From a virus, in IMG/VR virus record IMGVR_UViG_3300005523_000457, positions 1 through 41,085 of that record: a DNA stretch of 41,085 nt. One strand, 5' to 3'. Below, piece by piece: positions 1 through 41,085 of the stretch; position 1 is the first letter of the stretch; each line of letters starts with the position of its first letter. Below the pieces are notes generated by a model, which saw nothing but the letters and a program-made list of their open reading frames with translations, did not search any database and was not told the origin of the DNA. Made by a program: the position numbers and the translations under genes.

Positions 1-492
1 GAAATACATTCTACCTACGTCCCAATGTAGCTGTTGTCCATCAAGTATAAAATTAAACTGTGGAGGATTAACATTACGCAAAGGCATTATTAATCTAAAC
101 GTATCAATTTGTTCTCCTGAATAATCCCAGTCCCTGTGTGGTGGAAAAAATCCTCCTGGACCAAACTTTAAAAAATGTGTTCTATAATAATAGCCTTCCC
201 ATGGTTCTAATATTTCTTTAATTTGATCATTGAACACTGGAGTAGGAACATTGAAGTCTTTTTCACCCCATGTTGTACCATGCTCCTTGTTATATTCGTA
301 CAAGCTATCTAAATCAATACCATTAAAAGTTCCGTCTGAACTTGTAACACTTAATCCCCAACGATTAACATCTTTACGTGGATTGTATTTTTGCCATTCA
401 AAGGTATCGATCCAACTTATTAGCTTTTCAGCATCAGTTGTAACTTCTAATTCTACTTGATTGCCATACTGGCTTAAATCCCTATAATCCAT
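1..492 (-). CDS. 2OG-Fe(II) oxygenase-like protein, 3' end outside the window
   Basis: I read this gene by hand on the minus strand. ATG lies at 492-490 and the frame stays open for 164 codons to the left edge, so the C-terminus is missing. The N-terminus begins MDYRDLSQYG. Near residues 118-120 is an H-R-D triad (FFPPHRDWDYS), which fits the HxD iron-binding pair of 2-oxoglutarate/Fe(II) dioxygenases. It is followed by a beta-rich stretch (RLIMPLRNV, then LHWDVGRMYF) typical of the double-stranded beta helix, closest in feel to aspartyl/asparaginyl hydroxylase-like phage proteins. The distal histidine and arginine that would complete the site lie off the window. The start overlaps the end of the radical SAM gene by 11 bases, so it is the last visible gene of the operon starting at 4156. 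The family call is fairly secure; the substrate (peptide, sugar or nucleotide) is unknown. Confidence 0.7.
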   Translation of the reverse strand, partial: MDYRDLSQYGNQVELEVTTDAEKLISWIDTFEWQKYNPRKDVNRWGLSVTSSDGTFNGIDLDSLYEYNKEHGTTWGEKDFNVPTPVFNDQIKEILEPWEGYYYRTHFLKFGPGGFFPPHRDWDYSGEQIDTFRLIMPLRNVNPPQFNFILDGQQLHWDVGRMYF

Positions 493-1459
493 TACTATTA
501 CTTATCGTCCTTTCTTTTGGTATTTTACTATCTGCACTACTAACACAGGTTGGAGTTATGCACGGCATTGGTGCTTTAAACAGCTCAAATCCGTCGTCTA
601 ACGTGCCTAAAGGCTCATCATGGCAACTATATGCACGTTTTACTTCTCCACCTGGTTCTCGTATAATACAGCTTTGATAACCAGCCCAACAGTTCCAATC
701 TTTGAACTTGTTAAAGCCAAAAGCATTTAATCTTTCTGCTTGGTCAATCCAATATTCTACTCCATTAGCATCTTGTAACCGCATTTGTTTTTCATCTTGT
801 TGTGAGTCCTGCTGTAGTATATTTTTTTGCTCTTCGGTGTAGCCCGAGACGACAAAACTAGCAGTAGGATCAGACTGAGGCTTAAGAGTAACATGAAGAC
901 CCCTGCCAATAAACCTATTACATCTATCATAATATTCCTCCCAATGTTCAGGTACCATTACCTGATTAATAGTGACACCAACATCATTATCCTGTAAGAA
1001 TAATAATTTGTCACCGAATTCTTTTTCATTTGAAAACTCTGCATGATAACTTGCAGTAATTGTTCTTCTGTCCATAATGTGCGTTGCGTCGAGCCAGCGT
1101 TGCCACCAGCGTTTCGCAGGACTGCAATTACTTGTCAAGTGTATGCTTAAATATTTGCTTTCATAATCTTCATAATGTTTTACTAAATCTAAAAACTTTT
1201 TATATGCTGTAGGTTCACCACCACTAAAACTAAAATGAAATTTGTTAAAGCCATTTGCTCTAGCTTGACGTTTAATTTCATCTATTGTTCTAGTGTATAC
1301 CTCAAATGGTCTGTGGTCAACTTTACTGCTTCTAGCATATGGCCAACAATAGCTACAATTATAATTACAAAAACGTCCAAGGATCCAGCTTACGTTAAAG
1401 ACGCCTTTGTCTAACATATTCTTATGTCCTAGTTTTGTAATATCTTTAAATGGTATCAT
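482..1459 (-). CDS. Radical SAM protein with C-terminal SPASM-like cysteines
   Basis: A 325-residue radical SAM enzyme. The Cx3Cx2C cluster motif is at C31, C35 and C38 (FCNYNCSYCW), and the SAM-binding GGEP is at residues 80-83. Such enzymes bind a [4Fe-4S] cluster and cleave S-adenosylmethionine to a 5'-deoxyadenosyl radical. The C-terminal 60 residues carry further cysteines (NCWAGYQSC, YSCHDEPLG, PCITPTC), consistent with a SPASM/twitch auxiliary-cluster domain, as in enzymes that modify peptides or sugars. The start overlaps the preceding glycosyltransferase-like gene by 14 bases, and the end overlaps the oxygenase by 11 bases, so the genes are probably co-translated. The substrate cannot be read from the sequence. 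Pairing with an oxygenase suggests oxidative modification of a common target, which is inference. Confidence 0.88.
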   Translation of the reverse strand: MIPFKDITKLGHKNMLDKGVFNVSWILGRFCNYNCSYCWPYARSSKVDHRPFEVYTRTIDEIKRQARANGFNKFHFSFSGGEPTAYKKFLDLVKHYEDYESKYLSIHLTSNCSPAKRWWQRWLDATHIMDRRTITASYHAEFSNEKEFGDKLLFLQDNDVGVTINQVMVPEHWEEYYDRCNRFIGRGLHVTLKPQSDPTASFVVSGYTEEQKNILQQDSQQDEKQMRLQDANGVEYWIDQAERLNAFGFNKFKDWNCWAGYQSCIIREPGGEVKRAYSCHDEPLGTLDDGFELFKAPMPCITPTCVSSADSKIPKERTISNSNGL

Positions 1460-2129
1460 TACTTTCTTCTAAATGGAACCTTTCTTGTAGCCAATCAAAG
1501 TCGTTTATTAACCGAAGGTCAGACCCCCGAGAAAGGCCAAACTGCATACCAGCATTAGCACCTCGAATCGCAAAGTCACAAAAGTCTCCATGTGCTTCAG
1601 TAGTCCATATTTTAAGTCTTTCATTTGTTTCTCCTTCTTCTTGTCTATCAATTACTTTGCTACTTAATTTTGCACATTCTCTAAAAGCACTTTTCCAAGT
1701 GCTAAATTCATCTGTGTTAAATTTAGTAACATTACTCACGATTGGCATAGCCTTAAACCTATCACTTATACTGGTAGTCATATCAGTACTGCTAACGTCT
1801 ACGTTCATAGTGAGTCGTCGTGGTAGGAGTTTAACACCACCATAACCATAGACTAAATTGTTGATAGGATTTCGGCTACGCCAAACATGGACACAATCTA
1901 AATCATAATCACTTACTTTATGATCTAAATTGAATTCTGGTAATAAGTCAGCATCTCCATCAATAACCCAAAACATTTTTGTATAACATTTTTTCGCGGC
2001 TTTGATGTGTGCTTGGTGTATTCCTTTTACACCATGAACTCTTTTAGTATTAGGATAACGTTCTAGTAAACGTTTATATCTTTCATCTGCATCAGGTTCA
2101 TTATAACTTATAAAAACTGCATCATACAT
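1446..2129 (-). CDS. GT-A-like glycosyltransferase, short form
   Basis: A 227-residue protein with an N-terminal nucleotide-binding look (FISYNEPDADERY) and an acidic D57-G-D59-A-D61 motif after a beta strand (MFWVIDGDADLLP). This is the layout of a GT-A fold with a DxD metal and nucleotide-sugar site. It is a clear paralogue of the 293-residue protein at 9778-10659: both have SYxEPxxxExxY, KRVHGVxG and a V-DGD motif at the same spacing. It sits between the SGNH and radical SAM genes with overlaps of 8 and 14 bases. The family is often only annotated as hypothetical in phages, so glycosyl transfer is inferred from fold motifs. Donor and acceptor are unknown. Confidence 0.6.
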   Translation of the reverse strand: MYDAVFISYNEPDADERYKRLLERYPNTKRVHGVKGIHQAHIKAAKKCYTKMFWVIDGDADLLPEFNLDHKVSDYDLDCVHVWRSRNPINNLVYGYGGVKLLPRRLTMNVDVSSTDMTTSISDRFKAMPIVSNVTKFNTDEFSTWKSAFRECAKLSSKVIDRQEEGETNERLKIWTTEAHGDFCDFAIRGANAGMQFGLSRGSDLRLINDFDWLQERFHLEESNDTI

Positions 2130-3021
2130 AAGGTTCTAGCTCGTGTGCCAGTTGCTCCTGTAAAGTTCTATCTGGGTGACAGTTATCAGGAAACAACGGA
2201 CTTTCATTCATAATTTTAATTACTGCTTCGTAATCATCAACTATTCTCTTAAATTCATTGTCAGGGCCTTCTGGTATATCTGGAATACCTAGCTCTGGTT
2301 TTTGTCTTTGGAACAAACGTAAACTTTCCGATGCACTTTCAGTAAGATCGGGTCTACGTCTTCTAATATTATCTACAGTCTGCCAACTACTAAACATTGG
2401 TACAGGCCTTTTAATAATATTGGCCATCCAATCTTTGTGAATATGTTTTACAAATGTGTGATGTTCTTGTAATTCTACTTTTGTCCAGCCTTCTACTATT
2501 ACCCAAGGTATATTAGTTTCTTCATATATTTTTTGAGCACCGTCTAGTGCGTGTTGTAGTAATCCGTCATTTATTTCCTTAATTGTTTTTGCGTTTTGCA
2601 CAAGATTATTTGTTCCATGATAGTACTTGTCTAAATCATATAGTCCTGCTTCGTCTGATAATTGTTTTAAATCTCTGCAAGGTTCTGTTATCATCCAGAC
2701 AATACAATCAGGATTGTAAAATGTAGGACTTGTAAAACAAGGTGCTAGTCCTAGTGCTTCTTCTATTTTGTATAATGCTTGAAAGTTACCACAGCCTCCA
2801 AACGCATAGTTTACTGTTGCGTGTCCTTTTTGATCTAAGTAATAACCAAAGCCTGGCCAAACAACTTGAAAGGGTTTAGGATGTTCTGTTTCTAAATACT
2901 TGTCTTTGTTCCAAGGACGAAACACTTCTGGGTGATTAGGATTAGCACAGGCAGGACCTGGAACAATAGTTCCCCATTCTCCTAGTGCGTTGCTATCTCC
3001 TGCTATTAGTATTTTACTCAC
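2122..3021 (-). CDS. SGNH/GDSL-like hydrolase (copy 1)
   Basis: A 299-residue protein with recognisable SGNH-hydrolase blocks: G8-D9-S10-N (ILIAGDSNALGEW) as the nucleophile block, GGCGN at residues 75-79 as a glycine/asparagine block, and D279-N-C-H282 (FPDNCHPD) as the C-terminal DxxH catalytic pair. This family contains esterases and acyltransferases acting on sugars or lipids. Of the three SGNH-type proteins in this window it keeps the most canonical motifs. It overlaps the dehydrogenase upstream and the glycosyltransferase-like gene downstream by 8 bases each. An attractive but unproven role is adding or removing an acyl group on a sugar made by the neighbouring enzymes. Confidence 0.72.
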   Translation of the reverse strand: MSKILIAGDSNALGEWGTIVPGPACANPNHPEVFRPWNKDKYLETEHPKPFQVVWPGFGYYLDQKGHATVNYAFGGCGNFQALYKIEEALGLAPCFTSPTFYNPDCIVWMITEPCRDLKQLSDEAGLYDLDKYYHGTNNLVQNAKTIKEINDGLLQHALDGAQKIYEETNIPWVIVEGWTKVELQEHHTFVKHIHKDWMANIIKRPVPMFSSWQTVDNIRRRRPDLTESASESLRLFQRQKPELGIPDIPEGPDNEFKRIVDDYEAVIKIMNESPLFPDNCHPDRTLQEQLAHELEPYV

Positions 3022-4156
3022 AAATTATACCTTTGTCTTTTCTTGTGTTTCCGTAATAAACAACGTTAGATCCTTTATAACTTCTCCACGGATCAAACAC
3101 AGGCACACCGTTAGGTACTTTATCTCCTTCATGAACTAATACGTAAATGTGTGGATTTTCTTTTACAATATATCCACCATGTTCTTTTACATAATGTTGA
3201 ACTAATAAACTATAACTGCCGTCTACGTATTCAACACCTGGTTTGTAACTATCACTGCTGAACTGAATCTTATTGCCGTATTTTAATATTTCAATCGCCA
3301 TGTTTTCTGCTTGTTTTTCTCTTGCATTCATTACAGCATCAAATATATCATAACCCAAGCCAAGTTCCTTTGCCATGTAACGTAACGCAATATTATCACG
3401 TGGGTGACAAGCACCGCCATCGCCCATACCTGCTTTCATATATGCTTTGCTAATGATACGCATAGTTGACTTTGAAAGAGCTCTAGTAACTACATCAACA
3501 TTTATATTGCCTTGCTTTTGTGCAACGTCCTGCATCATGTTGACAAGACCAATCTTTGTACTAATAAATGTATTGTAGAATACCTTAATACATTCGCACT
3601 CGTCCCAGGTGCCTATTTCGTAACGTGGATTATTTTCCATTACACTTTGATAAAATTTTACAAGCTCTCTTGCATCTGTTGTAGCACTACCATCTTCCGT
3701 GCCAATCATAACCATCTCTGGATTGATCATATCCCATGCAACTGTACCCATAGCAATAAGATATGGGTTATAAACAAAACGTGTGTTTGTTACTAATGGT
3801 ACAAATTCTCTGCGTGTTGTACCAGGTAAAACTGTGCTAATAAGAACAAGCAACTGATCTTTTGTCATATACTTGTTTGCTTCTGTCAAACATTCTTTTA
3901 CAATTTTGTAGGAAAAATCTTTAGGTTCTAGATGTGCCGTAGGAGCCCTGCCATCATAAGCTGGGTCGTGTGGTGTTGGAACAGCAACAAACACAATGTC
4001 TTGACCTGCTACTGCTTCTGCTATAGTATCTTTTACTTGTATGTGATCGCTAGTTACGTCTACTATGTCGTAACCGCTTACTGTATGTCCTTTTTGTGCT
4101 ACTGCTTCTGCACAAGGTAAACCGAGTTTACCCAATCCGATAAAACTAATCTTCAC
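3014..4156 (-). CDS. UDP-glucose/GDP-mannose 6-dehydrogenase family protein
   Basis: A 380-residue NAD-dependent nucleotide-sugar dehydrogenase. The N-terminus has a Rossmann GxGxxG (FIGLGKLGLP, G7/G9/G12). The catalytic cysteine is near residue 250 in GDGGACHPRDN, matching the GGxCxPxD signature. A short C-terminal UDP-binding domain follows (residues about 305-375). Enzymes of this family oxidise the C6 hydroxyl of a nucleotide-linked hexose to a carboxylate in two NAD+ steps, giving an activated uronic acid for polysaccharide or glycan synthesis. UDP-glucose, UDP-HexNAc and GDP-mannose cannot be told apart here. The protein is somewhat short for the family. It is the first gene of the minus-strand operon after the divergent promoter region at 4157-4217. 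Confidence 0.88.
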   Translation of the reverse strand: MKISFIGLGKLGLPCAEAVAQKGHTVSGYDIVDVTSDHIQVKDTIAEAVAGQDIVFVAVPTPHDPAYDGRAPTAHLEPKDFSYKIVKECLTEANKYMTKDQLLVLISTVLPGTTRREFVPLVTNTRFVYNPYLIAMGTVAWDMINPEMVMIGTEDGSATTDARELVKFYQSVMENNPRYEIGTWDECECIKVFYNTFISTKIGLVNMMQDVAQKQGNINVDVVTRALSKSTMRIISKAYMKAGMGDGGACHPRDNIALRYMAKELGLGYDIFDAVMNAREKQAENMAIEILKYGNKIQFSSDSYKPGVEYVDGSYSLLVQHYVKEHGGYIVKENPHIYVLVHEGDKVPNGVPVFDPWRSYKGSNVVYYGNTRKDKGIICE

Positions 4157-4182
4157 ACTAATCTCCTACCATTAAATGCGTA

Positions 4183-4190
4183 TATAAATA
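4183..4190 (+). promoter_or_regulatory. Late-promoter-like motif, rightward (exact TATAAATA)
   Basis: The plus strand reads TATAAATA, an exact match to the T4 late promoter recognised by gp55-type sigma factors. It lies 27 bases before the ATG at 4218, leaving a leader of about 20 bases. With the leftward motif at 4197-4204 it makes a compact divergent late promoter. Confidence 0.65.
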
Positions 4191-4196
4191 TAGTAA

Positions 4197-4204
4197 TATT
4201 TATG
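4197..4204 (-). promoter_or_regulatory. Late-promoter-like motif, leftward
   Basis: The minus strand reads CATAAATA, one base from the T4 late consensus TATAAATA, 40 bases upstream of the dehydrogenase ATG. It lies in the only intergenic gap of a divergent gene pair, 6 bases from the rightward motif. Confidence 0.5.
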
Positions 4205-4217
4205 GAAAATTATTAAG

Positions 4218-5486
4218 ATGAAACGTATACGTGGCTTTCTAAAGTTCAACTCTTTTGTACAAGATCCGGAGTTTACCCAAACTACTGTAGAATTGGAAAG
4301 AGCATTTAGAACATATAACATAGAACATAGCGATATTACACTTATCACAGTTTTAATTGGCTATCCAAAATGGTATCCTGATAGTGATTTTTGGAACTAT
4401 GTTAAACGTAAAGTACAGAATCAAATGCGTGAAGATAAGAAATGTTTCTTTATTTTTGACGCTAGTACTGAAGGCTTCAGTACAATTTATGGCGAACCAT
4501 ATTTTGATATCTTATACAAGATGTCAAAAGACTACAACATTGATCCACGCAGGATATTTTTTACAAGCAGTAACATGAAAGACCATGATAACATAATGCG
4601 TTATAACATGGATAATAATATAAAAACAAGTATTAATATTTTTACATATCTAAACTTTGAACAAATGATATTTGGTACTGCTGGTCAAACTGAAGTTGAT
4701 CTTAATCAAAACGAAGACTTTGATACTGTTGTAGAAAGAAGAATACAAACGGCAGTAAGAAGAACAAAAAACAAATATCATCACCCGCAATTTAACAAGG
4801 TAGGATTAAGTTTAAGTAGAGTCAACAGACCACACAGAACTTTTAGTGCTATGGAAATATTCAACAGCGAACATTTTAAAGATATGTATGTTAGTCATGG
4901 TAGCTTAAAAGGTATGAACTTAGATTATTATCTTACGGAAATGCCTTTTCCAAACAGTGGTATTACTTATTCAGATTTAAAAACGTTTAAAAAACACTTG
5001 CCTTTGATTGTAGACACAGAAGATTTTAAAACTAATCATGCAACTGCACTACACAGCGATCTAAATGATCAAACTTTATTTCAAATAGTAAATGAAACTT
5101 TTGTAAATGATTGGCACGGTACTAGTTTGTTCTGGAGTGAAAAAACTTTTAGAAGTGTATATCATATGCAACCTTTTGTTATATGGGGACAGCCAGGTAT
5201 AAACAAACGCATGGTAGATTACGGATACAAATTATATGACGATTGGTTTGATTTAAGTTTTGATGATATTAACGATCCTGCTAAACGTTGGAAAGCATTA
5301 TGGAAAGAAGTTTGTAAACAAATAAAACACATTAGATCTTTGGATACTGTTAAACAGCAAATACGTTGGAAATTTAAAAATGAAACTGTATTAAGACATA
5401 ACTTTAGAACACTTTTAGAAGGTAAGTATACAAGAGAAACATTTAAAAATGTAGCATTAAAGATGAGAGAATTAGCAGATGAGTAA
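4218..5486 (+). CDS. Conserved phage protein, possible glycosyltransferase-like
   Basis: A 422-residue protein I do not recognise with certainty. The N-terminal half has Rossmann-like features (a beta-strand run at KKCFFIFDASTEGF, then RRIFFTSSN). The C-terminal half has a block resembling a motif I associate with phage and viral glycosyltransferase-like proteins: WSEKTFRSVYHMQPFVIWGQ, then PGINKRMVDYGY and a D-rich stretch (YDDWFDLSFDDIND), at residues about 305-355. In such families the S/T-EKT...PF...G-P-G...G-F block is part of the nucleotide-sugar site; the assignment here is inference. There is no signal peptide or membrane segment. The gene overlaps the following SGNH gene by 8 bases and is driven by the exact late motif upstream. 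No strong Shine-Dalgarno is seen before its ATG. Confidence 0.6.
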   Translation: MKRIRGFLKFNSFVQDPEFTQTTVELERAFRTYNIEHSDITLITVLIGYPKWYPDSDFWNYVKRKVQNQMREDKKCFFIFDASTEGFSTIYGEPYFDILYKMSKDYNIDPRRIFFTSSNMKDHDNIMRYNMDNNIKTSINIFTYLNFEQMIFGTAGQTEVDLNQNEDFDTVVERRIQTAVRRTKNKYHHPQFNKVGLSLSRVNRPHRTFSAMEIFNSEHFKDMYVSHGSLKGMNLDYYLTEMPFPNSGITYSDLKTFKKHLPLIVDTEDFKTNHATALHSDLNDQTLFQIVNETFVNDWHGTSLFWSEKTFRSVYHMQPFVIWGQPGINKRMVDYGYKLYDDWFDLSFDDINDPAKRWKALWKEVCKQIKHIRSLDTVKQQIRWKFKNETVLRHNFRTLLEGKYTRETFKNVALKMRELADE

Positions 5487-6357
5487 GAAAGTATTATATC
5501 ATAATCAACCTAAAAGATTGTTTACGTTTGGTTGTAGCTTCACTCACTATATGTGGGGTACTTGGGCTAATGCACTAGGACAAGAGCTAGATTGTGAGTT
5601 CGTAAACTTTGGCAGAAGTGGTGCTGGTAATCATTTTATATTCAATATGCTTATGCAGGCTGATGCTGTATACGACTTTACGCACGAAGATTTAATTATT
5701 GTACAATGGACTAACGTTTGTAGAGAAGATAGATATGTTCCGCAAGATCCAAATGGACCTTGGATGACTCCAGGTAACATTTACTCACAAAAACAATATA
5801 GAGAAGAATTTGTAAGAGATTACTTTAGTGAGTATGGTGCATACGTAAGAGATTTAGCATTTATAAAAGCAGGACACGAGATGTTAAAACATAAAACACA
5901 ATATCACTTTTTACAGATGTGCGATATATTAGATCAAACAGATCAGTGGACAGGTGCAAAACGTGATAAGAATCATAGACTAGATGATATGATGAAGTAT
6001 TACGGACCTAGTTTAAACGAATTACTACCTAGCTTTTATCAAACATTATTCAACAATAACATTGAAACAAAATTTAAAAGAGATAAGAAGTTAATAACAA
6101 AAAATTTCCAAGACGGACATCCTAGTCCTATGGAACACTATCTATTTCTAAAAGATACATTCAAACACGAATGGAAAGATAGCACAGATAGGGCAGTTGA
6201 AGAAGCACAAAACAAATGGATTAAATTATTAAAAGATGCTAGTGAGCTTTCAAAAGACTTTCATTTGTTTAAAATGAAACAACGTTGGTTGGATATGTTT
6301 TATTATGAAACTAATATTAAACCTGACGATAAGCCAGATCCTATAATACACTTTTAA
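5479..6357 (+). CDS. SGNH/GDSL-like hydrolase (copy 2, Cys replaces Asp in block I)
   Basis: A 292-residue protein. Block I is G18-C19-S20-F-T (FTFGCSFTHYM), a variant of GDS common in phage SGNH proteins that keeps the serine nucleophile. A second block reads GRSGAGN at residues 45-51, and D212-G-H214 (QDGHPSPMEH) supplies the C-terminal Asp/His. The first 60 residues have the alternating strand/helix look of the flavodoxin-like SGNH fold. Likely an esterase or acyltransferase, but the substrate is unknown. It is translationally coupled to the 422-residue gene (8-base overlap), and its stop codon runs 17 bases into the 3' end of the oppositely oriented radical SAM gene. Confidence 0.68.
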   Translation: MSKKVLYHNQPKRLFTFGCSFTHYMWGTWANALGQELDCEFVNFGRSGAGNHFIFNMLMQADAVYDFTHEDLIIVQWTNVCREDRYVPQDPNGPWMTPGNIYSQKQYREEFVRDYFSEYGAYVRDLAFIKAGHEMLKHKTQYHFLQMCDILDQTDQWTGAKRDKNHRLDDMMKYYGPSLNELLPSFYQTLFNNNIETKFKRDKKLITKNFQDGHPSPMEHYLFLKDTFKHEWKDSTDRAVEEAQNKWIKLLKDASELSKDFHLFKMKQRWLDMFYYETNIKPDDKPDPIIHF

Positions 6358-7510
6358 GTTCAGGAAAAGTTTCCACAAAATTTTGATTTCTAATTATATC
6401 GTAGTGTTGCGTTTTTGCCTTGAACTGCATTAATGCACTTTCATCAAACTTACTGTTTTTAATGTAACGTACAACACCTTCTAGTTGCCACTTGTATTTG
6501 CCTGGATTATTGGACATATATTTTTGTATCTTATCTAACGCAATAGTTTTATATTCTTGTGGTAATGCGTTTACACTATAATAATGTGGATCAACTATAT
6601 TGTACATACTTGCATTGTTAGGATCTACATCTTGTATTTCATCTAAAAAGTCTGTAAGTGTGCATAAATTAAAAATACTTACTACTGTATTGAAACTAAT
6701 TTTTACGTGTGGTGCTTGTTCACGTATTACTTTCAAGTTAGTTGTAATTGTATTCCAATCAGTTCCTGCCCTAATGTATTCTGCTCTTGGACCGTAGCTA
6801 TCTAAACTAGCACTTACTTGCACATCTTCAAACTTGTTCCATAAGTCTATAATACTTTTGTTTTTATATTTTAACTTACTAACGTTTGAATTGTATTCTA
6901 ATCTTACTTTTGTGTTGCCTGTTTCAACCAAGTGTTCTAGTATGTCATAATGTTTGTCAGTCATTAAAGGTTCGCCACCTGCAAAGTAAAATACTTTTAT
7001 GTTTTTGAAGTGTGGCTTAAACTGTTCATACAAACTATCGTTGCTGTCCCCTCCTGCAAAAATATATACAGGTTTATTTGCACCTTGTTTATTATCTTCT
7101 ACAGCCCAATTACTGCTGTATGTTGAACTACAAGTTCTACATTTAAAATTACAAATATTACTCCAACGTACATCAAAGTAACGTAAATTCATTTCATCTA
7201 AACTGCCGTCTTCGTTGGTTGCTTTAATTAAAGGCAGTTCTTCCTTAAAACGTTTATTGTTACTAATACGTGAACTAGTATTACCTGCTTCTTCATGTTT
7301 CCAGCATTGATTACATATACTAGGCTTTTCACCTTTTAATAATTGCTTTCTTAATGTTTTGTATTCATGACTGTTCCATATATCTTCTATGCTACGGTTA
7401 TGTGTGTTTCCTAAAGGCTGTTTGTAATCTCCTATACAACAAGGCAAAACGTTTCCGTCTGCATTGACGTACATATGAATCCAAGGTAATATACAAATTG
7501 TTTTGCTCAT
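6341..7510 (-). CDS. Radical SAM protein with N-terminal SPASM/twitch-like domain (copy 2)
   Basis: A 389-residue radical SAM enzyme. The cluster motif is C120-x3-C124-x2-C127 (ICNFKCRTCS) and GGEP is at residues 178-181. Unusually, the SPASM-like part comes first: residues 1-75 read like a SPASM domain (CILPWIHMYVNADG, then PCCIGD, a LGN..SIEDIW segment, and a late CNQCW pair), with C6, C24, C25, C66 and C69 as possible auxiliary-cluster ligands. Most SPASM proteins carry this domain at the C-terminus. NCBI uses the name 'twitch domain-containing radical SAM protein' for related phage proteins (from memory). The start codon shares bases with the stop of the SGNH gene upstream (TAATG), implying coupled translation. 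The substrate is unknown. Confidence 0.87.
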   Translation of the reverse strand: MSKTICILPWIHMYVNADGNVLPCCIGDYKQPLGNTHNRSIEDIWNSHEYKTLRKQLLKGEKPSICNQCWKHEEAGNTSSRISNNKRFKEELPLIKATNEDGSLDEMNLRYFDVRWSNICNFKCRTCSSTYSSNWAVEDNKQGANKPVYIFAGGDSNDSLYEQFKPHFKNIKVFYFAGGEPLMTDKHYDILEHLVETGNTKVRLEYNSNVSKLKYKNKSIIDLWNKFEDVQVSASLDSYGPRAEYIRAGTDWNTITTNLKVIREQAPHVKISFNTVVSIFNLCTLTDFLDEIQDVDPNNASMYNIVDPHYYSVNALPQEYKTIALDKIQKYMSNNPGKYKWQLEGVVRYIKNSKFDESALMQFKAKTQHYDIIRNQNFVETFPELKSVL

Positions 7511-8421
7511 TATTTTGCCATTAAGTTATATACATTAAAGCCCCAAGCCTTATGTGCCGCCGCTTCTGGGTGTGGACTATGGTCCTGACACTCTTGTAAA
7601 AAATTATTTGATGCTTCAATCTTATCTAATTGCTTATTGAAATATTTATTTTCTTGTATTACAGGATAATCATTTGTAAAATTCTTTAGCCAAGCTGTAA
7701 CATAAAAATCAGGACTTTGTATTTTGTAGCCATTTATTCTAGCACTAAACTCTATCCATGTTTCGTTAATGATAGTAAATCCCCAATAGTTTTCATTCTG
7801 TTGTGTACAAAAGTTTTTCCAAGCAGTAGTTTTTACGTTATCAAACTTTGCAATGGTATCGTTTAATTGTGTGTAAAAAATGTGTTCGTTTTGGACACAC
7901 CAATCTTTCACAGTAAGATTCTTTACATAGTCTTTATCATATAATTTAGACAGTCCGTGTTTGCCTAGTTCATTTACAACAATATCTTCTCTACTTGGTT
8001 CTGTCATTTGCACTAACAAATATATCTTATCATACAACGGACTTAAATGTTCAAGTATTCTTTGTACGTTACCAAAAATATAAAAGTTATTATTACCAGG
8101 AATTGCATATTGATAATAGTCAGTATCTAATAATGTAGCAACCTGTGTACCCCAACAATGTCTTATCTGTACATCTAGATCCCAAAGTTTTAATGCTGAT
8201 TGTACACGTTTCTCAAGACTTTCACCATATGTCCAGCTTTCACCTAATACCACTGTGCATTCTTTTCTGCCACGTTTTACCCAGAACTCTGTATTCTTAA
8301 CGTATTGATTTATGTGTGGTGGCTTTTTATTATCGTCAGTAACTAGAACCTTTACTAGATCCTTAAACAATCTATCTTTTTGATATTCGTGTGGCTTATA
8401 ATTATAGTACTTTGCAGTCAT
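7510..8421 (-). CDS. SGNH-like protein (copy 3, divergent)
   Basis: A 303-residue protein with a diverged SGNH layout. Block I is G60-E61-S62-W-T (VVLGESWTYGESL), preceded by a 55-residue extension. AIPGNNN is a plausible block II/III. A histidine-rich C-terminus contains D280, H281, H284 and H290 (QDHSPHPEAAAH), from which a catalytic Asp-His pair could come. The overall plan (GxSxT near the start, xPGNNN, D..PHP...H near the end) resembles the 292-residue SGNH protein at 5479-6357 with little sequence identity. It sits between two radical SAM genes, overlapping the upstream one by 20 bases and the downstream one by one base. It might have a binding role rather than catalysis; the family call is moderate. 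Confidence 0.55.
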   Translation of the reverse strand: MTAKYYNYKPHEYQKDRLFKDLVKVLVTDDNKKPPHINQYVKNTEFWVKRGRKECTVVLGESWTYGESLEKRVQSALKLWDLDVQIRHCWGTQVATLLDTDYYQYAIPGNNNFYIFGNVQRILEHLSPLYDKIYLLVQMTEPSREDIVVNELGKHGLSKLYDKDYVKNLTVKDWCVQNEHIFYTQLNDTIAKFDNVKTTAWKNFCTQQNENYWGFTIINETWIEFSARINGYKIQSPDFYVTAWLKNFTNDYPVIQENKYFNKQLDKIEASNNFLQECQDHSPHPEAAAHKAWGFNVYNLMAK

Positions 8422-9778
8422 TATAAAATTCTTCCATTTCGGGAAAAGTTTTTACTAGACTGCAATCTCTACGTTTATCAAACTCTGTAAACCAACGAGC
8501 AAAATCTCTACGACCTTGTTCTAATTTTGCAGGCTCTATATTTGTTGTACGCATATAATCAACTACACGTCTAAACTTTTCTACTTCTAAACTACTAAAC
8601 TTGGTTCTGTCAGCATCATCTTGATAGTCGTGCATATATTGTAAGTGCTTTTCCATATAAGGCATAAACTTTTCTTTAGGCAATATGTTCATATCATATA
8701 TAATTGGCTCTTTCAAATGCGGAGTATCAAATCTAATACGTTGCCATTGTGTTGCATTATCATTGCTATTATATTTGTGTCGCCATTCTAGTATTTTTTC
8801 TAATAATAAATTAAAACTAGTTACACCAAATATATTAAATGTAATCATAAACGTTACAGGCCAACCTGTGTTACTTAGATAGTGATCCAAGTTTTGTTCC
8901 CATAACTTTATATCTAATCCTGTACGTGCATATTCGGCTCTAGGTCCCCAAGTGTCAATGCTTGTATAAAGTTTAAAACTTTTAATACAATTTTTTTCTT
9001 TTAATCTTAATACTGTTTCTGTTAGCTTTTCAACTAGCTTGGGCTTAACACCCATGTTGCTGTTTACTTCTATTTGTATGTGTGGCTTTGGATCTGCTTC
9101 TAGTTTGTCAAATAGTTCCCATAGGCTTTTGTGCATTAAGGGTTCGCCACCTGTTATACGCAAAATGTTTAGTGTCTTACTTACTTCGGGCCACCATTCC
9201 CAAAATGCGTCTACGTATGGATTCTCTTCTTCCTTTTTATAAATCTTAAACCAATCAATGTCCTGCCTATGTGAAGTAGACATACTGTATGGTCCGTGTT
9301 GTTTTATCTCATTATAGTATCTGCTAGATGCTTTAGGGTGACAGTAACCGCACTTAAAATTACATTCATTACTAAAACTTATTTCAATGTACTCTGGATT
9401 TACATTAAAATCCGCCCCTTTTTGTTTTATTTCCGCTAATCTTTCTTCATTGTAAATGCTTGTTGTTTTGATATGCCTATCACTTACATAGTCTTTACCC
9501 ATGGCTTCAATCTTCCAACAATAGCTACAACCATCTGGTTTTTCACCGCATAACATTTTCTTACGTTGGTCTTTCTTTTCTTTGGTGTTATGTAATGCAC
9601 TTGGATTATCTTTTAGTTCGTCCAAAGGTATAGGGTGCGGAGCAGGGTGATAACAACTATGCGTTTCACCTGTTGCAAGATATATTGTTGTATGATGCCA
9701 TTTAGCCAAGCAGAAAGTAGGAGATGTTTGCTCCTCGATAGTGGGCATTAATTTTTTAATTTTTTCTAGTTCGCTCAT
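8402..9778 (-). CDS. Radical SAM protein with N-terminal SPASM/twitch-like domain (copy 3)
   Basis: A 458-residue radical SAM enzyme, the largest of three here. The cluster motif is C139-x3-C143-x2-C146 (ECNFKCGYCH) and GGEP is at residues 210-213. As in the 389-residue paralogue, a cysteine-bearing domain precedes the core: C23, C42, C84 and C87 in FCLAKWHH, THSCYHPAP and GCSYCWKIEAMG. The insertions around the core differ from the 389-residue copy, so the two are old duplicates or separate acquisitions and probably have different substrates. Start and preceding stop share bases (TAATG), with an AGG-type ribosome binding site about 6 bases upstream. Confidence 0.87.
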   Translation of the reverse strand: MSELEKIKKLMPTIEEQTSPTFCLAKWHHTTIYLATGETHSCYHPAPHPIPLDELKDNPSALHNTKEKKDQRKKMLCGEKPDGCSYCWKIEAMGKDYVSDRHIKTTSIYNEERLAEIKQKGADFNVNPEYIEISFSNECNFKCGYCHPKASSRYYNEIKQHGPYSMSTSHRQDIDWFKIYKKEEENPYVDAFWEWWPEVSKTLNILRITGGEPLMHKSLWELFDKLEADPKPHIQIEVNSNMGVKPKLVEKLTETVLRLKEKNCIKSFKLYTSIDTWGPRAEYARTGLDIKLWEQNLDHYLSNTGWPVTFMITFNIFGVTSFNLLLEKILEWRHKYNSNDNATQWQRIRFDTPHLKEPIIYDMNILPKEKFMPYMEKHLQYMHDYQDDADRTKFSSLEVEKFRRVVDYMRTTNIEPAKLEQGRRDFARWFTEFDKRRDCSLVKTFPEMEEFYNDCKVL

Positions 9779-10659
9779 TACCTGCCTAAGACTCTATCAC
9801 TGTTTACATAAACAGTTTTAAAGAATTTACTTTGTTCCTCATCTAATGCAACCTTGCTTATCGGCAGTCCTTGCTCTTGTAATACTTCACCATACTCTGC
9901 AATCATTTGATCTACAGGATAGTCTTTGATCTCGTTCCAATATTCATTAAGCCATTTAAAATCTCTTGTTACAGAATGATCCCAATCAGTTGCTAGTATC
10001 TTTTGGCAACCATCTCTAGCACCCATGATAGCATATAGTCCGTTGTCTACATCTGCACCAACGTTCATCCATATAAGCAGTCTATGATAATTTTGCCACC
10101 AAGTGTTGTTTGCAAGGTCTTGTACCTTTGCTCCTCTATTCAATGACATCTTAACACCTTCTCTGAATCCTGCTCTCCAAGCCTGATGTGGTGTTGAACT
10201 AATAATACTGGTTGAAAAGTTTTCATTTAGTTGGTAGTAGTTGTCAAAGTAACAAAATTCTATCTGTGTATCGTCCGACCCATCTGTGTTTTCGTGTGTT
10301 TTCATATTAGCAACAAAATCTTTTGTCCACATCTTTAAACTTCCGTTGCCGTATTTCAAACCATTGATGTCAATGTTACCGCACCAACTAAACTGATAGT
10401 CGTCATCTACACCTAATTCATCTAGATCTAATACTACGTTTAAAAAGTTTGGATCAATAATAGTATCACCATCTACTGTAACAAAGTGTTTTGTGTCTGA
10501 TAATTCTGCACAGGCTTTGTGTGCCGCATCAGAACCGTGTACTCCGTGTACACGTTTTGCCCATGGACACTTAGATACTAAATCAACATAGTTCTTTTCA
10601 CAGTTAGGTTCATCATAACTTAAAAATATAATGTCTTGCTCTGCAATATTAATTTTCAT
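9778..10659 (-). CDS. GT-A-like glycosyltransferase, long form
   Basis: A 293-residue protein paralogous to the 227-residue one at 1446-2129. The shared motifs are FLSYDEPNCEKNY, KRVHGVHG, and an acidic D63-G-D65 (FVTVDGDTIIDP) that would be the DxD metal site of a GT-A fold. Compared with the short form it has about 70 extra residues, mainly C-terminal (residues 225-293). It overlaps the GIY-YIG-like gene by 11 bases and is coupled to the radical SAM gene by a TAATG junction. This repeats the association of this family with a radical SAM gene seen at the left end of the window. Donor and acceptor are unknown. Confidence 0.6.
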   Translation of the reverse strand: MKINIAEQDIIFLSYDEPNCEKNYVDLVSKCPWAKRVHGVHGSDAAHKACAELSDTKHFVTVDGDTIIDPNFLNVVLDLDELGVDDDYQFSWCGNIDINGLKYGNGSLKMWTKDFVANMKTHENTDGSDDTQIEFCYFDNYYQLNENFSTSIISSTPHQAWRAGFREGVKMSLNRGAKVQDLANNTWWQNYHRLLIWMNVGADVDNGLYAIMGARDGCQKILATDWDHSVTRDFKWLNEYWNEIKDYPVDQMIAEYGEVLQEQGLPISKVALDEEQSKFFKTVYVNSDRVLGR

Positions 10660-11290
10660 TCTTTAACCTTAATTCTACTCTACGTAGATCACTATCTGGA
10701 TTACATACAGGAATACGACCATAGTATCTATAATAGTTAATTAGCATTTGCATTTCAGTTTCTTTTACAAGACTGTTGTGCATTGGCAAGTATGCTTCAT
10801 ACACGTTATCAATATATTCCTTACCTATCTTTTCCTTAAATGCAGTACCACAACCATATGGTGATAACCTATCGTTACGTACTGTGCCTTTAAAATCTGT
10901 GCGTCTACCTAGCATACAGTTTCTAGTTGTTGCTCTGCTTTCGCCTATGTATATTACACCTGGTTGTAAAATGTCTGCTACAGCAGGTGGCTTACCTTTG
11001 AACATTCCATACATATAACAGCCGGCATCTTTCTTATCAAATCCCCAACTAGGATCATACTTTTCATCAATGTGATGCCATTCTGTAAATTTATCCAACC
11101 CAGGTGCTTGTAGTGAATAACTTTGTGTAGTAAGATAATCCTTACCACCATGCTCTAATACTTTTTTAATTGTATAAGCAAAGTCTTCTAAGTTATCTAT
11201 CTTGTCAAAGATCTTTACAAGTTGTTCTTGTTTAAGACCGTGACCACCTGAACCTTTTACAATGTTCTCTGCTAAAATTTTTGACTTCAT
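10649..11290 (-). CDS. GIY-YIG nuclease-like protein
   Basis: A 213-residue protein. Residues 90-116 contain a tyrosine-rich strand (GCYMYGMF) followed by GVIYIGES, which fits the two halves of a GIY-YIG motif with a 20-residue spacer. An arginine pair at R129-R130 (LGRRTDF), glutamates at E177/E179 (LVKETEMQM) and an asparagine at N197 (IPVCNP) occupy the expected positions of the catalytic Arg, metal-binding Glu and final Asn. The first 85 residues are unassigned. GIY-YIG enzymes cut DNA and include homing endonucleases, but here the gene is embedded in an operon with a 4-base overlap upstream and an 11-base overlap downstream, unlike a typical free-standing homing gene. The call rests on motif spacing only. 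Confidence 0.5.
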   Translation of the reverse strand: MKSKILAENIVKGSGGHGLKQEQLVKIFDKIDNLEDFAYTIKKVLEHGGKDYLTTQSYSLQAPGLDKFTEWHHIDEKYDPSWGFDKKDAGCYMYGMFKGKPPAVADILQPGVIYIGESRATTRNCMLGRRTDFKGTVRNDRLSPYGCGTAFKEKIGKEYIDNVYEAYLPMHNSLVKETEMQMLINYYRYYGRIPVCNPDSDLRRVELRLKNEN

Positions 11291-11874
11291 TCTATAACCT
11301 CATATTTGTAACTGTCAAACTTCTTTATAGTATACACTGAAATCGGTTCGTTGTCAAACTCAAAAGCATCACTAAACGGTAAAACGATATATTTTCCACC
11401 AATTAGTTTGTCAAACGTAAATTGTAGTGTTTTATAAAGAATATTTGGATCGTCCTTTTTGGTTATACTAAACGATAAATGTCCATTTGTCAAGCTAATC
11501 TTTTGTGCTAGAATATTCATTTCTAGATCTCCGCCTATTGTAATTTTCCAACAGGTATCTTTTACATTTTTTGTTACTGTTATGTCTGTGTTATCACCTG
11601 TTGTTGGCAGTTCATAAATTAAGTCATCAACATAATAACTGTCTATGTCATGATTGCTACGTTGTCTTAGTTCATACGTGTTAGATCTTTTTATGTAATG
11701 TACATAATAGAAGTGCATACTTTCACTACCTTCTAGTATGCCTTTTATTTCACTATCTGAAACAGGAATAAAACTACCTTCAGTAGGTTTTTTATTAGGC
11801 AAGGATAACAGCTCACCTGTTGTAGGATCAAATACTGCAAAACGTTCGTTGTCTACTGTAATACCTAGCTTCAT
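11287..11874 (-). CDS. Conserved hypothetical protein, beta-rich
   Basis: A 195-residue protein I do not recognise. It opens with a regular strand pattern (MKLGITVDNERFAVFDPTTG) and continues as alternating short beta strands and turns to the end. It has no cysteine pairs beyond a single cysteine, no signal peptide, no membrane segment and no catalytic-looking motif. The all-beta character suggests a binding or structural role. It is coupled by 4-base overlaps to rpiB upstream and the GIY-YIG-like gene downstream, so it is expressed with the sugar genes. Confidence 0.6.
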   Translation of the reverse strand: MKLGITVDNERFAVFDPTTGELLSLPNKKPTEGSFIPVSDSEIKGILEGSESMHFYYVHYIKRSNTYELRQRSNHDIDSYYVDDLIYELPTTGDNTDITVTKNVKDTCWKITIGGDLEMNILAQKISLTNGHLSFSITKKDDPNILYKTLQFTFDKLIGGKYIVLPFSDAFEFDNEPISVYTIKKFDSYKYEVIE

Positions 11875-12335
11875 AATTTTCCTAACTTCTTAACCCTTCG
11901 TGCGTGTCTACCACCTTCAAAGTATGTTGTAAAAAATGCTTTTACAATTTTCTTTGCTTGGCTTGTTGTTGTAAAGTCTGCACCTAAACATAATACGTTT
12001 GCGTTGTTGTGTCTACGAGCCATCTCTGCTTCTTTAGGTGTTCTACAAACTACTGCTCTCATATTTTTAAATCTATTGGCCGCAATACTAACTCCATAGC
12101 CTGATCCACAAACTAGTATACCATAATTATCTTTATCAAAATGATATCCCATTTCTTTTACTACGTCTGGATAATCAACTGATGTACCTGCTTCGTATGG
12201 TTTTAAATTCTGTATTACTGCTATGTCAAATAATGTTACACCATTTATATCATCTGGTGAAACATAATCTAGTAATTTGTCTTTTAGTTCTAATCCTCTG
12301 TGATCAGAACCTACTATAAGGTCAATTGGTTTCAT
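11871..12335 (-). CDS. rpiB: Ribose-5-phosphate isomerase B (RpiB/LacAB family)
   Basis: A 154-residue protein with clear RpiB signatures: VGSDHRGLELK at residues 8-18 (D11, H12), the active-site loop VCGSGYGVSIAANR with C76 as the likely catalytic base, HNNANVLCLGA with H109 as a phosphate or ring-opening residue, and the family ending GGRHARRVKK. RpiB interconverts ribose-5-phosphate and ribulose-5-phosphate, and relatives act on allose or galactose 6-phosphates. In a virus it would be an auxiliary metabolic gene feeding pentose phosphate or nucleotide supply. Its place between glycosyltransferase genes, with 4-base overlaps on both sides, instead allows a role in making an activated sugar. 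Length is normal for the family, with an atypical stretch at residues 26-50. Confidence 0.93.
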   Translation of the reverse strand: MKPIDLIVGSDHRGLELKDKLLDYVSPDDINGVTLFDIAVIQNLKPYEAGTSVDYPDVVKEMGYHFDKDNYGILVCGSGYGVSIAANRFKNMRAVVCRTPKEAEMARRHNNANVLCLGADFTTTSQAKKIVKAFFTTYFEGGRHARRVKKLGKL

Positions 12336-13180
12336 ATTCCTAAATACTTTTCATACTTGTTAATTTTTTCATCAGTTAAGAACTCTTTTTCTGTATAATG
12401 AAAGATACCTGACTGCAAATGATTACCTATCTTTAGTGTTAAGTCTTCTGTAAGATAAGAACCTACTCTGCTACGCCATGTTGCACTTCCATTTCTCCAA
12501 CCTTGTATGTGTGGCTTCATATGTGTAAACGTAGGAAACTTAACACGACTATTTGTAATCCTATCTTCACAATCTAATATTTTTGTAACGATAGCTGTGC
12601 TTGTATCAACACTTAAAAACTTTTGATACTGCTCCTTTGCATACTTGCCGTAAAACATTTGCCAGTTATTCATTACTATTTCTAATAATGTGTAAAACTC
12701 TTTTGCAAAATCACACTTCTTAAAATAATGAAAGCCTGCATATACGTTTGGCAAGTTATTTGCCTTATACGTTTTTCTATAATAGTTGTCTACTACCTTT
12801 TCACCTCTGTATGTGTATACATTTGAGGTATAAAACACTTCATAGTTTTCTAAAAACTTCCACCACGTGTCTATATTTTGTAATACTAACATATCTGTAT
12901 CCAACACAATAGTTTCATCATAAGGACTTGCATGGTATAACTTCCAACGGTTGTCTACCTTCCAATCATTATCCTTTGCATCGTCGGACCAAGGTATGGG
13001 TTTAATAACATCAAACAATTTTTCATACCTAGATGGCACTTTATCGTTGGTTATTAAACAAATCTTTGCTTCATTAGTAGCTTTAATACTCATAGCTAAC
13101 GTACACGCCTGTTGTACGTAATCGTATTCGCTGTTTTGTGCTATTAATACAAATCCTTTACTAGGCACTTTTGCTCCCAA
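12332..13180 (-). CDS. Glycosyltransferase, GT-A fold, family 8-like
   Basis: A 282-residue protein with an N-terminal Rossmann-like half (GFVLIAQNSEYDYVQQA) and a metal-binding D94-T-D96 motif after a strand (DETIVLDTDMLVLQN), which is typical of family 8-like retaining glycosyltransferases. A conserved YAGFHYFKK segment follows, as in that family. No membrane helix is present, so it should act in the host cytoplasm on a soluble or growing glycan. It is a distant paralogue of the 286-residue protein at 13349-14209: both have the PYDETI-LD(S/T)D block and a similar N-terminus. It overlaps rpiB by 4 bases and the small gene upstream by 20. Confidence 0.75.
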   Translation of the reverse strand: MGAKVPSKGFVLIAQNSEYDYVQQACTLAMSIKATNEAKICLITNDKVPSRYEKLFDVIKPIPWSDDAKDNDWKVDNRWKLYHASPYDETIVLDTDMLVLQNIDTWWKFLENYEVFYTSNVYTYRGEKVVDNYYRKTYKANNLPNVYAGFHYFKKCDFAKEFYTLLEIVMNNWQMFYGKYAKEQYQKFLSVDTSTAIVTKILDCEDRITNSRVKFPTFTHMKPHIQGWRNGSATWRSRVGSYLTEDLTLKIGNHLQSGIFHYTEKEFLTDEKINKYEKYLGI

Positions 13181-13349
13181 CTGGTTTACACACGTATTCT
13201 ATTGTGTCCCACTTACCATCTGGTGGTATTTCTTTATATAATTCAAGCATTAGGTTACACTCTTGTTTATTTTCAAACCACTGTATGTCTTGTACCAAGC
13301 AATTACCTTTTAAACAAACTGTAAGTAATATATGCCAAACAAATTCCAT
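13161..13349 (-). CDS. Small conserved hypothetical protein (62 aa)
   Basis: A 62-residue protein. The first 17 residues are hydrophobic (EFVWHILLTVCLKGNC), followed by a polar tail with four cysteines in all (C12, C17, C31, C53). It fits exactly between two real genes: its ATG is coupled to the stop of the 286-residue glycosyltransferase (TAATG), and its end overlaps the next start by 20 bases, which argues for a real gene. The cysteines could form disulphides if the tail is exported, or bind a metal. The N-terminus is too short for a confident signal peptide call. Confidence 0.65.
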   Translation of the reverse strand: MEFVWHILLTVCLKGNCLVQDIQWFENKQECNLMLELYKEIPPDGKWDTIEYVCKPVGSKSA

Positions 13350-14209
13350 TAAACTATTCCTCTATCTATAATTCTGTTAAGGCTAAACTTGTTCATTACA
13401 TGAATGTTACTGCCTTTGATTCGTAATGGTGTGTATTCTCCTAAATGATTTTCTTTTTCAAGCAGGAACAAGAAATTATCCTGTTCTAGTTCCCATAAGA
13501 TATCTCTATCTGCTGTGTAATATTTTGTACCTGGCAACTTATGTGCAAAGTCACCTTCTGTGTAACCATTCATTATATGTATTGCTACACTAAACACATG
13601 GTCGTTACGGAAAGTACCTCTGTTTACTTGGAATATGCTATTATAGTGGTCCCAGTTTTCTTGTATGTGCTTTGTTAGGTCAAAGAATATCTTGTTTACT
13701 TCTGACTTTCTAAAGAATATTACTGTAGCCCAATAAAAGTCTATGCTTGTATCACTAATCTTTTCAAACTCAGCAGTATCTCTCCAAGCAGTTAAGTCCT
13801 TTGCGTTCTTAAAAATTAAAAAATCATGATCTTGTTCAAAGCAATTTTTAAATAAACTGTTTGCAATGATATAATCACTATCTAATAATATTGTTTCGTC
13901 ATATGGTGTTAGTTCATATGACTGTGTACGCAGGTCATTCTTAAATTGTAAGTGTTTTGCTACACCCGATCCATCAAAATATCTTTTAGTAGTCGAATTG
14001 TTTGTGAAAGGGACTTCAATAACTTTATCAAAAACTGTTTCATAGTCTTTATATGTTTCCTTAAGGTAATCTACACTATCCGTAACTATACTAGTAGGAA
14101 TATCTAAATATTTTCTTATTCTTTTAGCTGAATAATGAGCTTGTTTTATGTAATCAATCTGTGCGTTATTACGAGCAAAGATTAATGCACCTTTAGTTTT
14201 CTGTGTCAT
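13349..14209 (-). CDS. GT-A-like glycosyltransferase (paralogue of the 282-residue protein)
   Basis: A 286-residue protein with the same plan as the 12332-13180 product: an N-terminal strand (GALIFARNNAQIDYIKQA), then TPYDETILLDSDYIIA carrying D110-S-D112 as the DxD site, and a later WATVIFFRKSE block where the sister has YAGFHYFKK. Likely a nucleotide-sugar-dependent transferase in the cytoplasm. Divergence between the two copies suggests different donor or acceptor specificity. It overlaps the 119-residue gene upstream by 17 bases. Confidence 0.65.
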   Translation of the reverse strand: MTQKTKGALIFARNNAQIDYIKQAHYSAKRIRKYLDIPTSIVTDSVDYLKETYKDYETVFDKVIEVPFTNNSTTKRYFDGSGVAKHLQFKNDLRTQSYELTPYDETILLDSDYIIANSLFKNCFEQDHDFLIFKNAKDLTAWRDTAEFEKISDTSIDFYWATVIFFRKSEVNKIFFDLTKHIQENWDHYNSIFQVNRGTFRNDHVFSVAIHIMNGYTEGDFAHKLPGTKYYTADRDILWELEQDNFLFLLEKENHLGEYTPLRIKGSNIHVMNKFSLNRIIDRGIV

Positions 14210-14552
14210 AGTCTACTAATCCCGAAACCTTGCGTTTAGCTCTTAACTTTTGATATTCTGTTTCGTATTCGTTAGTAGATGTAAAGTAAACGTCGCTTAT
14301 GTTTTCGTAGAATTCATGAAGTTGTTCTATTCTAATTGGAGTGTCATTATCGTCTACGATAACAACGTTTGAGTCATCGTTATCACACAGAATTTTTACA
14401 AAAGTCAATAGTTCTTGTGTTACAGAAAACTGCCCACCATTAAAATAGTAGATTCTGCTTTCAAGAAACTTCTCTTTCAACACTCTTTTTTGGTTATTAA
14501 GAGTAACCATGTAGTTAGAAAAGTCTAAGGCTTTTTTTAATCTTTCATCCAT
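14193..14552 (-). CDS. Conserved hypothetical protein (119 aa)
   Basis: A 119-residue, charged, mostly helical protein with a beta segment in the middle (SNVVIVDDNDTPIRI). There is no signal peptide and no recognisable catalytic motif. Similar small proteins occur beside fibre genes in marine T4-like phages (from memory). It is the first gene of the 14552-6341 operon, directly downstream of a late-type promoter motif. Its end overlaps the next gene by 17 bases. Confidence 0.65.
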   Translation of the reverse strand: MDERLKKALDFSNYMVTLNNQKRVLKEKFLESRIYYFNGGQFSVTQELLTFVKILCDNDDSNVVIVDDNDTPIRIEQLHEFYENISDVYFTSTNEYETEYQKLRAKRKVSGLVDYDTEN

Positions 14553-14576
14553 AATAGTAATCCGTAGTTGTACTAC

Positions 14577-14584
14577 TATTTAGA
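14577..14584 (-). promoter_or_regulatory. Late-promoter-like motif before the accessory operon
   Basis: The minus strand reads TCTAAATA, one base from TATAAATA, 25 bases upstream of the ATG at 14552, in the 47-base gap between the fibre operon and the sugar/radical SAM operon. It would drive about 8.2 kb of tightly coupled genes. No hairpin terminator is visible in this gap. Confidence 0.5.
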
Positions 14585-14599
14585 CAAATTTTTAGTGGA

Positions 14600-15490
14600 C
14601 TATGTTAAGTTTGAACCAGCGTCTGTGCTGTGTGTTGGTGTAGGAACCTCAACATACGAGCCTGTAGCACGTAATTGAGTAACTGTACTATTCAAAGTAC
14701 CTAATACATCTTCATCGTAGTTTGGATTACCAGTGTTTGCGTCATTCCATTCAGCTTGGAATTGAACCTGTGTAGTTCCAACTAGTTTAGCTTTTAGTGT
14801 ATAGTTGTTGGCCGCATATAAACCAGTACCGTTTTTAGTAAAAAGTGTTTGAAAAGCTGTTGTAAGATCATGAAAACCTATAGTCGAACCCGTTCCTGAA
14901 CCAGTTGCACCTGTTGAAGTGTAACCCATTTTAACAGTTCCCATGTTTACAAGCATACCCATCCAGTCAATAGTTTTTGCACTAGAGCCTAAGTATGTAA
15001 TATTACTTGCAAAACGGATTTCTCCACCTGCATTGAAAAACTGTCTTCTATGATCTGCTGTTGAAAACGTAACATTTAACAAATGAATAAGTGTTCCGTT
15101 CCAACTTGTAGTATAACTAGCTGAAGTTGTTGCTTCTGCTGTTGCTTGAGAACTGTGTATTTGAAACTTTTCGTTCTCTAAGGTAGTTGTTAAGTTTTCA
15201 AACTGTGCAACACCCTTCTTATTAATTGTGTCGCTGTCTAAAATAGTATCTGTTGAACTGATAATTGCTATTTCACTTGGTGCTGTACCTGTTTGGTGTA
15301 CTCTACCATTAGCAATATCTGTATAAAGTGTTGACATATCAATAGCGGTAATCGTAGCACTCGCGGCAACCTGGCTTGAATTAAGTGATTGACCATAACC
15401 GTCATCACCTGATCCTGTTCCTAATATGGTTGCTACTCTAGATTGCAAGTTATTATATCTTGCCGCTGTAATAATATCGCCGATTGCCAT
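14600..15490 (-). CDS. Conserved virion structural protein, probable fibre-associated
   Basis: A 296-residue protein starting MAIGDIITAARYNNLQSRV, a start I associate with a structural protein family conserved in marine T4-like phages. The rest is rich in Thr, Ser, Gly and Ala with short beta strands, typical of fibre or baseplate appendage proteins. No enzymatic motif is seen. Its start is 4 bases after the stop of the 495-residue fibre gene, so both are read from the promoter at 17004. The exact position in the virion is unknown. Confidence 0.6.
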   Translation of the reverse strand: MAIGDIITAARYNNLQSRVATILGTGSGDDGYGQSLNSSQVAASATITAIDMSTLYTDIANGRVHQTGTAPSEIAIISSTDTILDSDTINKKGVAQFENLTTTLENEKFQIHSSQATAEATTSASYTTSWNGTLIHLLNVTFSTADHRRQFFNAGGEIRFASNITYLGSSAKTIDWMGMLVNMGTVKMGYTSTGATGSGTGSTIGFHDLTTAFQTLFTKNGTGLYAANNYTLKAKLVGTTQVQFQAEWNDANTGNPNYDEDVLGTLNSTVTQLRATGSYVEVPTPTHSTDAGSNLT

Positions 15491-15494
15491 TTAA

Positions 15495-16982
15495 TTATAC
15501 CTTTAAAAATACTTCTACTAATTTCTCGCCGTCTTCATCATTGTTTTCTAATGCAATACCAATCATTGTTCCGTGTCTATTGTCTTGATTACCCATTCCG
15601 TCCATTGCTGTGTAGATTGGTTCACCTTTAACAATCAAGCCTGTAACTCTAACTGGTACTCTACCTTTAAGTGCTACCGCTTGTCCATCAGCTTCTGCGT
15701 TCATTAAGTAAGCTGGTTTATCAGATATAACGCCACATGGTATTTCATTCTCACCACAAGCCTCCATCTCAGCTTCAATTGACTCTTGCATATCAGCTTT
15801 TACTACTGTCATAATAGTTCCTACTGGATATTCTTCTACAGTAGTATATTTCTCTGCCAAGTCAGCATATTGAGCCTGTGTAGCTGTACCTGTAAACAAG
15901 TTTGCTACCAAGTTACCTGAACCATCTCTAACTGCTACTGTATTATTAGTCGCCGCAGTTGATCCTGAACGATAGTTTGCACCAACTGCCAGTGTTGAAG
16001 CCTGTGTAGCCAACCCTGCAAATGATGTTGCGTAAACTGTTGCAAATTTAGTACCAGACTTACCTAAGTTAAATGTATTGTCTGTACCTGGGTGCATACC
16101 CGTTGATTCAATCTGTAAAGGTTGTGTAACTGTACCTACTGAATCGTCAACTTTAATTTTAATTACTGTACCTACGTCATTTTGTATAACACCTTCGTTA
16201 TCATTTTCAACGTAAATTTTAAGATCGTTGGAATCACCAATTGAAATACCTGCGTCTGCAAAGTTAACAAGTGATGTAAATGATCCTGAACCTGCTAATG
16301 CAAAGTCTGAAGCACTATATCCGCCAAGTTTTAATGAGTTACTAGCTGTACCCCAGTAGTAATCTGTAGAACTTGTAACACCGCCTGTTGCGTTTTGTGT
16401 ATTTCTTAGGGTTAGTCCTTTTTTAACAACGTCAAATCCTGTAACTGCGTTAGTTGGATCTGTACTATCAATAGTAAATGAAACTGCACTAATCATATAA
16501 ATGACTTCGTCATTAACAATGGCTTGAATGACTAATCTATTTGTACTTGTAGTATCTCTTAATGTTACAGTTTTCATCTGTGTTACACTAGTTCCTGAAC
16601 CTTGTGGTCCAACTAGTACATAACCAGTTCCGTTGTATGCGTATAATTGTTCGTTTGTGCTATCCCACCATAAATCACCAGTAGCTAATCCTGCCGGTTG
16701 TGTTGCACTTACTTCTGCACCACCTGTAGTTCTAAATTTAGAACCATCATAAAATTTAAGTTTAGATGCTGTAGCATCAAACCATACTTGCCCTGAAATT
16801 GCTTTAGGTGGTTGTGAAGTTCCGCTAAAGTTTTCTAGCAGATGTAAAAAATTCTCGTTTTGTATTTCACCGTATCCAGCGTAGTTCTTACCTACTAACT
16901 TAATATCGGTAGTTTGGTCAACAGTTCCGTCTTCGACTGTTGTCAAAGTAACGCCACTGTATCTATCTATAGTATATGCCAT
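15495..16982 (-). CDS. Tail fibre-like protein (paralogue 3)
   Basis: A 495-residue protein. Residues 1-130 are the N-terminal domain shared with the two upstream genes: T-VEDGTVDQTT, then LVGKNYAGYGE, NFLHLLENF, GQVWFD, LKFYDGSKF, TGDLWWDS and YVLVGP. A Thr/Ser-rich middle region follows. The C-terminal 130 residues (from about 365) are a separate domain: DLAEKYTTVEEYPVGTIMTV, a CGVISDKPAYLMN block and LKGRVPVRVTG, ending GIALENNDEDGEKLVEVFLK. This resembles a C-terminal domain widespread in phage fibre proteins, possibly a trimer cap, and near the peptidase-G2-like class. An AGGGG ribosome binding site lies 11 bases before the ATG, with a late motif upstream of it. Confidence 0.75.
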   Translation of the reverse strand: MAYTIDRYSGVTLTTVEDGTVDQTTDIKLVGKNYAGYGEIQNENFLHLLENFSGTSQPPKAISGQVWFDATASKLKFYDGSKFRTTGGAEVSATQPAGLATGDLWWDSTNEQLYAYNGTGYVLVGPQGSGTSVTQMKTVTLRDTTSTNRLVIQAIVNDEVIYMISAVSFTIDSTDPTNAVTGFDVVKKGLTLRNTQNATGGVTSSTDYYWGTASNSLKLGGYSASDFALAGSGSFTSLVNFADAGISIGDSNDLKIYVENDNEGVIQNDVGTVIKIKVDDSVGTVTQPLQIESTGMHPGTDNTFNLGKSGTKFATVYATSFAGLATQASTLAVGANYRSGSTAATNNTVAVRDGSGNLVANLFTGTATQAQYADLAEKYTTVEEYPVGTIMTVVKADMQESIEAEMEACGENEIPCGVISDKPAYLMNAEADGQAVALKGRVPVRVTGLIVKGEPIYTAMDGMGNQDNRHGTMIGIALENNDEDGEKLVEVFLKV

Positions 16983-17003
16983 TGTTATAAACCCCTATAA
17001 TGT

Positions 17004-17011
17004 TATTTATC
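17004..17011 (-). promoter_or_regulatory. Late-promoter-like motif before the 495-residue fibre gene
   Basis: The minus strand reads GATAAATA, one base from TATAAATA, 22 bases upstream of the ATG at 16982, inside the 31-base gap after the 605-residue gene. Confidence 0.5.
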
Positions 17012-17013
17012 TT

Positions 17014-18831
17014 TTACCATAGTCCGCCACTGCTACCTAGATCAGTGTCAAACACCCAAGATCCTGCTTGAACCTTGAATCTTTTTAAGCCTCTAGCCAC
17101 TGATGCATTAACAGTACCTGAAGCATTACTAAACGCAATATCCTGTAAAACACTCTCGTTTTGTACACCGTTTGAGTCTACAGATATAAAAGATTTACTT
17201 GCAACCGTATTAACATCAATACCACTAACTGTTGCTCCAGTTAATGTGCTTGTTGGAACATAAGCATATGATCCTGTCTTTTTGGTTGTAGCTGGATAAA
17301 TGTCCTCAATAATTGTAGCGATATTGGCATTTGTTAAGCCTGTAATATCTAATGGAACAATTACTGGTTCATTATCTAGTGAATCATCTACATAAAATTT
17401 AGTTGCGGCATCAGTATTAGTTGTAGGTTCAGCTAATCCTGTAATCTTTTGATTGTTTGTAATGGATATTGCACCATCACTTGTTATTTGTAAACCGCTA
17501 CCTGAAGTAGATATTGCATAGTTATTAATTGTTACGTTATCAACTGAAAGTGTAGATAGTGTACCTACCTGTGTAAGGCCTAAGGCACTTGTTACAGTTG
17601 ATCCTAATGCAGTTTCATTTAATACTTCGTTTCCGTTAACTTTGTAACCTTTAGTTGCCGCCAGGTCGATGTTTTCGCTTGATGTCCAAGCCTGCTCTGC
17701 ATTACGCCATAAAAATTCTTTATCTAAATCTGAAGATTTTAGAATAATACCACCGCCATCTACTGCGGCATTATTACCTGTTGAACTATCTGATTGTATA
17801 GCAAGTTCAATGTTTTTATCTTCAACTCTTAAAACTGTTGTTTCTACTGCTAAACTTGTACCGCCAATAATTAAGTCACCGTCAATTTTAGCATCTCCAC
17901 CCACGTGTAAAGTATATTGTGGAGCACTATTAAATACTCCTATGTGTGATACATCTGTATCAACTACTATAGCATCAACATAACCAGTTGGCTTTCTAAC
18001 TCTTACTTTCCAGTCATGGTTGGATAGTTGGTTTTCACTTACAAATGAAGTACCAACGATTTTCATAATATTATTTTGTGCAGGTCCTATTGTAACCCCG
18101 CCACTGTTACTAACTGTTAATGCACCTGTTGTAGTTCCTGATGCATCAGCTGGTAAAAACTGTGCCGCAGATTTTTCAACGCCTGCAGAGTTAATTAAGT
18201 TAAGTGCCGCATTTGATACACCTCTAAAAACTGTACCATTTGCTGTTGCATCAATAGGAGTAAATCCTTTTTTAATTGCTCCTGTTAATCCTGCAATCTG
18301 ATATCCAATAGCAGGAGTAAATTCTTCGTTTGACCAAACACCGTTAAGTGCTCCGCCAACAAATAGTTTAGCAACTACCTTACTATTGTTTTGTGTATCT
18401 AATGCTGTAAATGTTTCAAATCCTGTTTTACCTTGCTGTGCAGAATATATAGGTCCAGCTAGTTCTAAGTCTGTACCATCATAAAAATATAGTTGGTTCT
18501 TTAAACTATCTAACCAAAGGTCACCACTTACAAGTGTTGCCGGCTGTGCCGTAGCAACAATAGGTCCACCACTTTCTCTAAATGATGTTCCGTCATAAAC
18601 TTTTATTCTACCTTGTGTTTTATCGTACCATAACTGTCCAACTAATGGAACAGTTGGTGCTGATGTAGAAGCAAAGTTTTCTAACATCTTAATTTGGTTT
18701 TCGTTTAGTGTTTCACCAAATCCTGAATAGTTTTTTCCAATAAGACCAATGCTTGTAGTTGTAGTATCTAATTGTCCGTCAACTAAATCTACGAGTAACG
18801 TACCGTCAGTTTTGTTTAGTTTATAACTCAT
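17014..18831 (-). CDS. Tail fibre-like protein (paralogue 2)
   Basis: A 605-residue protein with the shared N-terminal fibre domain (residues 1-130: LIGKNYSGFGETLNEN, MLENFA, GQLWYD, IKVYDG, GDLWLDS, QLYFYDG). A second shared block of about 80 residues follows (FKKGFTPID-like). The middle holds fibre-type beta modules (YTLHVGGDAKIDGDLIIGG) and a KITGLAEPTTNTDAATKFYV segment typical of phage fibres. There is no collar or other known C-terminal domain; it ends in a Gly/Ser-rich tail (DTDLGSSGGLW). The start overlaps the stop of the 675-residue gene by 4 bases. Confidence 0.75.
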   Translation of the reverse strand: MSYKLNKTDGTLLVDLVDGQLDTTTTSIGLIGKNYSGFGETLNENQIKMLENFASTSAPTVPLVGQLWYDKTQGRIKVYDGTSFRESGGPIVATAQPATLVSGDLWLDSLKNQLYFYDGTDLELAGPIYSAQQGKTGFETFTALDTQNNSKVVAKLFVGGALNGVWSNEEFTPAIGYQIAGLTGAIKKGFTPIDATANGTVFRGVSNAALNLINSAGVEKSAAQFLPADASGTTTGALTVSNSGGVTIGPAQNNIMKIVGTSFVSENQLSNHDWKVRVRKPTGYVDAIVVDTDVSHIGVFNSAPQYTLHVGGDAKIDGDLIIGGTSLAVETTVLRVEDKNIELAIQSDSSTGNNAAVDGGGIILKSSDLDKEFLWRNAEQAWTSSENIDLAATKGYKVNGNEVLNETALGSTVTSALGLTQVGTLSTLSVDNVTINNYAISTSGSGLQITSDGAISITNNQKITGLAEPTTNTDAATKFYVDDSLDNEPVIVPLDITGLTNANIATIIEDIYPATTKKTGSYAYVPTSTLTGATVSGIDVNTVASKSFISVDSNGVQNESVLQDIAFSNASGTVNASVARGLKRFKVQAGSWVFDTDLGSSGGLW

Positions 18832-20855
18832 ATCGCTGTATTCTCCCCGGCATAGATAATATAGTTAACAGTCATGTATGGGTTCATAATATCTATCGCT
18901 GTTCCCAATGCGTTGTTTGTTAACACACCACCTGAAGTAGGATATGCCTGACCTGCCTGTGATCCTGTTGGAGCATCATATTGAATACCCTGTGGGTCAT
19001 TTGGAGTACCAGTTACATCTCTTAAAGTATAGTATTGGTCTCCGCTTGGTCCTCTTAAATCGTGTTCGTGTTCTGGTAAGTTTGTAACTGCAATACTTTG
19101 ATTCTGTTGTCCTTCAACTGAACCAAGTGTATCAGCCGCCGCTGATGTAACAACGTTTGCTGATCCGCCGCCCATGTTATCTTTACCTAATGCAAATCTA
19201 CCTCTTAAATCAGGTAATGCAAATTTTCCTGCCGCTACAAGTGATTGATCTTTAAAGTTGTAACCTATTACATTAAACAAGTTTTGATATTCTGCAATAG
19301 TAACTTCTTGTCCATAACATAATACCCAATCAGTTGGAGCAGTATCTCCACCAAATGGAGTAATCATTCCAATTGGTAATGTAGGAATAGCTTTGAATAA
19401 GTTTGTTCTTGAAACTTTATAAACACCTGTGTCGCCAGTAACTCTGTTTATTAAAACTTCGTCTGTTGATACTGTGTTTGAAACTTCTGGTTTGTTTGCA
19501 ACGAATGTATTTGAAATAGTAGTTGTAAAAGTTTTAGTACTTGCGTCTTGTCCGTCAAAAGTAAATGACGGTGCAGTAACATCACCATTCATTTGGAATG
19601 TTGTTGAACTTGCAAGTTTGTCTGTTGAACCTGAACGTCCTGAAACTGTACCTGTAACGTTTCCTGTTAAGTTACCTATAAAGTTTTGTGAATAAACATT
19701 TAACCATTGTTCGTTAGCTGTACCTAAGTTACGTGATGTATTTGCGTTTGGTACAATGTTTGCTGTAGTTGTAAGTCCTGCAAGGTTTGTGTCGCTACCT
19801 ACAAATAATTTTTTAGCAATACCAACACCACCTTTAGTAATAATACTTCCTGTTGATATTGTAGAACTGTCTGTTGTACCTTCAACTAACAATGCGTTTG
19901 AAAGCTGTATGTTACCTGTAACATCTAATGCTTGATCCGGACTTAAATTGTTAATACCAACTTTAGCAGTTGAATCAATTCTCATTACAGTTGTTGCAGA
20001 TCCGTTGTTGTTAACTCTTATGTCAATGTTGGATCCTGAAGTTTGGTGACTAATAATACCTGCTTGTCCTTCAACTCCTACTGAAAAGAAACTTGAAGCA
20101 CCAACAGTAATACCACCATTGTTTTTTACTGTTATAGGAAATAAACTTTGTGAAGTACTATCATTACGCATAAAGTTTTGTGCTGGTATGCTTTCATTAT
20201 TAATAACTAATGCTTCTGCCTTTTCCGCAGTTCCATAATATTTTCCTGCACCTGCACCTGTAATGTCTGCTGTACTTAAATTGAATCCTGGATTAATTGT
20301 TGTAAATCCTTGAATGGTTGTCTTAGGCGTAAATGCCGCTGTTGAATAAATTGCTAATACCTTAGCACTAATTTCTACAATCAAACAAGTGTAACTTACA
20401 TTGTTAGTTCCCGTAATTGATTCAGGCTTAACACCTGTTGAAAGTCCATCACTAAATGTTGGACCTACTAATACCCAACCTGAACCTGTGTACAAATATA
20501 ATTGTTGGTTATCTGTATCAACCCAAAGGTCACCTGTAACTGATTGTGCCGCACCTGGTGCCGTTGTAGCTTTCTTTAATCCTGATGCACTAATCCATGT
20601 AGTACCATCATATAATTTTAATTGATCAACTCCTGCTGTATTATCATACCATAACTGTCCTTCTGTTGGATTGTTAGGTGCAGTTGAGTTTGCAAAATTT
20701 TCTAATAGGTGTAAAAAGTTTTCAGCAATAGCAGTACCATAAGCAGTTGTGTTTCTGCCTGGCAGTGACAACGACGTCTGTTGGTTGATTGTATTATCTT
20801 CAACCGTTATGCTACCTTTGTTAGCAACGTCTGTATGGTTAACTGTATAAGCCAT
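18828..20855 (-). CDS. Tail fibre protein with phage tail collar domain (paralogue 1)
   Basis: A 675-residue protein. Residues 1-132 are the shared N-terminal domain (SITVEDNTINQQTSLSLPGR, NFLHLLENFA, GQLWYD, GDLWVDTDNQQLYLY, GWVLVGP). The middle carries fibre-type beta modules (GINNLSPDQALDVTGNIQLS, VGIAKKLFVGSDTNLAG). From about residue 487 is a tail collar domain: LPIGMITPFGGDTAPTDWVL, CYGQ, then ALPDLRGRFALG near residue 550. The end MNPYMTVNYIIYAGE is the usual conclusion of this domain. This is the only one of the three fibre paralogues with a collar domain. It probably forms a trimeric fibre or receptor-binding tip. Confidence 0.85.
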   Translation of the reverse strand: MAYTVNHTDVANKGSITVEDNTINQQTSLSLPGRNTTAYGTAIAENFLHLLENFANSTAPNNPTEGQLWYDNTAGVDQLKLYDGTTWISASGLKKATTAPGAAQSVTGDLWVDTDNQQLYLYTGSGWVLVGPTFSDGLSTGVKPESITGTNNVSYTCLIVEISAKVLAIYSTAAFTPKTTIQGFTTINPGFNLSTADITGAGAGKYYGTAEKAEALVINNESIPAQNFMRNDSTSQSLFPITVKNNGGITVGASSFFSVGVEGQAGIISHQTSGSNIDIRVNNNGSATTVMRIDSTAKVGINNLSPDQALDVTGNIQLSNALLVEGTTDSSTISTGSIITKGGVGIAKKLFVGSDTNLAGLTTTANIVPNANTSRNLGTANEQWLNVYSQNFIGNLTGNVTGTVSGRSGSTDKLASSTTFQMNGDVTAPSFTFDGQDASTKTFTTTISNTFVANKPEVSNTVSTDEVLINRVTGDTGVYKVSRTNLFKAIPTLPIGMITPFGGDTAPTDWVLCYGQEVTIAEYQNLFNVIGYNFKDQSLVAAGKFALPDLRGRFALGKDNMGGGSANVVTSAAADTLGSVEGQQNQSIAVTNLPEHEHDLRGPSGDQYYTLRDVTGTPNDPQGIQYDAPTGSQAGQAYPTSGGVLTNNALGTAIDIMNPYMTVNYIIYAGENTAI

Positions 20856-20858
20856 TTA

Positions 20859-21473
20859 TTACGCCTCGTTAAAACCAGTTAATGATTGTACTCTAACTGT
20901 ATAATCAATCTGGATTAGTCTGTTTAAACTTTTTTGTACTGGGTGGAATATTACGTGTGTTAATAATCTACCTGTACCACTTGTTGCATAACTTACTAGT
21001 CCTAGCTCGTCAAATACATATAAGCTGTCTGAACTTGTTGCGTTATCCAATGCATCTTGTCCTGAAGGTTCACCGTAGTCTAATAAACAAGTTGCAATAA
21101 TATCTGTGTAATTTGTACCACTAACATGACGAGTTTCAATCTTATTTCTTGTAGGATCTGTGTTGTTGATTGAATTATCGTCAATTACTTTAGTGTATGT
21201 TTGGTTGTATAAACTAGCATTTGTTCCTGTGCTGTTTGGTGATAGGTATGTAATAATACCTGTTGGGTCAACTGATGTACCACCATTACCAAAATTCATG
21301 GAATATATCATTCCTTGCCCTTGGTTAGCTAAACTTTCTGCTAGTGAAATACTCATATTTTCGTAATGGATAGCATTTCGCTTATCCACAAAGATTTCAC
21401 CGCTTTCTGGGTTGTGTATCTTTATGTGTCCTTGCAAAAGAACTCCTGATTTATCTTTAAAATTGTCTGTCAT
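20859..21473 (-). CDS. Conserved structural protein, fibre or baseplate connector candidate
   Basis: A 204-residue protein: DKSGVLLQGHIKIHNPESGE and DKRNAIHYENMS near the start, FGNGGTSVDPTG in the middle, and LLTHVIFHPVQKSLNRLIQI near the end. I associate this pattern with a structural protein of marine T4-like phages located just before the fibre genes. It lies where T4 has its small connector genes (8 to 11), but I cannot match it to one of them. It is the first gene after the giant protein, has its own late-type motif, and is followed 3 bases later by the collar-domain fibre. Confidence 0.6.
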   Translation of the reverse strand: MTDNFKDKSGVLLQGHIKIHNPESGEIFVDKRNAIHYENMSISLAESLANQGQGMIYSMNFGNGGTSVDPTGIITYLSPNSTGTNASLYNQTYTKVIDDNSINNTDPTRNKIETRHVSGTNYTDIIATCLLDYGEPSGQDALDNATSSDSLYVFDELGLVSYATSGTGRLLTHVIFHPVQKSLNRLIQIDYTVRVQSLTGFNEA

Positions 21474-21491
21474 GTTTATATCCTACAAGTG

Positions 21492-21502
21492 TATTTATTT
21501 AG
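21492..21502 (-). promoter_or_regulatory. Tandem late-promoter-like motifs overlapping the giant gene's stop
   Basis: The minus strand reads CTAAATAAATA, that is CTAAATA and (A)ATAAATA in overlap, covering the last codon and the stop of the giant gene. The inner motif ends 19 bases before the ATG at 21473. It would let the connector and fibre genes be transcribed apart from the 14.7-kb gene. Confidence 0.5.
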
Positions 21503-24500
21503 GTAACGCCACCTCTTTGTTTCTTAAGAACCTTCCAATGTTATTTTCTTGTAATCTTAGTGGAGTTCCGTTGTCAGTCCATTTTTTACCTATGCGTCTA
21601 ACCACCATTATCTTGGTGTTAATCGCTGGTGTGTCTGTTAGTGTTACTACCGGATTGACTCCGTCAACACTAAATTCTGCTGGTAGTGTAATATCTCCCT
21701 CTGGACTGTCCAAATCATTGCTTGGATTGAAGGAACTTATCGCATTCTTGCGTAATCTACGTCCACCTACAAAAATCTCAAATTCGTTTACGTTATTTGG
21801 TATAAAGTCTACAGTAACAGCTCTAGTTGAGCCATCTGCTGTAAATGTTTGTGTTCTCATCTCATCTTTGTACGGTACAGTCTGATACACACTCTGATCT
21901 AGCACCTGTGCTCCAGCTGTGTGTAATGTTTTAATACCTGTACCTAATGTACCTCTGCGTAACTGTCTTAGGGCACCGTCTTCTTTTAGATAGTATTCAA
22001 TACGTTCTCCGCCAATGAATACAATACCCGGAATACCTTTATCTCTGTTTGGCTGTGGTAATCCGTCTGCGTTAGTTACAAATATCTTAGTATCATACCA
22101 ATTTAAATTCTGTGCTAGTGTATATTCAACATCATCACCTAAACGTTTGAAGTGTGTTCTGTTAAGCATATCTTTAAACTGTCTAAATCCAAACTTACCA
22201 ACTATTGTGCTGTTTGAGAAGTGTATTAGCTCAATAACATCATTTGCATTAAGATCTACTACAACTCTAATAGTTTGCTTGTCATCTTGTAAGTAATAAT
22301 CAACACTTGGAGTTAACAAGTCACCGTTTACTACTAACCATACATACTCAGCATCGATGGCCGCTTTACGCAACTTAATGATACCGTTTGTAAGTTGATG
22401 ATATTCTGTGTAATTATCTGTACCAACTGTAATTGGGTTACGTGTAACTATGTCTAAGTTTTCTCTTTCAATTTGTCTTACATCATGATTTGTTAACTGA
22501 TATACAGTTACACTTTCATTTAATGCAGGAGCAGTATCAAGATAAACTTTGTCTGGGGTTTCAACCCATAAACCATTGCCGTCTAAGAAACCAAATGCGT
22601 ATTCGCCTCCGTCAATTACATAAACATCAAGCACATCACCTGTAACACCTACGTCAGCAAATAATTCTACTGAAGCATTAAACGTATTCCAGTTCCAACT
22701 AGTTGAAAGTGTAAGTTCTGTTCCGTTTAAGAAAACTCTAACTTGGTTTGCACCAACACCAGCTTGAGTAATTTGATAATCTCTTAATTGATATTCTCTT
22801 ACTGAAGTTGTTACGTTAAACTGTTGATTGTATCCTGCATTTAATATTTTGTTTCCAACTTTAACAATTACATTATGTTCTAATGGTTTTTGATTTAGTG
22901 GAGTCTGTGCAAGAGTAAATTCTTTATTATTTCCGTCACCTGTAAATGTATCTGTTGAAATCTGTGAGAATGATTTACTTGCACTATCAAAGATTGCATA
23001 TTGTATTACAGCATTGTTTAGAGGTGCAGTACCTAGCTTGAATACGCACATACCTTTTTGTGCGTATGTACCATCTGTTTCTGCCATGTCAACGTTTGTA
23101 GTTACACCGTCAACTGTTAAGAAGAAACTTAATGTTGATTTAAATGGTATGCTTGTTACAAATTGTGCAGTTGATCCATCACCAATAAACTGATCAACAT
23201 CAAGTATTTTCTCACCGTTATTACTCATTGTAATAATGTGTACTTGCTGTTTGTCGCCTGGTGCAGTTGTTAACTTGATTTTTTTGTTTTGATAATCAAC
23301 TGTAAACTGTGAGTCTGATAAAATAGTGCCATGTACTTTTATCCAGACATCTTTTTGACTCATTGGTAAATGATTTATATCAAAGTCTTTGTTTGTTCCA
23401 TCACCTAAGTAGTTGTAACTATGCAACACACTTGAACCATCTCCAGTTCTTTCATATACTTTAATATCTAATGTATCTAATACTTGTCCTGGAACAAGTT
23501 CCTCAGGTCCTTTTGAAGTTAATGGAGTAACAAATCCGTCACCGTCAATAACTATTTCTTCTGCACTAATACCTTTAGCAGTAGCATAAGCCATGTCACC
23601 ACCTTGTACTAATGTATCGTAGCCATCTGGATCTGGAATAAATGAACCATCACTTGATGCTTTTCTAATTACAATAACATCATTTGCTACTGTTGGTATT
23701 TTAGTTTCATCTAATTGTATAAATGTTTGTCCTGAACCTGTAATGCTTTCCATTACAGCATTTACATTTGTAGGAACTGTTGATCCATCGTATTGTGGAT
23801 CGTCTACTCTAATACCATTTTTGTATACGTTATATACTACGCCATTCTCTAATGGTTTAGCAAGTGTAAACACATTTGTACTTCCGTCTAATACAAATAC
23901 TTCATCTTCGTATGTGTTATCATATGTGTCCCAAGTTGTTGTGTAGTATGGATCACTAGCCCAACCTGTACCTGCACCAAACGTGAAACTCTTAACTTCA
24001 ATTCCACCATAATCAATACCGTCCATTAACTGCGAAACATCATTACCTAACATACCAGTTGTTGGTGTGTAGAATAAGTTAATTCTATCCTGTGCTTGTA
24101 ACATTGTTACTGCTTTAGAATACTTAACAACAATCGCGGCAGTATTTGCCGGTGGTTCAGTAAATATAATCTGTCCTTTGTTTCTTGTATAGGACTTATC
24201 TGTGTATGCAACGTTTTTATAAGTGTATTCACTTTGTAATGCTTCAACGCCATCTACAGTTACTTCTACTTGAGTTTTTCTTACATCCATTGGCCATGTT
24301 AGGTCGAATGTAGTTTTACTTCCTGTACCCACAAAGTTTTCTGTTTGTGATAATGTAGTAATTAAAAATGTTCCTGTAACTCTATCAAATTTAGATACAT
24401 GATGTAATGCTCTAACTTTACTATTACCTAACTGTGCTGATACAACTGCTTTAGTTTCGCCTGTGTTTTGCGTACCTTCAATAGTTACTGTAGGAGCACT

Positions 24501-27500
24501 TAAATATCCGCTACCTGGATTTGTAACTGTAATGTATTTTATTGATCCACCTGTACCAAGTGTTACTGTTGCAGTAGCACCCGAACCGCCGCCACCTGCA
24601 AATTTAATTATTGGTACATCTAAGTATCCTGTTCCACCGTTATGAATATTAACCTGTGTTACTTCAAAGCCTACGTTATCAGCCCAATACTTATTAGGGT
24701 AATCAACTATGTTTGCATCTTGTCCATAAATTAAATCATCTTTAACTTTTAAACTTGATGGTACAATTTTTCCGTCATCAACACTATAAGCTGGTGGAAT
24801 ATCAAAGTCAGTTACACCTGTTGAAGTTGGATCTGTTTTAGTGTAAGAACTGATGTATTCTCTAATTTTAGTTTTATATGGTTTTGCTTCTTCAATAAAC
24901 TTCTCGTAACTTGGTAAGTTATCGTTTTGGAAAGTAATTTTCTGTGATAAGTCACCTGCGTTATGTTTAGCTTTCAAGAATGAAGTTTTAAATGCCCAGT
25001 CTACACTTGGTTGCTCACTAAACGCATATCTTATACTTGCAAAGAATAATTCGTTGTAGTGTACAGCAAGATCATTTATAAAGATATCATCTCTTAATGC
25101 TGTTAAGATTTTTCTTAACTCTAATGTAGGTTGATCATCATAGAATGATGTATCATAGCTTAATCCGTCATAACCAATATTACTACTTGCTGGATCGTAT
25201 AATGCACTTGATAATTCTATGGTACCATTTTCTCTACCAACAGTTTTGTATTTTGTTGTATAGTCTGCACCATTATCACTAATCTTTTCTAATAGCAACC
25301 AACCACCTGAACCTATTGTACTAATTTTTACAATATCTCCAACAGTATCATCTAAGCTATCTAATTGATATGAAAAGTCTACAAGGAAATCAATATCTGT
25401 AAATTCGCTGTAACCTGTGTCATACCAGTCTGTGTAACTCCACCATTTAGTAGTATCGTAACTTGAACTTGATGTTCTTTCCCAAAGTGTTGTTGCATTG
25501 TTGTAGGCATATATTGCCCACTTGTTGCTAACTGTTTCGTCAGCAGTTACAAGTACACTATATCTTCTAACTTCTAATGTTGTTGTATCAGGATATCCTG
25601 AACCTGCATTTTTAACTGTTGCACTTGTAATAGTTCCATTACTATTCATTGCAAGTATAATTTCCGCACCGCTACCATTACCTACTAATCCAAACTCGTA
25701 TGTCGGAACTGTAACATAACCTTTACCACCGTTTGCAATTTCAACTCTTGCAAGTTTTCCGTTTTCAAATACAGGGGTTAGTACTGCTGGAATAACATTT
25801 GATACTCCAACAAATTGTAGTTCTGCGTATGTTGTTACTGACTTGTCAAAAGTTTTACTTAATAATGTTGGCGTAGGATCTTTGCTTAAGAATGCACTTA
25901 GATCTAATTCGTCTACAATCAAGTTTGCTTTTAATGTAGTGTTTGCTCTTTCAACAACTTGTTTAAGTGCTTCAACTCTATTTTTAAACATACCTTGTCT
26001 TGGTCTGTCTAGTATTCCGTATTTTTGTTTTTCACTTAAGATAGTGTCTGGCACCGGTCTTTCATTAGTGTCAACACCAATTAAACTGTCATACCATTTA
26101 CGTTCAATATCTACATTTGGTTTGCTTGTAGCTAATCCTTCTGAAATCAATTGATATTGATTGTGTACATTAATTTCCTTGTTATCAATTTTCCAATAAC
26201 GGAAGTTAATTGCATTGTTTGGTCCGCTTACAAGTGATTCACAATTATATAAACCAAATTTATTATTGCTGTAAAGTGCAACAAATTTTTGTCCCATTGC
26301 CATAGGATCTTGAATTAATTGTGCTACATCATATGCAGAAGTTTTTCTCCATTCCAAGTCTGGAATAATTTTTTTGTTTTTTACCCAATAGTAATATTTG
26401 TTGCTGAAGCTTTTCGACACTTCATTATAAACTTGTATCTGTACAAAAGTGTTTACGTCTTTAGGTGTACCACTAATACCTTTTGCAAGACCTTCTTCTG
26501 TATCTGCTGTTTCGTTCCATGCTGTTGGAGTAAGTGTTGTTTCAACCCATTCATAAACATCAATAGTAGCACCTGTAAATAATTTATTCCAGTTTGCTGT
26601 ATTGTAAATTATGTTTCCTTGATAAGGGTTTACAAATTTAGCTGTGCTTAGATCCCACCATAGTCTGCCTACGTTTTCATCATTCCAATAATTTTCTGGA
26701 TCAATTACAGTATTAGGTGTGTTAGTTCCGTTAGTGTATACTGCTGGATCGTAATGTGTTTTGTATGTAAGTTCTTCCTCAGCCGCACCTGCAATTTTTC
26801 CTTGTATAGGATCAATGTAATCTATTTTTTGTGCAATAGGATTAGGTCCCATTGTGTAAATGAACACACCTTTAAATTTAGTTAAGTCAACTTGGTCAGT
26901 TGGTTGATGTACAGTTTTCCAAGGTAGATTTCCTCTATCTCTCTTGTAATCTAAAAGTGTTCCTATGTAGTTGTTCCATGTGCTAGAGTCTTCCATATCT
27001 CTTACTGAAAGTTCTGGCATCGGTACGTAAACGTGATTTTCGTTGAACAATAAGTATTCACCGAATCTTTCTACTGAAGCATTTTTGTAATTAAACTTCT
27101 CTGCATATAATAATTTGTTTTGTACTTTCTGATACAAGAACACCTGTCCGCTATCTGTGTTTACACTTTCAAACTGTGTTAAGTTATTATCAAATGTAGT
27201 TGATAACGCATCAAACGTTGTGCTTGTTACAAGGTCTCCACCTTTGGAACTTACAATTAAATCATTACCTTCAAAGTCTATCGCGGCTCCAAATCTTTCT
27301 GCAACATCATTTTCAGGACTGTATAACACCTGTGTTTGACCAAACACTCCGCCAACACTACTGTAAACAAATACCTTACCGTTGTTATCTGCACGAGTAT
27401 CATCTAATGGTGCACCTACGGCTAACATATCTCCTGTATCATTTAAACTAATTGCACTACCATATTTTATTCCTACTGTTGGTGCAGGAATCATCTGTGA

Positions 27501-30500
27501 AAATTCGTAGTGTCCATTATTAATTCTGTAAATAATAATCTTAGGATCACTGTTATTAAAGTCTGCCACAGTTGCAAGTACATCTCCGTATTTGCTTATT
27601 GAGAATGGGTGTGCATACTGTATTAAGTTACCTTTGTCAAACGTACTGTCATCACTAACTACAAGTCCTGTGTCGTTTGGAATGTAGCCAATGTAATCAA
27701 TATTGTTTGCTAACATAGTCCAGTATGTTGATACAAAAGCACCTGGTGTTAAGTTTGTATTTGACTGATAGAAACTTCCTTGATATAAAACAATATCATC
27801 TGTGTAATAAGTTTGTGCGGCATCATACTCGCCTCTAAAGAATGTGTTTTTACTTCTACCCCATTCGTAAACTGTACCATCGCTGTCTGTACCGTGATTT
27901 ACAAAATGTATTCTACCACTGTTTGAAACCTGTAAGTTACCTGGAGCACTTACATATAATCTATAAAAATCTTCTATTGTGTTTGACTTACATAATTCTA
28001 TCTGAGTACCTAAGTTACGATCACTTGCTCTTTGTGGATTTGTGTAACCATGTTGATAGCTGTAAAGTCCTGTACCCATTTTTTCGTAAACAAAATATAC
28101 ACCTTCGTTTGTAAATGCACTAGCAGATCCGTCTTTGTCTGTTTTCAATGCAGAAACTTGTTTCCAATCCTTGTTAAGTGGATTAGGATAGTTAGGTGTT
28201 CTTGCAATACCATTTACAGTTCTATCATTGTAAACTTGTATTTCTACTTCATTTCTAAATGTAGGTGTTGTTACAGGTAATTGTGTTGAGTCTGTAAATC
28301 TAACTACAACCATCTTACCAGTTAATGCACTTGACATATCCGAAGCATCTAATCTACCAACAAGCCTGTCAATGCCTGGACTTACACCATTTAGAATAGC
28401 AATGGTACTTGTATCACTATGTTGATTACCAAACTTAAATGTACCGCTTCTGTTTTTAACGTATACTCTACAATCTAATAATTGTTCCTGTACATACATA
28501 ACCTGAGCAGTTGCATTTGTACTTTGATCAATAATCATATTTCCTATTTGTGGAATAAACGCATTACCTTGGTTATCAAAGTTTGTAAATGTAATATCTA
28601 CGTAACCGTCCCACAGATCATAAACTTCGTGTCCTAGTGCTTGATTAATATATGATGTAGCAATACCTAGTGTAGCAGGATCAAAAACATTATTCAAACT
28701 ATTTCTAACTTTATTAATGTATAACTTAAAGCTATCGCCCATGCTTAAAGTATCTGTCCAAGCCTTAGGAGCTCTAAAGAACCAGTATGGACTTAGATCA
28801 GGCATACCTTGTTTGTTGTAATAACTTAGGTGTCCTAACTTACCTCCCTTGGTTGGATCAGTAACTTGATTCAACGCATACACATCGTCCATTGTGTTAT
28901 AATATACTTCAGGTGATTTGCTTTCTGATTGTGTAATAATATCCTGAACTACAAATTGTGGAGTAGTTACAGTTTTAGTTGTAGTTGTAAAAGCTGTTAA
29001 GCCAGTAACTTTCCACCAGCCTCCAAATGATGCCGCAGAATTCAAAGGATTCAATGCACTATAACTTCCCATGTTTTGTGTACCAAGTGTTGCACTACCA
29101 CTGTCAGTAAACTGACCGTTCATATCTCTGATATAGATAGTTGCTTGGTTAACATTTTCTACATGAATATAATCTACTATACCTATTGCAGTTGTTGTGC
29201 TAATAGTGTCGCCAACATTAGGTGTTCTTAACAAGTTATCAAAGTATAGTATTGCATCTACTTTACTTGCAATAGTTTTACTTCCTTCAAACTGTGCTAC
29301 ACCCGGACCGTTACTTCCGAAAGGTAATATACCATTTGGATAATTCTGTGAATACTGATCCCAGTTTAATACAATAGTATCACCGGCCGCTGTTGCTTCG
29401 TATTGAGTCAACGGAGCTCTAATTAACATATGATCAGTAGGAACATTAAAGTGATAGTTACCTCTTACAGCATAAACTACTTCTGGATATGTTGTACCAT
29501 TCCAACTTGCTTCTGCTATTGTGGCAGTATCATAAAAGCTGTTAAATGTTAATGTACCTTGTGCCTGTGCAATAGGAAATTGTGCCTCCCAGAAGTTTTC
29601 CTGGTATTGTACTATGTCATTCTTAACATAAGACTGAGCACCTGTAAAGTTTCCTGCAAATTTTGTTTTAACGTTACTTGCCTGCGGAGCACCTACTACT
29701 AACCACTTGCTATCTCTTGATAATGCAAGTCCTGTAGCAAACTTACCGTCACCTGTATAAATGTCTGTTGGTGCATCTATTGTTTGTGCGTGTACATATT
29801 GTCCGCCATCATTAGTTCTGTTATAAATGTATACCTTGTTGGATTCACTTGCACCTACAACTAACGTGCTATTTCTTTCATCACAAGCAATTACTTTACC
29901 AAAGTTTGTGCTTATGTCACTTGTTTCTACATTAGAAATAACTTGGTGTTGGCTATGTACAGGATTGTTTTTTATTACTAACCATTTGCTAGAACTATCA
30001 TCGTCAATCCAAATAGTTTCACCTACTTTTATTTCACTGTTTATAAGTTTTGTATTTGCCGCTTCTAGGTCTTCAACTCTAACACTTGTAAAATTAGTTA
30101 CAAATCCTGTTGCTTCTTCTACATCTGTAGTTGTACCATTTTCAGTACAAAATACAGTATCTAATTCTGAACGTAATACTTTGTAAAATCTTTCATTGTC
30201 AGCAACATCAACTAATCCTATAATGTCGTCTTTTACATACTTGGCTTGGTTGTTTAGTTTTACTTCAACTTCGTCAGTTGTACTATTTTTTGTTAGCTTA
30301 ACAACTTTATCTTCTGTACGTAAATATTTAAATACGTCCCAAGTATTAGTTTTATTCGTACCCGACCAAACATAATCACCAACATTAAGAGTTGTAATTG
30401 CAATATTTAAAATTGCATCATAATTTGCAACCTGTGTTTTTACATCTTGTGGATTTACGTATCCTGCTGTTTGCACATAATCTACATCTTTATATTTTGT

Positions 30501-33500
30501 AGGGAATGGCTTATGATTATATCCATCTGGTTTTAAATAAGTTTCAAACGGTCTTTGTCTGTAAATTAAATCTGTTTCTGTTCCTGTTACGGATTCTACA
30601 AGTTCAATTGGTTGTGGACTTAATCTAAACTTCGCTTCGTCTAATTTATATTCAACTTCATCAAATGACTGTGCCGCACCAATTTGTCCTAAACGTATAG
30701 CCCATTCTTCGTGGAATTCTACACTATCTTTATCTGTGTTAGATAAAGCATCAAACAATTTAGTTAAACTATTTCTTGTACCTTTATCTTGAATAAATCC
30801 TTGATAGAATTTGTACTGTGAAACATCATCATTAATAATGTTTTCTAAATACTTACGTTTCTGATAACCAATTAAATGCTGTGCAACTCTTTGCTGTGAA
30901 GTATCAAAGTTATCTGTATCTAAATCATAAAAGTCTTCAAACTGTTTTGCTTTGTAATCAAAGTTTGCAATTAATCCTGGTTCAGGTCTTTTAGTTAAAC
31001 GTTCCCATTGTTTGTCATCAAAGGTTGCTTGACCCGGTATCTTAACTTTTGCAACATAATAAAATTCTTTGTATTTTACAGTATCGCCAACTGCGTAATC
31101 TGTCCAGTCTGACCATTCTGTAACTATAGCATTATCGTATATAAATCCTGGAATGTTAAATCCACCAGTCCAGTTGTCTGTTCTATATCCTAATACTTTA
31201 ATTCTTGATTGACGGTATCCTGGTTCTAAATCGTAAATGTAATCTTTAAACACAGTTGTATTATCTAATAGTACAACGTGTTCTGTTTGTACCAAAGGTA
31301 ACTTAACACTAAAGATTCCGTCTGCTGTATTTTTAGTTGTAATCTCAATCTTATTATCGTTATCTCTATATACACTTGCAAACGCAGGAATTAGTTTTTT
31401 ACCATCTGCTTTAAATAAATTATATCCGTAGAAGTTATCAAATATATCATCTGCTACGTGATATTTTTTGTAGTAACAAATTCTATTTGCACCAGCACTT
31501 AAAGTAATAACACTTTTCTCTGCCCAATTCTGTGTAGTCCAGAACATATATTCTCTTGCACTTAGGCGCCAGTCTTCAACTTCATTAATATCTGTATTGT
31601 AGTTTTCAAAAACAAAACCTTGGGCTTTTAAATATCTTTCATATCCTAACAAAAAGTCTACAACTTGTTGAATAGTTTCAAGCTGTGTTCCGTAAGGTAA
31701 TTCTAACGGCTCGTCATTTATTCCTTCGTTCCACTGTCTGTGGAATACTGCTGTTCTACCACCATCTACAGGAAGTTCTGGTAATCCAACAAATTTACTT
31801 TGATCAAAACTATCAGCGGCAATGTGCTGTGTTTCTGTCATAAAGTAACGTCCATTGAACTCTACAACAAGTCCTGGACTATAACTTTGTCCTGCTGTCC
31901 ATGTTACAAAGTCTGCACTTACGCCACCAACTCTAACTACAGGATCATCTGCTAAACTAACTGGAGTGTAATATTTAAAGAATGGATTATTATAGTTGTA
32001 ACCTCTGATTACAAATCCACCTTGTACCTTTTCAATGATAACACCACTGTATGGAACAAGATCAATTACACTTGATTTGTTTAAAAATATTTGATAGTTT
32101 TCTTCTGGAACAAAAACGTTACCTTCGTTGAAAGGTGTTCTTGAATCTAATACAAGTTTGAATTTACTCTTGTCTGTAAATCCACCAATCTTTAATCCTA
32201 GTTGGTTTCTAATATTTTTTAGATCTGTTTGATATTGTTTGTAATATTTTGTAGTTCTACTGTTCATGTAGTCTTGAACATAGTTTACAAATCCTGCTGT
32301 TTGTACCCTAGCTGAATCTGTTGATGTATTAGGGAAAACAATATCTTCTAATCTTAATCTTTTATTTGTTTCACTGTAAATTACTTCTTTAGCAGGGTTA
32401 CGTTTAATTCTTGATCTATCATAACCTAGTCCTAATATTTTTGTAGGCTGATTTAATAACCATGCAATCATTAATGCAAATGGATATTCAGAACTTCTAC
32501 GCCATGCTGTTTCTGTAGGTGCTTGATCTCCAAACACAAAAGTCTGTTTAGTTCTATTACTAATATAATCTTTTGCATAGTTTGAATCTAACGGACTTAA
32601 TAAGTTACCGCCATCATCTACAGGAATATGTCTTGTTATGTTTGCTCTAGCATATCTACTGTTGTATGTTACAGGCTGATTAGGTATTCTGTAAATACCT
32701 TTCTCAATATCTTGCCATAGTATTTTATTTTCACTTGTATACGGAGCTTCACCGTAAACTGTTGTCCACCAAGTTGGCTGTTCGCTGTATCCTAATATTT
32801 CCCAAGGATGTGAATGAGGACGGTCAGTATCATATGCTTCTTTGTATATTGCTCTCCAATAACCTGCGTTTTGTTTTCCGCTTGGGCTATTTGTATTGCT
32901 GTAATTAAATGTAAAGCTGTTAGTTCTTGACCAAAAGCTGTTATCTGCATAGTCTGGAGAACCTACTGCATTATTCCATTCAATAAATTCTGGTAATAAA
33001 GCCTTATCTCTTGCGGTTCTTGTAAATCCTGTATCTCTACTTTCACCACCTATAAACTCTTGTAAGTTTACCATAGTAGCATCATAGTCTGTCTTAATAT
33101 TATTGTAGATTCTTTTTTCTAACTCTAATAATAAGTCATCTCTAAAATCATTGTACGCAACAAAAATACTTCCATCGTGTCCTTGTATAACCTTAGTAGG
33201 AGTTTGATACGTGTTGTCTACAAAAATTTCTGGTTTGTACTTTGGATACAATCCTAGTTTAGTAGGTGTTGCAGGAATATAACTTCCGTCTGTTGTATTG
33301 TATTCGTAAATATCAATTACATCACCTGCGACTTTTGTTTTAGTAATAGTTACAAAGCCACTAAAGTCAGCTTCAAATTTATAATCAGTGCCATGTACAA
33401 GCTGTACGCCATTAATATAAATGTTTACACTTGTATTAGAAAGTTTTGTAAGATCAAATGGTGTAGCTAATGCAAAATACTGTGAACTTGGATTTTCTAC

Positions 33501-36215
33501 AACGTGTGTTGATCTTTTAGCACTTGTATAGCCAAGCATATCACTGAAATAGAATGGCATATCATTTGACTTGTCTTTGTTTAGTTTTTCCATTACTAAA
33601 TCAAAGTGTATTTTATTTTGTCCGTCAAATCCTAATTTGTCTGCTGTTTGTAAAAATAGTTTTCTAAATTTACCATATTCTCTTTTAGCAAATTGTAATG
33701 CTTTGATTAAGTTTGCATCTTTGTTTGTTATGTGATAGTTTGCTAAATTGAAAGGTCCACTGTGTTGTACAAATCTATTACCATAAGCAGATAAGTTTCC
33801 TAAATCTCTTAGGTTACCTGTACCAGGAAATTGTCCAACAAAGTCTTCACGCATTTCACAAATGCTTAACACATGGTCGTTAACTTCGCCTAATGTAAAT
33901 GAACTTACATTATTATTAAGTGGATTGTGTTCTAAGTTTGATGCTATTTCGTAAACACCGTTTATATTTTTCTTTGTAGCACTTCTTGTTTTAATTACAA
34001 GTACATCATCTACTTTTAAATCCGTACCAAATGTAACAAATGCTGTTCTGTTTATTCTGTTGATTGTGTAATCAACACCATTCATTTTTCTAATATTGTT
34101 TACGTATACTCTTACAAACAAGTCATTCAAGTCACCACTGTTATCATATACATCAATTGCAAAGTCGTTGTATTGTGTGCCTATAATATATTGACGTTCT
34201 ACTAACTGTTTGCTGTCCTCAAAACCTTTTGTCCAACCTGATGTATATGTAAATGTAGTTCTATCTGAATATCTTCTTAATAAACCTACGTCTGTGTTAC
34301 CAGTTACGTTTGCACCATCGCTGTTTTGATATGTAAATGTATCTTGTAATAAGTTAAAGTCAAATACAATATCACCTGTGTTTTCTAAAGCTCTATATGT
34401 TAAAGGAAATCCTAGTACAGCATCGTTAGTTCCTGTTCCTTTTTTATATGAAAATAATTTTGTTCCAGAGAACGTGCTGTTGTTATAAATTGTTGTGCTG
34501 TTAAAACTGTTACCATCTTGGTCAAACAAATCAAACGTAGGAGATTGGTTAATTGCAGTTTTATCCTGTCCAGCTAACCACTTGGTACCATTGAAGTACC
34601 ACATCTTACCTTTATATTCTGTACCATCGTTTACTAGTACACATTCATTTTCTAATGGATCAGTATCTGCTTCTTCTACTAAACTAATTTGTCTAACAAA
34701 GTTATGCGTAATAAACTTAACTTTAAAAATTTTACCTGCAACTCTTGAGTCTGGATCAGCAGTAAATAAAATTCTCATTCCGTCTGCAACATCTACTCCG
34801 TCAATGTTATATCCTAACGCACCTTCAATAGTTGAAAATACATCTTTAGTAAACGTATCTAAAAGATCAATGTTATCTTTTGCAAATGTTCCAAAGTTCC
34901 AAAGTTTAAGATCACTATCAAATTCAATAATAGGTCTTGCCGCTCTACCTGTTTGGTTAACATCACTTGGTTGCTTGTTAATTAATGCTGTTGTTTCTAA
35001 AACATCTTTGTGAAACCATCTATTATATCTTGACCATTGTGACTTACTTGGGTTTGCTCTGTTTTGTACAACATAGTCTTTGTCTTTTGCCCACGCATTG
35101 GCATTACTGAAAGGAGCTCTGTCAAATGCTTCACTGTCAAATGGAATACTTTTATTTGTACTTACTGTACCAGGTACTTCTATTTCTTGTTCGCTTATTA
35201 ATCTAATGTTATCTCCAACACCTTCTACATACCAATTGCCTTCTGCATACTTGGCAGGTGTTACAGTTCCTTGGAAATTAACTTTCATACCGTTGGACAT
35301 TTCGTAGCCGTTAGTCATTTTGTATGTTGACTTGCCAACTATTTCTTTTTCTACGTTAATTTCTGTATTTTCTAAGATATCATAAACTTGTATTAAGCCA
35401 CTTGCATTAATATCATTACCATTTACATAATATAATGTATCTGGTGCAAGTAAGTCTACTTCAAATTCAATTATACCAACGTCTGTGCTGTGCGTACTGT
35501 CGCTTATACCTACATTATAGTTGTATTGTGTATCTAATGTTCTTGCTGTCTTAATTGACAACGGCATACCCGGAGTATTAATATCAAACTTATATGTTTG
35601 TCCTCTGTATAATTTAAGTGTAGGATTAGATGTGTTACCTTCTGTAGAAAATACGTATGCTTTGTTATCTAAGTTATCTTGACTTGTAACTTTGTATGTA
35701 CTTACTAATCCTTTTGCTTGTCCTACAACAGGAATAGACAAAGGTCCGCTTTCTAACCAGTAGTAATCTCTAAAGTTTGTAAATTTATCCCAATCAATGT
35801 TAGGGTTCCAAGCATAATATTCTTGGCTAAACAATTTACTGTCGTTATCTACAGTACCATTGAATGCTTTAATTTGATTTTTTAGATCATTATAGTCTTT
35901 GTAAAAGGTTACGTTGTTTAATTCGTCTTTAATTACTGTAGCAGGTTCTAATTGATAGTTTTCTCTTTGTGTGCTTACGTCACTTACATAGTTGTCAGAC
36001 GCCTTACGTGCTTTACTAATTCTTCTACCGTAGTAAGAACTAATTTTTTCAGCAACGCCTGGTTGTGTAAGTTGGTCTAGTGTACCTTGTAAGAACTTTT
36101 TGTTATGTGAGGTACGAAAATATCTCGGTAGGTGCTCTGCACTCTGCCTAGGACGTTCGTTTTCTTGTCCTGGAACCGGTAATGGATATTCGTTTTGATT
36201 ATCATCATACGCCAT
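21495..36215 (-). CDS. Giant baseplate/tail structural protein (4906 aa), gp7 position
   Basis: An uninterrupted 4906-residue ORF, roughly 0.54 MDa, directly after gp6 (TAATG junction) where T4 has gp7 (1032 aa). The N-terminus (residues 1-165, PLPVPGQENERPRQSAEHLP onward) looks like a virion-anchoring domain. Along the chain I see: short CBM5/12-like modules (W/Y-x-x-G-D-x-V near residues 1445, 1715, 2195 and 2800); FG-GAP-like beta-propeller blades near 2100-2175 and again 2870-3060; two glycine-rich beta repeats (NGGKGY...NAGSGY near 3490-3550, NGGTGY...NPGSGY near 3850-3910); at least six GDGS-F-L / V-VDG repeats between about 3955 and 4820; and a C-terminal domain (VFIGGERIEYY, LRRGTLGTG). 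There is no signal peptide or enzymatic motif. I infer a baseplate wedge protein grown by module insertion into a fibre or adsorption device. Confidence 0.85.
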   Translation of the reverse strand: MAYDDNQNEYPLPVPGQENERPRQSAEHLPRYFRTSHNKKFLQGTLDQLTQPGVAEKISSYYGRRISKARKASDNYVSDVSTQRENYQLEPATVIKDELNNVTFYKDYNDLKNQIKAFNGTVDNDSKLFSQEYYAWNPNIDWDKFTNFRDYYWLESGPLSIPVVGQAKGLVSTYKVTSQDNLDNKAYVFSTEGNTSNPTLKLYRGQTYKFDINTPGMPLSIKTARTLDTQYNYNVGISDSTHSTDVGIIEFEVDLLAPDTLYYVNGNDINASGLIQVYDILENTEINVEKEIVGKSTYKMTNGYEMSNGMKVNFQGTVTPAKYAEGNWYVEGVGDNIRLISEQEIEVPGTVSTNKSIPFDSEAFDRAPFSNANAWAKDKDYVVQNRANPSKSQWSRYNRWFHKDVLETTALINKQPSDVNQTGRAARPIIEFDSDLKLWNFGTFAKDNIDLLDTFTKDVFSTIEGALGYNIDGVDVADGMRILFTADPDSRVAGKIFKVKFITHNFVRQISLVEEADTDPLENECVLVNDGTEYKGKMWYFNGTKWLAGQDKTAINQSPTFDLFDQDGNSFNSTTIYNNSTFSGTKLFSYKKGTGTNDAVLGFPLTYRALENTGDIVFDFNLLQDTFTYQNSDGANVTGNTDVGLLRRYSDRTTFTYTSGWTKGFEDSKQLVERQYIIGTQYNDFAIDVYDNSGDLNDLFVRVYVNNIRKMNGVDYTINRINRTAFVTFGTDLKVDDVLVIKTRSATKKNINGVYEIASNLEHNPLNNNVSSFTLGEVNDHVLSICEMREDFVGQFPGTGNLRDLGNLSAYGNRFVQHSGPFNLANYHITNKDANLIKALQFAKREYGKFRKLFLQTADKLGFDGQNKIHFDLVMEKLNKDKSNDMPFYFSDMLGYTSAKRSTHVVENPSSQYFALATPFDLTKLSNTSVNIYINGVQLVHGTDYKFEADFSGFVTITKTKVAGDVIDIYEYNTTDGSYIPATPTKLGLYPKYKPEIFVDNTYQTPTKVIQGHDGSIFVAYNDFRDDLLLELEKRIYNNIKTDYDATMVNLQEFIGGESRDTGFTRTARDKALLPEFIEWNNAVGSPDYADNSFWSRTNSFTFNYSNTNSPSGKQNAGYWRAIYKEAYDTDRPHSHPWEILGYSEQPTWWTTVYGEAPYTSENKILWQDIEKGIYRIPNQPVTYNSRYARANITRHIPVDDGGNLLSPLDSNYAKDYISNRTKQTFVFGDQAPTETAWRRSSEYPFALMIAWLLNQPTKILGLGYDRSRIKRNPAKEVIYSETNKRLRLEDIVFPNTSTDSARVQTAGFVNYVQDYMNSRTTKYYKQYQTDLKNIRNQLGLKIGGFTDKSKFKLVLDSRTPFNEGNVFVPEENYQIFLNKSSVIDLVPYSGVIIEKVQGGFVIRGYNYNNPFFKYYTPVSLADDPVVRVGGVSADFVTWTAGQSYSPGLVVEFNGRYFMTETQHIAADSFDQSKFVGLPELPVDGGRTAVFHRQWNEGINDEPLELPYGTQLETIQQVVDFLLGYERYLKAQGFVFENYNTDINEVEDWRLSAREYMFWTTQNWAEKSVITLSAGANRICYYKKYHVADDIFDNFYGYNLFKADGKKLIPAFASVYRDNDNKIEITTKNTADGIFSVKLPLVQTEHVVLLDNTTVFKDYIYDLEPGYRQSRIKVLGYRTDNWTGGFNIPGFIYDNAIVTEWSDWTDYAVGDTVKYKEFYYVAKVKIPGQATFDDKQWERLTKRPEPGLIANFDYKAKQFEDFYDLDTDNFDTSQQRVAQHLIGYQKRKYLENIINDDVSQYKFYQGFIQDKGTRNSLTKLFDALSNTDKDSVEFHEEWAIRLGQIGAAQSFDEVEYKLDEAKFRLSPQPIELVESVTGTETDLIYRQRPFETYLKPDGYNHKPFPTKYKDVDYVQTAGYVNPQDVKTQVANYDAILNIAITTLNVGDYVWSGTNKTNTWDVFKYLRTEDKVVKLTKNSTTDEVEVKLNNQAKYVKDDIIGLVDVADNERFYKVLRSELDTVFCTENGTTTDVEEATGFVTNFTSVRVEDLEAANTKLINSEIKVGETIWIDDDSSSKWLVIKNNPVHSQHQVISNVETSDISTNFGKVIACDERNSTLVVGASESNKVYIYNRTNDGGQYVHAQTIDAPTDIYTGDGKFATGLALSRDSKWLVVGAPQASNVKTKFAGNFTGAQSYVKNDIVQYQENFWEAQFPIAQAQGTLTFNSFYDTATIAEASWNGTTYPEVVYAVRGNYHFNVPTDHMLIRAPLTQYEATAAGDTIVLNWDQYSQNYPNGILPFGSNGPGVAQFEGSKTIASKVDAILYFDNLLRTPNVGDTISTTTAIGIVDYIHVENVNQATIYIRDMNGQFTDSGSATLGTQNMGSYSALNPLNSAASFGGWWKVTGLTAFTTTTKTVTTPQFVVQDIITQSESKSPEVYYNTMDDVYALNQVTDPTKGGKLGHLSYYNKQGMPDLSPYWFFRAPKAWTDTLSMGDSFKLYINKVRNSLNNVFDPATLGIATSYINQALGHEVYDLWDGYVDITFTNFDNQGNAFIPQIGNMIIDQSTNATAQVMYVQEQLLDCRVYVKNRSGTFKFGNQHSDTSTIAILNGVSPGIDRLVGRLDASDMSSALTGKMVVVRFTDSTQLPVTTPTFRNEVEIQVYNDRTVNGIARTPNYPNPLNKDWKQVSALKTDKDGSASAFTNEGVYFVYEKMGTGLYSYQHGYTNPQRASDRNLGTQIELCKSNTIEDFYRLYVSAPGNLQVSNSGRIHFVNHGTDSDGTVYEWGRSKNTFFRGEYDAAQTYYTDDIVLYQGSFYQSNTNLTPGAFVSTYWTMLANNIDYIGYIPNDTGLVVSDDSTFDKGNLIQYAHPFSISKYGDVLATVADFNNSDPKIIIYRINNGHYEFSQMIPAPTVGIKYGSAISLNDTGDMLAVGAPLDDTRADNNGKVFVYSSVGGVFGQTQVLYSPENDVAERFGAAIDFEGNDLIVSSKGGDLVTSTTFDALSTTFDNNLTQFESVNTDSGQVFLYQKVQNKLLYAEKFNYKNASVERFGEYLLFNENHVYVPMPELSVRDMEDSSTWNNYIGTLLDYKRDRGNLPWKTVHQPTDQVDLTKFKGVFIYTMGPNPIAQKIDYIDPIQGKIAGAAEEELTYKTHYDPAVYTNGTNTPNTVIDPENYWNDENVGRLWWDLSTAKFVNPYQGNIIYNTANWNKLFTGATIDVYEWVETTLTPTAWNETADTEEGLAKGISGTPKDVNTFVQIQVYNEVSKSFSNKYYYWVKNKKIIPDLEWRKTSAYDVAQLIQDPMAMGQKFVALYSNNKFGLYNCESLVSGPNNAINFRYWKIDNKEINVHNQYQLISEGLATSKPNVDIERKWYDSLIGVDTNERPVPDTILSEKQKYGILDRPRQGMFKNRVEALKQVVERANTTLKANLIVDELDLSAFLSKDPTPTLLSKTFDKSVTTYAELQFVGVSNVIPAVLTPVFENGKLARVEIANGGKGYVTVPTYEFGLVGNGSGAEIILAMNSNGTITSATVKNAGSGYPDTTTLEVRRYSVLVTADETVSNKWAIYAYNNATTLWERTSSSSYDTTKWWSYTDWYDTGYSEFTDIDFLVDFSYQLDSLDDTVGDIVKISTIGSGGWLLLEKISDNGADYTTKYKTVGRENGTIELSSALYDPASSNIGYDGLSYDTSFYDDQPTLELRKILTALRDDIFINDLAVHYNELFFASIRYAFSEQPSVDWAFKTSFLKAKHNAGDLSQKITFQNDNLPSYEKFIEEAKPYKTKIREYISSYTKTDPTSTGVTDFDIPPAYSVDDGKIVPSSLKVKDDLIYGQDANIVDYPNKYWADNVGFEVTQVNIHNGGTGYLDVPIIKFAGGGGSGATATVTLGTGGSIKYITVTNPGSGYLSAPTVTIEGTQNTGETKAVVSAQLGNSKVRALHHVSKFDRVTGTFLITTLSQTENFVGTGSKTTFDLTWPMDVRKTQVEVTVDGVEALQSEYTYKNVAYTDKSYTRNKGQIIFTEPPANTAAIVVKYSKAVTMLQAQDRINLFYTPTTGMLGNDVSQLMDGIDYGGIEVKSFTFGAGTGWASDPYYTTTWDTYDNTYEDEVFVLDGSTNVFTLAKPLENGVVYNVYKNGIRVDDPQYDGSTVPTNVNAVMESITGSGQTFIQLDETKIPTVANDVIVIRKASSDGSFIPDPDGYDTLVQGGDMAYATAKGISAEEIVIDGDGFVTPLTSKGPEELVPGQVLDTLDIKVYERTGDGSSVLHSYNYLGDGTNKDFDINHLPMSQKDVWIKVHGTILSDSQFTVDYQNKKIKLTTAPGDKQQVHIITMSNNGEKILDVDQFIGDGSTAQFVTSIPFKSTLSFFLTVDGVTTNVDMAETDGTYAQKGMCVFKLGTAPLNNAVIQYAIFDSASKSFSQISTDTFTGDGNNKEFTLAQTPLNQKPLEHNVIVKVGNKILNAGYNQQFNVTTSVREYQLRDYQITQAGVGANQVRVFLNGTELTLSTSWNWNTFNASVELFADVGVTGDVLDVYVIDGGEYAFGFLDGNGLWVETPDKVYLDTAPALNESVTVYQLTNHDVRQIERENLDIVTRNPITVGTDNYTEYHQLTNGIIKLRKAAIDAEYVWLVVNGDLLTPSVDYYLQDDKQTIRVVVDLNANDVIELIHFSNSTIVGKFGFRQFKDMLNRTHFKRLGDDVEYTLAQNLNWYDTKIFVTNADGLPQPNRDKGIPGIVFIGGERIEYYLKEDGALRQLRRGTLGTGIKTLHTAGAQVLDQSVYQTVPYKDEMRTQTFTADGSTRAVTVDFIPNNVNEFEIFVGGRRLRKNAISSFNPSNDLDSPEGDITLPAEFSVDGVNPVVTLTDTPAINTKIMVVRRIGKKWTDNGTPLRLQENNIGRFLRNKEVALPK

Positions 36216-37969
36216 TAGTATCCGCTCCCAGACGATCCGCTACCGCTTGAACCTGAACTTGAAGAACTTGAAGTTGTTGTTCCTGAAGAACTAGAACTTG
36301 AAGTTGTTCCTGAAGTATAACTTGATCCGCTTGTAACACCGCTTGTTGTACTTGTTGTTCCTGTAACAACTGTACCTGATGCTTTTAATTTACTTGCCGT
36401 AATTGCATCAATAATTGTTACATCATCAACTGTTGCTCCGCTTATGAAAACTTCATCTGCTTCAGATTTAATTTCATAAAGACTTCCAAAGCCTTGTGAG
36501 TCTTGTTTAGGAACAATTACAATGTTAACTAGATCAGGTGCAACTTGGTTCATTACATAAGTAGCCATCTCTGAGAAATGAAAACTGTCACCAAAGTCCC
36601 AGTTTTCTAAAGCAAAATATTCATTAATTGCAGAAATTACTCTTGCCTTAATATCGTTATCATTAACAACTTGATCTGGGTTCTTTACAATCTTAATATT
36701 AGCTTGTACCTGAGCATCAGCTTTTGCTCCAAATAAAACTTTATATTTTACTGGATGATAAATTACGTCATCACTTATAGACTTAATTTTATTAATCTCT
36801 GCTCCATAGTTGTTAAACAAATTATCGCTACTTGGCGGTAATGGTTTGTTTGTAATTGTGCCATCTAAGTATTGTCTAAAGTTTGTATCATAAGTTCTAG
36901 TTAACAAATAAGTGTCAATAATGTTACTTGAACTTGGGTCAATTCTACTATCATCGTCTGCAGAATGAACGTAATGGAATTTTAATCCATCTCTACCTAC
37001 GTATGCTTTGTAGTCTGTTGTTAATGCAAGTGTGCCTGCTGTTGAACTGTACATCTTAAACACACCTTCAGTTACAAGGTAAAATACTTGACCGTCTGTG
37101 TATGAGCTTAATGCACCCACAACACTTTCGCTTTGTTTTACTTGTACTGCGTTTGAACTATTGTCCATATATTTGTAATCTTCAATACCATCTGACGTTG
37201 TATATTTCTTTTGGAAAATATATTTTGTTAGAGGATTTGTATCTTCATCAACAACTGTTACAAAAGTTTCTGGATCATCAACTACACCATCGCTATCTGA
37301 ATCAAAGAAAGTTACTTCAACCTTCTTACTGTCAATATAGCCGTCACCATCTCTGTATTCCTTAGATACTTCCCAAGGATAATCAACAGTAAACGCACTC
37401 GTGCTATCTGGTTGTGTGTTAATGCTTAATATATTAATTTTGTCTTTGATAATTTGTCCTGTTTTGTTATCAAATATCTTACTTGTACTATCATAATAGA
37501 ATCTAATCTCTTCATTACTTTCAAAAATGTATCTTTGTCCTCTGGAAGTAATTGTATACTTTTCACCATCTGTTTCAAATAGTAATAACCAAGAACTGTC
37601 TAACTGTTGATCAGTAACATCTCCTGTTTTACCTGTGCTAAATTCACTTGTAATATCTAAATTGTTTTGCGTAATCATACGCCATTGTCTTAGATTGTCG
37701 TCATAACGTAATCCAAATGTTTTGTATGCAAATACTTGATCAACTATTTGTGATTGTACGTCTGATAATAATGTTTTACCAAACTTAGGTCTTAATTCTG
37801 AAAGAATAGCATTTGAAGGAATAATATCATTTAATATGATAGGACCTGTGCCGTCTGCATTGTCAGTTCTACCATCTCCTGTTACACTTATTACTTTTAC
37901 CCATTTGTAAGTTATTGCATTAGGATGATCTGCATTGCCTTGCATAAGTGCATGGCTGTTGTTTGACAT
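36215..37969 (-). CDS. gp6: Baseplate wedge gp6, C-terminal portion, separated by an in-frame TAA
   Basis: A 584-residue ORF from an internal ATG. Residues about 370-530 match the C-terminal part of gp6/baseplate J-like wedge proteins: KYKVLFGAKADAQVQANIKI, then INEYFALENWDFGDSFHFSE, VNIVIVPKQDSQGFGSLYEI and ATVDDVTIIDAITASKLKAS. The last 54 residues are a Ser/Gly/Thr low-complexity tail. The reading frame is continuous with the upstream 558-residue ORF: between them lie one TAA (38069-38071) and 33 sense codons that read as ordinary protein (TLQVGTFTSSALKFIEAGTL, LKFVAPTGFHF). The ATG at 37969 has an AGGA 9 bases upstream, so separate translation is possible. This is probably one split gene rather than two. 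Confidence 0.75.
   Translation of the reverse strand: MSNNSHALMQGNADHPNAITYKWVKVISVTGDGRTDNADGTGPIILNDIIPSNAILSELRPKFGKTLLSDVQSQIVDQVFAYKTFGLRYDDNLRQWRMITQNNLDITSEFSTGKTGDVTDQQLDSSWLLLFETDGEKYTITSRGQRYIFESNEEIRFYYDSTSKIFDNKTGQIIKDKINILSINTQPDSTSAFTVDYPWEVSKEYRDGDGYIDSKKVEVTFFDSDSDGVVDDPETFVTVVDEDTNPLTKYIFQKKYTTSDGIEDYKYMDNSSNAVQVKQSESVVGALSSYTDGQVFYLVTEGVFKMYSSTAGTLALTTDYKAYVGRDGLKFHYVHSADDDSRIDPSSSNIIDTYLLTRTYDTNFRQYLDGTITNKPLPPSSDNLFNNYGAEINKIKSISDDVIYHPVKYKVLFGAKADAQVQANIKIVKNPDQVVNDNDIKARVISAINEYFALENWDFGDSFHFSEMATYVMNQVAPDLVNIVIVPKQDSQGFGSLYEIKSEADEVFISGATVDDVTIIDAITASKLKASGTVVTGTTSTTSGVTSGSSYTSGTTSSSSSSGTTTSSSSSSGSSGSGSSGSGY
36218..36379 (-). repeat. Low-complexity Ser/Gly/Thr tail of gp6
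   Basis: The final 54 codons of the gp6 C-terminal ORF encode runs of Ser, Thr and Gly (SSSSSSGTTTSSSSSSGSSG). The DNA is built of short degenerate repeats around GAACTTGAAG on the plus strand. Likely a flexible linker or tail; replication slippage could vary its length. Confidence 0.85.
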
Positions 37970-38068
37970 AAAATGAAATCCTGTTGGAGCAACAAACTTT
38001 AATAATGTTCCTGCTTCAATAAATTTTAATGCACTACTTGTAAAAGTTCCTACTTGTAATGTAGAATC

Positions 38069-39745
38069 TTATACATCAACAAAAGAACCTGTTGCTTGGT
38101 TTGTTGTTGTAGTTGTTTGTTTCCATTTAGCACCTAAGTCAGCAACTAGTGTCTTAGGAAAGTTAGTCAAATAATAATTTAACATTTGCTTTTGACTTAG
38201 AATAGGTGTTATGGTATTTGCAATAACTCCTTGTACATCTGTTTTTGTTGTAAATGTAAATGTTTTCTTTTCTGTAAACTTGTCTTTGTATATGATTCCA
38301 TCAGCACCATATAAATTAGTAGAACTATATTTGCCTGTGCTATCTAATAAGTCATAGTATCTTGAAATACCTGAACTTGTTCTGTTTACACTTTTTGTTT
38401 TAATAATTTCTTGACTGATTCCTAAAGGACTTACTTGGTAGTCTTCTCCAGTAACCATTCTGTTCTGTGTATAATATGTGCTAGGTGCGTTTTCTCTAAT
38501 ACTTGCATTGGTTTCAGAAATAGTAGCATTGTCTACAGTATATTTTAATTCTAAACTTAATGTTATCTGTTCAGGATTACCTGTTTTAGAAGTATAAGGA
38601 ATTGAAACACTAATTGCAACTAAATCTGAAGGTACAATATTATACTGATCGTTAATGCTTGTTCTGTAATAAACTCTAAATGATCCTTGTGGTAAGTTAC
38701 CAAACGTACCATCACTAAAAATTAAATCTACTTTATCCTGTGTCTTACTTAAAGTTCCAAAGATGTTTCTTACATTTTTACGTAAGCTGTTATAAACAAT
38801 GTTGTTGCCTTCAACTGATTCAACTTTAGTCCATGCTTCTTCTTCAGCACCAATTGAATTTAGTTTGTATAACCAAAGGTCTGTGTTATTAATATTTGTT
38901 GCTTCAAGACTAATACTTTGATTAGTACTTGGTGAAGTTACGTTAAAAGTTCCTTGGTCTAATGTTCCTTGTCTAAAGTGTGCAAAATATCCTGAGTTAG
39001 AACTTCCAGGTCCACGACCATCATCTCTATATAAGAATGCTAAATTGTTTCCAGGTAAAGGTGCTTCTTCAGATATAACACCTGAGTTTACGTCTGTTGA
39101 AACAACTTGGAACTGCATATTCTTTCCATCAACGTTTTTACTAAAAGTATAAACAGGAACATCTGAGTTACTTGCATCAAATCTATATTGGTCTGTTGGT
39201 ACTCCTTCAACGTTATCTTTCTTAATAGGTTTTCCAACTGGACTGTTTACTGGCAATGCCGCATTAAGGACTTTTTCAAATTGTTCTCTCCAATTGATGT
39301 TTGAAGGATCGTTCCATAGAATAGTTTGACTAGCTAGGTTAGTTCCGTTGCTGTCTACAATATCTTCTGATGTTGCAATACTTTCAAACTTTAATAAGCC
39401 GTTTGCACATTGATTACGTTTTGGACTATATGATAAGAGTCTAGCTAAACGTAATATAGATTCTCTACGTTCAGCTAACTCCAAAAAGTTTTCTCTTGCA
39501 TTTAAATCTACGCGGAAAGCTAGGTTTTGACCTAGGAAAGCAATTAGGTCAATTAGTGCAAGATATTCACTTGATTCAATATAGTCATTGAAATCTTCTG
39601 GGTAATTCTGTCGCAAATAGCTGATCATTGTTCTGCGTAAGTTATCAAAGTCATATGACTTAAACTCCGCATTTCTAAAAGACTGATAGACTTTTTTCCA
39701 GTCTTCAGCTAACAATAATCTATTTTGTCTATTTGTTGACGACAT
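38069..39745 (-). CDS. gp6: Baseplate wedge gp6, N-terminal portion
   Basis: A 558-residue protein. The first 110 residues (LLLAEDWKKVYQSFRNAEFK, then YDFDNLRRTMISYLRQNYPE, ALIDLIAFLGQNLAFRVDLN and ARLLSYSPKRN) are the conserved start of gp6-type wedge proteins. The middle carries the baseplate-J-like core (LIFSDGTFGNLPQGSFRVYY, NMVT-like RMVTGEDYQVSPLG). gp6 joins gp25 and gp53 in forming the inner ring of the T4 baseplate. T4 gp6 has 660 residues, so this ORF alone is short at the C-terminus, which supports continuity across the TAA at 38069. An AAGGA ribosome binding site sits 7 bases before the ATG, with a late motif upstream. Confidence 0.85.
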   Translation of the reverse strand: MSSTNRQNRLLLAEDWKKVYQSFRNAEFKSYDFDNLRRTMISYLRQNYPEDFNDYIESSEYLALIDLIAFLGQNLAFRVDLNARENFLELAERRESILRLARLLSYSPKRNQCANGLLKFESIATSEDIVDSNGTNLASQTILWNDPSNINWREQFEKVLNAALPVNSPVGKPIKKDNVEGVPTDQYRFDASNSDVPVYTFSKNVDGKNMQFQVVSTDVNSGVISEEAPLPGNNLAFLYRDDGRGPGSSNSGYFAHFRQGTLDQGTFNVTSPSTNQSISLEATNINNTDLWLYKLNSIGAEEEAWTKVESVEGNNIVYNSLRKNVRNIFGTLSKTQDKVDLIFSDGTFGNLPQGSFRVYYRTSINDQYNIVPSDLVAISVSIPYTSKTGNPEQITLSLELKYTVDNATISETNASIRENAPSTYYTQNRMVTGEDYQVSPLGISQEIIKTKSVNRTSSGISRYYDLLDSTGKYSSTNLYGADGIIYKDKFTEKKTFTFTTKTDVQGVIANTITPILSQKQMLNYYLTNFPKTLVADLGAKWKQTTTTTNQATGSFVDV

Positions 39746-39764
39746 TTGCTTTCCTTAATAATAC

Positions 39765-39772
39765 TATTTATT
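39765..39772 (-). promoter_or_regulatory. Late-promoter-like motif before gp6
   Basis: The minus strand reads AATAAATA, one base from TATAAATA, 20 bases upstream of the gp6 ATG, in the 47-base gap after gp25. Confidence 0.5.
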
Positions 39773-39792
39773 GTGTTTCATAATCTGCGTAC

Positions 39793-40224
39793 TTAATACG
39801 GTACTGCGTTTTCATCAAATTTTAGTCTTAAATTTTCCGATATATTATACGGTAAGTACATCAAATCTACATCAACTTGAAGTCCGCTTTCATATGAATC
39901 TACGTTAATACTGTTTACTACAACACGAGGATCACTGTTTACAATAGTTGTAACGTTCTTAGCTATGGCTTCTTTCATAGGTTCTGTTAGCGGTTCGTGT
40001 ATTGCGTCCCATATAACTGTACCAAACGTAGGATTCATCAGCTTTTCACCCTGTCTTATATGAAAGTGATTTAGTATATCCTGCTTGATCAATGCTATAT
40101 CAAATAAAGACTTGCTGTTGTTATTTGGGTTAACCGTGCTTAAACCTTTGTATGCACGATTAGTAACAACGGGTTTGCCTTGTTTACCTGATGGAACTGT
40201 AATTTTTTTGTATAAGTCTGCCAT
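39793..40224 (-). CDS. gp25: Baseplate wedge protein gp25
   Basis: A 143-residue protein close to the usual gp25 length (T4: 132). The lysozyme-like gp25 family core is visible: FHIRQGEKLMNPTFGTVIWD, the following EPL block, and a C-terminal strand pair (VDVDLMYLPYNISENLRLKF). gp25 locks the sheath-initiating ring to the gp6 wedge in the baseplate. Order and strand (gp5, gp25, gp6) match T4-like marine phages. It lies 12 bases after gp5, with no clear promoter between them. Confidence 0.93.
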   Translation of the reverse strand: MADLYKKITVPSGKQGKPVVTNRAYKGLSTVNPNNNSKSLFDIALIKQDILNHFHIRQGEKLMNPTFGTVIWDAIHEPLTEPMKEAIAKNVTTIVNSDPRVVVNSINVDSYESGLQVDVDLMYLPYNISENLRLKFDENAVPY

Positions 40225-40236
40225 AACAATATTTAC

Positions 40237-41085
40237 CTATCCTTTAAACTCCTTCTTAAACACATCTGGAGTAGTTGGGTTTGGTAGTGGATTAGCTACC
40301 GTTGTAATAGAATCCCTATCTGTTAGCACTATTTTAAATGCTGTAGGGTTCAAGTTTTCATGATGTGTCCACGGCTCAGCTTGTGGTGAGCGTTGTGAAA
40401 GAATGCCCTGGGTTGTGTGACCAGGTACGCGATGTACGGACAGAGCGGACGCGGTAGCGGCCGTAGCCGCCTGCGGTCCATTCATATGGATTTCGGAAGC
40501 GGTTTCTGTATGGTTGCCTCCGCTGAGTATATCTGTAGTTGAACCTGCTGTAAGTTTGTTTGCTCCACCTGTGTTAACATCAAAGTCTGAAGTTGTTGTG
40601 ATCTTTGTGCTACCACCTACAAGTATGTTTGTATTTTTGTTTGATTCTATCTGTACCCTACCAGTGATAAGTTTATCACCAATATAGTCACCTGATGCTT
40701 TTAGGCTTAGATTAGCGCCTGCTTCTATTGTAACGTTTCTATCTGCTGTAAGATTAAAATCATTTTTTGTGTGCATACTGATTGAGTCTTGTGCAAATAT
40801 ATCAATCTTACCATCTGACGTTAGTTCAATCCAAGCTGTACCTCTGCTGTTACCTATGTAAATTAAATCTTCCGTGTTATGTAAAAGTATTTGATGTCCT
40901 GTACGTGTACGCAATCTAACAAGTTCGTTGTGTAAAAGGTTTTTCTTACCGTCCATTTCACCCAAGTTTACGTTTGCGTAATCAGGTGCTCCGTCACTCG
41001 CGGTTTCCTTTCTTAGGAACTTGTCATTACCATCATCAAATACCAAACTTGTTCCGCCAAGTCTTGCTTTGAATACTGTTGTAAA
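40237..41085 (-). CDS. gp5: Baseplate hub/spike gp5, 5' end outside the window
   Basis: The frame stays open to the right edge: 13 more in-frame codons (FTTVFKARLGGTS) precede the TTG at 41046, so that TTG is not the real start and the gene is 5'-truncated. The visible 282 residues are the C-terminal part of a gp5/VgrG-type spike: RLRTRTGHQILLHNTEDLIY, GNSRGTAWIELTSDGKIDIF, and then short repeated beta strands (NLTADRNVTIEAGANLSLKA) typical of a triple-stranded beta-helix. The end (HRVPGHTTQGILSQRSPQAE, PWTHHENLNP) resembles the tip region of marine phage gp5. The lysozyme domain of T4 gp5, if present, lies off the window. The stretch 40430-40510 is locally GC-rich and encodes an Ala-rich linker. 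Confidence 0.85.
   Translation of the reverse strand, partial: FTTVFKARLGGTSLVFDDGNDKFLRKETASDGAPDYANVNLGEMDGKKNLLHNELVRLRTRTGHQILLHNTEDLIYIGNSRGTAWIELTSDGKIDIFAQDSISMHTKNDFNLTADRNVTIEAGANLSLKASGDYIGDKLITGRVQIESNKNTNILVGGSTKITTTSDFDVNTGGANKLTAGSTTDILSGGNHTETASEIHMNGPQAATAATASALSVHRVPGHTTQGILSQRSPQAEPWTHHENLNPTAFKIVLTDRDSITTVANPLPNPTTPDVFKKEFKG

Follow-up and report, generated by a model that had tools for sequence, protein, structure and literature searches.

A conserved glycosyltransferase–radical SAM gene block behind the baseplate and fibre genes of a putative marine jumbo phage and its possible role in virion glycosylation

What might a phage do with radical SAM enzymes, glycosyltransferases (GTs) and SGNH-motif proteins encoded beside its fibre genes? 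Reports on marine phages frequently mention radical SAM genes, and we know of no established role for them there. An earlier note had read the present genes as a repeated three-gene unit, accompanied by an RpiB isomerase among others, that may build or graft an unusual sugar during virion assembly. In the window (the whole stretch of DNA analysed, 41,085 nt), the open reading frames agree with the coordinates of that note, neighbouring genes overlap by 1-20 nt, and three radical SAM, three SGNH-motif and two homologous GT-A-type genes are indeed present. We consider it close to an even call that these genes serve a late, soluble (cytoplasmic) glycosylation of the phage's own baseplate or fibre proteins, with radical SAM tailoring.

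We found the CX3CX2C motif in all three radical SAM proteins, encoded on the minus strand at 482-1459 (rSAM1), 6341-7510 (rSAM2) and 8402-9778 (rSAM3), and together with PF04055 matches (4e-14 for rSAM1) it places them in the radical SAM superfamily. The rSAM2 (1.6e-119, 399.6 bits, plus SPASM) and rSAM3 (7.8e-96, 321.6 bits) proteins score above the curated cut-off of 170 bits and are full-length members of the twitch radical SAM family NF033640, whose name gives no substrate. On the other hand, rSAM1 has a SPASM-like Cys cluster at its C-terminus, lacks the N-terminal twitch and scores only 31.2 bits for NF033640, far under the cut-off, and is therefore not a member. An optional partner of rSAM1 is a 2OG oxygenase gene (1-492, minus strand, truncated by the window end), with homologues in 59 loci; one of these in complete form, L006:20195-20812, resembles Asp/Asn beta-hydroxylases (PF05118, 25.7 bits against a cut-off of 22.6). 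Viperin was rejected as a generic match to the radical SAM core (40.5 against a cut-off of 180 bits), and the other listed defence genes likewise gave only generic radical SAM matches.

The short GT1 protein (1446-2129, minus strand, DGD at residues 57-59), directly upstream of rSAM1, and GT2 (9778-10659, minus strand) are homologous with about 31% identity and belong to an unnamed family: GT1 has no match in Pfam, PHROG or NCBIfam, and GT2 none in Pfam or PHROG. Both Asp residues of the GT2 DxD motif (D63 and D65) are invariant in 36 sequences. The GT2 structure model (pLDDT 88.9) matches GT-A enzymes with Foldseek probabilities of 0.9-1.0 and a TM score of only about 0.3-0.4. Its best fold match (E 1.6e-4) is the PBCV-1 capsid glycosyltransferase (PDB 2p6w), a viral GT-A enzyme whose substrate is a virion protein, and with 12% identity and a TM score of 0.31-0.40 this likeness is at the fold level only. 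GT2, and GT1 by homology, thus fit the GT-A fold with DxD and are predicted to be active glycosyltransferases. The 422-residue protein X422 (4218-5486, plus strand, model pLDDT 90.3), which has a C-terminal SEKTFR motif, matches trehalose-6-phosphate synthase, GtfA and FucT (probability 0.97-1.00, TM about 0.3-0.4). It fits the two-domain GT-B fold; its gene, which separates the two groups, thus encodes a predicted GT-B glycosyltransferase, a correction to the earlier note. The fold matches of GT2 and X422 are remote, and PDB profile searches by sequence with the GT, X422 and SGNH1 proteins gave nothing useful. Two paralogues, GTa (12332-13180) and GTb (13349-14209), both on the minus strand, appear to be GT8/glycogenin-like: their profile matches only glycogenins in the PDB (E 0.001), and no Pfam family. 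A nucleotide-sugar dehydrogenase of the UDP-glucose type (UGD; 3014-4156, minus strand) matches phrog_9148 at 4e-92.

The three SGNH proteins each carry a GDS/GCS/GES motif, a GxGN/PGNN-type motif and a C-terminal HP motif. In the hydrolase-like SGNH1 (2122-3021, minus strand) these are GDS at 8-10, GCGN at 76-79 and DNCHP at 279, invariant in 15 sequences; in SGNH2 (5479-6357, plus strand), also hydrolase-like, they are GCS, GAGN and DGHP. The SGNH2 profile has weak contact with GDSL lipases in the PDB (best E 0.005), and the SGNH1 and SGNH2 profiles align across the block III region (E 2.7e-6, Prob 88), where the Asn is replaced by Pro in some SGNH2 relatives. SGNH3 (7510-8421, minus strand) is assigned by motif only and is optional, being found in 23 loci.

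The sequence identifies the source as a probable marine jumbo myovirus. The capsid protein of one relative is 66-71% identical to those of GAP32, PA5oct and Phosso; it groups with jumbo phages, which speaks against a pelagimyophage identity. A search for close cultivated relatives gave no DNA match to the window, and tblastn searches with GT1 and GT2 against an annotated phage collection including HTVC008M gave zero matches. Among cultivated phages, rSAM3 matched only Vibrio phages K566 and K567; K566 carries several NF033640-like genes in a row and no GT. Rfam and tandem-repeat scans gave nothing relevant.

When the relatives are dereplicated, a radical SAM gene comes after GT2 in 18 of 19 clusters and after GT1 in 17 of 18; the gene in front of GT1 encodes an SGNH protein in 17 of 18. 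In loci anchored on p296 (14600-15490, minus strand) with at least 6 kb downstream, a GT and a radical SAM gene are both present in 56 of 56, and the order is nearly always p296-p119-GTb-GTa-p195-GT2-radical SAM. Here p119 (14193-14552) is a small conserved protein, and p195 (11287-11874), also on the minus strand and usually directly upstream of GT2, is a small possible acceptor or partner. The pairing of GT, radical SAM and SGNH genes, as judged from these gene orders, is beyond chance; a lack of co-occurrence in relatives, which would have spoken against the system proposed earlier, was not observed. The repeated three-gene unit is unsupported, since GT1 and GT2 diverged long ago as paralogues and sit in different settings, and one SGNH family can replace another beside GT1. 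A recent duplication was rejected by the GT tree, in which GT1 groups with the B copies and GT2 with the A copies of Bdellovibrionia (support for the split 91/89, under the starred level). The RpiB-family isomerase (11871-12335, minus strand) is absent from every fetched IMG/VR relative and is an isolated passenger. Likewise, p213 (10649-11290, minus strand), by eye a possible GIY-YIG nuclease, was rejected as a component, as it is a sporadic insertion found in 19 loci only.

The block lies directly behind the baseplate/tail-fibre genes on the same strand. By homology, p296 is a virion structural protein (PA5oct EST35_0123), and the syntenic PA5oct operon, annotated as detected by mass spectrometry, stops at this homologue, at the point where the block starts here. 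The PA5oct counterparts of p296, the gp10-like protein and neighbouring proteins are noted as ESI-MS/MS. Candidate acceptors are the fibre/baseplate proteins of 495, 605, 675 (gp10-like) and 204 residues (15495-21473, minus strand) and a giant protein of 4906 residues (21495-36215, minus strand), which corresponds by position only to PA5oct EST35_0128 (also noted ESI-MS/MS). The divergent gap between UGD and X422 (4157-4217) contains T4-type late promoter motifs: TATAAATA at 4183 on the plus strand, its single exact occurrence in the window, and CATAAATA at 4204 on the minus strand. This gap carries the late motif on both strands in 17 of 20 distinct relatives, and of the five NATAAATA sites on the minus strand, four lie between genes (binomial P about 3e-8, post hoc test). 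The conserved motifs support the late expression suggested earlier. Of the earlier interpretation, then, the conserved neighbourhood, glycan chemistry (from the GT folds) and late expression (from the promoters) are supported, and the repeated unit and a part for RpiB are not; both the acylation or radical alteration of the sugar and the identity of the modified molecule we infer.

In Bdellovibrionia MAGs, GT1/GT2-type paralogues occur in tandem beside a radical SAM gene, and at four such loci (L182, L183, L188, L255) they adjoin rSAM1-like and NF033640 radical SAMs, as in the phage. Unlike the phage block, these loci have ordinary bacterial flanking genes and no link to virion genes. All 10 of the 144 Bdellovibrionota genomes with the GT fall among the 41 with NF033640 (P = 1.5e-6, uncorrected for ancestry).

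We favour virion glycosylation because the block is locked behind p296, with PA5oct counterparts noted by ESI-MS/MS; because GT-rSAM and SGNH-GT1 adjacency accompanies the GT-A, GT-B and GT8-like assignments; because no membrane machinery is in view and the late motifs are conserved; and because of the GT/NF033640 overlap in Bdellovibrionota. In such a pathway, GTb/GTa would prime a virion protein, and GT2, GT1 and X422 would extend the glycan, with uronic acid supplied by UGD. The paired radical SAM enzymes may alter either the transferred sugar or the residue that accepts it (epimerisation, oxidation and decarboxylation are examples), and the SGNH proteins may attach or cleave esters. A core common to the phages would come from the fixed GTb-GTa-p195-GT2-rSAM part, and the variable genes that follow would make the outer portion differ from phage to phage. 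Mycobacteriophages offer a precedent, with glycans on structural proteins and phage-encoded glycosyltransferases as presumed modifiers (PMC12619734). A set of radical SAM, SGNH and UDP-sugar dehydrogenase is not mentioned there (PMC12619734), and for the present phage virion modification is a proposal.

The main rival, which we regard as rather unlikely, is modification of the host envelope. The phage would provide sugar precursors and transferases and the host the membrane machinery, and LPS or capsule sugars would be altered late in infection, which might, for instance, keep out competitor phages or stop progeny from binding to debris. Such a role has been suggested for islands of pelagimyophages that hold GT8-type glycosyltransferases and where radical SAM cassettes also occur (PMC7029224). 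This host recognition cluster, defined as the island between VrlC and gp14 of a SAR11 T4-like phage, is large, variable and tail-fibre-adjacent; like our locus it holds UDP-glucose dehydrogenase and radical SAM genes, and it has GT8-type GTs where ours are GT8-like (PMC7029224). Unlike that cluster, the present locus has a fixed GT-rSAM block, and its phage is allied by capsid protein to GAP32, PA5oct and Phosso. UGD is conserved among relatives. Close relatives carry KDO-8-phosphate synthase (above cut-off) in this island, and other relatives homologues of a sugar aminotransferase or nucleotidyltransferase; these precursor genes suit envelope glycans at least as well. Lipid A hydroxylase LpxO also belongs to the PF05118 family of the 2OG gene, and the remoteness of the GT structural matches (TM about 0.3-0.4) likewise tells against virion glycosylation. 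The homologous Bdellovibrionia loci hold further glycosyltransferases, and one genome has, away from the GT locus, a carbamoyltransferase next to radical SAM genes of this kind. However, the module has no membrane component: simple hydropathy scans found zero transmembrane segments among the window proteins, and a single ORF of >110 aa with at least two in about 160 loci. Membrane proteins are practically absent, which leaves the module without a visible flippase, polymerase, ligase or lipid-linked initiating transferase, and the membrane components of an LPS, O-antigen or capsule synthesis cluster are found neither in the window nor, effectively, in the relatives' flanks. Host machinery could be borrowed. 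The fixed virion-gene linkage and late-type promoters would also be unexpected for a factor acting on the surface of an already infected cell; the conserved position may merely reflect a shared late operon or integration site.

It seems improbable that SPASM/twitch enzymes here modify amino-acid side chains of a phage protein, such as a fibre or p195, which the GTs would also modify, in a RiPP-like manner. Peptides are often the substrates of such enzymes, p195 evolves fast beside the slowly evolving GT2, and the 2OG homologue resembles protein Asp/Asn hydroxylases; the peptide maturase matches of the radical SAM proteins are far below cut-off, a point of little weight in either direction. A function apart from virion and envelope, be it auxiliary metabolism, small-molecule synthesis or DNA hypermodification, is very improbable: Photorhabdus and Streptomyces GT homologues adjoin GT4-type enzymes, the relatives' island includes HemC, HemE-like and alternative oxidase genes, and DNA can be a substrate of phage GTs, but the core order is fixed behind virion genes with late-type promoters, the haem-type genes are only sporadic passengers and no base-synthesis genes were recognised in the window.

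Searches of open-licence papers found no description of this module, the pelagimyophage radical SAM cassettes being closest (PMC7029224), and none of jumbo phages with radical SAM and glycosyltransferase genes. The conserved block gives a large group of marine-phage radical SAMs a single location, behind the baseplate operon, and a single partner from an unnamed GT-A family, and the GT-rSAM pairing yields concrete, testable enzyme pairs. Tentatively, a widespread marine jumbo phage lineage might carry baseplate/fibre glycans tailored by radical SAMs, each partnering a specific glycosyltransferase, in a chemistry so far undescribed and of common origin with Bdellovibrionia glycan loci. If the glycans are on the virion, they could influence the adsorption of abundant uncultured jumbo phages, and the GT-paired radical SAM enzymes may represent new carbohydrate-active radical chemistry.

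In an ORF check of this 41 kb virus record, we located all of the genes that the earlier note had named at the positions it gave, and neighbouring genes of the module overlap by 1-20 nt. No tRNA was found in a scan of the window. The radical SAM identity of rSAM1 (482-1459), rSAM2 (6341-7510) and rSAM3 (8402-9778), all on the minus strand, is certain. The latter two are full-length proteins of the twitch domain-containing radical SAM model NF033640, and rSAM1 is shorter and has cysteines at its C-terminus; judging by family, these proteins would perform radical SAM chemistry. SGNH1 (2122-3021, minus), SGNH2 (5479-6357, plus) and SGNH3 (7510-8421, minus) keep their SGNH assignment as a putative one, based on motifs and a weak profile match. 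The glycosyltransferases (GTs) GT1 (1446-2129) and GT2 (9778-10659), both on the minus strand, matched none of the library families tested. They are homologous and have invariant DxD aspartates in common. The predicted GT2 model has a confident GT-A fold with a TM of only about 0.3-0.4, and the family thus appears remote from solved families. X422 (4218-5486, plus), left unnamed in the earlier note, is predicted to be a GT-B-fold glycosyltransferase. The profile of the paralogous GTa (12332-13180) and GTb (13349-14209), both on the minus strand, matches only glycogenins among solved structures.

We then investigated IMG/VR relatives fetched with GT2, SGNH3 and rSAM1 as queries, whose genes follow a strikingly constant order. 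In the set dereplicated at 90% identity, a radical SAM gene comes after GT2 in 18 of 19 clusters and after GT1 in 17 of 18; an SGNH gene precedes GT1 in 17/18. SGNH1-type and SGNH2-type proteins interchange at this last position, suggesting a functional link. To remove anchor bias, a second locus set was anchored on the structural protein p296 (14600-15490, minus). GT and radical SAM genes occur in every one of the 56 loci of this set (not dereplicated) that extend 6 kb or further downstream, nearly always in the order p296-p119-GTb-GTa-p195-GT2-rSAM (p119, 14193-14552; p195, 11287-11874); two loci, L318 and L351, have X422 or the nucleotide-sugar dehydrogenase UGD immediately after GT2. Beyond this fixed order the content varies: X422, SGNH, UGD and between one and four radical SAMs come in differing order. 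GT1 and GT2 form one cluster each at 45% identity, and the radical SAMs form 22 at 40%, with 3-11 NF033640 matches per contig in nine large contigs. Islands of close relatives also contain a KDO-8-phosphate synthase gene between GTb and GTa (L006:6086-6859; TIGR01362, above cut-off), a HemE-like gene (L006:7854-8795, below cut-off) and a HemC gene (L088:6063-6902, above cut-off), the latter two being possible haem-related auxiliary genes. A related phage contig has an alternative oxidase in its island (L044:13404-14009; PF01786, 2e-79).

Capsid proteins of Phosso, Vibrio phage 2.275.O, PA5oct and GAP32 share 66-71% identity with the one encoded on the largest related contig. The baseplate wedge protein of the window itself has similar best matches. 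In PA5oct, genes for a giant protein, a 201-aa protein, a gp10-like protein, a 478-aa protein and the p296 homologue, all noted with ESI-MS/MS, follow one another. The operon ends there, indicating that the glyco-radical-SAM block was added exactly behind the virion gene set. The window's giant protein is a single ORF of 4906 aa (21495-36215), and its positional counterpart in PA5oct, noted with ESI-MS/MS, spans 11.6 kb. The GT profile matches 6/6 related IMG/VR contigs and has no match in PA5oct, Phosso, 2.275.O, K566 or AG-345-E15. The annotated Vibrio phage K566 (L270, 161-168 kb) carries four or more NF033640-like radical SAM genes in a run, without the GT family.

Outside phages, Bdellovibrionia MAGs contain the GT family among ordinary bacterial genes and next to NF033640 and rSAM1-like radical SAMs; GT2-GT1 tandems occur in L181, L182 and L263. 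Among 144 Bdellovibrionota genomes, the 10 bearing the GT all fall within the 41 bearing NF033640 (P 1.5e-6, shared ancestry ignored). In one Bdellovibrionia genome (G011, contig C1 745-775 kb, L253-L254), at least a dozen NF033640 radical SAM genes form an array that takes up about 30 kb of a single chromosome. More distant GTs adjoin GT4-type enzymes in Photorhabdus and Streptomyces. In the GT tree, the Bdellovibrionia B copies and Streptomyces fall with phage GT1 and the A copies with phage GT2, so the GT1/GT2 split probably predates the phage lineage. Contigs L175, L185, L201 (Neomarinimicrobiota MAG), L176-L179, L184 and L187, all from bacterial or archaeal MAG bins, contain the phage fibre/GT block and probably belong to phages.

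T4-late-type NATAAATA motifs were found on the coding strand, four of the five minus-strand sites being intergenic in a test devised after the sites were seen. The gap between UGD (3014-4156, minus) and X422 has the motif on both strands in 17/20 distinct relatives. No membrane helix was predicted in any window protein, and only one ORF >110 aa in the relatives' loci has two or more; thus, the usual membrane steps of envelope-glycan synthesis are absent. An envelope explanation, previously proposed for pelagimyophages (PMC7029224), is clearly alive all the same, since KDO-8-phosphate synthase and other sugar-nucleotide genes share the same island of relatives, the strongest counter-evidence to a virion-directed role. 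The families themselves have been described one by one, and earlier work mentions radical-SAM cassettes next to tail fibres; the literature searched did not contain the constant pairing of GT with rSAM, the unnamed GT family, the baseplate-operon lock or the Bdellovibrionia counterpart. We favour a soluble, late, virion-directed glycosylation pathway, and file the system as a variant among phage glycosylation islands.
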